DNA from: a virus
Virus record (IMG/VR): IMGVR_UViG_3300033996_001317
Coordinates: 1-36,964 of that record
DNA length: 36,964 bases
Strand: one strand, 5' to 3'
Shown: piece after piece, positions 1-36,964 of the stretch
Position numbering within the stretch: the stretch's first letter is position 1
Layout of the letters: every line of letters starts with the position of its first letter
Program-made: the position numbers and the translations under genes
The notes under the pieces: generated by a model
What the model was told of the DNA's origin: nothing
Seen by the model: the letters and a program-made list of their open reading frames with translations, nothing else
The model's database searches: none

Positions 1-41
1 CTTAAACGGCAAAACTCGCTAGGAGGGACCCATTGTTTTTT

Positions 42-1094
42 TCAGACCACTGCAGAAGTAATCTCGAACGTGCTCGACCCAGCCACAAACGTCGAAAATG
101 TCGTCCCCCGACTTGTCGTAATTCGATAGGTGGCCAACGGTGTCAACCCCACAAACTGAGCAAGCCCGTTGCTGTCTGATGTTACCGTCTTGATAACCGG
201 GCTCACGGCCTCACCTGTTGCCCCGCTGGCTGTGCGTGTCATCTGGATTGATACCACGACCCCTGATTGTATCACCGTCCCTGTGGTGTCGGTCGTGTAA
301 AGATATCCCGTCACGCCCCCCGATGGGCTCGGCGTGATCGTGATCGCGGTTAGCTGGTACGTCTGCGATGTGGTCCCCGAGACAACCAGCGATGCAGTGT
401 TCCCCTGGTAGCCGTTGGCCGTCACGACGATTGAGTACGTCCCGTTGTCCAGCGACAGCACGGAGACCCCGCTGACGTTGGTTGTAAGCGTCCCCTCAAT
501 CAGCCCGTTTTTCCACGCAGTTACCGTGGCCCCTTGGATCGCAACAGACGACGTCGTTTGAATCGTGATTGTCACCGGGTTTGCACCCGACCCACCCCCA
601 CCTGTCGGTGCGTTGGCGAGAAATGCAATCGACCCCACCCCGGTAGACACAAGCACGCCTGTGGCGGACACACCCCCGATTTGCGTTGCGTTAGATGACA
701 CAACCCCCGCAGAAACCTGTGCTTGGTCCGCCCCGGTTCCGCTGGTCAAAAGACTCGCGTTTGTCGTCACCGCAGTATCTGGCAACGCGGTTAACCCACC
801 GTTTGTAGCTTTGACAATCACCAGCATTCGCTGAATTGGATCGCAAGTCGCTTCGGTGAACCTCACCCACAAATCACCAAGAGTGTTCGTGTCACTTGTC
901 GTGAGCGTGAATTTGTAGAGGTTGTTTCCAACACTGGTTGCGGTCGATGCACCGGCGCTTGGGTTTGCGTATGCTGCCCCATTTTTGGAAATTGTCACCG
1001 TTGGCGACAATGCTGAACCGGCTTCTGTAATATGATCGGATGCCAAATACATTGGCAACGTCACTATATGAGACGTTGATTGTGGGAAGCTCAT
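42..1094 (-). CDS. Fibre or baseplate-like structural protein with Ig/carboxypeptidase-regulatory-like repeat
   Basis: 350 residues, rich in Thr, Ser, Ala, Val and Gly and predicted mostly beta. Residues 1-95 look like the N-terminal domain of phage upper-baseplate (BppU-like) proteins: alternating hydrophobic strands followed by DTNTLGDLWVRF and a CDP motif. Residues about 170-255 (start VTITIQTTSSVAIQGATV, end VVTANGYQG) resemble a carboxypeptidase-regulatory or Ig-like beta sandwich, and the last 90 residues contain a second similar domain. The ATG overlaps the stop of the gene before it (ATGA). It ends the minus-strand run in this window. A role in adsorption or as a virion decoration is inferred from composition and from its pairing with the next fibre-like gene. 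No enzymatic motif is visible. Confidence 0.75.
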   Translation of the reverse strand: MSFPQSTSHIVTLPMYLASDHITEAGSALSPTVTISKNGAAYANPSAGASTATSVGNNLYKFTLTTSDTNTLGDLWVRFTEATCDPIQRMLVIVKATNGGLTALPDTAVTTNASLLTSGTGADQAQVSAGVVSSNATQIGGVSATGVLVSTGVGSIAFLANAPTGGGGSGANPVTITIQTTSSVAIQGATVTAWKNGLIEGTLTTNVSGVSVLSLDNGTYSIVVTANGYQGNTASLVVSGTTSQTYQLTAITITPSPSGGVTGYLYTTDTTGTVIQSGVVVSIQMTRTASGATGEAVSPVIKTVTSDSNGLAQFVGLTPLATYRITTSRGTTFSTFVAGSSTFEITSAVV

Positions 1095-2158
1095 TTGTCG
1101 TTTATTCCGCCTTCCGTAAAGACTCTCGCTCGACCTAATCCACCACCGCTTGACGCGGTAACCGCCTCAATTTTGGGGACGATTGGATACACCGCCAGTT
1201 GGTTATCGGTAAATGCGACGGTACTCGGCGATGTCGTCGCAAACAGCAGCCCTGAGTATGACTCTCGGATCGCTTGCGTTGCAAATGTCGGCACAACCTG
1301 CGTAGTGAAAGCGGTTGCCGATGTCATATTCAAAACGAACCGATACTGCGTCCCGGCAGTCATCGACAGCGAATCAAATAGCGGGACGAAGTGCGCAAAC
1401 ACACCACCCACACCCGATGCCATCTTGTCAACGACGAACGTAGGAGCCGATCCCACCAGCGTCGGGGTGGCTCCAGAGTAGACCGACAAAACAAAATTGG
1501 ACCCGGATGCCACGCGCGCGCTTACATATACCCCAACACAACCGCAATCAATCGGCGGGGTAAATGTGTTGCCGACATAAAAGGGGTTGCTGGACGAATT
1601 TGGCGTTGAGTTTGCAAATGACGACGGGCAAACAAACCCAGTGCCGACGTAGCCATCGGCATAAATCGGAGCAATTGCCGGAGCCCCTGCCGTCACCACA
1701 GCCCATGTTCCCCCGGACTGTTGCGCGGCGTATGGCAGACCAACACTACCCCCGGCACTTGTTACCCTAGTTGCAATCGTGGCTGTGGCCCCAACTGCTG
1801 CCGATGCAGAATTGATTACGATTTGCATCTGGTCGCCTGGAGTCCCAGAGTACGGAGTCGCGAGCGTTACGGTATTGATGCCGACAACTGGAATAACGGT
1901 CCCTGTCGCCGCTCCACCACCGTATACCGTTCCGTTTGGTGTTGCTCGACTGGTAATCCCTTGTAGGCTGACCGTGTATGTCGGCGGAGAAGTGATTGCG
2001 GTCGCGTTGAACATCACAGCAGCAATCGCCCCGTGTCCGCCCTCGTATGCGAACACCGACCCCGCACTATTGTTTGCAGCATTGAGCGCGATCGTCGTAA
2101 ATGATGTGGCTGTGATTACCTCGGAGGAATCCAGCAATCGATAGCGGCCAATTGCCAT
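1091..2158 (-). CDS. Beta-rich fibre-like structural protein
   Basis: 355 residues, low in charged residues and high in Ala, Thr, Ser, Gly and Val, typical of phage fibre or decoration proteins. The N-terminal half (RYRLLDSSEVITATSF onward) looks like one jelly-roll-like domain and the C-terminal half (from about residue 185, FANSTPNSSSNPFYVG) like another. A short CGC motif sits at the domain junction. The start ATG has a G-rich ribosome site (GGGGTGGTGAG) formed by the end of the preceding gene. It is translationally coupled to the fibre-like gene downstream. I recognise no named family; the virion-surface role is inferred from composition and location. Confidence 0.7.
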   Translation of the reverse strand: MAIGRYRLLDSSEVITATSFTTIALNAANNSAGSVFAYEGGHGAIAAVMFNATAITSPPTYTVSLQGITSRATPNGTVYGGGAATGTVIPVVGINTVTLATPYSGTPGDQMQIVINSASAAVGATATIATRVTSAGGSVGLPYAAQQSGGTWAVVTAGAPAIAPIYADGYVGTGFVCPSSFANSTPNSSSNPFYVGNTFTPPIDCGCVGVYVSARVASGSNFVLSVYSGATPTLVGSAPTFVVDKMASGVGGVFAHFVPLFDSLSMTAGTQYRFVLNMTSATAFTTQVVPTFATQAIRESYSGLLFATTSPSTVAFTDNQLAVYPIVPKIEAVTASSGGGLGRARVFTEGGINDK

Positions 2159-2159
2159 C

Positions 2160-2444
2160 TCACCACCCCGCTACAGCAGACTTGAGCTCTGCCTGTGTTG
2201 CACTTGAGCTAATCAACGGCCCCCAAACTTCTTCGTTGAATCGTTGCACTTCAATAAGCGCCTCACGCTCGGCTCGGGCTCGGATTACGTCCCCCTCCGT
2301 TGGCTCGACGGGAAAGCCTAAACTCATCCAGTACGGACACTGTGAGCCATCGAGGCACAACACCAATGCGCGTAATTCTGCCACGCATTCCGCAGCGGTT
2401 TTTCCTAGAAATTTGTCAAACCCAATCAGTTCGCGTAACAACAT
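2160..2444 (-). CDS. Small protein of unknown function
   Basis: 94 residues, soluble, mixed alpha, no signal peptide. It carries MLLRELIGFDKFLGKTA at the N-terminus and a charged helix (RARAEREALIEVQRFNEEVW) in the second half. GAGGTCAAA precedes the ATG at good spacing. It sits directly upstream of two fibre-like genes, so a tail-fibre assembly or chaperone role is conceivable but not shown. Confidence 0.65.
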   Translation of the reverse strand: MLLRELIGFDKFLGKTAAECVAELRALVLCLDGSQCPYWMSLGFPVEPTEGDVIRARAEREALIEVQRFNEEVWGPLISSSATQAELKSAVAGW

Positions 2445-2451
2445 TTTGACC

Positions 2452-2712
2452 TCAGTTCGGAATTGTACACCCTGGAATTGCCCTGATCTGTGCGTCCAGC
2501 CCCTGAAGTGCGTGTTCGTGTTTCATCAGTTCGGTTCTGCAGTCATCTAGCTGCAGTTGCGCTGCCTTGTGTCGGTCTTCTGCGGCCTGGAGTCGCAGTT
2601 TGAGATTTGGCTTTCTTGCCGCTTCTGCTCTGCGTTTTGCCTGCAAGTCAGCGCAATTTGCAATCGCTGGCACATTCGTGGGATTGGTAGGATTGATCGG
2701 ACCTGTACTCAC
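2452..2712 (-). CDS. Small coiled-coil protein
   Basis: 86 residues. A Pro/Asn-rich N-terminus (INPTNPTNVP) leads into one long helix, rich in Ala, Arg, Glu, Gln and Lys, from about residue 22 to 75, probably a coiled coil. There are four cysteines. The GTG start overlaps the stop of the upstream gene (GTGA) and is preceded by AAAGGTAAAACC. It follows two single-TM proteins. A helical secreted protein just after small membrane proteins would fit an outer-membrane spanin partner, but no lipobox is visible, so the function is unknown. Confidence 0.6.
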   Translation of the reverse strand: MSTGPINPTNPTNVPAIANCADLQAKRRAEAARKPNLKLRLQAAEDRHKAAQLQLDDCRTELMKHEHALQGLDAQIRAIPGCTIPN

Positions 2713-2948
2713 GGTTTTACCTTTGATTTCTGCTCAAGTTGTTTCAAATAACGCTCAAACTCGCCTTCAACAAACACCGGAACCGGCGTCAATTTCTCAA
2801 GGCTAATTTCGTCAATTCTTCGGATGATTTGCTTTTGCGCAACGCTTAGCCTTGCAATTGAGTCGTGAATAATCGTGAGCATCAGACCAATTAAGATCAG
2901 TGCCCCGTAGACCTCTGCTCGTGTCGCTGGCTCAGTAAATCGCGGCAC
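2709..2948 (-). CDS. Small single-TM membrane protein
   Basis: 79 residues with one hydrophobic segment (residues about 13-31, EVYGALILIGLMLTIIHDSI) followed by a charged helical tail ending in Lys-rich residues. GTG start; the candidate ribosome site AAGGG lies about 10 bases upstream. The neighbours on both sides are also small membrane or coiled-coil proteins, so it probably belongs to the lysis set (holin, antiholin or spanin), but the family is not recognised. Confidence 0.6.
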   Translation of the reverse strand: MPRFTEPATRAEVYGALILIGLMLTIIHDSIARLSVAQKQIIRRIDEISLEKLTPVPVFVEGEFERYLKQLEQKSKVKP

Positions 2949-2951
2949 AAA

Positions 2952-3284
2952 TCAGTCGCCCTTTGGAGTTTTTCCACCCACAATCACCCGATGCACCTCG
3001 TCGACTTTTTGCGAGATGACCTCGGTTTTTTTTACCTCTGACTCTGCGATTTTTACTAGCATTTCACCGTTTTTCACCTGCGCGGCCTGAGTCTCGGTTA
3101 GCTGATTAACCGTGTCGAAGTGGTTGTTGAGAAGTTTGTCGAACCTCGGTTGAAGCCACGTTATTAGATTCCACGCAATTAACCCAAACACGAACACCAA
3201 AAACGTTGGCCAGCCATGGCGATCAAGCAGTTTGACCCAGCCCGTTGGGATTTCAATTGATGTCTTTTCAGCTTTTTCAACCAT
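2952..3284 (-). CDS. Membrane-anchored coiled-coil protein (holin/spanin-like candidate)
   Basis: 110 residues from the ATG at 3284, chosen because AAGGGG lies upstream and the longer open frame reaches back through the preceding gene. Residues about 1-25 are amphipathic. Residues about 26-46 (WPTFLVFVFGLIAWNLITWL) form one TM segment. The rest is a charged helix (LTETQAAQVKNGEMLV, then KKTEVISQKVDEVHRVI) with coiled-coil character. One TM followed by a periplasmic coiled coil is the architecture of i-spanins and of some tail-anchored phage membrane proteins. Gene context supports a lysis or envelope role; there is no direct homology. Confidence 0.6.
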   Translation of the reverse strand: MVEKAEKTSIEIPTGWVKLLDRHGWPTFLVFVFGLIAWNLITWLQPRFDKLLNNHFDTVNQLTETQAAQVKNGEMLVKIAESEVKKTEVISQKVDEVHRVIVGGKTPKGD

Positions 3285-3295
3285 CGCCCAGCCCC

Positions 3296-3754
3296 TTAGT
3301 TGTCGCACAGTGGTTTTTGTGGCTGGTCCGATTCGGTCGTTGGATCGTGCGCAAACGCCGTTGAAACTATTTCCCTTGCTTTGTTTCGCATTTCGATAAG
3401 ATCCAGATTTCGTGCGGCCAGTTCCCGGCACTTCGCCTCGTATGATTTGTCGAGCCCCTCGATTTGCACGATGAGGCCGTCAATTGTTTTGTCTCGCTTG
3501 GCAACATCGGCTTCAAGATCAACAATCTTCTCGCGGTTGACGTTGCGCTCATCGCACAGCAAATCCGTATACGCTTTTTGGTACTTGATTCTTTGACTCA
3601 TCGCGGCCGTTTCGAGTCCATACTGACGGCGAACCCAGCACAACAGCCCCCACAGCACAACTGTCACTGCACACCCAATTACCGCAAACACCGTAGACAA
3701 GATCACCCCCCTCCATTGTGTAAAGATTCGGCGGTTCCCCTCACGGCCCGCCAC
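3296..3754 (-). CDS. Membrane-anchored coiled-coil protein, Rz/i-spanin-like candidate
   Basis: 152 residues from the GTG at 3754 (AGGAG upstream). An alternative TTG start at 3700 has an even stronger GGAGG and would begin just before the TM segment. A very weak TTG at 3796 overlaps the stop of the protease gene. The TM segment is STVFAVIGCAVTVVLWGLLC, followed by a roughly 90-residue charged coiled coil (LEADVAKRDKTIDGLIVQIE) and a polar tail. The layout matches the inner-membrane spanin type. It is directly downstream of the secreted serine protease. The start is uncertain; the function is inferred from architecture only. Confidence 0.6.
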   Translation of the reverse strand: MAGREGNRRIFTQWRGVILSTVFAVIGCAVTVVLWGLLCWVRRQYGLETAAMSQRIKYQKAYTDLLCDERNVNREKIVDLEADVAKRDKTIDGLIVQIEGLDKSYEAKCRELAARNLDLIEMRNKAREIVSTAFAHDPTTESDQPQKPLCDN

Positions 3755-3792
3755 GTCACTCCTCGCGGATTCTATCACCGCAATGACGCTTA

Positions 3793-5397
3793 TCAATTTT
3801 TGATCGGAAATTTCACGTCGCGATAGATCCGAGACTTGTGAAACTCGAACACAATCTCATCAGCACAAATCGTCAAACCTGTCAACGGTCGAGAATACTC
3901 TACACGCAAAAGCCCCATAAAAAAAGCCCAATGCGCCCTGACTGCAGGTTCGCCCCGGTCGAATCGGATGGAACACGTCTCCCCGATTGTGGCTGTGATA
4001 GCAATGTTTTCCGCCAAGTAAACGTCGATCGTCGGATGCAAAACATCGTAAACAATTTTAATGGCTTCAATGATTGTCCGTGCAATCAACACCGGATTGC
4101 CGACCTCCCCCGAGGAGCTGACCGTATCAGCGCCGGGCACATCGAACTCGACTTCATCCAGCTTGATCGCAATTTTTCCCGCCTGAAGTCGATAACCAAA
4201 TCCCAGTTTGCTCAGCGGGACATTGCTCGAGCCTTCCACTTGGATATCGATCCTGCCGCTTGTTCCGAGGATGTCAACCAGCTCATGCGACCCGCTCACC
4301 AGCAATGCAGATTTGCCCCCGACTCGCTGCCAGCCGACTTTAATTTTCGACCCATCGGGAAAATACTGCCGTACAGAATCAAGCACCGACTGGATCATAC
4401 TGGCCCCGACAAAATGCCCTTCCGGCTGGCTCTCCGTGATTGCGGCACTGGCTTTTTCTGCAATTGCTTCCCGCAGACTGTCGAGCGATTGGCATCCGTA
4501 AATGACGTGCATCTCACCCGTTGGGCCCGTCCACGAGTGAAACGGATAACCCGCTTTGAGATTACTCGCAAGCCATTCCGCTGTCATCCATTTGGCCGGT
4601 CCCACCTGTCGCGTCACCACTATTGAAGCATCACCGGCTCCTATATTTTTGTGCGACCGATTGCACGGCGGACACGGGAATGGAGCGGTCCAAAATGTTA
4701 CCTGCGTGACCTGCGTAGCCAGTGCCCCCAGCTCCACCGGCATCAGTCCACGCATCAACGATACCGGCGTGTAGACCGATTGTCGCTGATCCAGTCGCGT
4801 GCCGTTAATCAAGCCGACGAGTCGCCCCTCATCGTCAAACAGCCCACCGCCTGACCTTCCCTCGACCTGCTGTCCGTCCGTCATGATTGTTCCTCTGTCT
4901 CGTGATATCAGTTTGTGATTGATCTTCGAACCGGATCCCACGCTGACCAGCGATTGCGGCAACTGATCGTCGCTGGCCATCACCGCAGCCGGGATGTCAC
5001 CGTTAATCGTCAGCACCGCGGCGTCTACCTTTCGATCCGATGCGACCAACACCGCGGGGAATGATTGCCCCCCCTGTCGCACCCGATACTGTGGACTGCT
5101 CACCCCTCGCGCAATGTGCTCGCACGTCAGTACGAGGCATTTGCCCCCGCTTGACCTTACGCACGTCCCTGACCCCGCGTAGCGCACCCGGCCACCGTCG
5201 ATGGCCTCCACGATCACGCTGGCTCGCATGGGATCGTCAGTGGTGGCCTGCTCGGGAGTCGCGGCAACTGCAATCACCAGCCGGAACTCACTCGACCCCA
5301 CCGGATCATCCGGGATCTCAAATTCGCTCGGGATCTCAAGCCCCTGACCCAAGATTGTTCTTGGAATCACCAGCATCAAAACAAATAGGCATTTCAT
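3793..5397 (-). CDS. Secreted trypsin-like serine protease fused to a CPPC thioredoxin-like domain
   Basis: 534 residues from the ATG at 5397, which overlaps the stop of the papain-like gene (ATGA). The open frame is longer upstream but only this start gives a signal peptide (MKCLFVLMLVIPRTILG). Residues about 38-225 form a trypsin-like (S1, HtrA-type) domain with all three catalytic residues visible: His94 in LTCEHIARG, Asp125 in DRKVDAAVL and Ser182 in EGRSGGGLF. Residues about 232-315 begin VTFWTAPFPCPPCNR, a thioredoxin-like start with CPPC at 242-245, ending near HVIYGCQSLDSL. Residues about 320-534 form a further beta-rich domain I do not recognise. The product should act outside the inner membrane. 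A protease joined to a redox-type domain is unusual in phages. Confidence 0.85.
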   Translation of the reverse strand: MKCLFVLMLVIPRTILGQGLEIPSEFEIPDDPVGSSEFRLVIAVAATPEQATTDDPMRASVIVEAIDGGRVRYAGSGTCVRSSGGKCLVLTCEHIARGVSSPQYRVRQGGQSFPAVLVASDRKVDAAVLTINGDIPAAVMASDDQLPQSLVSVGSGSKINHKLISRDRGTIMTDGQQVEGRSGGGLFDDEGRLVGLINGTRLDQRQSVYTPVSLMRGLMPVELGALATQVTQVTFWTAPFPCPPCNRSHKNIGAGDASIVVTRQVGPAKWMTAEWLASNLKAGYPFHSWTGPTGEMHVIYGCQSLDSLREAIAEKASAAITESQPEGHFVGASMIQSVLDSVRQYFPDGSKIKVGWQRVGGKSALLVSGSHELVDILGTSGRIDIQVEGSSNVPLSKLGFGYRLQAGKIAIKLDEVEFDVPGADTVSSSGEVGNPVLIARTIIEAIKIVYDVLHPTIDVYLAENIAITATIGETCSIRFDRGEPAVRAHWAFFMGLLRVEYSRPLTGLTICADEIVFEFHKSRIYRDVKFPIKN

Positions 5398-6179
5398 TCG
5401 GTTTGCTCCACGATGTACGCTCGATCCGCAATTTGCTGCGAGTATTCGACAACTCCAAGCCCGCCCTGACCCCATCCGGTGCCCCACGAATTCACAAACA
5501 ACACTCCGTAACGAGTGTAATCTGTTGCCGGTCGCGATGGGTATCGGTCGAGCACTGCCAGGAACAAAACCGCGTGGCCCCACCAATTGAGCGCGGCAAC
5601 TAGCGGATAGCCTAAGAATAACCTTGAGCCCTGCGCTTGGTGATCTCGGGGAATGGATCTGGCCATTGAGATTTTATTGCTTGCCGCATCGTCTCGCCAA
5701 CCGCCCCTGAAATCGCGGGAATTGGTCGTCAGCATCGGGACGAAATCTTCGCTCGCGACTCCCTGTGTCCGCATCCCTTCGAGCGCGGACTCAATGTAGT
5801 AGCCTCGATCTGTGTATCCAACAATTGGCGCCGCCACCGAAGACGGCGACAATCGGCGAAACGGTCTTGCCTCGACCTCTCGTTGCAGCATCATCCCCGC
5901 CACCGACGAAAACGCCCAGCAGTACGACGATTGACCCTGATTTAGCACGCCGATCCGCGAGCGTTGCCAAACATGATAGAGACTCGACTCATCCTCGTCT
6001 TGCTGCCGGATTGCCTCCGGCCATCGCTCATACGGGATCGTCAGCACCGGAGTCCCCGAGGAGACAACCCCCGGCATCTGATAGTCACTGGGCGGCGCAA
6101 GCGTCCCGCACAATCCCGGCTCACCTATCGTAGATTGCTTCCGTGGATCTACCACGTAGCCCCAATTGATGCTACTCAT
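5394..6179 (-). CDS. Papain-like (C1A) cysteine protease
   Basis: 261 residues with the full papain active site: oxyanion Gln81 six residues before the nucleophile Cys87 (NQGQSSYCWAFSSVAG), His202 in WWGHAVLFLAV and Asn230 in FVNSWGTGWGQGG. The catalytic domain covers about residues 65-261. The first 60 residues are Pro-rich and could act as a short pro-region. There is no signal peptide. The start overlaps the upstream gene by 8 bases and the stop overlaps the next start by ATGA, coupling it to a secreted serine protease. Possible roles are host lysis or envelope degradation, virion maturation, or entry. Its position among membrane proteins favours lysis, but this is inference. Confidence 0.88.
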   Translation of the reverse strand: MSSINWGYVVDPRKQSTIGEPGLCGTLAPPSDYQMPGVVSSGTPVLTIPYERWPEAIRQQDEDESSLYHVWQRSRIGVLNQGQSSYCWAFSSVAGMMLQREVEARPFRRLSPSSVAAPIVGYTDRGYYIESALEGMRTQGVASEDFVPMLTTNSRDFRGGWRDDAASNKISMARSIPRDHQAQGSRLFLGYPLVAALNWWGHAVLFLAVLDRYPSRPATDYTRYGVLFVNSWGTGWGQGGLGVVEYSQQIADRAYIVEQTE

Positions 6180-6438
6180 TGAGTTCCCCTAGCTTTTCGA
6201 CAACCTGTATTTGATTTATGTTGATCCACGTTTCGCGCTTAATGCGACGGCTGTTTTCATTCATTTCGCACTCTGCCATAAATTCCGGCGATAGGCTTGG
6301 ACAGGGATCGCAGTGCAAAAAACCGTCCTCGCAATTATCCACGTTGGCGCAAATCAAGCTAATTGGCGTGTTAAAACACGAAACTATCACCTCGTAAACC
6401 GTCACCACTCGTGTTTTTGGCACTCTTTTGGTAGCCAT
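6172..6438 (-). CDS. Small cysteine-rich protein
   Basis: 88 residues with seven cysteines clustered between about residues 21 and 57 (LICANVDNCEDGFLHCDPCP). A metal-binding or disulfide-stabilised fold is possible. No signal peptide is evident. The start overlaps the preceding stop (TAATG), with GGGGGTG upstream. It lies between a lipoprotein-like gene and the papain-like protease, so it might act with them. Family unknown. Confidence 0.65.
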   Translation of the reverse strand: MATKRVPKTRVVTVYEVIVSCFNTPISLICANVDNCEDGFLHCDPCPSLSPEFMAECEMNENSRRIKRETWININQIQVVEKLGELNE

Positions 6439-6887
6439 TATTTCACCCCCGCAAAATGGTCAAGATCCGCCTTTAATTCGACCCACGATTCCGGCAACGG
6501 CTTTGACAGCCTCGCCCCATTTTCAATTATTAGCCATGGCCACCGATCTGGCTTGGGGCTTGAACGGTCGAGCATTCCTTGCCAGTTGCCGTCCAATCTG
6601 GTCGTTTTGTCCAGCAGGCGGAAGTTGGTTTCACCGTCCCGCGTCGCGTGGTCAAGCATGAATTTGCGGACGTTTTTCCCAGTCAACATTGCACGCTGCA
6701 CCTGACTCAGATTTGCTCGCTGGCTAACGTCCTCGACGATAAGCACCCGCAGGTCATCGCCGATTTCCTCGACCTCTGGGATCGGCACTGGCTGCACGAT
6801 TGGCCGCGTTGGCCGATGGAATGATATCCCGTTCGCGCTGATTTCGCAGCCGATTATCAGCATCAAGACGCATGGTAGCCATCTCAT
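6438..6887 (-). CDS. Putative lipoprotein, possibly thioredoxin-fold
   Basis: 149 residues. The N-terminus MRWLPCVLMLIIGC is a short signal peptide with a plausible lipobox (IIGC, Cys14). The mature part contains VLIVEDVSQRANL, a long middle segment and WPWLIIENGARL. This strand, cis-Pro-like and strand order recalls a thioredoxin fold without CXXC; I hold that loosely. It is coupled to both neighbours (ATGA upstream, TAATG downstream). With the downstream CPPC-domain protease it may form an envelope-acting set. An outer-membrane spanin is an alternative, although it is large for that. Confidence 0.65.
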   Translation of the reverse strand: MRWLPCVLMLIIGCEISANGISFHRPTRPIVQPVPIPEVEEIGDDLRVLIVEDVSQRANLSQVQRAMLTGKNVRKFMLDHATRDGETNFRLLDKTTRLDGNWQGMLDRSSPKPDRWPWLIIENGARLSKPLPESWVELKADLDHFAGVK

Positions 6888-7099
6888 ATTTCTTCCTCCT
6901 CGATTAGATCTTCTGTTTTCGAGAGAAGATCGAAATCTTGATACCCTCGAATCAGCCGATTGATTTTTGCCCGCAGTCGTCTGATTTCGCCAACTGCGTA
7001 TTTAGCCCGCTGAACCCTACGATGCACAACTCCGCATGGTAATCCCTGCGACAATTCTGCAATTTCAATAAGATCGATCAACTCCTGTAAAGCATTCAT
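6884..7099 (-). CDS. Small helical protein, paralogue of the gene at 7149-7418
   Basis: 71 residues from the ATG at 7099, which has GAGGTGACAAA directly upstream. The C-terminal half (EIRRLRAKINRLIRGY, then DLIEEEEI) matches the paralogue two genes upstream (EIQRLRAKTNRLIRVV, then DLVLEEGI), showing duplication. It is probably an amphipathic helix or coiled coil. Its start overlaps the stop of an 18-residue ORF (ATGA). Confidence 0.65.
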   Translation of the reverse strand: MNALQELIDLIEIAELSQGLPCGVVHRRVQRAKYAVGEIRRLRAKINRLIRGYQDFDLLSKTEDLIEEEEI

Positions 7100-7152
7100 T
7101 TTGTCACCTCGCTGGCCGGATACACATCCATCACACACTCCAAGACTCTCAT
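7096..7152 (-). CDS. 18-residue ORF, likely remnant of a duplicated gene
   Basis: Encodes MRVLECVMDVYPASEVTK. The start overlaps the upstream stop and the stop overlaps the downstream start, both as ATGA, and GAGGAAGGAAT precedes the ATG. Its end (YPASEVTK) matches the last residues of the holin-like protein encoded upstream (FPAVTEVTK), and the same GAGGTGACAAA codons serve as ribosome site for the gene that follows in both places. It looks like a deleted copy of the holin-like gene kept because it couples translation of the next gene. Confidence 0.5.
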   Translation of the reverse strand: MRVLECVMDVYPASEVTK

Positions 7153-7418
7153 ATTCCTTCCTCCAAAACCAAATCTGCCAACAGTGCGCGAGGATTGCAA
7201 ATGTGATCCCCGTCGGCGTCTTCTGAGTTGACGACTCTGATCAGCCGATTGGTTTTTGCCCGCAGTCGCTGTATTTCCGCAAGAGAAAACGAGTGAACTG
7301 CGAACAGTTTTTCCAGCGCCAACATCATTGTCTGTTGCCCGTTCACGATCTCGCTTAATGCAACATCATGCACCGACCCGAGGACCTTCAGTAGCGATAG
7401 CAATTCTAAGTCCGTCAC
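7149..7418 (-). CDS. Small helical protein, paralogue of the gene at 6884-7099
   Basis: 89 residues from the GTG at 7418, overlapping the preceding stop (GTGA) with GGAGGTGACAAA upstream. Predicted all alpha: a leucine-rich N-terminal helix (LELLSLLKVLGSVHDVAL), a hydrophobic middle and the charged repeat EIQRLRAKTNRLIRVV shared with its paralogue. No known family. The context is holin-like gene upstream, duplicated genes around. Confidence 0.65.
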   Translation of the reverse strand: MTDLELLSLLKVLGSVHDVALSEIVNGQQTMMLALEKLFAVHSFSLAEIQRLRAKTNRLIRVVNSEDADGDHICNPRALLADLVLEEGI

Positions 7419-7894
7419 TTTGTCACCTCCGTCACTGCCGGAAACCATTTGGCTGTGATGGCCTGCATCAATGCGCCGACCGCTGCGGCAATCTCCGGGG
7501 ACTGCGTTTCGCTAATCATCGCAAGCTCGGTCATCAGCGCGACAACCATTCGCCTCTGTGCTGCCGCGTCTCCGTTTTTGCTGAACGCGACAACGGCCTG
7601 CAGCAACTCGGTTGCGGCCTGCAATTGCTGCTCGATCTCAGCAGGAGGAATTGGAATCCCAGGTGCGATTGTGTCCCTCACCGACTTAATCGTCGGTTGC
7701 CACTGTCTCCAAAACGCGGCGATTGATGCGACCGTTGATCCGGTAAACAGCGACATTAACAGCGAAACCCAGCTCACCGTTGGCGCAGTGACCACCCCGT
7801 CAGCTCCGACAGCCACCGGCTGGCCCGCGAGAAAAGCGACTCCGATGAGGCAGCCGGATGCGACCATTGCAAAAGCGATAGCGATTCTTGACAT
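7415..7894 (-). CDS. Two-TM membrane protein, holin candidate
   Basis: 159 residues. Residues 4-24 (IAIAFAMVASGCLIGVAFL) form a TM or signal segment with a weak lipobox-like ASGC. Residues about 42-62 (WVSLLMSLFTGSTVASIAAF) form a second TM. The remaining 95 residues are soluble, helical and Ala-rich. AAGGAG lies 12 bases upstream of the ATG. The start is inside the tail of the preceding ORF (121 bases of overlap). Two TM segments, a charged C-terminus and a place between small coiled-coil genes and two proteases suggest a holin, but no family signature is seen. Its first TM was copied into the chimeric ORF at 8176-8385. Confidence 0.7.
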   Translation of the reverse strand: MSRIAIAFAMVASGCLIGVAFLAGQPVAVGADGVVTAPTVSWVSLLMSLFTGSTVASIAAFWRQWQPTIKSVRDTIAPGIPIPPAEIEQQLQAATELLQAVVAFSKNGDAAAQRRMVVALMTELAMISETQSPEIAAAVGALMQAITAKWFPAVTEVTK

Positions 7895-8094
7895 GTGTAC
7901 AGATCTCCTTCAAGTTTTGTTGTTTCCGAGTTTGCGATACTGAGTTCGATTTTCAGTTTATCGATCTCGTGTTGCATTTCCGAGACCGTCTTTTCGTGGT
8001 CCTCAAATTTTACGAACTCGCCGTTTTCACTGCGATAACTCCCTCGGAAGTTAATGTATTCCTCATATCGATCGATCGTCTGTTCGCTCGTCAC
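7774..8094 (-). CDS. Small coiled-coil protein with long overlap into the holin-like gene
   Basis: 106 residues from the GTG at 8094 (GGGAGGTGATTGA upstream). The N-terminal 60 residues (FVKFEDHEKTVSEMQHEIDK, then LKIELSIANSETTKLEG) are a coiled coil homologous to the chimeric ORF at 8176-8385. The last 40 residues are read out of frame over the start of the holin-like gene and look non-conserved (SESLFSRASRWLSELTGW), so the original protein probably ended earlier. Function unknown. Confidence 0.6.
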   Translation of the reverse strand: MTSEQTIDRYEEYINFRGSYRSENGEFVKFEDHEKTVSEMQHEIDKLKIELSIANSETTKLEGDLYTCQESLSLLQWSHPAASSESLFSRASRWLSELTGWSLRQR

Positions 8095-8426
8095 TCAATC
8101 ACCTCCCATGTTAAATCGTCTTTGCTCGGGCAACGCTCGCGCGTTGACCACCCCGTCAGTTCCAACAGCCACCGGCTAACCCGCGAGAACAGCGATTCCG
8201 ATGAGACAGGCGGATGCGACCATTGCAAAAGCGATTTCGATTTTCAGTTTATCAATCTCGTTTTGCATGTCCGAGACTATTCTTTCGTGATCGTCAAATA
8301 ACACGAAATCGACGTCGTCGCTTTCCTCCACCTCGAAGTAAAAAATCGTCGTCGTCCATCGCTGAATCGCCTGTTTGTCTGTCACTGAATCACCTCCCAT
8401 TCTAAATCGTCTTTGCTCGGGTAATG
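7790..8426. repeat. Mosaic direct duplications within the coiled-coil/holin-like cluster
   Basis: Three pairs of direct repeats are visible. Pair A is 7790-7879 with 8146-8235 (about 90 bases, about ten differences). Pair B is 7945-8008 with 8236-8299. Pair C is 8096-8135 with 8387-8426. In the second copy A and B lie directly side by side, although they are about 65 bases apart in the first. The segment 8096-8175 is therefore non-coding relic sequence: a copy of the end of the gene at 8382-8624 (CPSKDDLTWEVIE then stop) joined to a copy of the holin-like N-terminal region. The pattern needs at least one duplication and one deletion. Confidence 0.85.
8176..8385 (-). CDS. Chimeric coiled-coil protein with C-terminal TM tail
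   Basis: 69 residues from the GTG at 8385 (GGGAGGTGATTCA upstream, GTGA overlap with the gene before). Residues 1-51 (RIVSDMQNEIDKLKIEI) are homologous to the coiled-coil ORF at 7774-8094. Residues 52-69 (AFAMVASACLIGIAVLAG) match the first TM of the holin-like protein (AFAMVASGCLIGVAFLAG). The frame then stops at TAG where the holin-like gene has CAG. Recombination between paralogous genes thus made a possible tail-anchored membrane protein. Whether it is expressed or a decaying relic is unclear; its frame and ribosome site are intact. Confidence 0.6.
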   Translation of the reverse strand: MTDKQAIQRWTTTIFYFEVEESDDVDFVLFDDHERIVSDMQNEIDKLKIEIAFAMVASACLIGIAVLAG

Positions 8427-8624
8427 TTCCGGCGTTGATTGGTTGATCGCTTTCCAGAGCGAATTGCATTTGTTTTTCAGTCTTCGATTTTCCGTCGTCC
8501 GTCGCTCGACCTCGGCCATAAGCCATTCGATTGCCGCCAACGTTTCACCATCATCAGCAAGCAAAAAAAACCCATCGGCAATTAAAGTGTTTAACAGCTC
8601 AAGGTGTTTATTAGTCCCAGTCAT
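8382..8624 (-). CDS. Small coiled-coil protein of unknown function
   Basis: 80 residues. GGAGGAAGCAACACG precedes the ATG. It has a hydrophobic N-terminus (LELLNTLIADGFFLLADD), then a charged coiled coil (EVERRTTENRRLKNKCNSLW). The C-terminal end (PSKDDLEWEVIQ) reappears as a relic at 8096-8135. It overlaps the gene before by 14 bases and the gene after by GTGA. Confidence 0.65.
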   Translation of the reverse strand: MTGTNKHLELLNTLIADGFFLLADDGETLAAIEWLMAEVERRTTENRRLKNKCNSLWKAINQSTPEHYPSKDDLEWEVIQ

Positions 8625-8901
8625 CGTGTTGCTTCCTCCGGTTATTGTCGACCTCGCCTTGCAGCCTCCCAGTTTCCGTCGTGAGTCGCTCGACCTCTTT
8701 CACTGCGGCATCTGCGCGAGTTTTTTGGACGCAATAATTTCCTAAAACAATTTCGTACGCAGACGCCGCCTTTGCTGAATGGAGCTTTATCGATTTTAGT
8801 TCCTCCTCCGTCAGTAAATCGTATGCGTGGCCCTGCATCGGCAGCGACGCAATCAGCCGCAATCCCCAAGTTGGACCAATCTGATCAACTGTCTTTTTCA
8901 T
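8611..8901 (-). CDS. Small helical protein of unknown function
   Basis: 96 residues, start supported by GAGGACGAGGA immediately upstream. Predicted all alpha; the C-terminal part is a charged coiled coil (KEVERLTTETGRLQGEVDNN) similar in style to EVERRTTENRRLKN of the next gene, suggesting related origin. There is no signal peptide. It belongs to the chain of duplicated coiled-coil genes. Confidence 0.65.
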   Translation of the reverse strand: MKKTVDQIGPTWGLRLIASLPMQGHAYDLLTEEELKSIKLHSAKAASAYEIVLGNYCVQKTRADAAVKEVERLTTETGRLQGEVDNNRRKQHDDWD

Positions 8902-8948
8902 TCCTCGTCCTCTCCTTCTTGTTCATCATCATCATCCGGCTCCTTGTA
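8902..8948 (-). other. In-frame acidic tail after a TGA stop
   Basis: Directly after the TGA ending the 68-residue gene at 8949-9155, the same frame stays open and encodes YKEPDDDDEQEGEDEE, ending at a TGA that overlaps the ATG of the next gene (ATGA). Such an overlap is the normal junction in this genome, so the acidic tail was probably the original C-terminus. In another frame AAGGAGCCGG precedes a 16-codon ORF (ATG at 8935, stop 8885). A nonsense mutation or TGA readthrough could explain this. Confidence 0.5.
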
Positions 8949-9155
8949 TCAATTAAGCCTTACGACCATCCCGCCAGACTCGGGGAATCGCCAAATCAGC
9001 AAACCATCGTTGGCGACAAGTTTTTGCAGTTCATCAAGTGTGTTTTGCTCCGTTTCTTTGCAGACCGATTTATCGCCTTCCTTGATGCACACCTCCACCT
9101 CGTATGGTCGCCTCAAGATCGTTGCGATCTCATTTAGCGTAATCGAACTCACCAT
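8949..9155 (-). CDS. Small protein of unknown function, possibly truncated
   Basis: 68 residues from the ATG at 9155 (GGGAGGTGTCGAG upstream), overlapping the end of the regulator gene by 7 bases. It begins MVSSITLNEIATILRRPYEV, contains two cysteines in an acidic stretch (CIKEGDKSVC), and ends in SGGMVVRLN. A short alpha/beta fold is likely. An open acidic frame follows its TGA. Not recognised. Confidence 0.6.
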   Translation of the reverse strand: MVSSITLNEIATILRRPYEVEVCIKEGDKSVCKETEQNTLDELQKLVANDGLLIWRFPESGGMVVRLN

Positions 9156-9637
9156 CTCGACACCTCCCTCATCTGGCCGTAAAACACCGCCTCTTTTACC
9201 CATGACTCGATTGTCGCCAGCTTGATCCCGAACTTGGCCGCAGCCATCGGCCTCGTCAATTTGTCTCGGCACATGGCCCGCAGGATCTCGATTCGTTCGC
9301 GTCGACTTTGGCCGTCTGGGTCAACGAATACGTGAGTTGGTTTTGCCTCAATTTTCTTCGCGTCGACTAAAATCTTCGTCGCTGTGACCCTGGCGATTCG
9401 TAACGCGCTCGTGATCTTTTCCACAGTCATCCCAGTTTCGAATAGCCGGATGGTTTCCGCTGCCTTGCGCTTTGCTTCATCGGACTTAAATTCCGCAGTG
9501 TTTTCCTTCTCCACCCATCCGTAAAACGTGCTGTAATTTAGCTTATTGTCCTTGGCAAACTCCGTTGCGGTCTGGCCGGATTCCCGGAACTTCCGCACCA
9601 TTTTTCTTCGACCTTCCAGCGTTCGTGTTTGTCTCAT
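9149..9637 (-). CDS. HTH-rich DNA-binding protein, possible regulator or small-terminase-like protein
   Basis: 162 residues with three helix-turn-helix-like segments: residues about 8-42 (KFRESGQTATEFAKDNKLNY then STFYGWVEK, like transposase-type HTH), about 60-92 (LFETGMTVEKITSALRIARV, recognition-helix like) and about 125-155 (LTRPMAAAKFGIKLATIESW). AAGGGAG precedes the ATG. There is no catalytic domain, so it is not a transposase. Its place at the border between the replication and lysis genes suits a regulator of the genes downstream. Repeated HTHs also occur in small terminase subunits, which are otherwise missing here, but those usually sit beside the large subunit. Confidence 0.65.
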   Translation of the reverse strand: MRQTRTLEGRRKMVRKFRESGQTATEFAKDNKLNYSTFYGWVEKENTAEFKSDEAKRKAAETIRLFETGMTVEKITSALRIARVTATKILVDAKKIEAKPTHVFVDPDGQSRRERIEILRAMCRDKLTRPMAAAKFGIKLATIESWVKEAVFYGQMREVSRW

Positions 9638-9816
9638 GTTCTCCCTTTTTTGAAAAAATGCGGGCGTTATTTATTCGTCATTTAAGCTGAGGCATCAACC
9701 CCTCGAACCCCGCGTAACAGCATTGGATGCCAGCCCCACTACCACGCCGGGAAACAGATCACCGACAGCGCGACGAGTAGTGGTCACGCGATTACTCGCA
9801 AGGATCGCTGCCGGTG
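9638..9816. other. Intergenic gap between replication and regulator genes
   Basis: 179 bases, the longest gap in the leftward early block. It holds a weak 30-codon ORF (9695-9787) and, on the minus strand, TTGATG then 17 bases then AATAAA, four of six matches to each sigma70 box, so at best a weak promoter for the regulator. No terminator with a T-run is seen. Confidence 0.4.
9695..9787 (-). CDS. Possible 30-residue ORF or gene fragment
   Basis: A GTG-started frame (VTTTRRAVGDLFPGVVVGLA then SNAVTRGSRG) lies alone between two larger genes. The sequence looks protein-like, with an amphipathic hydrophobic centre, but no Shine-Dalgarno site is present, so it may be a decayed fragment. Confidence 0.25.
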   Translation of the reverse strand: MTTTRRAVGDLFPGVVVGLASNAVTRGSRG

Positions 9817-10569
9817 TTAAACTCCGTATTTTTCTCGCAATGCCTGTTTTGCGGCTTGGATCTTAGCTTGCTGCTCCTCGATTGTCATTGCGGTTTTCGC
9901 GGGCTCCTCACTAACCGACGACTCAAAAAACGGATCGGGAACACGCTGACCGACTTGATAGTATTCTGGTTTGTCGGCGATCTTTTTTGTCGGTGCGGGA
10001 TTGTCTGCGACCCGTATTTTTATGGCCGGTAGGTGCGTGGTCACTTCGATTGCCTCTGGCTGGTCGTATCCGCACTTTGCGTGCTCTGCAGCGATAATTC
10101 CTGGCAATCTGGCGGCTGCGACTGCCGTGAGTAGCCCGCTTGCGATGTGGGCTCGATACGCATCGCAAAATGCTTTCTTTGTCCACGTGATCATCTGCTC
10201 GGTTTCCTGCTCACACAACGCGACCCAGCCCCCGCAGGAGCGGATCGCCGCGTGAATTGCTGGATCATCAAATTTGACGGTTTGGTATCCTCCGTGCTCG
10301 CGGATTGCTTCGAGCACCCGATCCCACGCCAGTAAAGATCGGTCCTGTTCTGCTGGCTGCCGACCGATTGCGTTTTGCCGGATCAGTCCGATTGGTGGCA
10401 ACCCGGCGAAAGTGTTTGTTTTAAGCGTCTCACTGATCCCGGTTTCCCACTGCTCCAGCGTCAGATCCGAGCAAATTCTGAACCACGCGGACGCTTGCTC
10501 GGCTGGAACCTTGCGACCCGTTGTGGCTTCCAGCATCGTCAGCCCCTGTGAAAAATCGGCCTTGTTCAT
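9817..10569 (-). CDS. Replication protein, helicase-loader-like (lambda P / G39P position)
   Basis: 250 residues from the ATG at 10569, set by the strong GGAGGATACCG; the open frame further upstream lies within the preceding gene. Residues 1-90 (MNKADFSQGLTMLEATTGRK, LTLEQWETGI, FAGLPPIGLIRQNAIG) resemble the helical N-terminus of phage loader-type replication proteins, where a short domain ending in a PPIGLIR-like motif is common. The C-terminus is a Gln/Ala/Lys-rich helix (EEQQAKIQAAKQALREKYGV). It follows the O-like gene, as helicase loaders usually do. It overlaps that gene by 140 bases, unusually long for this genome. Confidence 0.65.
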   Translation of the reverse strand: MNKADFSQGLTMLEATTGRKVPAEQASAWFRICSDLTLEQWETGISETLKTNTFAGLPPIGLIRQNAIGRQPAEQDRSLLAWDRVLEAIREHGGYQTVKFDDPAIHAAIRSCGGWVALCEQETEQMITWTKKAFCDAYRAHIASGLLTAVAAARLPGIIAAEHAKCGYDQPEAIEVTTHLPAIKIRVADNPAPTKKIADKPEYYQVGQRVPDPFFESSVSEEPAKTAMTIEEQQAKIQAAKQALREKYGV

Positions 10570-11314
10570 CGGTATCCTCCATAAACGATCGAATTCCAGA
10601 AAACATATCCTTCTGATTGCCCACCGCCCCCGCTGATGGCTCAAAAACGCCCTGCCAGCCGTTTGCGATCGAATGCGTGATAGATTCGATGGCTTTTCGT
10701 TCCCCTGCCTTTGCAAGCGTTTTTAGGAGGGTTTTGGCGCTTGTTGGTTTCATCGGTTTCTTGAGTTCGATCCGATGCTGAACCCACTCGGCCCAGGTTG
10801 ATTGAAACTCGGGAGTGTCCAGCTCCTCGGGGAACTCCGTCTTCGGCTGCGCCTTGACGATCAAAGGGGATTTTTTCTCAACCCCCATATCTGTATTCAT
10901 CTCTTCTCTTCTCTTCTCTGGTAACGCAAAACTAACGCTGTCTGCGTTAGCGTCGTAACGCTTTTCGCGTTTGTTTTTCGTATGCGATTCGACTCGTTTT
11001 GCGGTTTGGCCCCTTGTTTTAGCACCTTTCGACAGATGTCGCTCGAAGTTGGGGATTTTGATTCCCTGCTCATCGGACTGCAGCCACCCCACTTTTTTCA
11101 TGGCGGATGCAAATCCGCTGCGCCCCACTAACGCATCGATTGACGTTTCGCTAACGCTCGCAGCGTTAGTCGTGAAGTTGTCGTCGACCCAGCACCAAAA
11201 TCGAAAACAGATTCCAAATGCCTCGTCGAGACTGATTCCCAGCTCGCCAGCGATTCCGCAGACTTCTGGCTTCCTTGCCGTCGCCTTTTCGATTTTCAAC
11301 CAGTCGCCAGCCAT
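10430..11314 (-). CDS. Replication initiation / replisome organiser protein (lambda O-like position)
   Basis: 294 residues from ATG at 11314; a TTG three codons upstream is possible. Residues 1-100 (GDWLKIEKATARKPEVCGIA, ISLDEAFGICFRFWCWVDDN, VGRSGFASAMKKVGWLQ) look like the winged-helix N-terminal domain of phage replisome organisers. Residues 100-160 are a charged linker (KRVESHTKNKREKRYD). Residues about 170-245 (FQSTWAEWVQHRIELKKPMK, AIESITHSIANGWQGVFEP) resemble the C-terminal domain often found after it. The last 46 residues overlap the loader gene in another frame and are Gly/Ser/Asp-rich and unlike a domain, hinting that an indel removed the original stop. It should bind the origin and recruit the loader. 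Confidence 0.7.
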   Translation of the reverse strand: MAGDWLKIEKATARKPEVCGIAGELGISLDEAFGICFRFWCWVDDNFTTNAASVSETSIDALVGRSGFASAMKKVGWLQSDEQGIKIPNFERHLSKGAKTRGQTAKRVESHTKNKREKRYDANADSVSFALPEKRREEMNTDMGVEKKSPLIVKAQPKTEFPEELDTPEFQSTWAEWVQHRIELKKPMKPTSAKTLLKTLAKAGERKAIESITHSIANGWQGVFEPSAGAVGNQKDMFSGIRSFMEDTDEQGRFFTGADDAGSHNGSQGSSRASVRVVQNLLGSDAGAVGNRDQ

Positions 11315-11319
11315 GATTC

Positions 11320-11625
11320 TCAATCAAAAAGAGTTTTCGGCTTCGGTTTCGGCTGCGTCGGTCGTGCGATCGGCAGCCCCAGTTGTTGTCGTCCTTTGTC
11401 GGTCAGCATCACGATCCTAGGGTAAATACCCCGGCTTGGTTTGAGGCTGCACACCGGCCCCAGCCCGTCTGCTGTTGCAATCCATCCAGCATGGAATCCA
11501 CCCTCAATCCACTCAGGCACGGCCCAGTGCATCCGCTGGCCCCAAATTACTCGACATGCAATCTCGACCTCCTGCGGCTCGTCGAATTGCAGGAGGAATC
11601 GATCGTGCTCGCTCACGTGCGTCAT
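11320..11625 (-). CDS. Hypothetical protein in the replication cluster
   Basis: 101 residues, mostly beta, with aromatic residues (RMHWAVPEWIEGGFHAGWIA) and a Pro/Lys-rich tail (PTQPKPKPKTLF). The sequence MLTDKGRQQLGLP recalls the end of small wing domains. The start overlaps the gene before by ATGA. Not recognised; its location suggests an accessory role in replication or recombination. Confidence 0.65.
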   Translation of the reverse strand: MTHVSEHDRFLLQFDEPQEVEIACRVIWGQRMHWAVPEWIEGGFHAGWIATADGLGPVCSLKPSRGIYPRIVMLTDKGRQQLGLPIARPTQPKPKPKTLFD

Positions 11626-12212
11626 GCTCGCTTCTCCGTCAGTCGTTTGACCAACTCAAGCAGATCCGCCGTCGTCTGGATCGTCGGCCCCGTGAACTCG
11701 ACAAACCCCTTGCCGATCCGCACCTCCGACGATGGAACCAGCGTGACCTGGGATCGATCTGTGTTTGCGGCGAGCCATTCCAGTTGCCCGGCCTTGGTCC
11801 TGAGCCCACCCGATTGCGCGAAGACTTGCTTGATTTGTTTCTGGTTGAGCTGATCCGGCTTGGCAAGAATGTGATCATCCTCAGCGTCTAACAGATAGAC
11901 CTTGACAGGGATGCCGTTGGCCCATCGGTTTTGTTCCTCTTGCGGAAGCGTGCAAACCAACCGCAAAAGCTGCGGTCGATGACCCAGCGATTGATATACC
12001 TTCGGATTTAGGTTCTCGTTAGCGATGTTGATCAACGCATCCCGGCGACCCCCTGAAATCCCTAGCCCAAGATCAGTTACATCGACGCCCATCTCCGTGA
12101 GTCGCTTGGTGGCGTGCGCCATTTTTATGATCGACTCGATCGCAGTCACTGTTGAGGCTCGCAGGATCTCAATTAACTGATCTCGTTCGGTTGTGTTAAT
12201 TTCTGTTGACAT
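11622..12212 (-). CDS. Hypothetical protein in the recombination/replication cluster
   Basis: 196 residues, soluble. The helical N-terminus (LIEILRASTVTAIESIIKMA) is followed by a mixed alpha/beta middle and a helical C-terminus (TADLLELVKRLTEKRA). AAGGT lies upstream of the ATG at 12212. It starts 40 bases before the end of the zinc-finger gene. No motif I can name. Confidence 0.65.
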   Translation of the reverse strand: MSTEINTTERDQLIEILRASTVTAIESIIKMAHATKRLTEMGVDVTDLGLGISGGRRDALINIANENLNPKVYQSLGHRPQLLRLVCTLPQEEQNRWANGIPVKVYLLDAEDDHILAKPDQLNQKQIKQVFAQSGGLRTKAGQLEWLAANTDRSQVTLVPSSEVRIGKGFVEFTGPTIQTTADLLELVKRLTEKRA

Positions 12213-12730
12213 TGTTCGATTACCTTTTGTTGGTTTTGGAGACTGAATTCAAATAGCGTTTTTTTGTATTTGGCTTGGATTTCCAAATAACGTTGACGGC
12301 CAGTAGCAGACTCACGTTGCTTGCGTTGGTACTCTCGCTGTTTTGTGCGACCCTCGTCCGACTGACACCAATGGCGTTTGTACTCTCGCTGTCTTGCGCG
12401 AACTCCGTCCGACTGACGCCAATGGCGATTGTAATCTCGTCTTTTTGCGCGACCCTCGTCCGACTGATTGTACTTGGCTAGTGACTTTTTTTGGCATGGC
12501 TTGCATCTTCCGTTGCTATACCGATCTATCTCCCCGCATTTGCCGCATGGCTTTGTCAAATTGCGGTTTTGGCGAACTTTGTCCGACTGACGGCACGCTC
12601 GTATTTTTGCGCGACCCTTGTCCGACTGACGATACTTGGCTAGTGAAGTTTTGTGGCATGACTTGCATCTTCCGTTGCTATACCGATCCACATTGCCACA
12701 TTTCCCGCATGGCCTTGTCAGGTCCACCAC
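12173..12730 (-). CDS. Tandem zinc-finger protein with basic repeat array
   Basis: 185 residues. Two copies of a C4 zinc finger are present: C8, C11, C22, C25 and C62, C65, C76, C79, each with the core CGKCG(N/E)(V/I)DRYSNGRCK. They are followed by four or more repeats of QSD(E/G)GRAKQREY-type sequence, very basic and tyrosine-rich. Such CPXCG-type fingers plus YX-repeats are commonly seen next to HNH domains in phages, and an HNH gene lies immediately upstream, so DNA or RNA binding linked to that nuclease is a fair guess. The GTG start has GGAGGGGTGAAGC. The repeats are also visible in the DNA (12476-12559 against 12638-12722). Confidence 0.7.
   Translation of the reverse strand: MVDLTRPCGKCGNVDRYSNGRCKSCHKTSLAKYRQSDKGRAKIRACRQSDKVRQNRNLTKPCGKCGEIDRYSNGRCKPCQKKSLAKYNQSDEGRAKRRDYNRHWRQSDGVRARQREYKRHWCQSDEGRTKQREYQRKQRESATGRQRYLEIQAKYKKTLFEFSLQNQQKVIEQCQQKLTQPNEIS
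12476..12722 (-). repeat. Direct repeat encoding duplicated zinc finger
   Basis: 12476-12559 and 12638-12722 are direct repeats offset by 162 bases and share the finger coding sequence with few changes, including CTTGCATCTTCCGTTGCTAT on the plus strand. A shorter element, CCTCGTCCGACTGA or a near copy, recurs at about 12350, 12400, 12460, 12580 and 12620. A recent tandem duplication inside the gene is the simplest explanation. Confidence 0.8.
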
Positions 12731-12733
12731 GCT

Positions 12734-13126
12734 TCACCCCTCCCTTCCTTTCTCGTTAGTCTTCCACGCATGGCAATCTGCGCACAGCACTTGCAGCCCA
12801 TCGACCTCGACAAACAAACGCTCGGCGAACCCCTCAAGATCCGCAAACGACCTGAGCGACCCACATGGCAAAACATGATCCGCCTCGACTTGATTGCGTG
12901 GAAACCACCCCTCACATCGTCGACACTGATACTGCCATTTAAGTCTCCGATTTTCGCTCTGGTTTTTTCTTCGAGCAGCATCAAAAACCTGTCGCACGAG
13001 CGGCGGCCATCGTCTGGATTTTTCCCGCAGCCCCGACCGTATAAAGCTCCAGAACTCCGCCTCCGTCCACTCGCCCCCAGCCCTGGTTCTCGGGACGGTT
13101 CGGCGGCTGGCTGATTTTTTCTTCAT
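12734..13126 (-). CDS. HNH endonuclease
   Basis: 130 residues. Basic N-terminus (MKKKSASRRTVPRTRAGGEW), then a helical part (WPPLVRQVFDAARRKNQ) and an HNH/treble-clef core: YQCRRCEGWF (first zinc knuckle), VEADHVLPCG (catalytic His region), and LQVLCADCHAWKTN (second knuckle with the final His). It should cleave DNA using one metal ion and a structural zinc. Such HNH proteins near recT genes may act in recombination, packaging or as free-standing homing enzymes. The start overlaps the recT stop by ATGA. Confidence 0.85.
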   Translation of the reverse strand: MKKKSASRRTVPRTRAGGEWTEAEFWSFIRSGLREKSRRWPPLVRQVFDAARRKNQSENRRLKWQYQCRRCEGWFPRNQVEADHVLPCGSLRSFADLEGFAERLFVEVDGLQVLCADCHAWKTNEKGREG

Positions 13127-14199
13127 GTTTTCACCACCTTTGCCAGCTCGATCATCTCACGGACAATCTGCGGTGTCTCCGCTTTCATCGCGTCGAGAAT
13201 TGCGAGTCCCCTCCGCGATTTCATTTCGTCCAGCCCGTTGCCAATTTTGATCGTGATTCCGTCCGGCAGAAGGTAGGAAAACGGCCCCGCGTCTGATTCG
13301 GCGTCGGTCGAGTCGATGCCCGCAGATTGCAGCATCGTGTCACACTCCCGCAGCGTCGATGTCAGCGGCTGCCGCTCGGGCTCCTGGTCCTCCATCTCAT
13401 CGCGTTGTTGTTGTGCTTCCTGCTGGATCTCGTTCGACTCCGATCGTTGGGAAAGTAGCGTGGCGATCGCGTCCGATTTTGATTTCAGTAGTTCCTTAGT
13501 CATCACTAGTCGCGTCGGTTGCTGCTGCGTGACCGATTGCCGGCGCGACGACTGAGACTCGCCTTGCTCAATGTCACGCTCAAACTCCTCTCGCAGATAG
13601 CATTGCGCCAGCGTCGACGGAAACGCTTGCCGAAGCGCGGACCCCTGAGCCACCTTGACAATCATGCCTGACGGATCGGCTTTCCATCGAGACATTCCGG
13701 TTGTGTATGTCGAAAATAATACAGTCGAACAAATCGGCCGGCTTCGGTCTCGTCGGTAAACTATTGCCCACCCCCCGACGATTGTTTCGCCTGGCAAAAC
13801 AATCGTTCCCGCTCGTTGCTGTGGTTCGGACTCTCCATTTCGCACGATCACCACCCCTGATTCCATTCCGTCAAATTCGCTGCTCAGCTCAGCCCGCTTC
13901 AAGAGGCTTTGGTGAGCGGTAATCATCGTAAACGTCGGCCCGTCGTTGCCGTCGTAGCCAACTAGGTATGCGTCGCGAACCCAAGGATTGAGCCCATTTG
14001 CCTGGCAAAGCTTCATAAAAAGTATGATGTCTTTGGCGGTTGCTACCTTTCCGCTTTTCGTTTTGGCGGCGATGAAATTTGTCACATCGTTGACACTCAG
14101 GCTGATTTCATTTTTTTCACCAAATGGCGTGTATCTCACCGCAAATGGCTTGTCATCTTGCTTGACGATCTCGGTTTGTTTCGTCGTTCCGTTGCTCAT
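13123..14199 (-). CDS. recT: RecT-family single-strand annealing protein
   Basis: 358 residues from ATG at 14199 (AAGGAAATGAC upstream). The RecT core spans about residues 25-215: VNDVTNFIAAKTKSG, FMKLCQANGLNPWVRDAYLV, TMITAHQSLLKRAE, ETIVGGWAIVYRRDR, WKADPSGMIVKVAQGSALRQ and AFPSTLAQCYLREEFE are typical of the family. The C-terminal part is Gln/Ser-rich and then a short helical region. It anneals complementary strands made by the YqaJ exonuclease encoded two genes upstream. Confidence 0.92.
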   Translation of the reverse strand: MSNGTTKQTEIVKQDDKPFAVRYTPFGEKNEISLSVNDVTNFIAAKTKSGKVATAKDIILFMKLCQANGLNPWVRDAYLVGYDGNDGPTFTMITAHQSLLKRAELSSEFDGMESGVVIVRNGESEPQQRAGTIVLPGETIVGGWAIVYRRDRSRPICSTVLFSTYTTGMSRWKADPSGMIVKVAQGSALRQAFPSTLAQCYLREEFERDIEQGESQSSRRQSVTQQQPTRLVMTKELLKSKSDAIATLLSQRSESNEIQQEAQQQRDEMEDQEPERQPLTSTLRECDTMLQSAGIDSTDAESDAGPFSYLLPDGITIKIGNGLDEMKSRRGLAILDAMKAETPQIVREMIELAKVVKT

Positions 14200-14234
14200 G
14201 TCATTTCCTTTTTTGTTAAACTTGTGTCGTAAAT

Positions 14235-15665
14235 TCACTCAGTTGAAAACATCTTGTAACGCAACTCCCCATCGGTCGCCTCGGCCGTGAACAACGCCAC
14301 GCCACGCGACTGACAATGTTTCGCGATTGCCATTTGGTTTGCTGGATCTAGTGCCTCCCAGCACTCTTGCGGGATCGATAGTAGACTGTCAGCCCCTGCG
14401 ATCTCGATCACAATATCAAGAGCGATCCGCCATCGTTCCCCGGCTGACAGATCATCGTATAGCGTTGGCCCCCGCGATGTGTCGTAATACAGTCGGCCAT
14501 TCATAACCGCGAGATCGACCCCGAGTCTGTTGATTTGCTCCGACAGGATACCGTCGATTTTGGCTGCCCCGGCTCGGCAATACTTTCCCAAGTTGGCATC
14601 GTGATCCGCTACCCGCTGCCACTTGTCAGCCCCGTCTCGGTCGATGTGTTTTTTTCGCTGGATCTCACCTGCTTGTTCGCGATGCCTCGCGTTTTCGACG
14701 GCAACCACCCTTTCGGTTATGTACTTGCCATCGATTAGCATTGGCTCGCCAGCGTCCACAACAGCCCGCAGTTCCCGCTGTGATTTTTCGATCTGCTGTG
14801 TGTGCCGAAGCTCCTGCATCCACGATTTTAGGTTGCTTTGAGCGTCGACGAGCTTGACTTTCAGTAAATCAATTTCATTTTGCGTTTCGCGGGCTCGCGT
14901 TTCCCACCACTTGATCTTGTGCTCGATTTCATTCATCGGCTTGTAGTCAGTGGCCATTTGGTCAAGCTGGCTTTTGCACGTAATCCACTGCGATCGTTGC
15001 TCTTGTCTGGCTTGCGCAGACCCCTGGATTTCGGCAAGATCGCGAATTGCTTGTTCGCTTAAAGCCCGCAGCTTATCCCCATCCCGCTCGATTGTCGAAT
15101 CGATCCCCTGACACTGCTCGTACAGCAGCGATGCTCTGGCGGTCGCGGCGGCTGCTGAATTCTCGGAGAATCTCGCCAACTTTTCGATCTCGTCCTTGAG
15201 ATTTGCGGCAATTTTCAGAACGTCCTCCGACTCGACAACGCGATTCTTGGCGTGGTCATACCCCTCAACCCCATCGAAGATCCCGATGTCCGGCTCAACC
15301 CCGGCGAATTGAATCAACGTACGAATTCTGGCTCGATCTGATGCCTCGGGATCGACAAAACCGGGATCAACTAATTTGTCAATCGAGTGTTTGCCCTCGA
15401 TCGATTGGAGCTCCAGTTCCCCGGCTCGCGTCGTTGATTTGGCCACACGCAGCGTGATTCCCGGTGCGGTTACTTTTCCAAATTTGGCCCCGTCTCGTGC
15501 TGTAAGCCCTCGGTCTTTGGCTCCCGCAGCCGTTGCGATCGCGTCAAGTGCGGTTGATTTTCCGCAGCCGTTTGCGCCCTGCAGGACAACCACCCCGCCC
15601 CTCTCAGGGATCGGTAGCGTCAGATGGACGATAGCCTTGACGTCGTCTATTTTAATTTCTTTCAT
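14235..15665 (-). CDS. RecF/SMC-like AAA ATPase with coiled coil
   Basis: 476 residues from ATG at 15665 (GGAACGAGAC upstream). Walker A is VVVLQGANGCGKST at about residues 25-38. Residues about 150-330 are a long coiled coil (TQNEIDLLKVKLVDAQSNLK). The ABC signature DLSAGERWRIALDIVIEI is at the C-terminal side. The following Walker B position reads SLLSIPQECWEALD, where the usual Asp-Glu pair is replaced, so hydrolysis may be weak. It lies between exonuclease and annealing genes, as in other phage recombination operons with SbcC/RecF-like ATPases. It probably organises DNA ends or the nuclease. Confidence 0.85.
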   Translation of the reverse strand: MKEIKIDDVKAIVHLTLPIPERGGVVVLQGANGCGKSTALDAIATAAGAKDRGLTARDGAKFGKVTAPGITLRVAKSTTRAGELELQSIEGKHSIDKLVDPGFVDPEASDRARIRTLIQFAGVEPDIGIFDGVEGYDHAKNRVVESEDVLKIAANLKDEIEKLARFSENSAAAATARASLLYEQCQGIDSTIERDGDKLRALSEQAIRDLAEIQGSAQARQEQRSQWITCKSQLDQMATDYKPMNEIEHKIKWWETRARETQNEIDLLKVKLVDAQSNLKSWMQELRHTQQIEKSQRELRAVVDAGEPMLIDGKYITERVVAVENARHREQAGEIQRKKHIDRDGADKWQRVADHDANLGKYCRAGAAKIDGILSEQINRLGVDLAVMNGRLYYDTSRGPTLYDDLSAGERWRIALDIVIEIAGADSLLSIPQECWEALDPANQMAIAKHCQSRGVALFTAEATDGELRYKMFSTE

Positions 15666-15708
15666 GTCTCGTTCCTGTTTGGTGTAAAATGTGAGTGATT
15701 GACCGCAC

Positions 15709-16629
15709 TCAGTTCGGTTTTTTGGTTGCTCGGAAATCAATGTAACATGACGCACCAACAAGGTATCCCGGTTTCTGGATCAGCTTTCTGCGGACAATTC
15801 GACCATCCCCGAGATCGCCTGCGTAGTTGTCCCCGATCGCATACAGCACCTCGGATTTGTATCGCTCGCGTCGATCATTCAGCTCCTTGACTTGCTTGCC
15901 CAGTGACTCGTAGGAAAACCATGCGTCGGCTGTGATGTCCTCAAGCTCGACCACCTGCCCATTGATGTCGCTGTGCATCTCCCTGATAAGCTTCGGCGTC
16001 GATTCGTGCTCCCAATTCGGCTCGGGGGGATCGTCATTTTGAATTCGTTCCCACAACTCCTGCCCGGCGTCAATAAGGTAGCCAATCATCAGTTCATTGC
16101 GATCGACCTTGTATATTTTTGTTTTTGCCCCATCGAAAAGAACCGGCACAAATACCGTCTGAACATGATCCCCCATCACCGCCATTTGCCACTGGCATTG
16201 ACATAGGTACTGCCCCGGAATCTGATCTGTGTCCTCCTCGTTCCATCGACTGTTCATTCGCCACGTTGTCGTCTTCGCCTCGACTAGCTCAGACTCAGAT
16301 AGGATCGTGTCTGGCGTCGCTGTCATCCACGGCCGTGCGATACTGCGAAACATTGGTGGATGCGGATCCAGCGGGACTGTCTGCGTGATTTGGTGGAACC
16401 TGGTTAGGACAACCGGCTCCAGCAGCCTTCCCATGATCATCGGTTCGGTTTCTTCGAGTGGTGGCAGCCTCCCCATCTTTCGCAAAAAGACTTCGAGGCT
16501 AGTCTGATAACATCCCTCGTCTTTCCCGAGTCCCGCTGCTGCGGCGATCTCACTGGCCCCGATCCCGGTATTGCGTGCCGCGTACCATTCTGGCGTGTGA
16601 GGCCTTGCGACAATTTCAGCCTGCTTCAT
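15709..16629 (-). CDS. YqaJ/lambda-exonuclease family viral recombinase exonuclease
   Basis: 306 residues from ATG at 16629, chosen over the GTG three codons upstream because GGAGGGTGATAACA then has proper spacing. Motifs of the PD-(D/E)XK family are seen in order: TGIGASEIAAAAG, MIMGRLLEPVVLTRF (active-site Glu helix), TPDTILSESELVEAKTT (the Asp and the E-x-K) and YLCQCQWQMAVMG (Gln-box). It resects double-stranded ends 5' to 3' to feed RecT. The gene overlaps the preceding one by 14 bases. Confidence 0.92.
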   Translation of the reverse strand: MKQAEIVARPHTPEWYAARNTGIGASEIAAAAGLGKDEGCYQTSLEVFLRKMGRLPPLEETEPMIMGRLLEPVVLTRFHQITQTVPLDPHPPMFRSIARPWMTATPDTILSESELVEAKTTTWRMNSRWNEEDTDQIPGQYLCQCQWQMAVMGDHVQTVFVPVLFDGAKTKIYKVDRNELMIGYLIDAGQELWERIQNDDPPEPNWEHESTPKLIREMHSDINGQVVELEDITADAWFSYESLGKQVKELNDRRERYKSEVLYAIGDNYAGDLGDGRIVRRKLIQKPGYLVGASCYIDFRATKKPN

Positions 16630-16864
16630 TGTTATCACCCTCCGTTGGCTTGTTCATCTGCGTGATTCGGTAGGTTGGTCGGATTAGTTCCGCCTTAAAC
16701 AAGATCCCTCGCTCCTCCCACAGGAAGCCCGGAAACAACGGATTAAACTCGGGGCAAACCGCAATCATGCTTCCTGCTGAGTTCCGAATAACATCCTCAA
16801 GTCTGTCTGTTAATTCACGGCGAAACTTTAGCTGCCGTAAGTCAATCTCCTGCGGCTGATTCAT
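16616..16864 (-). CDS. Hypothetical protein upstream of the exonuclease
   Basis: 82 residues from ATG at 16864 (GAGGA about 9 bases upstream); a TTG three codons earlier is less likely. Begins MNQPQEIDLRQLKFRRELTD, then a compact mixed region (MIAVCPEFNPLFPGFLWEER). Co-transcribed with exonuclease, ATPase and recT, so possibly a recombination accessory. No known family. Confidence 0.6.
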   Translation of the reverse strand: MNQPQEIDLRQLKFRRELTDRLEDVIRNSAGSMIAVCPEFNPLFPGFLWEERGILFKAELIRPTYRITQMNKPTEGDNNEAG

Positions 16865-16865
16865 C

Positions 16866-16943
16866 TCATTCAATCCTCAAGCACCACGCTGCAAGCGAGC
16901 AAATCACGACGATTGCTCCGCTGATAATCACGTCTCGAACCAT
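16866..16943 (-). CDS. 25-residue single-TM peptide
   Basis: Reads MVRDVIISGAIVVICSLAAW then CLRIE. A GGAGG lies 12 bases before the ATG, and the ATG follows the csrA stop after one base. The central 18 residues are hydrophobic with a charged residue pair on each side, a minimal transmembrane helix. Too short for usual gene finders. The tight placement between csrA and the next gene supports translation. Confidence 0.5.
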   Translation of the reverse strand: MVRDVIISGAIVVICSLAAWCLRIE

Positions 16944-16944
16944 G

Positions 16945-17151
16945 TCAATTGTCCTCCGTCTTGACCTTGCCACGCTCGGCAAGCGAACCCTCGCTTTTAA
17001 TCTTGTCGTATACAGCCCTTCTGTGAATCACATGTTTTTTTGGTGCTTCAAACCCGAGTTGCACAACACCGTTTGCGTTTTTTACAATCCAAATAACGAT
17101 GTCATCGTTAATAAAAAACTGATCCCCGATCTTTCCTGACAGATTGAGCAT
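16945..17151 (-). CDS. csrA: CsrA-family RNA-binding translational regulator
   Basis: 68 residues, the usual CsrA length. The alignment to bacterial CsrA is clear by eye: MLNLSGKIGDQFFINDDIVI for MLILTRRVGE..., then GVVQLGFEAPKKHVIHRRAV with H43-R44 in register with the RNA-binding His-Arg of CsrA, and YDKIKSEG. Arg6 and Arg7 of the canonical protein are Gly6 and Lys7 here, so RNA affinity or specificity may differ. The ATG has GGAGGGGGGATGAC. CsrA dimers bind GGA motifs in leaders, usually blocking ribosome binding. This leader and related ones upstream contain GGGGGATGAC, which fits auto-control or control of neighbours; that is inference. Confidence 0.85.
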   Translation of the reverse strand: MLNLSGKIGDQFFINDDIVIWIVKNANGVVQLGFEAPKKHVIHRRAVYDKIKSEGSLAERGKVKTEDN

Positions 17152-17169
17152 GTCATCCCCCCTCCGTGG

Positions 17170-18042
17170 TTATTGTTTCGCGTCGAATTCCATGATTCCG
17201 TCACAGATGTTTTCGGCGCTGTCGCGGGCCAGTCGACCCCAAGTTTTCTCTGGGGCTCGCCCAGAATCCACCTGCTCTATCCCGCCACGCACACAAATCA
17301 GCGTGACCTCATCCATCATTCGTTCGCGTCGATGTCGCTGGTGTCGGTCCTCGTCCGATTCCAGATTCGTCGGTTTGTGGGCCGCGAGATCATTCAATCG
17401 CTTAAACAACTTCTGTTGCAGTGCCTCGTCGCTGGTCTCCGTCATTTCATCACCTTGTTTTTTGTTGGCCATTTCGAGTTCATTGATCCGCTCGCTGGCC
17501 CAAATAATCGACGCTGCGTCGTCGGATGTTGCCCGAAGATCTATGTGAATTCCATTTTTGAGATGTAAAACAACGTCCTCAAAAATCATCCTGTGTCCGG
17601 TGATTTTCGCCGCAGTCATATCCCCCATGTCATCCCCCTTGTTTTCTCGTGATTTTTCTGATGTTCCCGAGACGGCCGCCTGGGACAGCTTGATCTCGGC
17701 TTTCAGCTCATCGATCGTCGCATTACGTTCATGCAGGTGCGATTCAAGATCTGCAATTTTTTTCTCTATCTGCTCGAGAAACTCCGCCATTTCGCTTGCG
17801 TGCTTCTCAAGGCTTGCGATTTCTTCCTCTTTTTCACTGCGCGCACCAAGCATGGCTTTCGCCTGTTCCTCAAGGCTCGATTGCAGGCTTGCGATGCGTC
17901 GCTCTTTTTCACTGAACACACCAAGCATGGCTTTCGCCTGTTCCTCCAGATACTGGATGCGACCTTGGCCCCATTGCAGCGCTTCGCGGTTGTCTTGACT
18001 AATCCACGTCGAATCAAAAAACATCTCTCGCGGCGTTTCCAT
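17170..18042 (-). CDS. Coiled-coil protein that looks like three fused genes
   Basis: 290 residues from ATG at 18042 (AAGGGGGATGAC). Module 1 (to about 17630) is a coiled coil with a 25-residue repeat (EEQAKAMLG, SEKE, IASL). Module 2 starts at an internal ATG (17628), again with AAGGGGGATGAC, and encodes MTAAKITGHRMIFEDVVLHL onward. Module 3 starts at an internal ATG (17445) after AAGGTGATGAA and encodes a conserved-looking domain (DEVTLICVRGGIEQVDSGRA, then WGRLARDSAENICDGI). The in-frame linkers NKGDDM, NKGDDM and KKQGDEM are simply the translated ribosome sites. Nested translation of shorter products is likely. Function unknown; possibly regulatory. Confidence 0.7.
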   Translation of the reverse strand: METPREMFFDSTWISQDNREALQWGQGRIQYLEEQAKAMLGVFSEKERRIASLQSSLEEQAKAMLGARSEKEEEIASLEKHASEMAEFLEQIEKKIADLESHLHERNATIDELKAEIKLSQAAVSGTSEKSRENKGDDMGDMTAAKITGHRMIFEDVVLHLKNGIHIDLRATSDDAASIIWASERINELEMANKKQGDEMTETSDEALQQKLFKRLNDLAAHKPTNLESDEDRHQRHRRERMMDEVTLICVRGGIEQVDSGRAPEKTWGRLARDSAENICDGIMEFDAKQ

Positions 18043-18100
18043 GTCATCCCCCTTGTTTTTTCGTGATTTCCCAGATGTTCCCGAAACAGACTTCGGGAAC
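17628..18100 (-). repeat. Direct repeat of leader sequence at two module starts, plus 75-base repeat
   Basis: 17628-17680 and 18040-18092 (plus strand CATGTCATCCCCCTTGTTTT, then TCGTGATTT and GATGTTCCCGA) are near identical. Each ends a module with VSGTS(E/G)KSR(E/K)NKGDDM in translation. Within module 1 the element CACCAAGCATGGCTTTCGCC occurs at 17844 and again at 17919, a 75-base period matching a 25-residue protein repeat. The leader pair could recombine and explain the fusion. Confidence 0.8.
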
Positions 18101-18129
18101 AGAAAACACCCCTCGCAGAATCGCAATTG

Positions 18130-18267
18130 TCAGACGATCGGCTCCGGCGTGAACCCAGCAACACGCTGCACCGGCTGCGAGGGATGTCCACTTGATTTGA
18201 ACGGCCGGCGGGAATACCTCAGGGAATCATTCCCCGATTCGACCGCACCGGCTCGGCCATCCTTGAT
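18130..18267 (-). pseudogene. 45-codon open frame separated by TGA from an upstream TM peptide
   Basis: After the TGA at 18268-18270 that ends the 28-residue TM peptide, the same frame continues for 45 codons: IKDGRAGAVESGNDSLRYSR, then RPFKSSGHPSQPVQRVAGFT and PEPIV, ending at TGA 18130-18132. It has no ATG, GTG or TTG start near its beginning. The composition is strongly protein-like. Likely a nonsense-split gene or a fragment left by recombination; readthrough cannot be excluded. Confidence 0.4.
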
Positions 18268-18354
18268 TCATCGCATTTTGTTCGCGGCCCAGATCGCGGC
18301 GACGATGATTTCCACCACCGAAAGCCCAGCAATCCACGCAAGTATTGTGATCAT
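18268..18354 (-). CDS. 28-residue single-TM peptide
   Basis: Reads MITILAWIAGLSVVEIIVAA then IWAANKMR. The ATG overlaps the stop of the HTH gene (ATGA), with AAGGTCAAAA as ribosome site. About 20 hydrophobic residues are followed by a positive tail, so a small membrane peptide. It may be the N-terminus of a longer protein now cut by TGA. Confidence 0.5.
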   Translation of the reverse strand: MITILAWIAGLSVVEIIVAAIWAANKMR

Positions 18355-18623
18355 TTTTTGACCTTTTTTGATTTAATCCAATCGCAAAAATCGCTCCCGA
18401 CGATGAAAACTACCTGCCCGTTTTTGACTGACGTCAGCCCCTGCCTGATCCATCCGCGAATCGTCCTGCGGCTCGATCCCACGGCAGCCGCCAGCGCGTC
18501 GATGGTGTAGGTTTTGTCGGGATCAATTGGCTCAGGATGTCGCGTCACTTGTGATGTGCTCGATTTGGTATGGATTTGGTATTGATTTCGTCCCAAATTA
18601 GCATCGGCAGTTTTTGCCGTCAA
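18351..18623 (-). CDS. Excisionase/AlpA-like helix-turn-helix protein
   Basis: 90 residues from a TTG at 18623; no ATG or GTG is available and the ribosome site is weak, so the start is uncertain. Residues about 38-85 (YTIDALAAAVGSSRRTIRGW, IRQGLTSVKNGQVVFIVG, DFCDWIKSK) match a MerR/Xis-type winged helix: two short helices, a turn and a beta wing. It could be a recombination directionality factor or an early transcription factor. No integrase is visible in this window to pair with it. Confidence 0.65.
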   Translation of the reverse strand: MTAKTADANLGRNQYQIHTKSSTSQVTRHPEPIDPDKTYTIDALAAAVGSSRRTIRGWIRQGLTSVKNGQVVFIVGSDFCDWIKSKKVKK

Positions 18624-18641
18624 TCTCGACCCGTGAGGAAT

Positions 18642-18908
18642 TCAGGATTTTGACTTGGCCAACTTTTTCTTTTGAGCCAGCAAAGTCCTTTCCGTGAATT
18701 TGTGCCCCGGCTTCGGCCCCATGCTTGGACGCGGCAGGAATTTGTGGGCTCTTCCCACAGTTCCAATCGCAATTAGACCTTGACGAATGAGATGTTCGAT
18801 TGCCTCCGATCGATTCAGACTCCTGAGAACGACTGAGCCAGCGATAATTTTTAGCGTGTCCGGCATCAGGCGGATGCTGATTGCCGGGGACAGTGGTTTT
18901 TCGGTCAT
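18642..18908 (-). CDS. Ribbon-helix-helix-like protein
   Basis: 88 residues. The N-terminal part (AISIRLMPDTLKIIAGSVVL, then RSLNRSEAIEHLIRQGL) has the ribbon-helix-helix pattern of CopG/Arc repressors: a beta strand with alternating residues and two helices with the SRSEAI-like turn. The C-terminus is basic (KLAKSKS). GAAAG lies 8 bases before the ATG; modest. An early repressor or plasmid-type regulator is likely. Confidence 0.65.
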   Translation of the reverse strand: MTEKPLSPAISIRLMPDTLKIIAGSVVLRSLNRSEAIEHLIRQGLIAIGTVGRAHKFLPRPSMGPKPGHKFTERTLLAQKKKLAKSKS

Positions 18909-18927
18909 GATTTCTTTCGGTTTTATG

Positions 18928-18960
18928 GTTAGTGACCCGCCACAAATGTGACGGGTTGTC
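18928..18960 (-). repeat. Hairpin leader element, copy 1 (diverged)
   Basis: Reads, on the minus strand, GACAACCCGTCACATTTGTG then GCGGGTCACTAAC. The CCCG/CGGG and CACA/TGTG arms can pair. It is a shortened copy of the three elements upstream and lies at the end of the 25-residue ORF, before the ribbon-helix-helix gene. Confidence 0.7.
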
Positions 18961-19006
18961 CTCGGAATTCTCCGTCAAATAGTTTTGTTATGATTCTTTC
19001 GTTCAT
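18929..19006 (-). CDS. 25-residue ORF ending in the hairpin element
   Basis: Reads MNERIITKLFDGEFRGQPVT then FVAGH, with a strong AAAGGAGAAATA before the ATG. It lies just after the zinc-ribbon gene. The last third is encoded by the hairpin repeat itself, so the frame may have been cut short when the element entered. Confidence 0.45.
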   Translation of the reverse strand: MNERIITKLFDGEFRGQPVTFVAGH

Positions 19007-19017
19007 TATTTCTCCTT

Positions 19018-19182
19018 TCAAATGTCGTCACGACGAGTCTGTAAACAGTCTGCACACAGCGTCACCCATTCAGTACGGTCACATACTTCATAAATGTAAG
19101 GGTCGATAGTGTGTTCGACTAAATCGACACGTCTGCACATGTCGCACGTGCCTTGTTTAAGTTTTGGTAATGGTTGATTCAT
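19018..19182 (-). CDS. Small zinc-ribbon protein
   Basis: 54 residues from ATG at 19182 (AGGAGACAAA). A GTG at 19227 in the same frame has an equally strong GAGGAGGAAATC and would add 15 residues (NQGFRKHNYPSGDK); both may be used. CDMC and CADC pairs, 26 residues apart, form a C4 zinc ribbon (TCDMCRRVDLVE, then WVTLCADCLQTR). A nucleic-acid or protein-binding role is typical. Confidence 0.7.
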   Translation of the reverse strand: MNQPLPKLKQGTCDMCRRVDLVEHTIDPYIYEVCDRTEWVTLCADCLQTRRDDI

Positions 19183-19241
19183 TTTGTCTCCTGATGGATA
19201 ATTGTGTTTCCTAAATCCTTGATTCACGATTTCCTCCTCTC

Positions 19242-19280
19242 GTTAGTTGGCCCGCAGCACATGCGACGGGCTTGGGTTGT
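19242..19280 (-). repeat. Hairpin leader element, copy 2
   Basis: Minus strand ACAACCCAAGCCCGTCGCAT then GTGCTGCGGGCCAACTAAC. GCCCG and CGGGC arms enclose a GCATGTGC-type centre. It lies between the stop of the 105-residue gene and the ribosome site of the zinc-ribbon gene. Confidence 0.85.
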
Positions 19281-19597
19281 CACATCAGGCCGGATTGCAT
19301 TTGCTGGTGTCGCCAGTGCGTCACGGCCGAGCACGATTTCAGGCTGGCGGTCCGGTGCCGCCAGACTACGCTGCAGGTGTTCCCGAACTCGTCGGGGGAA
19401 TGATTGATTGCGATTGTTTTCTGTCCGTCCGCCCAGCGGATGATCTCCACGGACAATGCGGAGAATCCATATTTTTTACCTATTCGGCGGGCAAACTTAC
19501 CCTGCCGAACTGTGATTTTGGGACCGTCCATCGTATGTGCTCTGAAGTCCACTTCTCGTCCACCAAATCGCAATGACGTTGCAATCTGTGTTTTCAT
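19280..19597 (-). CDS. Small protein of unknown function between hairpin elements
   Basis: 105 residues, ATG preceded by AAGGAACGAGACC. Basic, with MKTQIATSLRFGGREVDFRA, ITVRQGKFARRIGKKYGFSA and ADGQKTIAINHSPD. It appears to be a small alpha/beta protein of the accessory early type. Copy 2 of the hairpin begins at its stop codon and copy 3 precedes its ribosome site. Confidence 0.65.
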   Translation of the reverse strand: MKTQIATSLRFGGREVDFRAHTMDGPKITVRQGKFARRIGKKYGFSALSVEIIRWADGQKTIAINHSPDEFGNTCSVVWRHRTASLKSCSAVTHWRHQQMQSGLM

Positions 19598-19616
19598 GGT
19601 CTCGTTCCTTGTTTGA

Positions 19617-19657
19617 GTTAGTTAGCCCCCCGCACATGCGACGGGCTTGGGGTTGTT
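19617..19657 (-). repeat. Hairpin leader element, copy 3
   Basis: Minus strand AACAACCCCAAGCCCGTCGC then ATGTGCGGGGGGCTAACTAAC. The CGCA/TGCG arms flank a TG centre. Starts right at the stop of the 98-residue gene and is followed by the ribosome site of the 105-residue gene. Confidence 0.85.
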
Positions 19658-19952
19658 ACTTCTGCGCCGCGAGCCTAAGCTTCCGGCGCACGTCTTGCCG
19701 CACGTGTACCAGTTCTCGTGCGGCGTCCAATTTGTCGCACTCTTCTCCGATCAGCACGTTCCAGCCATTGGACCACCGTGATCCGTCGTGGATTCGTTCG
19801 TCGGTTTGCGGAACCTCGTGGTCCGCGACCCGGACGGCAACGCCGGTTTGCTCATGTCGATAATACACGCTGCCAGATCGGCTTTTGTTGTATCGCACGA
19901 ATCCCATGCGACGGAGGCAGGCGAGCGCGTCGCGATAAAATTGGCTTGCCAT
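19656..19952 (-). CDS. Small protein, HicA-like fold possible
   Basis: 98 residues; AAGGAACGAGACA upstream of the ATG. FYRDALACLRRMGFVRYNKS, then GSVYYRHEQTGVAVRVADHE recalls the helix, GF turn, strand and strand order of HicA-like double-stranded RNA binding domains, but the catalytic-type histidine position is not certain. The C-terminus is helical and basic. No antitoxin partner is recognisable, so I do not call a toxin. Confidence 0.6.
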   Translation of the reverse strand: MASQFYRDALACLRRMGFVRYNKSRSGSVYYRHEQTGVAVRVADHEVPQTDERIHDGSRWSNGWNVLIGEECDKLDAARELVHVRQDVRRKLRLAAQK

Positions 19953-19969
19953 TGTCTCGTTCCTTTCAA

Positions 19970-20008
19970 GTTAGTTGGCCCGCCGCACATGTGACGGGCT
20001 TGGGTTGT
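19970..20008 (-). repeat. Hairpin leader element, copy 4
   Basis: Minus strand ACAACCCAAGCCCGTCACAT then GTGCGGCGGGCCAACTAAC. Arms GCCCG/CGGGC with the palindromic centre CACATGTG. Lies between the 122-residue gene and the ribosome site of the 98-residue gene. Confidence 0.85.
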
Positions 20009-20013
20009 GTTGA

Positions 20014-20382
20014 TCAGCGGACGAGAGCGGCTCGGCGAGCTCCCTCAGCGACTCCGACGAATTGATATCCGTCCCAGCCACGATTCAGGCTTTCGACATA
20101 GTTCTTATTTTTCTGGGCTTCCGTTTTTGCGGTGACCAGCAATTGCTGTAGGGCAGCAATTGCTGTCCGTCGTGACATCGCAGACTCATATTTTAGCTTG
20201 CGAGTATACCCGGCACCGGAATCTGCGTCTCCGACCGTGTATTGCGTCCCGTCGAGTCGTTCAAATACGGACCAAGTAAAAAACTGTGGGTCTAGCGAAT
20301 GCGTCCCACTGTTTGTGGCAACGATTTCATCAGTGGACAGCATTTTAATTTCTTCAACAATTTGATCGGCAGTCTTGGTCAT
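20014..20382 (-). CDS. First gene of the leftward early operon, unknown function
   Basis: 122 residues from ATG at 20382, chosen because AGGACCGAGACC matches the ribosome site style of the next genes; a GTG at 20421 would leave almost no leader after the promoter. Begins MTKTADQIVEEIKMLSTDEI, contains FTWSVFERLDGTQYTVGDAD and a helical Arg/Ala-rich middle. Being first after the strong promoter suggests an early takeover or regulatory role; no family recognised. Confidence 0.7.
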   Translation of the reverse strand: MTKTADQIVEEIKMLSTDEIVATNSGTHSLDPQFFTWSVFERLDGTQYTVGDADSGAGYTRKLKYESAMSRRTAIAALQQLLVTAKTEAQKNKNYVESLNRGWDGYQFVGVAEGARRAALVR

Positions 20383-20438
20383 GGTCTCGGTCCTTTTTTG
20401 GGTTTGGTTCGCGTCGGCCACGTTGGCTCGACATGTGT

Positions 20439-20466
20439 ATTATACTCTCTACTTCGACATTGTCCA
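20439..20466 (-). promoter_or_regulatory. Leftward sigma70-type promoter of the early block
   Basis: On the minus strand, TGGACA (20461-20466), a 16-base spacer, and a perfect TATAAT (20439-20444). Transcription would begin near 20432, about 50 bases before the first ATG. Box match and place right after the late terminator make it the best promoter in the window. Confidence 0.75.
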
Positions 20467-20482
20467 CTCCAGTCATGCAGTT

Positions 20483-20559
20483 TTTCGGAAGATTTTTCAG
20501 GATTTTCCGAAACCCCTATTTTTCATGGGTAATTCTCACGATACAATCTTCCGAGATTG
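20483..20559. promoter_or_regulatory. Operator-like inverted repeats and weak rightward promoter
   Basis: TTTCGGAA (20483-20490) and TTCCGAAA (20505-20512) form a perfect inverted repeat spaced by 14 bases. CAATCT and AGATTG (20544-20559) form a second around TTCC. A plus-strand TACAAT (20542-20547) with TTTTCA 16 bases upstream could be a rightward promoter overlapped by the second repeat. A regulator binding here could switch between directions. Confidence 0.45.
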
Positions 20560-20587
20560 GAAAAACACCCGATTCCAGGAGAAGATC

Positions 20588-20779
20588 ATGCGTGAAATCG
20601 GACTGATTGCGGCCACCTGCGTCATCGGCTGGACCCTCGCGGCTGGCGTTGGATCGGTGCAAGAGATGAGGCAGTGGGCGGCTGTGGATGCGAGCGCGCA
20701 AAAACAGGCCGAACTCAGTTGGTCCGGCCTGCCTGCTGGCGACTTAATTGGGATCCAGATGTCTCCCGCGACTAGGTAA
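20588..20779 (+). CDS. Possible small membrane or secreted protein, only plus-strand gene
   Basis: 63 residues. AGGAGAAGATC precedes the ATG. The N-terminus (MREIGLIAATCVIGWTLAAG) is a signal-like or TM segment; the remainder (SVQEMRQWAAVDASAQKQAE) is polar. It lies after operator-like repeats and ends 8 bases into the convergent fibre gene. Part of it overlaps the late terminator on the other strand, which constrains the sequence, so it may be an accidental frame. Confidence 0.45.
   Translation: MREIGLIAATCVIGWTLAAGVGSVQEMRQWAAVDASAQKQAELSWSGLPAGDLIGIQMSPATR
20700..20732 (-). terminator. Rho-independent terminator of the late operon
   Basis: Minus strand CAGGCCG and CGGCCTG, extended by GAC and GTT with one G-T pair, form a 10-pair stem with a 7-base loop, followed directly by six Ts. 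It sits 40 bases after the stop of the fibre gene, closing the structural transcript. Confidence 0.85.
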
Positions 20780-22013
20780 CAGTCAGCGTCCCTCTCCAGG
20801 TGATCGGGTTGGTGTAGGTCACCCGATCTGAAGTGTCCACAATTGAGCCCCCGGCGGAAACCGTCGTGCTGGTGATCGTCTTGGACCCAACTCCGCTCGC
20901 ATTGTACACGGCCTCGGTCGTCAGCGTCCCGTAGGTGGCAGTCGTCAGATCGTACCATGTGCCAGCGTAATGGCTCGCTGTCGTGACTGCTCCCGAATAA
21001 TGGTAGAGATCCCCTGCGTAATTGGTGATCGTGGTTGCGGCAGCATAGAGCCCCAACGTGCCCCCGTTTTTTGTCACCGTCGTCAACGTCACCGTCCCGC
21101 CCCCGGCCTGACCAATCGTCAGCGTCCCGGTGTCCTGCCGCACGGTGGCGAACGTTGCAAGCTCCCCGTTAGTTGCGATCCCCACGTCAGCGGCTGTCGC
21201 GTTTGGGGTTGACCCGATTATCTGAATCGAGTTGCTGGCGTGCGTCCCCCGGATCTGCAGAGCGTTGCGACCCGTCTCGCTGCTGGACCCAGTGCGATAG
21301 ACTGTGATCGTCGACTGGACGCTACCCAGGTTCAATTTAATCAGCCTGCTTTGGGTATCGATGGTTACTGTCGTCGCGGAAATCGCCAACTCCGTCGCAA
21401 GAAATTCCTCGAACCCGCCTGCGTTGCGGAACGGTAGCCCGATCTGTGCCGAAGAGCTGAATCGCGGCGTGACCGTCAGTGATGCGAGCGTCACTGCTGA
21501 TTGCCCGAGCCCGTAGAGGATCGACACTGGCCGGTCTACCGTCACGTCATCTGCAGCCACTGGCACGGTCGCAGTCGACCAATTTGCGGTATTATCCCAG
21601 TGATTTGGCCCTGTCGCTGCCGTCGTCGCGGCGATTGATGCAGTCCCAGCTGTGGATGTCTTGGCAATCGTGAACGTGCCCAGCGGCCTGCCTGCTGTGA
21701 CTCCGGTAATTACTACTGTGGTAGTCCCTGCAACGGCGGTTGCGAGTGCCATTTCCGGGATGCCCTTGCCACCCGTCACCGGCTGATAGCTGGCTGTCGT
21801 GTCAGTCATCGGCGTCGTCGAATTGAACGCTTGCGCGATGGCCGTACAGACCCCTGCCACTGTCACTGTGGCTCCGATTGTGACAACGATGCTTTTGCCG
21901 GTGGTGGAGTTGCCGACTGTCACCGTGTCGCCCTGCACCCACGTCCCGCCGATCGTGATGGTTGCGACCTGCTTGATCCCGGTCGCGTTGCCAGTCCAGT
22001 TGACTGCTGCCAT
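20772..22013 (-). CDS. Beta-helix-like tail fibre or spike protein
   Basis: 413 residues from ATG at 22013, which overlaps the preceding stop (TAATG). Thr, Ala, Gly, Val and Ser dominate. Residues 1-145 are beta sandwich-like. From about residue 150 there is NHWDNTANWSTATVPVAADD then VTVDRPVSILYGLG, a motif seen before right-handed beta-helix segments in secreted and phage proteins, followed by about 250 residues of short regular strands. The last gene of the late block, it is probably a receptor-binding fibre. Translation from the upstream part of the frame is unlikely, as it lies in the previous gene. Confidence 0.75.
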   Translation of the reverse strand: MAAVNWTGNATGIKQVATITIGGTWVQGDTVTVGNSTTGKSIVVTIGATVTVAGVCTAIAQAFNSTTPMTDTTASYQPVTGGKGIPEMALATAVAGTTTVVITGVTAGRPLGTFTIAKTSTAGTASIAATTAATGPNHWDNTANWSTATVPVAADDVTVDRPVSILYGLGQSAVTLASLTVTPRFSSSAQIGLPFRNAGGFEEFLATELAISATTVTIDTQSRLIKLNLGSVQSTITVYRTGSSSETGRNALQIRGTHASNSIQIIGSTPNATAADVGIATNGELATFATVRQDTGTLTIGQAGGGTVTLTTVTKNGGTLGLYAAATTITNYAGDLYHYSGAVTTASHYAGTWYDLTTATYGTLTTEAVYNASGVGSKTITSTTVSAGGSIVDTSDRVTYTNPITWRGTLTVT

Positions 22014-22315
22014 TATGGATTCCCCCCGAAAGGTAGTTTTTTGTTCAAGAATTCTTGTCGCTTGCTGCACCCACAATCAGGATTGATTGCCTTCGCCACA
22101 GCGGCGATCCCAGTGTAATGCGTCACGGTCGCGATTACGTCGCCGAGTCCTCGCGGCTTGTCCCCCGGCTTCCACACTGGACCCGGTTCAAGCCCATGCA
22201 TCGCCCGAAAATGCTTGACGTGCTCCGGATTGATTGGAGCCCCATCAACCAATGCGGTCCCGTTGCAGATTTCCCTTAATCGCCCTGAGAATTGTTCACA
22301 CTCTGGATTGCTCAT
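22013..22315 (-). CDS. Small tail-region protein with GCGCxKR-type C-terminus
   Basis: 100 residues. It starts with Cys residues (PECEQFSGRLREICNGTA), has a middle motif (NPEHVKHFRAMHGLEPGPVW), and ends with GLGDVIATVTHYTGIAAVAK, then INPDCGCSKRQEFLNKKLPF. The last motif resembles a short C-terminal segment found in many unrelated phage tail-region proteins (recalled, not searched). Coupled by ATGA and TAATG to its neighbours. Function unknown. Confidence 0.65.
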   Translation of the reverse strand: MSNPECEQFSGRLREICNGTALVDGAPINPEHVKHFRAMHGLEPGPVWKPGDKPRGLGDVIATVTHYTGIAAVAKAINPDCGCSKRQEFLNKKLPFGGNP

Positions 22316-24261
22316 ATCGACAGCACCACCGATACCGTGTCACCAACGCTGCACAGCGGACCCACGCAGGTTAGTGTGATTTGTGGAAAGTTACCGTAGA
22401 TGAACGGCTCGCATGAAATGTTGTTGCTGTAAAGATATGTCGTGCATCCGGTCGCATAAATTCCTAGCGTCCAATTTCCGCCCACGCACGTCAAATCAAT
22501 GATGTAAAAGCCAGAAAACACGAACGGATTCAGCCAGTAATTTTGGCTGACTCGCGTCAACGCGACGGTTTGGCCAGTCAGTCCCGGACAAGAGCTCGTG
22601 AATGTGATGTACAGGGTGTTTGGCTGGGTGTCGCAACACAACGGCTCACAAACCGGCTCGATATTGATCCCCACGCAAAGCACGGCCCCCGGCAGGCACG
22701 GCATTTCCGGCCCCAATTGCGACATTTGATTCGGGCAGCAATTCAACACCTGATTCATGTTTCTCGTGGCGACAAACGTCCCGTCGCAATACCAATCAAT
22801 CAGCCAAGTAACGCCCCCGCCCAGTTCCCCGCAGTACAGCACCATGCAGACTTCGTGCGCGGTCCCGTCGGCTGCGTAGACTGTCGGCAAGCACCACTCT
22901 CGACTGACGCTGTTTGGGGAATTTAGCCCGTATCGGCCCCCCTCGCAAAATGACTGTCCTGCGATTACTGGCGTGATAAGCCCGCCAAATGATTGTATCA
23001 GATTGGCCCCGCTTGGATTGAAAACCTTGAGCCAGCCCGGAGCGCACGAACACCACGGATCACAGCAATTCCTGCGGGATTCCTCAGTTGATCCGCGAGG
23101 ATAACCATCCTCCCACGATAGCGGACCGTCAGATTTCCAGCACGGTCCCCACATGTGCTGATCGCTTCTCGTGCAGTTTCCCGGCGTGAGCGTCAATGTT
23201 GCTGGCCACAATGCTGACCCCGACGAGAGAACGAAAGTGTTTTCCTCACCGCAGGCAAACTGATCGCACTCATAATTCCCAAAATACTGCGATCCGTAAT
23301 TGTCCAAGTCGATTGGGAATTGCAATCTGGCTCGCGATGTCTGCCCACTAACGATTGGATCGACAAACGTTAACTGGCAAAACTCGCGCCCTTCGAGCTC
23401 GTCAAGTTCCGTTTTTCCCTTGAATAAAAACGGTGAATTGACGTTGCCCCGTGTCTCGAATCCAAAGAAATTCTCTCCCTCGTCTTCGGTTCCCGCTCGT
23501 AAAAACTCAAGTCTTTGGCTCGGGATCGAAACGCCTGTCGCGGAAATTGCTGGGATCGTCGTCGCGTAACACTGCCTGCAGCTTGTCGGCTCGCTTTTGG
23601 CCGCAAAAACATCGGGTGTCACGCAGACAAATGTTGGGAGAGTCGAGTAGTCACCATACTCTGCGGGATCGCGGTCTAGCCATAACGTATTCGGCCCAAA
23701 ACAATCCCAGGTTTCTTCCGTCTTTTGAACGTACTTCGCGCCGCCGAAATGCGTCAGCGTCACCGGCGATTCTGTTATCGAAAGCGACCACCGAATATCT
23801 TGCTCCATGGCTTGCCATGCGTCTGGAAATCGTCCCACATCAAACGAGCCAGTGATAAAACCGCCGGGATGCACGTAACCGAGCCGCAATACGTCATCCC
23901 AAGTGCATGATTCGTGATTCGCCGCGTAATACAATGAGTCTTTGGTATTCGCGAAGAACGAGGTGTTATTTTGACCTCGAAACGAAACGTATCGACCCGC
24001 TGGCCCCCATTTGCACGTTGGCCTTAGCTGCTCTGCGTGATAATTTGTCCCGCGAGCATACGGCAACACTCCTGCTCTGACTTGCGGGAAAATGTCTCCG
24101 TTGTATGTGATTGCGCATTCAAAATTTGCGTAGTAAACACACGGCGGTTTGGCGTTGTCCGCGCAGCCGCAATCGAACGTAGCCTGAGTGATGCCATCGT
24201 CCTCGACCCATCGCGCCTGGTCGTTGCAGTCGCACCCGCATTTTCGGTGTCGTGTCGTCAT
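22312..24261 (-). CDS. Large cysteine-rich tail protein
   Basis: 649 residues with about 40 cysteines, several as CXC or CC (CGCDCNDQ, CGCADNAKPPC, RNCCDPWCSCAPG, NCCPNQ, LCCDTQ). Trp, Tyr and Gly are also frequent. The repeated strand patterns in the last 200 residues suggest Ig-like domains. There is no signal peptide, so it is presumably assembled into the tail in the cytoplasm and either binds metal or oxidises after release. It lies among distal tail genes and could be a central tip or adhesion protein. No family recognised. Confidence 0.7.
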   Translation of the reverse strand: MTTRHRKCGCDCNDQARWVEDDGITQATFDCGCADNAKPPCVYYANFECAITYNGDIFPQVRAGVLPYARGTNYHAEQLRPTCKWGPAGRYVSFRGQNNTSFFANTKDSLYYAANHESCTWDDVLRLGYVHPGGFITGSFDVGRFPDAWQAMEQDIRWSLSITESPVTLTHFGGAKYVQKTEETWDCFGPNTLWLDRDPAEYGDYSTLPTFVCVTPDVFAAKSEPTSCRQCYATTIPAISATGVSIPSQRLEFLRAGTEDEGENFFGFETRGNVNSPFLFKGKTELDELEGREFCQLTFVDPIVSGQTSRARLQFPIDLDNYGSQYFGNYECDQFACGEENTFVLSSGSALWPATLTLTPGNCTRSDQHMWGPCWKSDGPLSWEDGYPRGSTEESRRNCCDPWCSCAPGWLKVFNPSGANLIQSFGGLITPVIAGQSFCEGGRYGLNSPNSVSREWCLPTVYAADGTAHEVCMVLYCGELGGGVTWLIDWYCDGTFVATRNMNQVLNCCPNQMSQLGPEMPCLPGAVLCVGINIEPVCEPLCCDTQPNTLYITFTSSCPGLTGQTVALTRVSQNYWLNPFVFSGFYIIDLTCVGGNWTLGIYATGCTTYLYSNNISCEPFIYGNFPQITLTCVGPLCSVGDTVSVVLSI

Positions 24262-24950
24262 GGTAGCGGGAATCCTCCCCCGGTCCCGTCAATTCCGGGA
24301 TCCACGCTCGGATCTACGTAGCCGTCCGCGCAGAAGAATTCGATAATCACCCATCCATAAACCGCATCAAGTTGAACTATCACCCGCTGGCCATCAACGA
24401 GCGTCTGCCCTGTGCGATTGCTTGCGTTTACCCGACATCGGCTCGCGATTGCGGCCCTTGAGTTGCTACTGACTGTCCGGTAGTCTACCTCGCAATTCCA
24501 AGCTGTCCCGTCGCGATACGTTGCGTGAAACTGCGTGAATCCCGGTGAACTAATCACATCGAAGGTTGTGTTGGCGTTCGCCTGATCGGAAAACGGCGTC
24601 AATTGTCCGCAGCCGACAAACTCCTGTCCGGTAAACAGCACCGTCGAAATGAATCTCGCTGAGACTTGGACGACTGTGTTTTTCTCTGGGTCTTGCAAAT
24701 CCTGCACGTCATCGGCGGAGTCGTCGTCCAGTACGGCAGCAGAAAAAACCCCGCCTCCCCGAGTGATGGCTGCGTTTTCGTCGATTCCACCGATACCGTT
24801 TCGTTGAATCACAATCATCCGAACCGGCTGGAACACGTCGACGACCCGGCGGCTCACCTGAGTAATTGGCGCGAGTCGGCCCCGTTGCTCGCGGTTGTTT
24901 CTCGCTAGCCCGCGTATCGATTTCTTTGATAAATTAAATTGCTCGCTCAT
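24258..24950 (-). CDS. Tail protein of unknown function
   Basis: 230 residues. A basic start (LSKKSIRGLARNNREQRGRL) is followed by beta-rich sequence (VVQVSARFISTVLFTGQEFV, VIVQLDAVYGWVIIEFFCAD) and an acidic, Gly/Pro-rich C-terminus (VDPSVDPGIDGTGGGFPLP). ATGA couplings on both sides place it in the distal tail operon. Probably virion structural. Confidence 0.65.
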   Translation of the reverse strand: MSEQFNLSKKSIRGLARNNREQRGRLAPITQVSRRVVDVFQPVRMIVIQRNGIGGIDENAAITRGGGVFSAAVLDDDSADDVQDLQDPEKNTVVQVSARFISTVLFTGQEFVGCGQLTPFSDQANANTTFDVISSPGFTQFHATYRDGTAWNCEVDYRTVSSNSRAAIASRCRVNASNRTGQTLVDGQRVIVQLDAVYGWVIIEFFCADGYVDPSVDPGIDGTGGGFPLP

Positions 24951-25834
24951 GTTGTCGGTAGCCCCAGATCACTGAATGCGATCTCACGGTAGTAATCGAC
25001 GGCTATGAAATTGCAAGCGTCTGGCCTTTGCGTGTAGGGGATCACCGCCCCGGCTCTGGTCAGCGGCTCCGGCTCGACCGCGTCTTTTCCATCGACTTTG
25101 ATTCGGCGTCGTTTGGTTGCGTTCGAATAAATTGAACTGGAGTACAACTCGTACAGTCCGGCATTGGCTGGCTTTGGTCGCCACCCCTGCGGATCGTAAA
25201 TGATTGTGAATTCCTCGCTGGCGAAATGGTATTCTCCCTCGAATTCCTCGGTTGCGGCATACGTCAGCATTAGTGTATGCGGCTCTTTACCCAAAAAAGT
25301 ATCGCTGTTGATTGTGCCTGAGATGTTGCCGATTCGGCCCAGATCGTACTGGCTCCAATCCGTGTTATGCTGCCACTTGTAGGTGATTAGCTTGACGTTG
25401 ACTGGAACACCACCGTCAAACGGCGATCCGGCTGCGTCTACTATCAATTTGTCGTTGCGATCTCGAAAAATGAAACGCTGTTGATCGCTGTCGGTAACCG
25501 ATCGCTTCCATCTCCTGTTGGCGGGATTTGGGTCGTCAATTAGCGGACAGTCCGTGGTTGCTGTGCACGCCACCGTCCACTGCTGATACGGTTGCCGCGT
25601 CGGCATTCGCTTTGGATCGACTTTGCGATATCGCATTACCGACGTGGAGGCGTGTGCGGCCCCCGGAATGATCCCGGTCGCAGCGTGAAAATTTAGTCGC
25701 GCAGCATTGATGTAGACTCGGCTGCTGGTTGAGTCCTGCATCAAGTACGTTTCGGTAATCTCGATCACCGGCTTTCCATCGCTTGCGATGTATTCCGATG
25801 TTGATTCTTCGAGCATTTCAACTGATATTGCCAT
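24947..25834 (-). CDS. Distal-tail-like protein
   Basis: 295 residues, beta-rich, with no signal peptide. It directly follows the tape measure gene, the usual place of distal tail or baseplate hub proteins. Segments: VIEITETYLMQDSTSSRVYI, MRYRKVDPKRMPTRQPYQQW, EEFEGEYHFASEEFTIIYDP and a C-terminus DACNFIAVDYYREIAFSDLG. It is not recognisable as a named family; the role comes from position. Confidence 0.65.
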   Translation of the reverse strand: MAISVEMLEESTSEYIASDGKPVIEITETYLMQDSTSSRVYINAARLNFHAATGIIPGAAHASTSVMRYRKVDPKRMPTRQPYQQWTVACTATTDCPLIDDPNPANRRWKRSVTDSDQQRFIFRDRNDKLIVDAAGSPFDGGVPVNVKLITYKWQHNTDWSQYDLGRIGNISGTINSDTFLGKEPHTLMLTYAATEEFEGEYHFASEEFTIIYDPQGWRPKPANAGLYELYSSSIYSNATKRRRIKVDGKDAVEPEPLTRAGAVIPYTQRPDACNFIAVDYYREIAFSDLGLPTT

Positions 25835-25837
25835 GGT

Positions 25838-27730
25838 TCACACAAAATTTGCGGTTGTGATTGCGTCGGAACTTGCGGGACTGCCTTGCTTGGCGATCAG
25901 GTCGAGGCTTGTAACCATTTTTTGCTGTGCTGCAAGCTGCTTTTGCTGCACGCCTCCCGAGTCTCCACCGATACCACGAAGAAACAGACTGGCTGTCTCG
26001 GATGATCCCGCAAACGACGCCTTAGACTGGCTTGCCATCGCTTTGTCGAGCCCTCCCGCACCGCCACCCGGTCCTGTTGCGGCCTTTGCTCTGAGTTTTT
26101 CCGTTTGCTCCGTCAGCCTGCCGATTTCCTTAATTTGCTCTTCGTCGTAACCGGCTCGGGACAGCTTTCTCATCTCGATTTGTGCTGTCGTCGCGGCTCC
26201 TGTCAGCAAATCGATCTGATCTTTCATGTCGGTGATTTTATTTGCACCCTGCGTGAAAAGTTGATCAGTTTTTTGCTGCTGCCTTTGTGCGGCCTCAAGT
26301 GCCACAGTCTGGTCATGCAATGCGAGCAATGCCACCACCTCATCGTCGGTCGCGTCCATCGCCATGATTGCGGCTCGTGCGTAGGCTTCCTGCCCCATTT
26401 GCAGTTTTATTAGGCTTTGCTGTGCGGCATCATAAGATTTGGCTGCATCAGACTGCTTGACCTCTTCAGGCTTTGCCTCGCCTGCCATGAGTGTCGTTCG
26501 CTGGTTTTCCAGAGCCTGCGTGACGTTGCTGATATATTTGAGATATTCTTTTGATTTCTGAACATCCTTGTCCATAAATCCCTGCTTGACCCTGAGCGAT
26601 TGCAATTCGGCGTCGATTCCCGCCACGGTCTGAATCGATCCGATGCGAGCCTTATCGACGGCCAGTTGCCTGCCTCGCGATGCGGCTTCCTCGGCGGTTG
26701 CTATGGCTTTGATTGCGTTTGTTTGTATGGCCTGCGCCTCGTCTCGTAGCTTGGATTGCTCGATCAGCTTGTTGAGCTCGCGGCCTTCCTCGATGTATCG
26801 CTGCGAGTTGAACATGCCATCGCCCAACGGTGACATACTGCTTTGCACCGAACCCAGAAACGCGCCAACTTGGAGCCCTAACTCGCGGGCGTTGTCGGAA
26901 ACGTACGTCATCCCCGTTCCTATATATTTTGCTGCCTGCGTGATTTTTGCGGCACCAAAATCAACGACGTCCGTGAGATCGCCGAATCCGGTAACAGTCT
27001 GCAGGACGGCAAGCCCCGAGGCTTTGATTCCCTCAGCAAACATGTCGATGCCAGTCCCGGCTGCGGTTGCGAACGAACTGGCGATACCTGTTACCGATTT
27101 CATCATCGCGGAATCGAGACTCAGATTTTTGGCTACTGCTGACCCAATTTCGTCGAGCCCCGCCTTGTACATTACGGTCGCGAACAACGCGCGTTGCCCC
27201 ATCACGTTTGCGACTTCCAACGTGCTCGCGACAAGGCTTTTTGCATCTTGCACCGCCTTGCCTGTCCCTGTGCTCGTTGCCACTGCTGCCGTCGCTGTTT
27301 CGGTTGGCTTTGCTGCCATTGCCGCATGTGCTTTTCTCGCGGCTTCCATCGATGCGCCGACAGTTGCTTGATAGATTTTGTGTGCGATCGAAATTAAGCT
27401 CAATCCGATAGCGTATTTTTTGAATTTTGGGTCAAACAACGCGATACCACTCGCAAACAGCGAAAGAACTCCGGTTGATTTGAGTGCGAACCCGATCAGT
27501 GACGTATGTTGTTTTTCCACGGCCTGAGACGCGGCTTTTGACGACTGTTCTTGTGTCGCCGCCAGATTTTTTGCGGCTGCTTCTGCCGGTGCGGTTGATG
27601 CGGCCAATTTTTGGAAGCTGGCCTGAGACTCGGCGGCTAGTGAATTCAGCTTGGCGATTGCTTCCTCGATCGGCGCAATAAACCCCGAAGAATCAAGCCC
27701 CAATTGTGCGACCATGTCGGCCATTGCCAT
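25838..27730 (-). CDS. Tape measure protein
   Basis: 630 residues, the largest tail gene. N-terminus LGLDSSGFIAPIEEAIAKLN, as in tape measures, then helical Ala/Gln/Ser-rich sequence, hydrophobic stretches at about 77-115 (FALKSTGVLSLFASGIALFD), a Gly/Ala-rich central part with possible TM segments, and long coiled coils towards the end. It follows the G/GT chaperone genes as expected. In siphophages length sets tail length; 630 residues suggests a short siphovirus tail of about 90-100 nm by the usual 1.5 angstrom per residue rule. Confidence 0.85.
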   Translation of the reverse strand: MAMADMVAQLGLDSSGFIAPIEEAIAKLNSLAAESQASFQKLAASTAPAEAAAKNLAATQEQSSKAASQAVEKQHTSLIGFALKSTGVLSLFASGIALFDPKFKKYAIGLSLISIAHKIYQATVGASMEAARKAHAAMAAKPTETATAAVATSTGTGKAVQDAKSLVASTLEVANVMGQRALFATVMYKAGLDEIGSAVAKNLSLDSAMMKSVTGIASSFATAAGTGIDMFAEGIKASGLAVLQTVTGFGDLTDVVDFGAAKITQAAKYIGTGMTYVSDNARELGLQVGAFLGSVQSSMSPLGDGMFNSQRYIEEGRELNKLIEQSKLRDEAQAIQTNAIKAIATAEEAASRGRQLAVDKARIGSIQTVAGIDAELQSLRVKQGFMDKDVQKSKEYLKYISNVTQALENQRTTLMAGEAKPEEVKQSDAAKSYDAAQQSLIKLQMGQEAYARAAIMAMDATDDEVVALLALHDQTVALEAAQRQQQKTDQLFTQGANKITDMKDQIDLLTGAATTAQIEMRKLSRAGYDEEQIKEIGRLTEQTEKLRAKAATGPGGGAGGLDKAMASQSKASFAGSSETASLFLRGIGGDSGGVQQKQLAAQQKMVTSLDLIAKQGSPASSDAITTANFV

Positions 27731-27731
27731 G

Positions 27732-28055
27732 CTAATTTCCCTTGATCGCGGCGGCCTGCTCTGGTGTTAATACCTCGTCGTCTGGCGGCTGCTGGACTGC
27801 CAGGTATTGCCGCAGATTTTGAGCTCGTTCCGTTAATTCGCTTTGTGAAATGCCTGGTACAAGTGCGGTCAGTAATTCCGTCGTGTGCCTTGCGGCTCGC
27901 AAGTCGTTTCGATTGTCCCCGAGGGGCTCGACCTGGTCAGCAATCTGCTGCAAGATCCACTCGTATGGCGTGTGCTGAGCCTTGATGTTCCACCAATCAA
28001 GTCGACCGACTGCGAGCCCTAGGCGACGAGCAAAACGAGCCTCGCAGTCGGCCAT
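27732..28055 (-). CDS. Tail assembly chaperone T part (frameshift extension)
   Basis: 107 codons in the -1 frame relative to the G-like gene. Its ATG overlaps the G stop (TAATG), but the main product is expected to be the G-T fusion made by slippage at 28058-28064, joining through Leu-Met. The sequence (RRLGLAVGRLDWWNIKAQHT, PYEWILQQIADQVEPLG) is helical with conserved aromatic residues, as in T-type domains. Independent initiation has no good ribosome site except the A-rich slip sequence. Confidence 0.8.
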   Translation of the reverse strand: MADCEARFARRLGLAVGRLDWWNIKAQHTPYEWILQQIADQVEPLGDNRNDLRAARHTTELLTALVPGISQSELTERAQNLRQYLAVQQPPDDEVLTPEQAAAIKGN

Positions 28056-28064
28056 TAGTTTTTT
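28006..28064 (-). promoter_or_regulatory. Programmed -1 ribosomal frameshift site
   Basis: The slippery heptamer A-AAA-AAC (28058-28064) is in the correct phase (codons CGA AAA AAC) just before the TAA of the G-like gene. After a 6-base spacer the minus strand has CCGACTGCGAG (28041-28051) and its perfect complement CTCGCAGTCGG (28006-28016), an 11-pair stem with a 24-base loop. Slippage puts ribosomes into the T frame, giving a 219-residue fusion. Confidence 0.92.
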
Positions 28065-28390
28065 CGAATGGTTTCCGGCTCGTATTGCTGGATTTTTCCG
28101 ATAGCGCTACAGACTTTCAAAAACATCCGTCCGTCGAAATCGGCTTCGTCGAGCTCTAATTTCACGCGAACGGCAAATCCATGATCTGTTTCTTCGGTTG
28201 ATTTCACAAACAGGGGTGATCCCTGCTCGTCTGTCATCGCGATTCCGAATGTGAAATAAATCTTGTCCGCCTCGTCGGGAATTGCCGCGCCTCGCTGCTG
28301 CTCCGAATGCTTTGGCGGTCGGACAAACAACCCTTCCGTTTCGGGAACTGGAAAGTGTTCGCGTTTGAATTTTTTCGTTAGTAAACTCAT
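28055..28390 (-). CDS. Tail assembly chaperone G-like protein
   Basis: 111 residues, acidic/basic mixed, located between the tail tube region and the tape measure as lambda gpG. The C-terminal half (FAVRVKLELDEADFDGRMFL, KVCSAIGKIQQYEPETIRKN) is typical of a small alpha/beta chaperone domain. The gene ends in a slippery heptamer plus TAA, so a fraction of ribosomes make a longer G-T protein. The two forms bind the tape measure protein and help tube polymerisation. Confidence 0.8.
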   Translation of the reverse strand: MSLLTKKFKREHFPVPETEGLFVRPPKHSEQQRGAAIPDEADKIYFTFGIAMTDEQGSPLFVKSTEETDHGFAVRVKLELDEADFDGRMFLKVCSAIGKIQQYEPETIRKN

Positions 28391-28830
28391 AGTTCTTCGT
28401 CTTCCTTGGCCTTTTCGGCCTCAATTTTTTGAGCGTGATCGCCCCAGTTTGGACCCGGAATGTAGGCAAGCGACCCATTCTGCAAACGCTCATAGCCAGT
28501 GATAACGCCACGGAAAAACAAGTCCCGATCAGCCTCTTCATTGATACCCTTCGCGTCGGCTTGGTACGCTAATTCGCGTCGAGACTTTTCATCGGCAGTG
28601 ATTTTTTGGCAAGCGTCCACGCACTCCTGATCGGAAGCGGTTGCCATTCCGAAATTGACCATTTTCCACGCGTCGGGATGGTCGAGCTCTGTGCCTGCGG
28701 GAAAATACCAGTCGTTGCGAATCTCGCCTGTTTCGCGATTTCTTGACGGCCGGGCGACTGCTTTGGCGGCCTCGGATTCCGGCAACAGACTCGGCTCGGT
28801 GTCGGTGTCGTTGATAAACTTACACTTCAC
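28387..28830 (-). CDS. Hypothetical tail-region protein between tube and chaperone genes
   Basis: 147 residues from the GTG at 28830 (GGAGCCCCATC, GTGA overlap). It contains NRETGEIRNDWYFPAGTELD, HPDAWKMVNFGMATASDQEC and ends with a charged helix (AQKIEAEKAKEDEEL). Unlike lambda, an extra gene separates tube and chaperone. It is soluble and acidic; a further tail chaperone or tube-associated protein is possible. Confidence 0.65.
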   Translation of the reverse strand: MKCKFINDTDTEPSLLPESEAAKAVARPSRNRETGEIRNDWYFPAGTELDHPDAWKMVNFGMATASDQECVDACQKITADEKSRRELAYQADAKGINEEADRDLFFRGVITGYERLQNGSLAYIPGPNWGDHAQKIEAEKAKEDEEL

Positions 28831-29231
28831 GATGGGGCTCCTGATGTCACAATCGTAATATCTGCGGTGATGTGTTTTTCGGGACTGATTTTTTTATCGA
28901 TCGCGAATCCCACCCCGGAATAAATGGCACTGGTCGGCGCGGTGTCGGTGTACGTGATTTTAAAATTGGTCGCTGCTGGCGTTGAAACCAGTCCGGCAAA
29001 ATTCGTGTAAGTCGCGATTGTGGGATCATACAAACCCGAAAGTTTGATCGTTGGCGGATCGACGTAGCCCGTTGGGTCCTTAGTTTTGTATGCGCCTCCG
29101 TCCAGCGTGGTCGTGTCGTTGGTCTCGGATGCCTCGCCCGAGATATCAATCGACTGCTGTGCGGCCATTGCTACGTAGGCGGCGGAAACGTATTGAGCAA
29201 AAATAACTCCACGGCTTTTGAGTTTTGCCAT
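28827..29231 (-). CDS. Major tail tube protein
   Basis: 134 residues, beta-rich: ISGEASETNDTTTLDGGAYK, YVDPPTIKLSGLYDPTIATY, NFKITYTDTAPTSAIYSGVG, FAIDKKISPEKHITADITIV. The strand pattern and the Thr/Asp-rich loop are those of siphophage tube proteins of the lambda V/HK97 type. Placed between tail-completion and chaperone genes as expected. Confidence 0.8.
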   Translation of the reverse strand: MAKLKSRGVIFAQYVSAAYVAMAAQQSIDISGEASETNDTTTLDGGAYKTKDPTGYVDPPTIKLSGLYDPTIATYTNFAGLVSTPAATNFKITYTDTAPTSAIYSGVGFAIDKKISPEKHITADITIVTSGAPS

Positions 29232-29240
29232 GATTTTCCC

Positions 29241-29672
29241 TTATTTCGAAAGTCTTGAAAGGCTTTTTTTGATCGATGCTTCCATGGCGGCTGCGGCGTC
29301 GGCTGAACTCGCGGCCATGCCGATTGCCACCCCGTTATTCCCGATTATTCGTCCTGTTGCTGCCGTTTTTCCTGATTTTGTTTTGCGAAATCTTTGCTCA
29401 GTCCCAGTAACGAGAGTCGGCAGATATCTCGTCTGTTTTGTGGCTCTTGATCCAACTCCGATACCGATTATTCCTTCGACTAAATCACGCCGTTTGCGAG
29501 TCTCTAAGCGGTATCCGAGTGTTTTTGCAGCTTTGCCGACTAGCGGCCTGATCGCTTTGTAACTGGCCGCTAGACCGGCTTTGACGGCTTGGATTGCAAT
29601 TGGACCCGCTATCTGTCGCTCAACCCCGTTGAGCGTCTTAATCAGTCTGTCCGCGCTAAAAAAACTGTTCAT
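29241..29672 (-). CDS. Tail completion / HK97 gp10-like protein
   Basis: 143 residues, strongly basic. N-terminal helices (LIKTLNGVERQIAGPIAIQA, VKAGLAASYKAIRPLVGKAA) and the long basic middle resemble HK97-gp10-type proteins located between head connectors and tail terminator. ATGA overlap with the gene before. Confidence 0.7.
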   Translation of the reverse strand: MNSFFSADRLIKTLNGVERQIAGPIAIQAVKAGLAASYKAIRPLVGKAAKTLGYRLETRKRRDLVEGIIGIGVGSRATKQTRYLPTLVTGTEQRFRKTKSGKTAATGRIIGNNGVAIGMAASSADAAAAMEASIKKSLSRLSK

Positions 29673-30109
29673 CGAACCACCTCAACCCGCAAATTCACAA
29701 CCGAAACAAATAGGTTGGCATCGTTTAACAGTGACTTAACCGGGTTTTCTTTTTCCTCAACGTCGCATTCCCAGACGCAGACCCGGCGATCCGATGAATT
29801 AAAATTGTCGAGCCTCAAAAACACTTGACGGACGATTAGAGCAAGATCCTGAACGTCCTTCGAAGTCGTTTTTGATCTGATTACCACCTGGATTTTGTGG
29901 CTGGAATTTTCATTCGCGTCCAGTTGGTCATTTGGCTGCGTTTCGCTGACCGCCACGACGTCGACCCGCAGCCGGTCGAGCTCTTCGAGATAATCAATCT
30001 CCGTGCGCGAATAACGAGCGTCCAACGCAAGCGAGTATTGCCCGCCCGAGTTGAGTCGAGCGACAATTGCTTGGCAAGCTTCGTCGGCTGGTGAAATTGT
30101 GAGTGTCAT
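29669..30109 (-). CDS. Tail terminator-like or connector protein
   Basis: 146 residues, alpha/beta. It starts with a helix (SPADEACQAIVARLNSGGQY) and has the strand EEKENPVKSLLNDANLFVSV then VNLRVEVV, the order of gpU/tail-terminator-type folds. It lies in the connector region, coupled by ATGA overlap on both sides. The role comes mainly from order and size. Confidence 0.65.
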   Translation of the reverse strand: MTLTISPADEACQAIVARLNSGGQYSLALDARYSRTEIDYLEELDRLRVDVVAVSETQPNDQLDANENSSHKIQVVIRSKTTSKDVQDLALIVRQVFLRLDNFNSSDRRVCVWECDVEEKENPVKSLLNDANLFVSVVNLRVEVVR

Positions 30110-30450
30110 TTTATTTGCTGCGTGTGAATTCTAATTTGACCAAGCGTCCGGTAGTAAGGCTTGCTCGATCCCATTGGCCTGACCTCGTAAATGGCCCCGC
30201 TCCCGACCGTGATGCGATCCCCTCGGACTGGATCGCCCACGAAGTCGGCTGAGGCTCCGACGAAGTCAGTCATGATCATCTCAACGACCTCGCTTCCGAC
30301 CTGTACGATCGTCGGTTTTTCTGGCCCTTGAAACATCTCCACGGCCAACGTGCTCCCTGAGACTGTGGCGGTGTAAGTGACCGCACTGCCCGCGTTGTCG
30401 AGCAGGGAAGCCACCATCAATGCCACACCATCAGAGAGCATGTTTGCCAT
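30106..30450 (-). CDS. Head-tail joining (head completion) protein
   Basis: 114 residues, beta-rich, with VGSEVVEMIMTDFVGASADF, GDPVRGDRITVGSGAIYEVR, then PYYRTLGQIRIHTQQIK. This is the pattern of gpFII/SPP1 gp16-like stopper proteins, small beta barrels that close the portal. The position after capsid genes supports this. Confidence 0.7.
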   Translation of the reverse strand: MANMLSDGVALMVASLLDNAGSAVTYTATVSGSTLAVEMFQGPEKPTIVQVGSEVVEMIMTDFVGASADFVGDPVRGDRITVGSGAIYEVRPMGSSKPYYRTLGQIRIHTQQIK

Positions 30451-30461
30451 GTTTTACCCAA

Positions 30462-31196
30462 TCAAACGTAGACGAATGTGAGGGTAGCGTGAGCCCCGAC
30501 AAGACTCGTCAAAGTCCCGCCGATAACGATCGCCACCCGATCGCCCTTGGCGAATGTCAGCGTTGCGGCGGTGGCAATCAGCGTCCCGGCTGTGACCGTG
30601 TTGGCCACCGTCGTCGCACTCATGTCGATCGTCCCTGTGAGCAGGTTTGTCCCTGACCCGGGCGCTTGCGTTCCCGTGCATTTTGCGACCTGCAACGTCC
30701 CCGATGTTGACCCGGTTGCGTGCACGTAATCAACCGAAATCAGCCGCATTTTTCGCGGCACGATGTATGTCGAATGCGTGACCGCAGCGGTCCCAATCGT
30801 CTCGATAAACGAAAATAACTCGCTTTGCGGGGTTGTCGGCTGAAGTTGGGTAATTACCTCGCTGTCACCAGTTAGCGCGGCCGTGATCGCGAATCCCATT
30901 AGAGTGTTAGCCCCAATTGTGGATGTTGCGGCCCCGCTGGATGCGGTCCCGGTGACTGGCGACCCGGTCGCATTCCAGTAGACGGGATCGCCGATTGCGA
31001 ACACACTAGTGTCTTTGGGGACGCGGAATTGCCCGCAATAAACGGCTGCCCCCTGATCCCCGCTGGCGATGTCGATTTCCGCGATCGTCACCAGTCCGTT
31101 AGTGACCGTGACGTCACCGCCTGTCACTGCACTGGCTGGGGTGTAATCGAGTTTGTCATCTTCGCTCGTATATCTGATTGCTGGCGATTGCGCCAT
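30462..31196 (-). CDS. DUF2190-like capsid decoration protein with extra C-terminal domain
   Basis: 244 residues. Residues 1-115 (LDYTPASAVTGGDVTVTNGL, GAAVYCGQFRVPKD, FAIGDPVYWNATGSP, LMGFAITAALTGDSEVI) match the DUF2190/RecA-RadA-annotated capsid-associated family. Residues about 118-244 (LFSFIETIGTAAVTHSTYIV, LISVDYVHATGSTSGTLQVA, ...) form a second beta domain usual DUF2190 proteins (about 110 residues) do not have. It follows the capsid gene as decoration proteins do. Confidence 0.75.
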   Translation of the reverse strand: MAQSPAIRYTSEDDKLDYTPASAVTGGDVTVTNGLVTIAEIDIASGDQGAAVYCGQFRVPKDTSVFAIGDPVYWNATGSPVTGTASSGAATSTIGANTLMGFAITAALTGDSEVITQLQPTTPQSELFSFIETIGTAAVTHSTYIVPRKMRLISVDYVHATGSTSGTLQVAKCTGTQAPGSGTNLLTGTIDMSATTVANTVTAGTLIATAATLTFAKGDRVAIVIGGTLTSLVGAHATLTFVYV

Positions 31197-31255
31197 GATT
31201 TTGTCTTTCAGTTAAAATTACTTGATTTGAAACCTACGCACTCAGGACGCAGTTA

Positions 31256-33385
31256 TCACGCCGCACCCTTGGACTTGACCCCGCCCAAATACTCGGCCTG
31301 ATCCACGCCGAAATCGTGATAGCCTCGGAACTGGATGCCCAGCGTCGAGAAGTCGGCGTCGGCGCTCTCGACCGTTGGCGTTTCGACCCCGTTGAGAAAA
31401 CTCACCACGGTCGTCGGCAAATAGCCTGGCGAATTGAGCAGGTAAAACGCGGTCGTGCTGTAGCCGGTGTAAGTCGAGTCCGACAACTGCCACGCAACGA
31501 CTGGCCGGTACTTCCCGGCGTAGATGTTTGACTCGCTCGTCTTGGTCATGCCCAAGTTTTGATTGCGATACAGTGCCTCGGCGATCGCCTCCAGTTCTGG
31601 CGGAACGAGCAGGATTTCAGGACGGCCCCCGGCCCCCGTTCTGCCAACTGGGTTTGCCGTGTCGGCGTTGACTCGCTTCTTTCCGTCTGCTGTTGGCGAT
31701 GTCATTTGGCGGAATTTGAGCACCGCAAGCTGCAGCCCGACCCCGTCAGTTCCGAGATTGCTGGTCGCTCCCGTCAAATAATTCGTGTTTCCGGTTGTGA
31801 AAAACGAACTGTTGTTTGTGAATTCGGTCCAGAAAACTTGGTTCAGCTTTTTGGCTGACCCTCGACCGATTCGCGCTCGCAAATCGTCGAACGCGCCCAT
31901 GTCATCGTTGATAATCATCGTGCGGGTGATGGCGAACATCTTGGCGTAGGTATCGACCTGCCGGGTGTAAGTCTCCTCACCGACTCCACCATGGCGGATC
32001 TCACCTGCTGGCGACAGTTGCTCGTAGGTCATGTCGTCGAGCAGCCGATAGCTGGTCGCTTGTTTGAAGTCGCTGACCGATTTCACGGCGGCGATTTCCC
32101 GCCACGCGGAATCTTCCTCCATGTAGCCGGTGAGCAGTTCCTTGTTGGCGACGTTGCTCAAAATGTTGGGAACACTGACAGTCGAAAATCCGGTCGCTTG
32201 CAGCTCTTGACCGCTAGGGCAGGCAAACCGCAGCACGTCCCGCAAATTGCCAGTGTGAATTCCCTCGCCTGCGTTGGCGTGGTATCCGTTGGCCGATGCG
32301 GCCTGCAGCAGCATTTGCTTGAGTCCGATCCCCCGGCGAAACTGAGAGTGAGCGGCCTGCAGGATCGCGGGCAAGTAGTCCTTTTCGACCTCCCGAGTTT
32401 TTCGCGTCATGCAAATCGCGGCCTCTAAAACCGTGGCCTGGTCCAGATTGCTTTCTGCGGATCGGAACGACGTTGGCCGTGTTTTGGCCAGCGATGCCCG
32501 CAGCATTTCTAAATTGACTCGGTCCGTCGACCACCCCTGTTCAATGGCTGTTGCGGCGATCGTTGGGTTGCCAGCGGCTGCAGCCTGAATCTCGGCGACC
32601 CGGCGAAGATTTGCGGCGATTTCTCGGTTTTGCGCGGCGAGCGCGGCTTTCAAATTCATCATTGCACCTGCGGCCATTGGCGGCTCTTCTTTTGGTTTTT
32701 CTCCGGCTGGCATGTCATCCATCGTCGCGGCGGCTGGCGTTGGCTTTGCTGTTGCGGCGTCGTAAGCCATGCTCAGCACGGCGCGGTTCTCATCGCTCAG
32801 GCTTGCCGCGGCAATCCCGAGACTTTCAAGCCATTCTTCAAAAGACGGCATATAATTTCCCTTCATGGCTGCGGCTGCAGCAAGATTTACCGAAGTCGTC
32901 GAGTCGGCACCAACCGGTAACACGCTCGTCTCTCTCAGTGATGCGGATCGTGCGACAATGCACGGCCCCGTAAATGATTGACCGTTGACCTGGACTGTTT
33001 GTCCGGGCTCGATCTCGACTGAATCTGTGACCATGGCCCCGATTGAGGCTTGCCACGTGTGCCCGGCGGCGGCTTGTGCGATTACTTGGCGGCAAATCTC
33101 GCTTTGGCCGGTAACGAGCCCCGAAATTACGAGGGTTTTGCGGTCGTTTTTGATTGAATCCGTCAGCCCCAGCGTGGCTTCGACGGTTTTTTTGTGGTCG
33201 AGTAGGATCGGAATCTGATGGTCTGAAACCAGTCCCGCCAGATCGATGATTACCGGGTATGGAAAGCCATCGACATTGAGCAGCCCGCCCGAATACGCGA
33301 GAATTTTGAACCGTTTTTGTCCAGTTTTTGGCGCGTTTTCGGCTGCGTTGAGCTCGATTGCTGCTGTGAAATTGAGTTTTTTCAT
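31256..33385 (-). CDS. Fused prohead protease, scaffold and major capsid protein
   Basis: 709 residues in one frame, with stop TGA-TAA. Residues about 1-160 are a HK97-type (S78) prohead protease: His64 in ILLDHKKTVEATLG and Ser114 in TWQASIGAMV are the likely catalytic residues. Residues about 165-330 are helical, Ala/Met-rich and scaffold-like. Residues about 330-709 form the capsid protein (VLRFACPSGQELQATGFSTV, MFAITRTMIINDDMGAFDDL, GRPEILLVPPELEAIAEALY, TVVSFLNGVETPTVESADAD). The protease would be expected to release the capsid subunit by cutting after the scaffold. ATGA coupling to portal. Confidence 0.85.
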   Translation of the reverse strand: MKKLNFTAAIELNAAENAPKTGQKRFKILAYSGGLLNVDGFPYPVIIDLAGLVSDHQIPILLDHKKTVEATLGLTDSIKNDRKTLVISGLVTGQSEICRQVIAQAAAGHTWQASIGAMVTDSVEIEPGQTVQVNGQSFTGPCIVARSASLRETSVLPVGADSTTSVNLAAAAAMKGNYMPSFEEWLESLGIAAASLSDENRAVLSMAYDAATAKPTPAAATMDDMPAGEKPKEEPPMAAGAMMNLKAALAAQNREIAANLRRVAEIQAAAAGNPTIAATAIEQGWSTDRVNLEMLRASLAKTRPTSFRSAESNLDQATVLEAAICMTRKTREVEKDYLPAILQAAHSQFRRGIGLKQMLLQAASANGYHANAGEGIHTGNLRDVLRFACPSGQELQATGFSTVSVPNILSNVANKELLTGYMEEDSAWREIAAVKSVSDFKQATSYRLLDDMTYEQLSPAGEIRHGGVGEETYTRQVDTYAKMFAITRTMIINDDMGAFDDLRARIGRGSAKKLNQVFWTEFTNNSSFFTTGNTNYLTGATSNLGTDGVGLQLAVLKFRQMTSPTADGKKRVNADTANPVGRTGAGGRPEILLVPPELEAIAEALYRNQNLGMTKTSESNIYAGKYRPVVAWQLSDSTYTGYSTTAFYLLNSPGYLPTTVVSFLNGVETPTVESADADFSTLGIQFRGYHDFGVDQAEYLGGVKSKGAA

Positions 33386-34818
33386 TGTGGTGCCACCTGC
33401 GGGAATTTGGCTTGTGCTGGTTGCGGCGGAACTGGCTGCGGCGTTAGTCCAAAAGTTTGGTCAAACACCGCTTTCTTGTAGTCCGTCACCTCAACGCCCC
33501 ACGCTGCGGCGGAACTGGCGGCTTCGGTTTCCCAGTCCATCCCGTTTTCGGAATAGACCTGGGAGATAGAACATTGACCCGTTGAGATTCGCTGGGCGTT
33601 GGTCGATACGGTGTCCGCTGGATCGATGTCTGGCAGTGGCGGCCAGTTCCACTCGTGCCTGATTTGGTCGATGGGCGGCCCACCCGTGAGCAAACCCGGC
33701 ACGAAGACAGCAGCTTCGAGAAACCACTGGAATACCGGCTCAGCAATCGTTAGCTCAAAGTGATTTTGTTCGGTCTCAACTTCTGGTCGCCATACGTTTC
33801 GGATGTCGCCTTTATAGCTCGAAAAGTTGCTGTTCTTGGCGGTCCCGGCAGCCAATGCGTACGGCATGTTCGTGCAGCGACAAAACGACATTAACGCCTG
33901 CCCTTGGAACATCTCGTAGAGCGGCCCCGGTTGTTTCGGCTCGATCTGACCGAGATCCCATCCCTCAGGAATCACCGTCAGCATGTTGCGAGCCAACTCC
34001 ATTTCGGCGAAGTCTGTCGGAGCGGCTGCAGGATCAACGGCGGCGGAATTTGACTTCATGTAGATGGCAAAATTCGCGGCACTTTCTGCGGAAAACAGCG
34101 TGGCCAATTCCTGCCGGCGCATGATTGGGAGCGTCTGCAGCGACGGCGTGACTCGCGGAATCCCTCGCGTCTGCCCCGGTCGTTCGGCACGGAATAAATG
34201 CAGCACCTCGTTGGCCGAATACCATTCACCTTTGAGCGTCGATACGGGGATGTTCGAGCCGGGGTGATGATCGTAGACGTAGTATTCGATTTCGTTCGTG
34301 TTCGCGTCGAACCTCACCCCGTCATCAACGTACGCATCCTGCAGGATTGCACCCGTCCATGGTGTAGCGATCTGTTCGGTTTCAAATATTTTCAGGTCGA
34401 GCGACAGCGGGTAATTACGAGGACGTTCGGCACGCATGATGAACGATTCGCCGTCCCGGAACTCAGCCCCGTAGACGGTTCGGTATTTTGATGCCAGCTT
34501 GATTTTTTTTGACCACGCATCGTAGGCGAGCTCAAGTCTTTGATTGAACTCCGGGTTTGCCGTCATGACCTGAAGTCGCGGCCCTCGCCCGATGATGTGA
34601 TTGACCGCAGTGCGAATCATCCCCGAGTACCACGAATTGTTCGCGGCCTCGTAGCGGGATCGGATGCGGATTACCCGGCGAACACCCGGCGAAAGCTCAG
34701 CACGGGCAGACAAATTGTCGGTCGCGGCCCAATGGTTTTTGTTTTCGCGCGTTGTCTGCGCGATGTCAAACGTGGCTCGCAACGGCTTCGGCCGGCGGAA
34801 GAAATCGAGGATGCCCAT
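33382..34818 (-). CDS. Portal protein, lambda gpB family
   Basis: 478 residues. Typical lambda-type portal segments: RSRYEAANNSWYSGMIRTAV, NHIIGRGPRLQVMTANPEFN, YRTVYGAEFRDGESFIMRAE, DLKIFETEQIATPW and the C-terminal FSSYKGDIRNVWRPEVETEQ, FELTIAEPVFQWFLEAAV. It forms the dodecameric DNA channel and docks terminase. The ATG overlaps the stop of the preceding small gene (TAATG). Confidence 0.92.
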   Translation of the reverse strand: MGILDFFRRPKPLRATFDIAQTTRENKNHWAATDNLSARAELSPGVRRVIRIRSRYEAANNSWYSGMIRTAVNHIIGRGPRLQVMTANPEFNQRLELAYDAWSKKIKLASKYRTVYGAEFRDGESFIMRAERPRNYPLSLDLKIFETEQIATPWTGAILQDAYVDDGVRFDANTNEIEYYVYDHHPGSNIPVSTLKGEWYSANEVLHLFRAERPGQTRGIPRVTPSLQTLPIMRRQELATLFSAESAANFAIYMKSNSAAVDPAAAPTDFAEMELARNMLTVIPEGWDLGQIEPKQPGPLYEMFQGQALMSFCRCTNMPYALAAGTAKNSNFSSYKGDIRNVWRPEVETEQNHFELTIAEPVFQWFLEAAVFVPGLLTGGPPIDQIRHEWNWPPLPDIDPADTVSTNAQRISTGQCSISQVYSENGMDWETEAASSAAAWGVEVTDYKKAVFDQTFGLTPQPVPPQPAQAKFPQVAPQ

Positions 34819-35018
34819 TATTGAGCCCCCGGCGGGACGATTTTCATGAACATCGTCTTGAGCGCCTTGGCCGGTGATGCGGCTGCGGCGTTGGCTCGAC
34901 CGTATTTGTCTGCGGCGATCTGATCCGCCAGCGATCGATTAGAGACACTGACCCCATCGCCCGACATTGACTGCGGCTTGGCGGCATCGGCGGCGATTTG
35001 GTCTGATAGTGTGGTCAT
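34818..35018 (-). CDS. Small protein in the gpW position
   Basis: 66 residues: SDQIAADAAKPQSMSGDGVS, NRSLADQIAADKYGRANAAA, LKTMFMKIVPPGAQ. The SLADQIAADKY and IVPPG segments look like a small family found between terminase and portal in lambda-order phages (recalled, not searched). Function probably in head-tail joining. No Shine-Dalgarno is obvious; GAGATTTAATCTC, a small palindrome, lies just upstream. Confidence 0.7.
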   Translation of the reverse strand: MTTLSDQIAADAAKPQSMSGDGVSVSNRSLADQIAADKYGRANAAAASPAKALKTMFMKIVPPGAQ

Positions 35019-35077
35019 GCACGGAGATTAAATCTCTCAACGTGCGATGAAAATACCACATTGTTACCGGTAGCAAA

Positions 35078-35278
35078 TCAATTAAAATATTTTCTAACGT
35101 CTCGGGTTTTGATTCTTCGCTCGCTCGTCACGTTCAATTTTCCGCAGTTGCTGCATCGCCTTTCTCGCAGCGTGAAGCCCTCGGACTGCGTCGTTCTGCA
35201 GACAGATGTCAGCACCTGACCGCATCCCCCGCACTCGATCCCATGCCCCGGCATTTTAAATTTACGTCGTTCCGTCAT
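35078..35278 (-). CDS. Zinc-ribbon protein overlapping the terminase stop
   Basis: 66 residues from ATG at 35278 (ATGA overlap with the terminase); the frame is open further upstream only within terminase. Two CXXC pairs, IECGGCGQVL and RRCSNCGKLN, form a C4 zinc ribbon similar in layout to Com-type translational regulators; the ends are basic. A role in DNA packaging or RNA binding is possible. Confidence 0.75.
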   Translation of the reverse strand: MTERRKFKMPGHGIECGGCGQVLTSVCRTTQSEGFTLRERRCSNCGKLNVTSERRIKTRDVRKYFN

Positions 35279-36964
35279 CGTCGCACCGGCATTACGAATG
35301 TTCGTCGCTCCTTTTGTTTGACCTCGGTGCCTGGAACGCACACGCCTAGCATTGAGGCTGCCACACAATTCCCCACGTAGGCATCAAGCCAGTCGTTATC
35401 GCGTCCCGGCAGTGCCTCCCATGTTACGCCTGCTGATCCGTCATAGACAATGGTTTTGGATTGCTCGGCAGTAAAATGCTCCGCTAGCATTTGATGCTCG
35501 TGCTCATGCGACCCCGGCAGCAGCACAGCAGACGGAGCCCCCGGAATGGTTTCGAGTCGTCTCGCCCCGATCGACTTGAATTGATTGGCGTCGAAGTCGA
35601 CGCACACCGGCGACTGGCTTCGTCGCTCGACCCAGTGCGATCCGGTATTGCGATCCTTGTTGGGGTCCCCGTAATAGTGGACTGGTTTTTTTCCCGGCTT
35701 CGGCCCAAATCCTTTTGACGGCCTGATCCGGTTTTTATTTGCCGAAAGACTGACTTGAGATTCGATAAGCCTTTTTTGTCCACCATCCGACCAATCCTTC
35801 AGGATTAAATCCATCTGTCTCGGAACTCCGATTTCGTCTCGCCAATCCTGCAGCAGCATCGCGTCGAGGTGATTGTGGGCGTGGACGAATGCTTCCTCCC
35901 AGCTTCGGCCCGGAAGTTTTGACTCGATCGTGTGCGGTAGTTCGCTCTTGTAAAATTCACGTCGCCCCTGATCTGGCCACGTCCCATAGTCAACGATCCA
36001 GCCGGTAAAGTCTTTTTGCCAAGCGACCACCATCCACCACAAAACGTGATCGGACGAGTCCACAAATGCGGTTAGGTACTGCGATTTAGCCGGTACGATC
36101 CCACGCGGGATCCCCGACAGTCTGCGAGTGATTGCGACCCCGTTGAGCTGTGTCAGCCCGCTAGCTGGCGGCGCCCCTTCCTGTTGCAGTTCGCATCGAA
36201 AAAAGTCTGGCTGAAGCGAGCGGATGGTCATGCACCACTGCAGCGCGGAGATGAATTCCTCTGGCTTGTCTTCCTCCCAAGACACGGCCCCGCCCTCATC
36301 AAGATCGGCGCGATTGTCCCGATAGAACGCGGTCGCCATCGCGAACCCGTCTTCCGGTTTGTCTCCGTCCCGCAGCAAGTCCTCGTATTCTTTCCATCTC
36401 GCTTTGTTAGTCGGCTCATGAATCAGCACCGGGTATTTCGAGCCATCCCAATCGGCGTGCCTTTCCCGGTCGCAATATCGCATCGTCAAATCATCGACCT
36501 CGCGGACTGTACAGACCATGATTGCCGCGATCGTCTCCCCGAGTCCCGCCAGCCCCATGAACGTGGTGTCGATTTTGTTTTCGCGGCTGTCGGTTTGCAG
36601 CGGCGATTTGGCGGACTGCGGCGTTTGGACGTCGTCGAATATGAGCAAGTCCGGCCGGATAACTTTTCCGGTGTCGTCCACAAACGAAAGCCCCGATACG
36701 TCGGTACTCATCAGCGAATATGGTGCGACTCTGGCCTCGCTGCAGTCAGTCCCGGCGATGCTCGGGAAGATGATTGACCCCCTGTCATCTTTGTGGCTGA
36801 CTGTCAGTACCTCGCCGTTGAGTCTGAGTGTTTTCTTGGGGTTTTTTCGCTTGAACAACAGCGGGATCAGCTCGGGAAAATCGTCTCGAAGCTCCCTCGA
36901 AGACTCGAGAGTTTTGAAAAGATTGTCTCTGTGCTCATTGCTTTTGTCGTCGGTTGCTCCGACC
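35275..36964 (-). CDS. Terminase large subunit, 5' partial
   Basis: The frame is open to the end of the window, at least 562 codons; an internal TTG at 36858 is not the start (upstream residues DDKSNEHRDNLFKTLESSRE are clearly part of it). Visible motifs: Walker B/catalytic RPDLLIFDDVQTPQSAKSP, coupling motif TTFMGLAGLGETIAAIMVCT, and the nuclease domain beginning LTAFVDSSDHVLWWMVVAW (metal-binding Asp), ending DNDWLDAYVGNCVAAS. It cuts and pumps DNA into the prohead. Walker A and the true start lie outside the window. Confidence 0.9.
   Translation of the reverse strand, partial: VGATDDKSNEHRDNLFKTLESSRELRDDFPELIPLLFKRKNPKKTLRLNGEVLTVSHKDDRGSIIFPSIAGTDCSEARVAPYSLMSTDVSGLSFVDDTGKVIRPDLLIFDDVQTPQSAKSPLQTDSRENKIDTTFMGLAGLGETIAAIMVCTVREVDDLTMRYCDRERHADWDGSKYPVLIHEPTNKARWKEYEDLLRDGDKPEDGFAMATAFYRDNRADLDEGGAVSWEEDKPEEFISALQWCMTIRSLQPDFFRCELQQEGAPPASGLTQLNGVAITRRLSGIPRGIVPAKSQYLTAFVDSSDHVLWWMVVAWQKDFTGWIVDYGTWPDQGRREFYKSELPHTIESKLPGRSWEEAFVHAHNHLDAMLLQDWRDEIGVPRQMDLILKDWSDGGQKRLIESQVSLSANKNRIRPSKGFGPKPGKKPVHYYGDPNKDRNTGSHWVERRSQSPVCVDFDANQFKSIGARRLETIPGAPSAVLLPGSHEHEHQMLAEHFTAEQSKTIVYDGSAGVTWEALPGRDNDWLDAYVGNCVAASMLGVCVPGTEVKQKERRTFVMPVRR

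What the first reader, a model, noticed from the sequence alone, without database searches (positions are those of the whole stretch)
3793..6179. Coupled papain-like and secreted trypsin/CPPC proteases in place of a recognisable endolysin
Both proteases have intact catalytic residues and are coupled by ATGA. They lie among membrane proteins, and no lysozyme, amidase or transglycosylase is visible anywhere in the window. One explanation is lysis or envelope opening by proteolysis, suited to a host with a protein-rich envelope. Alternatives are anti-host or virion proteases.
Basis: partly seen in the sequence, partly recalled or inferred. Interest (0 to 1): 0.8.

Follow-up and report, generated by a model that had tools for sequence, protein, structure and literature searches.

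The report
Phage papain-type lysis enzyme candidate
This phage carries a papain-like protease that, in a range of other phages, sits among the cell-lysis genes or is fused to cell-wall-binding parts, and no ordinary wall-cutting enzyme is found in its genome, so the protease is probably how it opens its host; the second, trypsin-like protease next to it looks like a local extra.

Summary
Both proteases are real. The papain gene (5394-6179) passes the Pfam Peptidase_C1 cut-off, keeps Gln81/Cys87/His202/Asn230, and folds confidently (pLDDT 85) as cathepsin. The trypsin gene (3793-5397, coupled by ATGA) has His94/Asp125/Ser182, a signal-like start and a CPPC motif. 'No endolysin' holds: family scans of the window ORFs, and of the 2.2 kb missing between the window's ends (recovered from an overlapping contig with 100% identical ends), find no wall hydrolase. 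The conserved unit is not papain+trypsin. It is a secreted or lipoprotein partner followed by papain, seen in the window and three or four other phage genomes; the trypsin is absent from all nine related records searched. One relative has a clear holin 2.4 kb from the papain and no recognised hydrolase among 51 ORFs scanned. In isolated phages the papain often lies in the lysis cassette (Gordonia, Arthrobacter, Thermoanaerobacterium), and in two phage proteins it is fused to peptidoglycan-binding and wall-hydrolase domains; four other isolates carry it elsewhere. Best reading: a papain-type (C1A) peptidase serving as a lysis enzyme, possibly the main one, cutting wall peptides or envelope proteins. 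Substrate, host and lytic activity are untested.

The parts
5394..6179 (-). C1A papain-family peptidase, 261 aa; Gln81, Cys87, His202, Asn230; no signal peptide predicted
   Evidence: Pfam PF00112 21.7 bits; phmmer cathepsin K 5.5e-6; model pLDDT 85, PDB cathepsins E ~1e-10; catalytic residues conserved in 55 phage papains
3793..5397 (-). Trypsin-like (Trypsin_2/HtrA-like) serine protease, 534 aa, signal-like N-terminus, His94/Asp125/Ser182, CPPC 242-245, uncharacterised C-terminal 290 aa, no PDZ found; accessory
   Evidence: Pfam PF13365 50.8 bits; residues; in the window only among 10 records searched
6438..6887 (-). Predicted lipoprotein (IIGC lipobox) with Pro-rich stretch and C-terminal domain; conserved partner of the papain, homologous to the secreted PKD/Pro-rich protein upstream of the papain in G021
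   Evidence: phmmer E 4e-6 against all ORFs of four phages; hhalign 77% probability
6172..6438 (-). 88 aa protein between partner and papain, overlapping the papain start; unknown
3296..3796 (-). 166 aa, one N-terminal membrane segment then coiled coil (inner-spanin-like by shape only), overlaps the trypsin stop
2952..3431 (-). Single-membrane-segment protein, unknown
2709..2948 (-). Single-membrane-segment protein, unknown
7415..7894 (-). Two-membrane-segment protein, holin candidate by topology only (no family match)

Best explanation
The papain gene encodes the lysis or envelope-opening peptidase of this phage. It is made late together with a secreted or lipoprotein partner and membrane proteins, one of which probably acts as the holin. 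It has no signal peptide, so it would reach the envelope when the holin opens the membrane, as a classical endolysin does; the G007 version carries an N-terminal membrane anchor instead. Once there it hydrolyses peptide bonds in the wall stem or cross-bridge peptides, or in wall-linked envelope proteins. The trypsin-like protein is exported on its own and is an accessory of this phage lineage, perhaps clearing envelope or misfolded periplasmic proteins. Shown: both genes, intact active sites, the papain fold (as a confident model), the conserved partner-papain order, lysis-cassette linkage and wall-domain fusions in other phages, and absence of a recognised hydrolase. Inferred: expression timing, holin identity, substrate and lytic activity.
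For: (1) No recognised hydrolase in the window or the bridged 2.2 kb. (2) Phages sharing the same head module (G007, MCP 51%; G021) also carry a C1 papain. (3) G021 has a Phage_holin_4_1 gene (5.7e-26) 2.4 kb downstream of its papain and no recognised wall hydrolase among 51 ORFs scanned. (4) A secreted Pro-rich partner lies directly upstream of the papain in G021, G022 and G024; the window has the homologue two genes up, and a similar protein precedes the papain in G007. (5) Isolated phages with a C1 gene in or beside the lysis cassette: Gordonia Sixama, Morgana, Lilbeanie and GMA2 (lysin A genes, small gene, C1, holin), Arthrobacter Mufasa8, Thermoanaerobacterium THSA-485A beside GH25, Streptomyces ZL12 near an Amidase_2 gene. 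(6) Fusions: Alicyclobacillus MMB025 protein = C1 + glycoside hydrolase-like + PG_binding_1; contig L066 protein = C1 + PG_binding_1 + NlpC/P60 (sub-cutoff), followed by two small predicted membrane genes. (7) In the window and in L075/G024 the papain lies upstream of the terminase genes, the lambda-like lysis position (lambda order from own knowledge).
Against: In those isolated phages a conventional endolysin is also present, so the papain need not be the main lysin. Four other isolates carry a C1 gene outside any lysis cassette (Sycamore, Saguaro, XacN1, FLC9). Across 59 viral contigs, small membrane genes next to papains are only slightly enriched (34% against 23%, one-sided p 0.048). The window papain has no wall-binding domain, and its holin is a guess. 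In G007, G021 and G022 the module lies inside structural genes, which would also suit a virion protein. A lysin of an undescribed family cannot be excluded.
Confidence: 0.52

Rival explanations
1. The papain is an auxiliary lysis factor: it cleaves proteins of the envelope (lipoproteins, S-layer or wall-linked proteins), while wall hydrolysis is done by an unrecognised phage enzyme or by host autolysins.
For: In Gordonia, Arthrobacter and Thermoanaerobacterium phages it accompanies one or two conventional lysins. The second, exported protease in the window fits general proteolysis of the envelope.
Against: No other candidate enzyme is recognised in the window's reconstructed genome, or among the ORFs scanned in G021; a novel one could be missed.
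Confidence: 0.22
2. Virion-associated entry protease: papain and trypsin are carried in the particle and digest surface proteins at infection, the partner protein being an adhesin-like companion.
For: In G007, G021 and G022 the module sits among head and tail genes; the partner in other phages resembles Ig/PKD surface proteins.
Against: The partner and the trypsin have export signals or a lipobox, unusual for virion proteins; lysis-cassette linkage and wall-hydrolase fusions in other phages.
Confidence: 0.12
3. Anti-host or surface-remodelling proteases (host takeover, superinfection exclusion, removal of receptors).
For: Exported partner and trypsin; C1 genes outside lysis cassettes in some phages.
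Against: Clustering with membrane genes and positions next to terminase or structural genes suggest late expression; fusions to PG-binding domains.
Confidence: 0.09
4. Head or tail maturation proteases.
For: Phages often encode maturation proteases (own knowledge).
Against: The head protease is already fused to the major capsid protein at 31256-33385; the trypsin is exported.
Confidence: 0.03

Closest known systems
C1A cysteine proteases in Gordonia/Arthrobacter phage lysis cassettes (Sixama gp109, Morgana gp30, Lilbeanie gp40, GMA2 Orf38, Mufasa8 gp26)
   Same: C1-family enzyme of similar size (Pfam C1 over cut-off for Sixama gp109), late gene next to membrane/holin genes
   Different: There it accompanies conventional lysin A genes; window sequences are too far apart for a tblastn match
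Multidomain protein of Alicyclobacillus phage MMB025, annotated endolysin (C1 + glycoside hydrolase-like + PG_binding_1)
   Same: Papain catalytic domain in a predicted lytic enzyme
   Different: The window papain is a single domain without a wall-binding part
PeiR, endoisopeptidase of the Methanobrevibacter prophage phi-mru (PMC2812497)
   Same: A peptidase acting as the lytic enzyme, shown to lyse cells; the same paper suggests PF00112 domains of the host act in pseudomurein turnover
   Different: PeiR was reported without homologues, not as a C1 papain (its cysteine type is from my own knowledge), and acts on pseudomurein
N5 peptidase domain of mycobacteriophage lysin A (PMC3314691)
   Same: Papain-superfamily cysteine peptidase in a lysin
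   Different: C39-like and part of multidomain lysins, not C1A
DegP/DegS/HtrA serine proteases
   Same: Trypsin-like catalytic domain of the second protease, exported
   Different: No PDZ domain found; scores far below NCBIfam cut-offs

Membership tests
Peptidase family C1 (PF00112) | Profile score above curated cut-off | tested here: met
   21.7 bits against 20.7; G007 22.0, G021 9.3e-8
Peptidase family C1 (PF00112) | Gln/Cys/His/Asn catalytic set with NSWG motif | tested here: met
   Gln81, Cys87, His202, Asn230-Ser-Trp-Gly, conserved in alignment A6
Peptidase family C1 (PF00112) | Papain fold | tested here: met
   Model pLDDT 85; cathepsin K E 3.4e-10, target-normalised TM 0.66
Peptidase family C1 (PF00112) | Proteolytic activity | not testable with these tools
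   needs biochemistry
Trypsin-like serine peptidase (PF13365) | Profile score and His/Asp/Ser triad | tested here: met
   50.8 bits against 27.6; His94, Asp125, Ser182
HtrA/DegP (S1C) | C-terminal PDZ domain(s) | tested here: not met
   no PDZ match in Pfam or NCBIfam scans
Phage endolysin / lysis cassette | Known cell-wall hydrolase family | tested here: not met
   C1 is not among the endolysin families named in the main text of the survey PMC5968864; wall-domain fusions of C1 exist
Phage endolysin / lysis cassette | Adjacent recognised holin | tested here: inconclusive
   Only unassigned membrane genes in the window; true holin near the papain in G021
Phage endolysin / lysis cassette | Lytic activity on the host wall | not testable with these tools
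   needs expression and sacculus assays

The most novel reading that the evidence does not exclude
A widespread but unrecognised class of phage endolysin is a C1A papain. In the lineage of this window it has replaced conventional peptidoglycan hydrolases altogether and works as a two-gene module with an exported Pro-rich partner, here reinforced by an exported trypsin-like protease.
Probability: 0.33. Interest if true: 0.75.

Novelty: new variant of a known kind. Interest (0 to 1): 0.55.

Why it matters
Endolysin searches look for amidases, muramidases, CHAP, NlpC/P60 and M15/M23 domains; phages whose genomes show none of these leave their mode of lysis open. A papain-type lysin would fill that gap for a family of uncultured phages, give a simple test (active-site Cys to Ala), and offer a new enzyme class that opens bacterial envelopes. 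If the target is protein rather than peptidoglycan, it would also reveal an envelope held together in part by proteins.

Tried and rejected
Direct searches for relatives of either protease in phage records, IMG/VR and GTDB genomes gave almost nothing by sequence, so relatives were reached through the capsid protein, a papain active-site DNA motif and a papain alignment. A papain+trypsin pair as the conserved unit: rejected, no Trypsin_2 in nine related records, and two apparent GxSGG neighbours (L097, L098) were not proteases. A hidden endolysin in the gap between the window's ends: rejected, the gap was recovered and scanned. A first structure job with four sequences was useless (pLDDT 32). 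Thioredoxin for the CPPC region: no match found, left open. Small membrane neighbours as general proof of a lysis role: weak. Host assignment to planctomycetes: no evidence obtainable here, not claimed. The promoter and terminator scan was at chance level.

Full report
What is there. Two genes on the minus strand, in the order reported: a papain-family gene (6179->5394) and a trypsin-family gene (ATG 5397 -> 3793), overlapping as ATGA. The papain protein passes the Pfam Peptidase_C1 cut-off narrowly (21.7 against 20.7 bits), matches cathepsin K at E 5.5e-6 and keeps Gln81, Cys87, His202 and Asn230. In an alignment of 55 phage papains His202 and Asn230-Ser-Trp-Gly are invariant and Gln81 and Cys87 are at least 90% conserved. 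A model built on that alignment has pLDDT 85 and pTM 0.85 and matches cathepsins and falcipains in the PDB at E about 1e-10 and phage 'Peptidase C1A' proteins in BFVD at 1e-11. The trypsin protein has Trypsin_2 at 50.8 bits, His94/Asp125/Ser182, a signal-like start and a CPPC motif at 242-245; its last 290 residues match nothing and no PDZ domain is found.

Is there an endolysin elsewhere? The window is a linear piece of a larger genome. Contig G015 is 100% identical over 8,212 bases at one end and 406 bases at the other and carries 2,223 bases between them. Those bases encode the TerL N-terminus, a small-terminase-like protein, a Mom-family protein and a ParB-like protein, so the full genome is about 39.2 kb. 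Pfam and PHROG scans of the window ORFs and the bridged ones found no peptidoglycan hydrolase (the PHROG list showed 25 of 35 families, best first). The absence is real for known families; an unknown family cannot be excluded.

Relatives. Searching with the capsid protein gave 22 loci. G007 (40,889 bp, judged complete from circular overlap with G006) shares capsid, portal, terminase and recombination genes. It lacks the window's proteases by direct search but has its own C1 papain with a membrane anchor (PF00112 22.0 bits), directly after an exported protein with a PKD-like stretch and Pro-rich region. The closest papains to the window's are in G021 (phmmer 7.9e-19), G024/L075 (8.6e-12) and G022/L093 (7.6e-9). 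G021 shares portal, capsid and terminase with the window. In G021, G022 and G024 the papain directly follows an exported Pro-rich protein; the window's 6438-6887 lipoprotein is homologous to the G021 one (4e-6) and is separated from the papain by one small gene. Thus the conserved unit is partner + papain. Trypsin_2 was found in the window only among ten records.

Lysis context. G021 has a Phage_holin_4_1 gene 2.4 kb from its papain, and among 51 scanned ORFs the only wall-lysis-type candidate is the papain. For G007 and G024 no hydrolase is among the 25 strongest of 43 Pfam families (the rest were not shown). Among isolated phages, the C1 gene lies in or beside the lysis cassette in Gordonia Sixama, Morgana, Lilbeanie and GMA2, Arthrobacter Mufasa8 and Thermoanaerobacterium THSA-485A, is near an Amidase_2 gene in Streptomyces ZL12, and is the N-terminal domain of the annotated endolysin of Alicyclobacillus MMB025, together with a glycoside hydrolase-like domain and PG_binding_1. 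Contig L066 encodes C1 + PG_binding_1 + a sub-cutoff NlpC/P60, followed by two small predicted membrane genes. BFVD hits include phage proteins named peptidoglycan-binding-like and N-acetylmuramidase. Against this, Sycamore, Saguaro, XacN1 and FLC9 have the gene elsewhere, and the neighbour statistic over 59 contigs is weak. A C1 domain is therefore associated with lysis genes in several unrelated phages, but not in all.

Interpretation. Papain as lysis peptidase is the best reading (about 0.5). The enzyme lacks a signal peptide, which fits holin-dependent release. Whether it cuts peptidoglycan peptides or envelope proteins is open: fusion to PG-binding domains favours the wall. PeiR, the lytic enzyme of a methanogen prophage, shows that a peptidase can be the lytic enzyme (PMC2812497), and mycobacteriophage lysins contain papain-superfamily N5 domains (PMC3314691). 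The trypsin is an exported accessory. The 'protein-rich envelope' idea cannot be tested without a host; planctomycetes, for which it was once proposed, have peptidoglycan (PMC4432640, PMC4432595).

Novelty. C1 papains in phages are annotated in databases, and a cysteine-protease-like lysis gene is mentioned in a genome announcement (BetterKatz, PMC4982276; its family was not checked). The endolysin survey read here does not name the C1 family in its main text (PMC5968864), and I found no paper that treats C1A as an endolysin class (only open-licence papers were searched). A lineage where it appears to be the only lysis-type enzyme is a new variant of a known kind.

Noticed in passing
L079:8010-9875 (minus): A phage C1 papain gene of 621 aa is interrupted by an intein-like insert (starting CHKADTEVLTDSG, ending ISGN/C) placed exactly before the catalytic cysteine, so the enzyme would be active only after protein splicing; Pfam Intein_splicing is weak (E 0.018) but the flanks align to normal papains on both sides.
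   Followed up: partly
window:16945-17151 (minus): A CsrA-family regulator (Pfam CsrA in the window scan); homologues in G007 and G021, and two CsrA matches in the G007+G024 scan, so CsrA seems a common feature of these phages.
   Followed up: partly
between window 36964 and 1 (L040:8213-10435): 2,223 bases are missing from the window; they encode a Mom-family DNA modification protein (Pfam 7e-43), a ParB-like protein, a small-terminase-like protein and the TerL N-terminus.
   Followed up: yes
window:7415-7894 and 8176-8526 (minus): The C-terminal membrane segment of the 8176-8526 ORF (IAFAMVASACLIGIAVLAG) nearly repeats the N-terminal one of the 7415-7894 protein (IAFAMVASGCLIGVAFLAG), suggesting a local duplication with one truncated copy.
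   Followed up: no
L066:3732-5258 (minus): A single phage protein combines C1 papain, PG_binding_1 and an NlpC/P60-like domain, followed by two small predicted membrane genes.
   Followed up: partly
L026:7744-11571 (minus), G007: Portal, head protease and major capsid protein lie in one 1,275-residue reading frame, whereas the window has the portal separate from the protease-capsid fusion.
   Followed up: no
L108:1330-2409: A phage C1 papain fused to a copper amine oxidase N-terminal-type domain (PF07833, 42.9 bits), a module also seen in wall-associated bacterial proteins (own knowledge).
   Followed up: no

Follow-up and report, generated by a model that had tools for sequence, protein, structure and literature searches.

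Gene content of the early region

The DNA analyzed here (hereafter the window) is a stretch of 36,964 nt from a single IMG/VR virus record. A run of minus-strand genes extends from 20.4 kb to 10 kb and comprises, in order, small early genes, RHH and HTH regulators, a coiled-coil reading frame, csrA, a small ORF, a YqaJ/RecE exonuclease, an AAA/SMC-like ATPase, and RecT. The genes of interest are listed below, with identities given to the prophage P526 (G526:C32), which came out of an exonuclease search of Planctomycetota genomes.

18642-18908, minus-strand run: RHH regulator
18351..18623 (-): HTH protein (MerR/excisionase-like), upstream in the operon (Pfam and PHROG searches)
17170..18042 (-): coiled-coil ORF, 290 a.a., with internal ATGs (ORF list, translation)
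16945..17151 (-): csrA, 68 a.a., with G6-K7, L4, and H43-R44 (Pfam, phrog_9500, modelled fold)
16616..16873 (-): small ORF in the interval between csrA and the exonuclease, with no family (Pfam and PHROG searches)
15709..16638 (-): YqaJ/RecE-type recombination exonuclease (PF09588, E 1.6e-21; phrog_434, E 3e-62)
14235..15665 (-): SMC/RecN-like AAA ATPase (PF13476, E 6e-8; 35% identity in prophage P526)
13123..14199 (-): RecT annealing protein (PF03837, E 2.3e-27; 52% identity in prophage P526)

The YqaJ exonuclease and RecT genes (PF09588 and PF03837, respectively) lie close together on one strand, and the same order is seen in P526. One near-identical contig (IMGVR 3300042547_000571) shows zero differences from the window in the csrA region and therefore carries no evolutionary information. 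Single-protein searches of IMG/VR with the window csrA, YqaJ, and coiled-coil proteins returned only this identical contig or nothing, an Rfam search of the window gave no match, and the C-terminal half of the coiled-coil protein found no match in 392 Planctomycetota genomes.

At the other end of the window, the terminase, portal, and protease/capsid genes (31256-36858) belong to a widespread Planctomycetota prophage family, in which the packaging module is common and the early region is not. The terminase ORF (35275-36858) starts at an unlikely TTG, and contig L007 shows the gene running on past the window end; the record is therefore a cut or permuted genome. Given that the CsrA proteins nearest to that of the window are mostly from Planctomycetota, that related terminases occur in 51 of the 392 Planctomycetota genomes, and that the best exonuclease relatives are Planctomycetota prophages, the host is most likely a Planctomycetota bacterium. 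We did note that six Planctomycetota genomes (G002-G007) each contain 5-9 CsrA genes, some of them inside long open frames, an unusually large repertoire.

The first-pass annotation had assigned a CsrA homologue to a phage early operon, and gene context and family profile both bear this out. The ORF at 16945-17151 (-) matches PF02599 (E 5.7e-13; 49.1 bits, against a curated cut-off of 27) and phrog_9500, "CsrA-like regulator" (E 1.7e-10), and its predicted monomer model (pLDDT 84) contains the CsrA beta-sheet and C-terminal helix, with TM scores of 0.67-0.73 to RsmE-hcnA (2jpp), RsmA (1vpz), and 2bti (0.67-0.71 for the first two). It is firmly a genuine member of the CsrA family, at 29-37% identity to the E. 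coli and B. subtilis CsrA proteins, and homodimer formation and binding of GGA RNA would be expected of it as family traits.

The alignment gave L4, S5, G6, K7, and H43-R44, with the G6-K7 and H43-R44 residues exactly as annotated. Both main RNA-contact residues of CsrA, R44 and L4 (PMC7652899), are thus kept. The G6-K7 pair had been taken as unusual, and this holds for one half of it. K7 can be ruled out as an oddity, as it is the norm in Planctomycetota, being shared by 73 of the 80 genomic CsrAs closest to that of the window (mostly Planctomycetota) and by 17 of 55 distinct viral CsrAs. R6, in turn, is kept in all 54 other distinct viral and all 80 genomic CsrAs, and only the window protein has G6; R6 is a conserved position rather than a published defining feature of the family.

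csrA upstream of recombination genes

In the window and 10 other lineages, csrA lies upstream of, and in the same direction as, a YqaJ/RecE-type exonuclease gene (RecT alone in L299). These lineages are the window, P526 (L237), L243/244, L246/248, L249/251, L262, L263/264, L268, L293, L242 (= P403), and L299. In P526, whose neighbouring proteins are 50% (YqaJ), 35% (ATPase), and 52% (RecT) identical to those of the window, a divergent CsrA gene (Pfam 47.5 bits) occupies the same place. Scans of IMG/VR anchored on YqaJ yielded 442 kb of DNA from 35 lineages (60% identity level), eight of which carry csrA, always upstream and on the same strand. Approximately 0.6 would be expected; the background used was 41 copies in ~35 Mb of six Planctomycetota genomes (~1.2 per Mb), with 1 copy in 753 kb of terminase-linked prophage DNA as an alternative background. 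In seven of the eight, csrA and YqaJ are within ~2 kb of each other, with L242 (= P403) at 5 kb; the gap is 2 nt in L243, and the frames overlap or are adjacent in L246, L262, and L268. Pfam matches confirm a downstream RecT for the window, L246, and L262; for P526, homology does so. csrA is absent from the remaining 27 of the 35 YqaJ lineages and from nearly all terminase-related prophages; the terminase loci and prophages share the packaging module only and so served as background, not as a test of the early operon. The L249/L251 lineage also shares with the window a papain-type-peptidase-like protein (29% identity; L249 3744-4553, window 5394-6179) and the window ORF 10430-11323 (38% identity).

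The linked CsrA proteins are divergent (21-39% identical to that of the window), with R44 invariant in all 11. H43 is replaced (by V, L, A, D, S, or R) in 9 of the 11, versus 4 of the 55 in the general viral set, which was picked by similarity and is thereby biased towards canonical proteins. Given that G6 in the window protein replaces an arginine present in all other homologues examined and H43 is lost in these nine, the RNA specificity of the linked CsrAs may have changed. A tree of the family, built on few columns and with long branches, is compatible with the linked copies forming one clade (p-AU 0.73), and a single origin is neither shown nor rejected; near-identical contig pairs contain zero csrA substitutions and hence give no dN/dS.

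The sequence ANGGA was present in 10 of the 10 linked csrA leaders examined, compared to 76 of 152 other GGA-bearing starts on these contigs (a post hoc comparison, nominal p 0.0014), and at least two GGAs per leader were seen in 6 of 10 versus 57 of 152 (p 0.14, not significant). The ANGGA enrichment is probably for the most part a product of a strong AAGGA Shine-Dalgarno, and is suggestive of regulation only.

The reading we prefer, at slightly short of an even chance, is that the window gene encodes a divergent, phage-adapted CsrA that regulates translation of its own early recombination operon. It builds on what the computation shows: membership of the family, the retention of R44 and L4, and a place ahead of recombination genes that recurs in unrelated phages. 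The operon would comprise csrA, the small ORF, the YqaJ exonuclease, the AAA ATPase, and RecT. Made early, the phage CsrA would dimerise and bind GGA-type sites that overlap ribosome-binding sites of its own polycistronic transcript, thereby lowering or timing translation of itself and of the recombinase genes, much as CsrA and RsmE act at glgC and hcnA.

The targets of the phage CsrA could instead lie mainly among host transcripts: it would compete with or titrate the host CsrAs to switch host metabolism during infection, and its place in the operon would provide early expression only. The first-pass annotation had raised the hijacking of host CsrA targets, and the pertinent observation here is the 5-9 CsrA copies in each Planctomycetota genome. 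The many CsrA genes of the hosts keep such action plausible, as does RsmQ, a plasmid homologue with global control over host translation (PMC9928087); csrA also sits in different contexts in other phages (the early region in F116, the structural module in JC1; PMC9144972). However, csrA directly precedes exonuclease/RecT in 11 lineages, more than early expression alone would predict, and the window protein lacks the R6 that host CsrAs keep. We therefore consider action mainly on host transcripts unlikely, if worth retaining.

Repeated leaders and the coiled-coil frame

In the window, GGGGGATGACATG has three exact matches, all on the minus strand, at the start of csrA and at two ATGs upstream of it. 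Allowing up to two mismatches, six sites were found versus 1.19 expected in shuffles (shuffle maximum 3). The repeated elements are as follows.

18076..18101 (-): inverted repeat TGTTCCCGAA-gtctgt-TTCGGGAACA, upstream of leader copy 1 (sequence, predicted stem)
18039..18102 (-): 64-nt direct repeat, copy 1
18040..18052 (-): GGGGGATGACATG copy 1, at the first of the ATGs in the coiled-coil frame
17625..17688 (-): second copy of the 64-nt direct repeat (83% identity with the first)
17626..17638 (-): GGGGGATGACATG copy 2, inside the coiled-coil frame
17152..17169 (-): 18-nt gap from the coiled-coil stop to csrA, CCACGGAGGGGGGATGAC, in which CACGGA overlaps the Shine-Dalgarno
17149..17161 (-): GGGGGATGACATG copy 3, at the csrA start

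The claim that csrA and the upstream starts share a leader that includes GGA thus stands, with three exact copies being far above chance. The upstream "coiled-coil modules" it was said to precede stand only in part: the motif copies are at ATGs, but the modules form a single uninterrupted reading frame (290 codons; 18042..17170), with internal ATGs at 17628 (after GGGGGATGAC) and ~17446 (after GGTGATGAA). With one of these two ATGs behind an exact copy of the gene-start leader, nested products of the frame (17170-18042) are possible. csrA starts 18 nt past the TAA of this frame and in the same reading frame. Its leader, CCACGGAGGGGGGAUGAC, has only 13 nt in common with the 64-nt repeat, namely the Shine-Dalgarno and spacer. 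The left arm of the inverted repeat is missing from leader copy 2. Two of the three GGGGGATGACATG copies came from a duplication, and the three are non-independent evidence.

A second repeated leader, AAGGAACGAGACCATG, occurs three times on the minus strand among the small early genes (19595-19610, 19950-19965, and 20380-20395), near a repeated hairpin-forming intergenic sequence of 39 nt (19242-19280, 19617-19655, and 19970-20008). Given its presence in the same region, duplicated leaders are a habit of this phage.

A scan of IMG/VR with the 18-nt AACAAGGGGGATGACATG retrieved only the near-identical contig and L299 (IMGVR_UViG_3300043414_001005), whose terminase and portal are 28% and 35% identical to those of the window. 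The L299 leader precedes a coiled-coil-like stretch, with a further 40 nt similar to the window upstream. Because L299 was found by that exact pattern, its 18-nt identity is no sign of constraint, and the upstream similarity alone is independent. In this upstream stretch, L299 and window copy 1 have the peptide PKSVS[GA]TS...NKGDDM in common, and the changes in its first part are mostly synonymous (AAG/AAA, TCT/AGC, TCT/TCG), as if the sequence ahead of the motif codes, or once coded, for protein. The leader is not at the csrA of L299: the CsrA-like gene (Pfam 27.3 bits, barely above the cut-off of 27) is 5 kb away and is followed by a RecT-like gene slightly below its own Pfam cut-off. The regions concerned are 2390-3763 and 7754-9028 (the CsrA-like and RecT-like genes, and the 18-nt leader inside a coiled-coil-like frame). 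Both leader-bearing phage lineages, the window and L299, thus have csrA, with L299 counting as one independent case from a related phage.

These repeats may be start-associated sequences like those of Cluster K mycobacteriophages (SAS/ESAS; PMC3203893) and unrelated to CsrA, which would be compatible with regulation of the operon by CsrA. There, too, a 13-nt sequence marks the starts of a gene subset, with an imperfect inverted repeat just upstream of some copies; in the window, one of three copies matches this, with a 10-bp inverted repeat ~23 nt upstream of the GGGGG run at leader copy 1, and CCGAA..TTCGG lies at the same distance in L299. The AAGGAACGAGACCATG leader, with its own repeated hairpin in the same early region, fits the comparison. 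However, Cluster K genomes contain 11-19 copies across the genome compared to three in the window, the sequence differs, two of the window copies are at ATGs of one frame, and the upstream identity with L299 looks coding. This reading is possible, at less than even odds.

The first-pass annotation went further, suggesting that CsrA may regulate its own operon. The corresponding model has the GGGGGATGAC leaders as a small regulon, with CsrA binding the ribosome-site GGA ahead of csrA and the coiled-coil gene and repressing the two genes. Besides the three exact copies and the presence of csrA in L299, the only other contig with the extended leader, the csrA leader contains CACGGA, the core bound by RsmE in hcnA. 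As a mark of CsrA targets, however, GGGGGATGAC fares poorly. Of the 49 gene starts in the window, 26 have a GGA in the 20 nt before them, because GGA belongs to the Shine-Dalgarno, and the 64-nt duplication explains the leader copies. A CsrA-controlled mRNA leader typically has at least two GGA sites, one or more of them in a hairpin loop and one over the Shine-Dalgarno; here there are several GGAs per leader, with the Shine-Dalgarno GGA outside any predicted hairpin loop; the one hairpin predicted in a leader is upstream of GGGGGATGAC and has GGGA in its stem. Window copy 2 and the L299 copy are both inside open reading frames. Nor is the leader conserved where csrA is present, which by the annotation's own yardstick tells against the model: the motif occurs in a single one of the 55 distinct viral csrA leaders (that of the window itself), in 0 of 80 genomic ones, and in none of the csrA leaders of syntenic relatives, and the 17-nt leader was not found in the 392 Planctomycetota genomes. 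A regulon of this kind is thus improbable; the GGGGGATGAC leaders are probably primarily Shine-Dalgarno and start sequences, which may be contacted by CsrA and are not an established regulon signature.

That csrA is decaying or non-functional and merely carried along is very unlikely, since its low score (53 bits, versus 79-95 for the best host and viral copies) and unique G6 are set against an intact frame, a strong ribosome site, retained R44, L4, and H43, a predicted CsrA fold, and a whole linked family that is divergent yet keeps R44.

Known CsrA systems and the recombination operon

The window protein resembles the CsrA/RsmA/RsmE family (E. coli CsrA, P. fluorescens RsmE-hcnA 2jpp) in its CsrA domain, fold, L4, H43-R44, and a GGA over the ribosome-binding site of its own gene, and differs in having G6 for R6, in being phage-encoded, and in lying within a recombination operon. 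Phage-borne csrA genes are also represented by RsmM of Pseudomonas phages (F116 group), the csrA of Vibrio phage, and gp47 of Burkholderia phage JC1. The F116 and Vibrio genes lie in a cluster of small genes that is not part of the structural region and keep R6, unlike the window, whereas JC1 csrA is in the structural module, apart from recombination genes (PMC9144972). RsmQ of a Pseudomonas conjugative plasmid and CsrT of Legionella ICEs are likewise mobile-element CsrA proteins, but are on conjugative elements, with no link to phage recombination genes. The pairing of csrA with YqaJ is not described in the open-access literature searched, in which the JC1 paper is the sole one containing both names (PMC9144972).

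The presence of csrA in phages was already known (30 of 2517 in 2020; PMC7366521), while its purpose was not, and the same work noted that loss-of-function tests are needed. The new point is the recurrent csrA-exonuclease-RecT arrangement. It singles out the phage's own recombination operon as a specific target that can be tested, and it suggests that phage recombination genes are controlled post-transcriptionally. The linked proteins also include naturally occurring CsrAs that lack H43 or R6, which makes them of use in mapping how RNA is recognised. Tentatively, Planctomycetota phages, and perhaps others, could use a dedicated divergent CsrA subfamily, with R44 kept and H43 or R6 lost, as a translational switch of the exonuclease/RecT operon; were that so, it would be a CsrA-regulated recombination module with no earlier description in the open-access papers searched.

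Follow-up and report, generated by a model that had tools for sequence, protein, structure and literature searches.

A repeated hairpin linker between small early genes of an uncultured phage and its possible part in gene exchange

Four copies of a short hairpin element, each 38-41 nt long, separate successive small genes in a single leftward early operon of the window, i.e., the whole stretch of DNA analysed here, a single uncultured virus record of 36,964 bases. Full copies are also present in two further phages, likewise uncultured, where they join different genes. On balance, the evidence leans, though not strongly, towards these elements being a mobile intercistronic linker that serves as a homology joint for the exchange of early genes and that probably has a role in RNA as well. 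The preliminary description offered three readings of the repeats, as RNA-processing sites, as regulator-binding sites or as recombination joints for swapping small gene cassettes. The last is now the best supported of the three, because the linker is kept in two phages with unrelated flanking genes and because one of these phages carries half of an element at another gene junction.

The early operon and its four linkers

The operon is read leftward from a strong sigma-70-like promoter into a row of small genes, G1-G5. Its features are listed here in the order of transcription.

20439-20466, minus strand: sigma-70-like early promoter, TGGACA - 16 nt - TATAAT, 11 of 12 consensus matches, the best site in 17000-20700
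20413-20432, minus strand: leader hairpin GTCGAGCCAACGTGGCCGAC, loop AACGU, a predicted fold just downstream of the promoter
20380-20393, minus strand: ribosome site of type alpha, GGACCGAGACCATG, of the first early gene
20014-20382, minus strand: G1, 122 aa from this ATG, no family found
19969-20009, minus strand: linker copy 4 (class I), ACAACCCAAG, hairpin GCCCGTCACATGTGCGGCGGGC with one A.C mismatch, CCAACTAAC; 62.9 bits
19950-19963, minus strand: ribosome site of type alpha, GGAACGAGACAATG, of G2
19656-19952, minus strand: G2, 98 aa, weak HicA-like match
19616-19656, minus strand: linker copy 3 (class I), hairpin GCCCGTCGCATGTGCGGGGGGC with one G.G mismatch; 57.5 bits
19595-19608, minus strand: ribosome site of type alpha, GGAACGAGACCATG, of G3
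19280-19597, minus strand: G3, 105 aa, no family found
19241-19281, minus strand: linker copy 2 (class I), hairpin GCCCGTCGCATGTGCTGCGGGC with one C.U mismatch; 61.7 bits
19225-19241, minus strand: ribosome site of type beta, GAGAGGAGGAAATC, and start codon GTG of G4
19018-19227, minus strand: G4, 69 aa, no convincing family
18929-19006, minus strand: possible 25-codon ORF (MNERIITKLFDGEFRGQPVTFVAGH) with its own AAAGGAG site, read from the sequence
about 18927-18966, minus strand: linker copy 1 (class I); 45.6 bits with the covariance model
18642-18908, minus strand: G5, 88 aa, weak transcriptional-repressor match (phrog_4738, E 7e-5)

The HicA-like match of G2 is below the Pfam cut-off (E 0.0084, 16.6 bits vs a cut-off of 27). 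Downstream of G5 the window carries RecE-like, SMC-like and RecT-like genes, and the upstream part of the record encodes a lambda-family portal (PF05136), a GpA-type terminase and a head protein-protease. G1 contains CAGCAATTGCTGT twice within 20137-20166, 17 bp apart, each nearly palindromic.

Repeat finding recovered three 39-nt copies (19242-19280, 19617-19655 and 19970-20008, of which the second and third share 85% and 95% identity with the first), together with a 23-nt family of four members, the additional one being 18933-18955. The four-copy hairpin element between early genes, as first described, is real: a 27-28-nt pattern fitting all the copies matches 4 times in the window vs 0 times in each of 100 dinucleotide shuffles, which rules out a chance origin. 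When the window was scored, with filters off, with a covariance model built from its four copies and the copy of the related phage L007, the only further hits below E 0.6 were two of these stems read on the opposite strand (E 0.15-0.16), and we therefore count only four copies in the window.

Each copy is a 9-bp hairpin with the loop AUGU or AUUU. Copies 2-4 are flanked by ACAACCC(C)AAG and YAACTAAC and read, in the sense of the transcript, as stop codon, 8-14 nt that include AACCC(C)AA, hairpin, YAACTAAC and ribosome site, with the hairpin consensus GCCCGUC-R-C-AUGU-G-C-GGCGGGC or a one-base variant of it. Copy 1, a perfect 9-bp hairpin (ACCCGTCACATTTGTGGCGGGT, loop AUUU) with two compensatory pairs, is diverged and shorter, its 5' flank being gone and its 3' flank lacking one base. 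The copies had been placed just after stops, and in three of the four a stop codon does precede the stem, at a distance of 8-14 nt, whereas copy 1 overlaps the 3' end (the last codons) of the possible 25-codon ORF instead. Their strand has to be corrected, since it is the minus strand in every case, so that the copies are in the sense of leftward transcription. The distance from the end of the stem to the next start codon is 22-27 nt in all four.

The ribosome sites behind the copies, said to be alike, are so behind copies 3 and 4 (AAGGAACGAGAC) but not behind copy 2 (GAGAGGAGGAAATC) or copy 1 (CCGAAAGAAATC); a sequence near-identical to AAGGAACGAGAC, AAGGACCGAGAC, precedes the first gene of the operon, G1. 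The alpha site (AAGGAMCGAGACMATG) thus stands behind copies 3 and 4 and the promoter leader, the beta site (GAGAGGAGGAAATCRTG) behind copy 2 and the element of L007, and copy 1 has CCGAAAGAAATCATG. The 14-base alpha pattern has exact matches in the window, L007 and a further phage, L021, behind three types of hairpin; therefore, hairpin and ribosome site occur in different combinations.

One linker beside unrelated genes

The element was searched for in 2.9 million viral contigs and, separately, in genome contigs, and genuine copies turned up in three further records, L009, L007 and L021. L009 is the window phage again (100% identity over 11,255 bp) and is not independent for that reason. Seven viral stretches were matched at first, of which only L007 and L009 are real, the others (L005, L006, L008, L010 and L011) having no 3' arm; another viral scan gave this same pair, and one with the stem left free gave 13 stretches, with L007, L009 and L021 real and the other ten without the element. 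The class I copy of L021 scores 51 bits with the covariance model. The stems of the full copies in L007 and L021 lie 14 nt from a stop codon and 22 and 27 nt, respectively, before a start codon.

L007 is an uncultured relative of the window phage which has the same early promoter and different early genes; its tail-side genes and promoter share 77-82% DNA identity with those of the window, and the leader hairpin is kept in it with one deletion. The linker after its first early gene is 94.5% identical over 55 bp to copy 2, ribosome site and start codon included. The L021 linker, which lies less than 500 bp from a contig end, is 92% identical over 50 bp to copy 4. The linkers of both phages (92-95% identical to those of the window) are thus closer to the window than is the related coding DNA of L007.

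L021 and the window share no protein by blastp at 1e-3, the only matches being short ones at the linkers, and their head genes are of different types: a Terminase_6-type terminase and a PF04860 portal in L021, GpA-type and PF05136 in the window. Pairwise comparison of the 13 small proteins around the linkers of the three phages gave no match better than E 0.05 (best E 0.08). Since the linkers are 92-95% identical between flanking proteins that do not match, the linker is conserved independently of the genes that it joins. Among the phages searched, we found no relative with the same small genes and a different linker; what was found instead is the same linker with different genes.

L007 also contains, at 12610-12637, half of a class I element which ends inside the loop and lies after the second early gene, before a pentapeptide-repeat-like gene. 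This half-element looks like a scar of recombination or deletion.

In L021, each of the first two early genes that are visible is preceded by a second form of the hairpin, class II (minus strand, 8845-8830 and 8625-8607). The stems, CCUCGUC-AACGU-GGCGGGG and CCCCGUC-AACGU-GGCGGGG, are both followed by an alpha ribosome site, and their loop AACGU is that of the leader hairpin of the window. The outer stem is the same as in class I except for a switched base pair at the foot and a change from C-G to U-G in one of the two.

Other searches for relatives yielded little. Two alignment searches (A1 and A2) returned nothing beyond the window phage itself, the L007 contig and one more contig (L015 and L017), a 95% identical fragment that stops short of the early region, and the early promoter pattern was found only in L007 and L009. 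Single-protein searches gave no relatives for RecE and the same phage only for G2, which has no match among named phages either; g2 of L007 has a half-length match in two Streptococcus suis phages. In genome contigs, A1 returned one distant relative of the tail-side protein of the window, at 35% identity, in an Acidobacteria-binned contig (L019), with apparently structural-type ORFs in the 3.9 kb downstream of it and no covariance-model match up to E 10 at the locus. This relative occupies 4487-5656 of its contig and carries the motif GPNHWDN.

The search of the core in related phages and hosts that the preliminary description proposed was thus productive on the phage side, through L007 and L021; on the host side, the strict pattern, which requires the fourth C of the stem and would miss the L021 form, has 0 copies in genome contigs covering 84,980 species by one genome each. 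In the search for the element among named phages and plasmids, Gordonia phage Gsput1 (two records, E 3) and 13 plasmid records (E 3-9) were taken as chance matches. The host result also bears on whether the elements might be REP/BIME-like palindromes moved by a Y1 transposase, which they resemble in being short, GC-rich, imperfect, intergenic and present in several copies. We consider this highly improbable: besides the 0 copies of the strict pattern in those genomes, the elements have a single orientation and a fixed place between stop and ribosome site, and no Y1 transposase was found in the three partial phage records.

Integron attC sites are recombined by a tyrosine integrase and have complementary outer core sites. 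No integrase (PF00589) was found in the three partial phage records, and the outer flanks of the linker, compared by eye, are not complementary in the manner of attC.

Pairing of the stem and regulatory readings

The minimum-energy folds of the four window copies are hairpins of -14.7 to -17.7 kcal/mol for 61-66 nt. Their z-scores relative to shuffled sequences are just -0.7 to -2.1, and because they are this modest it is the repetition of the element, and not the fold of any single copy, that constitutes the strong signal.

The preliminary description proposed covariation of the arms as a check, and its outcome is divided. The outer seven pairs of eight hairpins (class I and class II) were counted on a hand alignment, because MAFFT with class II included slid the class II stems; 53 of 56 cells are paired vs 48.3 expected when the same numbers of changes are placed at random (P 0.0026). 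Copy 1 alone has four changes in the stem and keeps all nine pairs (P 0.008), and these P values are optimistic, since the null treats non-independent copies as independent and was made after the copies had been seen. Compensatory pairs are present at the foot of the stem (G-C, A-U and C-G) and in the inner stem (G-C and A-U). The six class I copies taken alone, however, do not keep pairs significantly (P 0.14), and with five class I copies 40 of 500 shuffles reach the observed pairing score. Of the six class I copies, four contain mismatches in the stem: copies 2, 3 and 4 have one each, and the L021 copy, which is predicted not to fold as a hairpin, has two. A U.G pair is kept in all eight hairpins, which fits RNA better than a DNA palindrome.

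These results bear on the RNA-processing and regulator-site readings, which they do not establish: the covariation favours a hairpin that is kept, but the L021 copy is predicted unfolded and neither a promoter nor an intrinsic terminator was found at the four copies. It could be that the hairpin and its flanks are recognised in early mRNA by a phage or host protein or by a nuclease and that the element thereby coordinates translation or stabilises each cistron, its spread between phages being merely a by-product. The single orientation of the copies, their narrow distances to stop (8-14 nt in the five full copies) and start, the conserved unpaired flanks, the compensatory changes and the constant U.G pair all speak for such a regulatory RNA. 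We nevertheless think it rather unlikely as the whole explanation, because there is no Rfam match (in the whole window at gathering level, or in 18880-20480 at E up to 5), the L021 copy appears unable to fold and no candidate binding protein common to the three phages was found. An RNA role that is added to the function of a recombination joint is likely, because copy 1 and class II keep their pairing while the sequence changes and because the position between stop and start is narrow.

If the element acted as DNA, the palindrome CACATGTG might be an operator or stoperator-like site bound at the promoter and at the intergenic copies by a phage repressor, e.g., G5 with its weak repressor match. 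CACATGT does lie directly behind the -10 box, at 20431-20437, in both the window and L007. This heptamer is, however, not enriched (8 occurrences in the window vs 5.0 expected) and among the four copies it is present in copy 4 only; moreover, the T.G position breaks the DNA symmetry in each of the eight hairpins, and the flanks, which an operator does not need, are conserved too. An operator thus appears improbable to us.

The elements could, finally, be weak intrinsic terminators or attenuators, the class I copies being terminators that have lost a former U-run. An intrinsic terminator consists of a GC-rich hairpin and a U-run; this combination is present in one class II hairpin of L021 (8625-8607), which is followed by CTTTTCT and scores terminator-like, but none of the class I copies has a U-run and 0 of the 4 window copies score as a terminator. 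Four early genes in a row would moreover be silenced unless antitermination acts, and we hold this explanation to be very improbable. Nor did a promoter scan locate a promoter within any of the four copies; the weak match closest to them is at 19021-18993. An A/T-rich 13-bp inverted repeat, terminator-like on the plus strand, lies just upstream of the early promoter at 20483-20512, and a similar sequence is found at the same place in L007.

Known systems and a possible route of gene exchange

The closest parallel in place and copy pattern is with the ESAS/SAS elements of cluster K mycobacteriophages, inverted repeats located just upstream of a conserved ribosome-site motif (PMC3203893; PMC11373665; PMC12699233). 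As described there, they too occur in several copies per genome, mostly in one orientation and before non-structural genes of different families, and are almost absent outside their phage group; the placement is shared by all four window copies, which stand 22-27 nt upstream of a start codon, each on the minus strand. The sequences are unrelated, ESAS having 17-bp repeats and the 13-bp GGGATAGGAGCCC at the ribosome site, where the phages studied here have AAGGAMCGAGACMATG, GAGAGGAGGAAATCRTG or, at copy 1, CCGAAAGAAATCATG. The authors state that changes in the ESAS repeats do not generally support RNA pairing (PMC3203893), and the later work describes putative sigma-A promoters in ESAS (PMC11373665; PMC12699233), whereas pairing survives most of the changes in the linker and no promoter was detected within its four copies. 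The linker, unlike ESAS/SAS, is also shared by phages whose head genes are unrelated.

In T4-type phages, each promoter-early stem-loop (PeSL) cassette comprises an early promoter and a terminator stem-loop, and the same cassette stands beside different genes in different phages. PeSL has been presented as a repeated intergenic stem-loop cassette with a proposed role in gene shuffling (PMC4503421). The linker is likewise found next to different genes in the window, L007 and L021, but it combines a hairpin that has no U-run with a ribosome site, and a single strong promoter (20439-20466) serves the whole operon from upstream. The linker thus resembles both ESAS/SAS and PeSL and is neither, since one defining feature of each was checked and is not present here.

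Stoperators are 13-bp sites of transcription regulation, and they too are repeated in a set orientation within the short intergenic spaces of a phage genome; the linker shows no sign of such a regulatory part. Those of cluster A mycobacteriophages are mentioned in PMC3203893. Lambdoid boundary sequences are short conserved junction sequences proposed as targets of homologous recombination in the generation of mosaicism (PMC3029335), and differ in that here one sequence with a hairpin is repeated at several junctions of one genome. Neither a topic search nor three 17-base strings found a published description of the element in the open-licence literature, and it is apparently undescribed.

In the homology-joint reading that we prefer, the linker would fill the interval between two small early genes, from the stop codon of the first to the start codon of the second, and consist of unpaired ACAACCC(C)AAG, the 9-bp hairpin, unpaired YAACTAAC and the ribosome site. 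Recombination between linker copies would exchange or add one gene, and the neighbours of that gene would keep working stop and start signals. The RecE/RecT pair of the phage is a plausible agent; RecT was found only in the window record and not in the L007 contig or L021, both of which are fragments. In the RNA, the end of the hairpin, at 22-27 nt before the start, would fall close to where the initiating ribosome is expected to have its upstream edge, so that the hairpin could shield the ribosome site and separate the translation of adjacent cistrons.

This reading explains most of what is seen, namely the several copies per genome, the identity from stop to start, the unrelated neighbours and heads, the combinations of hairpin with ribosome site and the half-element. 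Against it stand the facts that 0 recombination events have been seen directly and that the copies are known from three lineages; the linker would likewise persist between different genes if it were a regulatory site under strong selection. In the comparison with L007, in which the half-element is found, identity drops beyond the linker, and the genomes are few. The operator, terminator, REP-like and purely regulatory readings are weaker because of the points counted against each of them above.

A broader proposal, which we put forward tentatively and regard as possible rather than probable, is that the linker is a standard one, common to unrelated phages, perhaps of one host group, and that it makes early genes plug-and-play. 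Any small gene framed by linkers would be expressed at once and could move from phage to phage through recombination of the RecET type, and the hairpin (class I, class II or leader) and the ribosome site (alpha or beta) would be exchangeable halves.

The question touched here is how phages gain small early genes without harm to gene expression, and a linker with ribosome site that is 92-95% identical between otherwise unrelated phages is a concrete candidate for the joint. The linker may also be used as a DNA tag for small early genes, possibly genes of host takeover, that family models do not recognise. Repeats of another kind are present elsewhere in the window, at 17625-18087, where the region of a coiled-coil-like gene contains internal direct repeats of 49-65 bp that are 86-90% identical.
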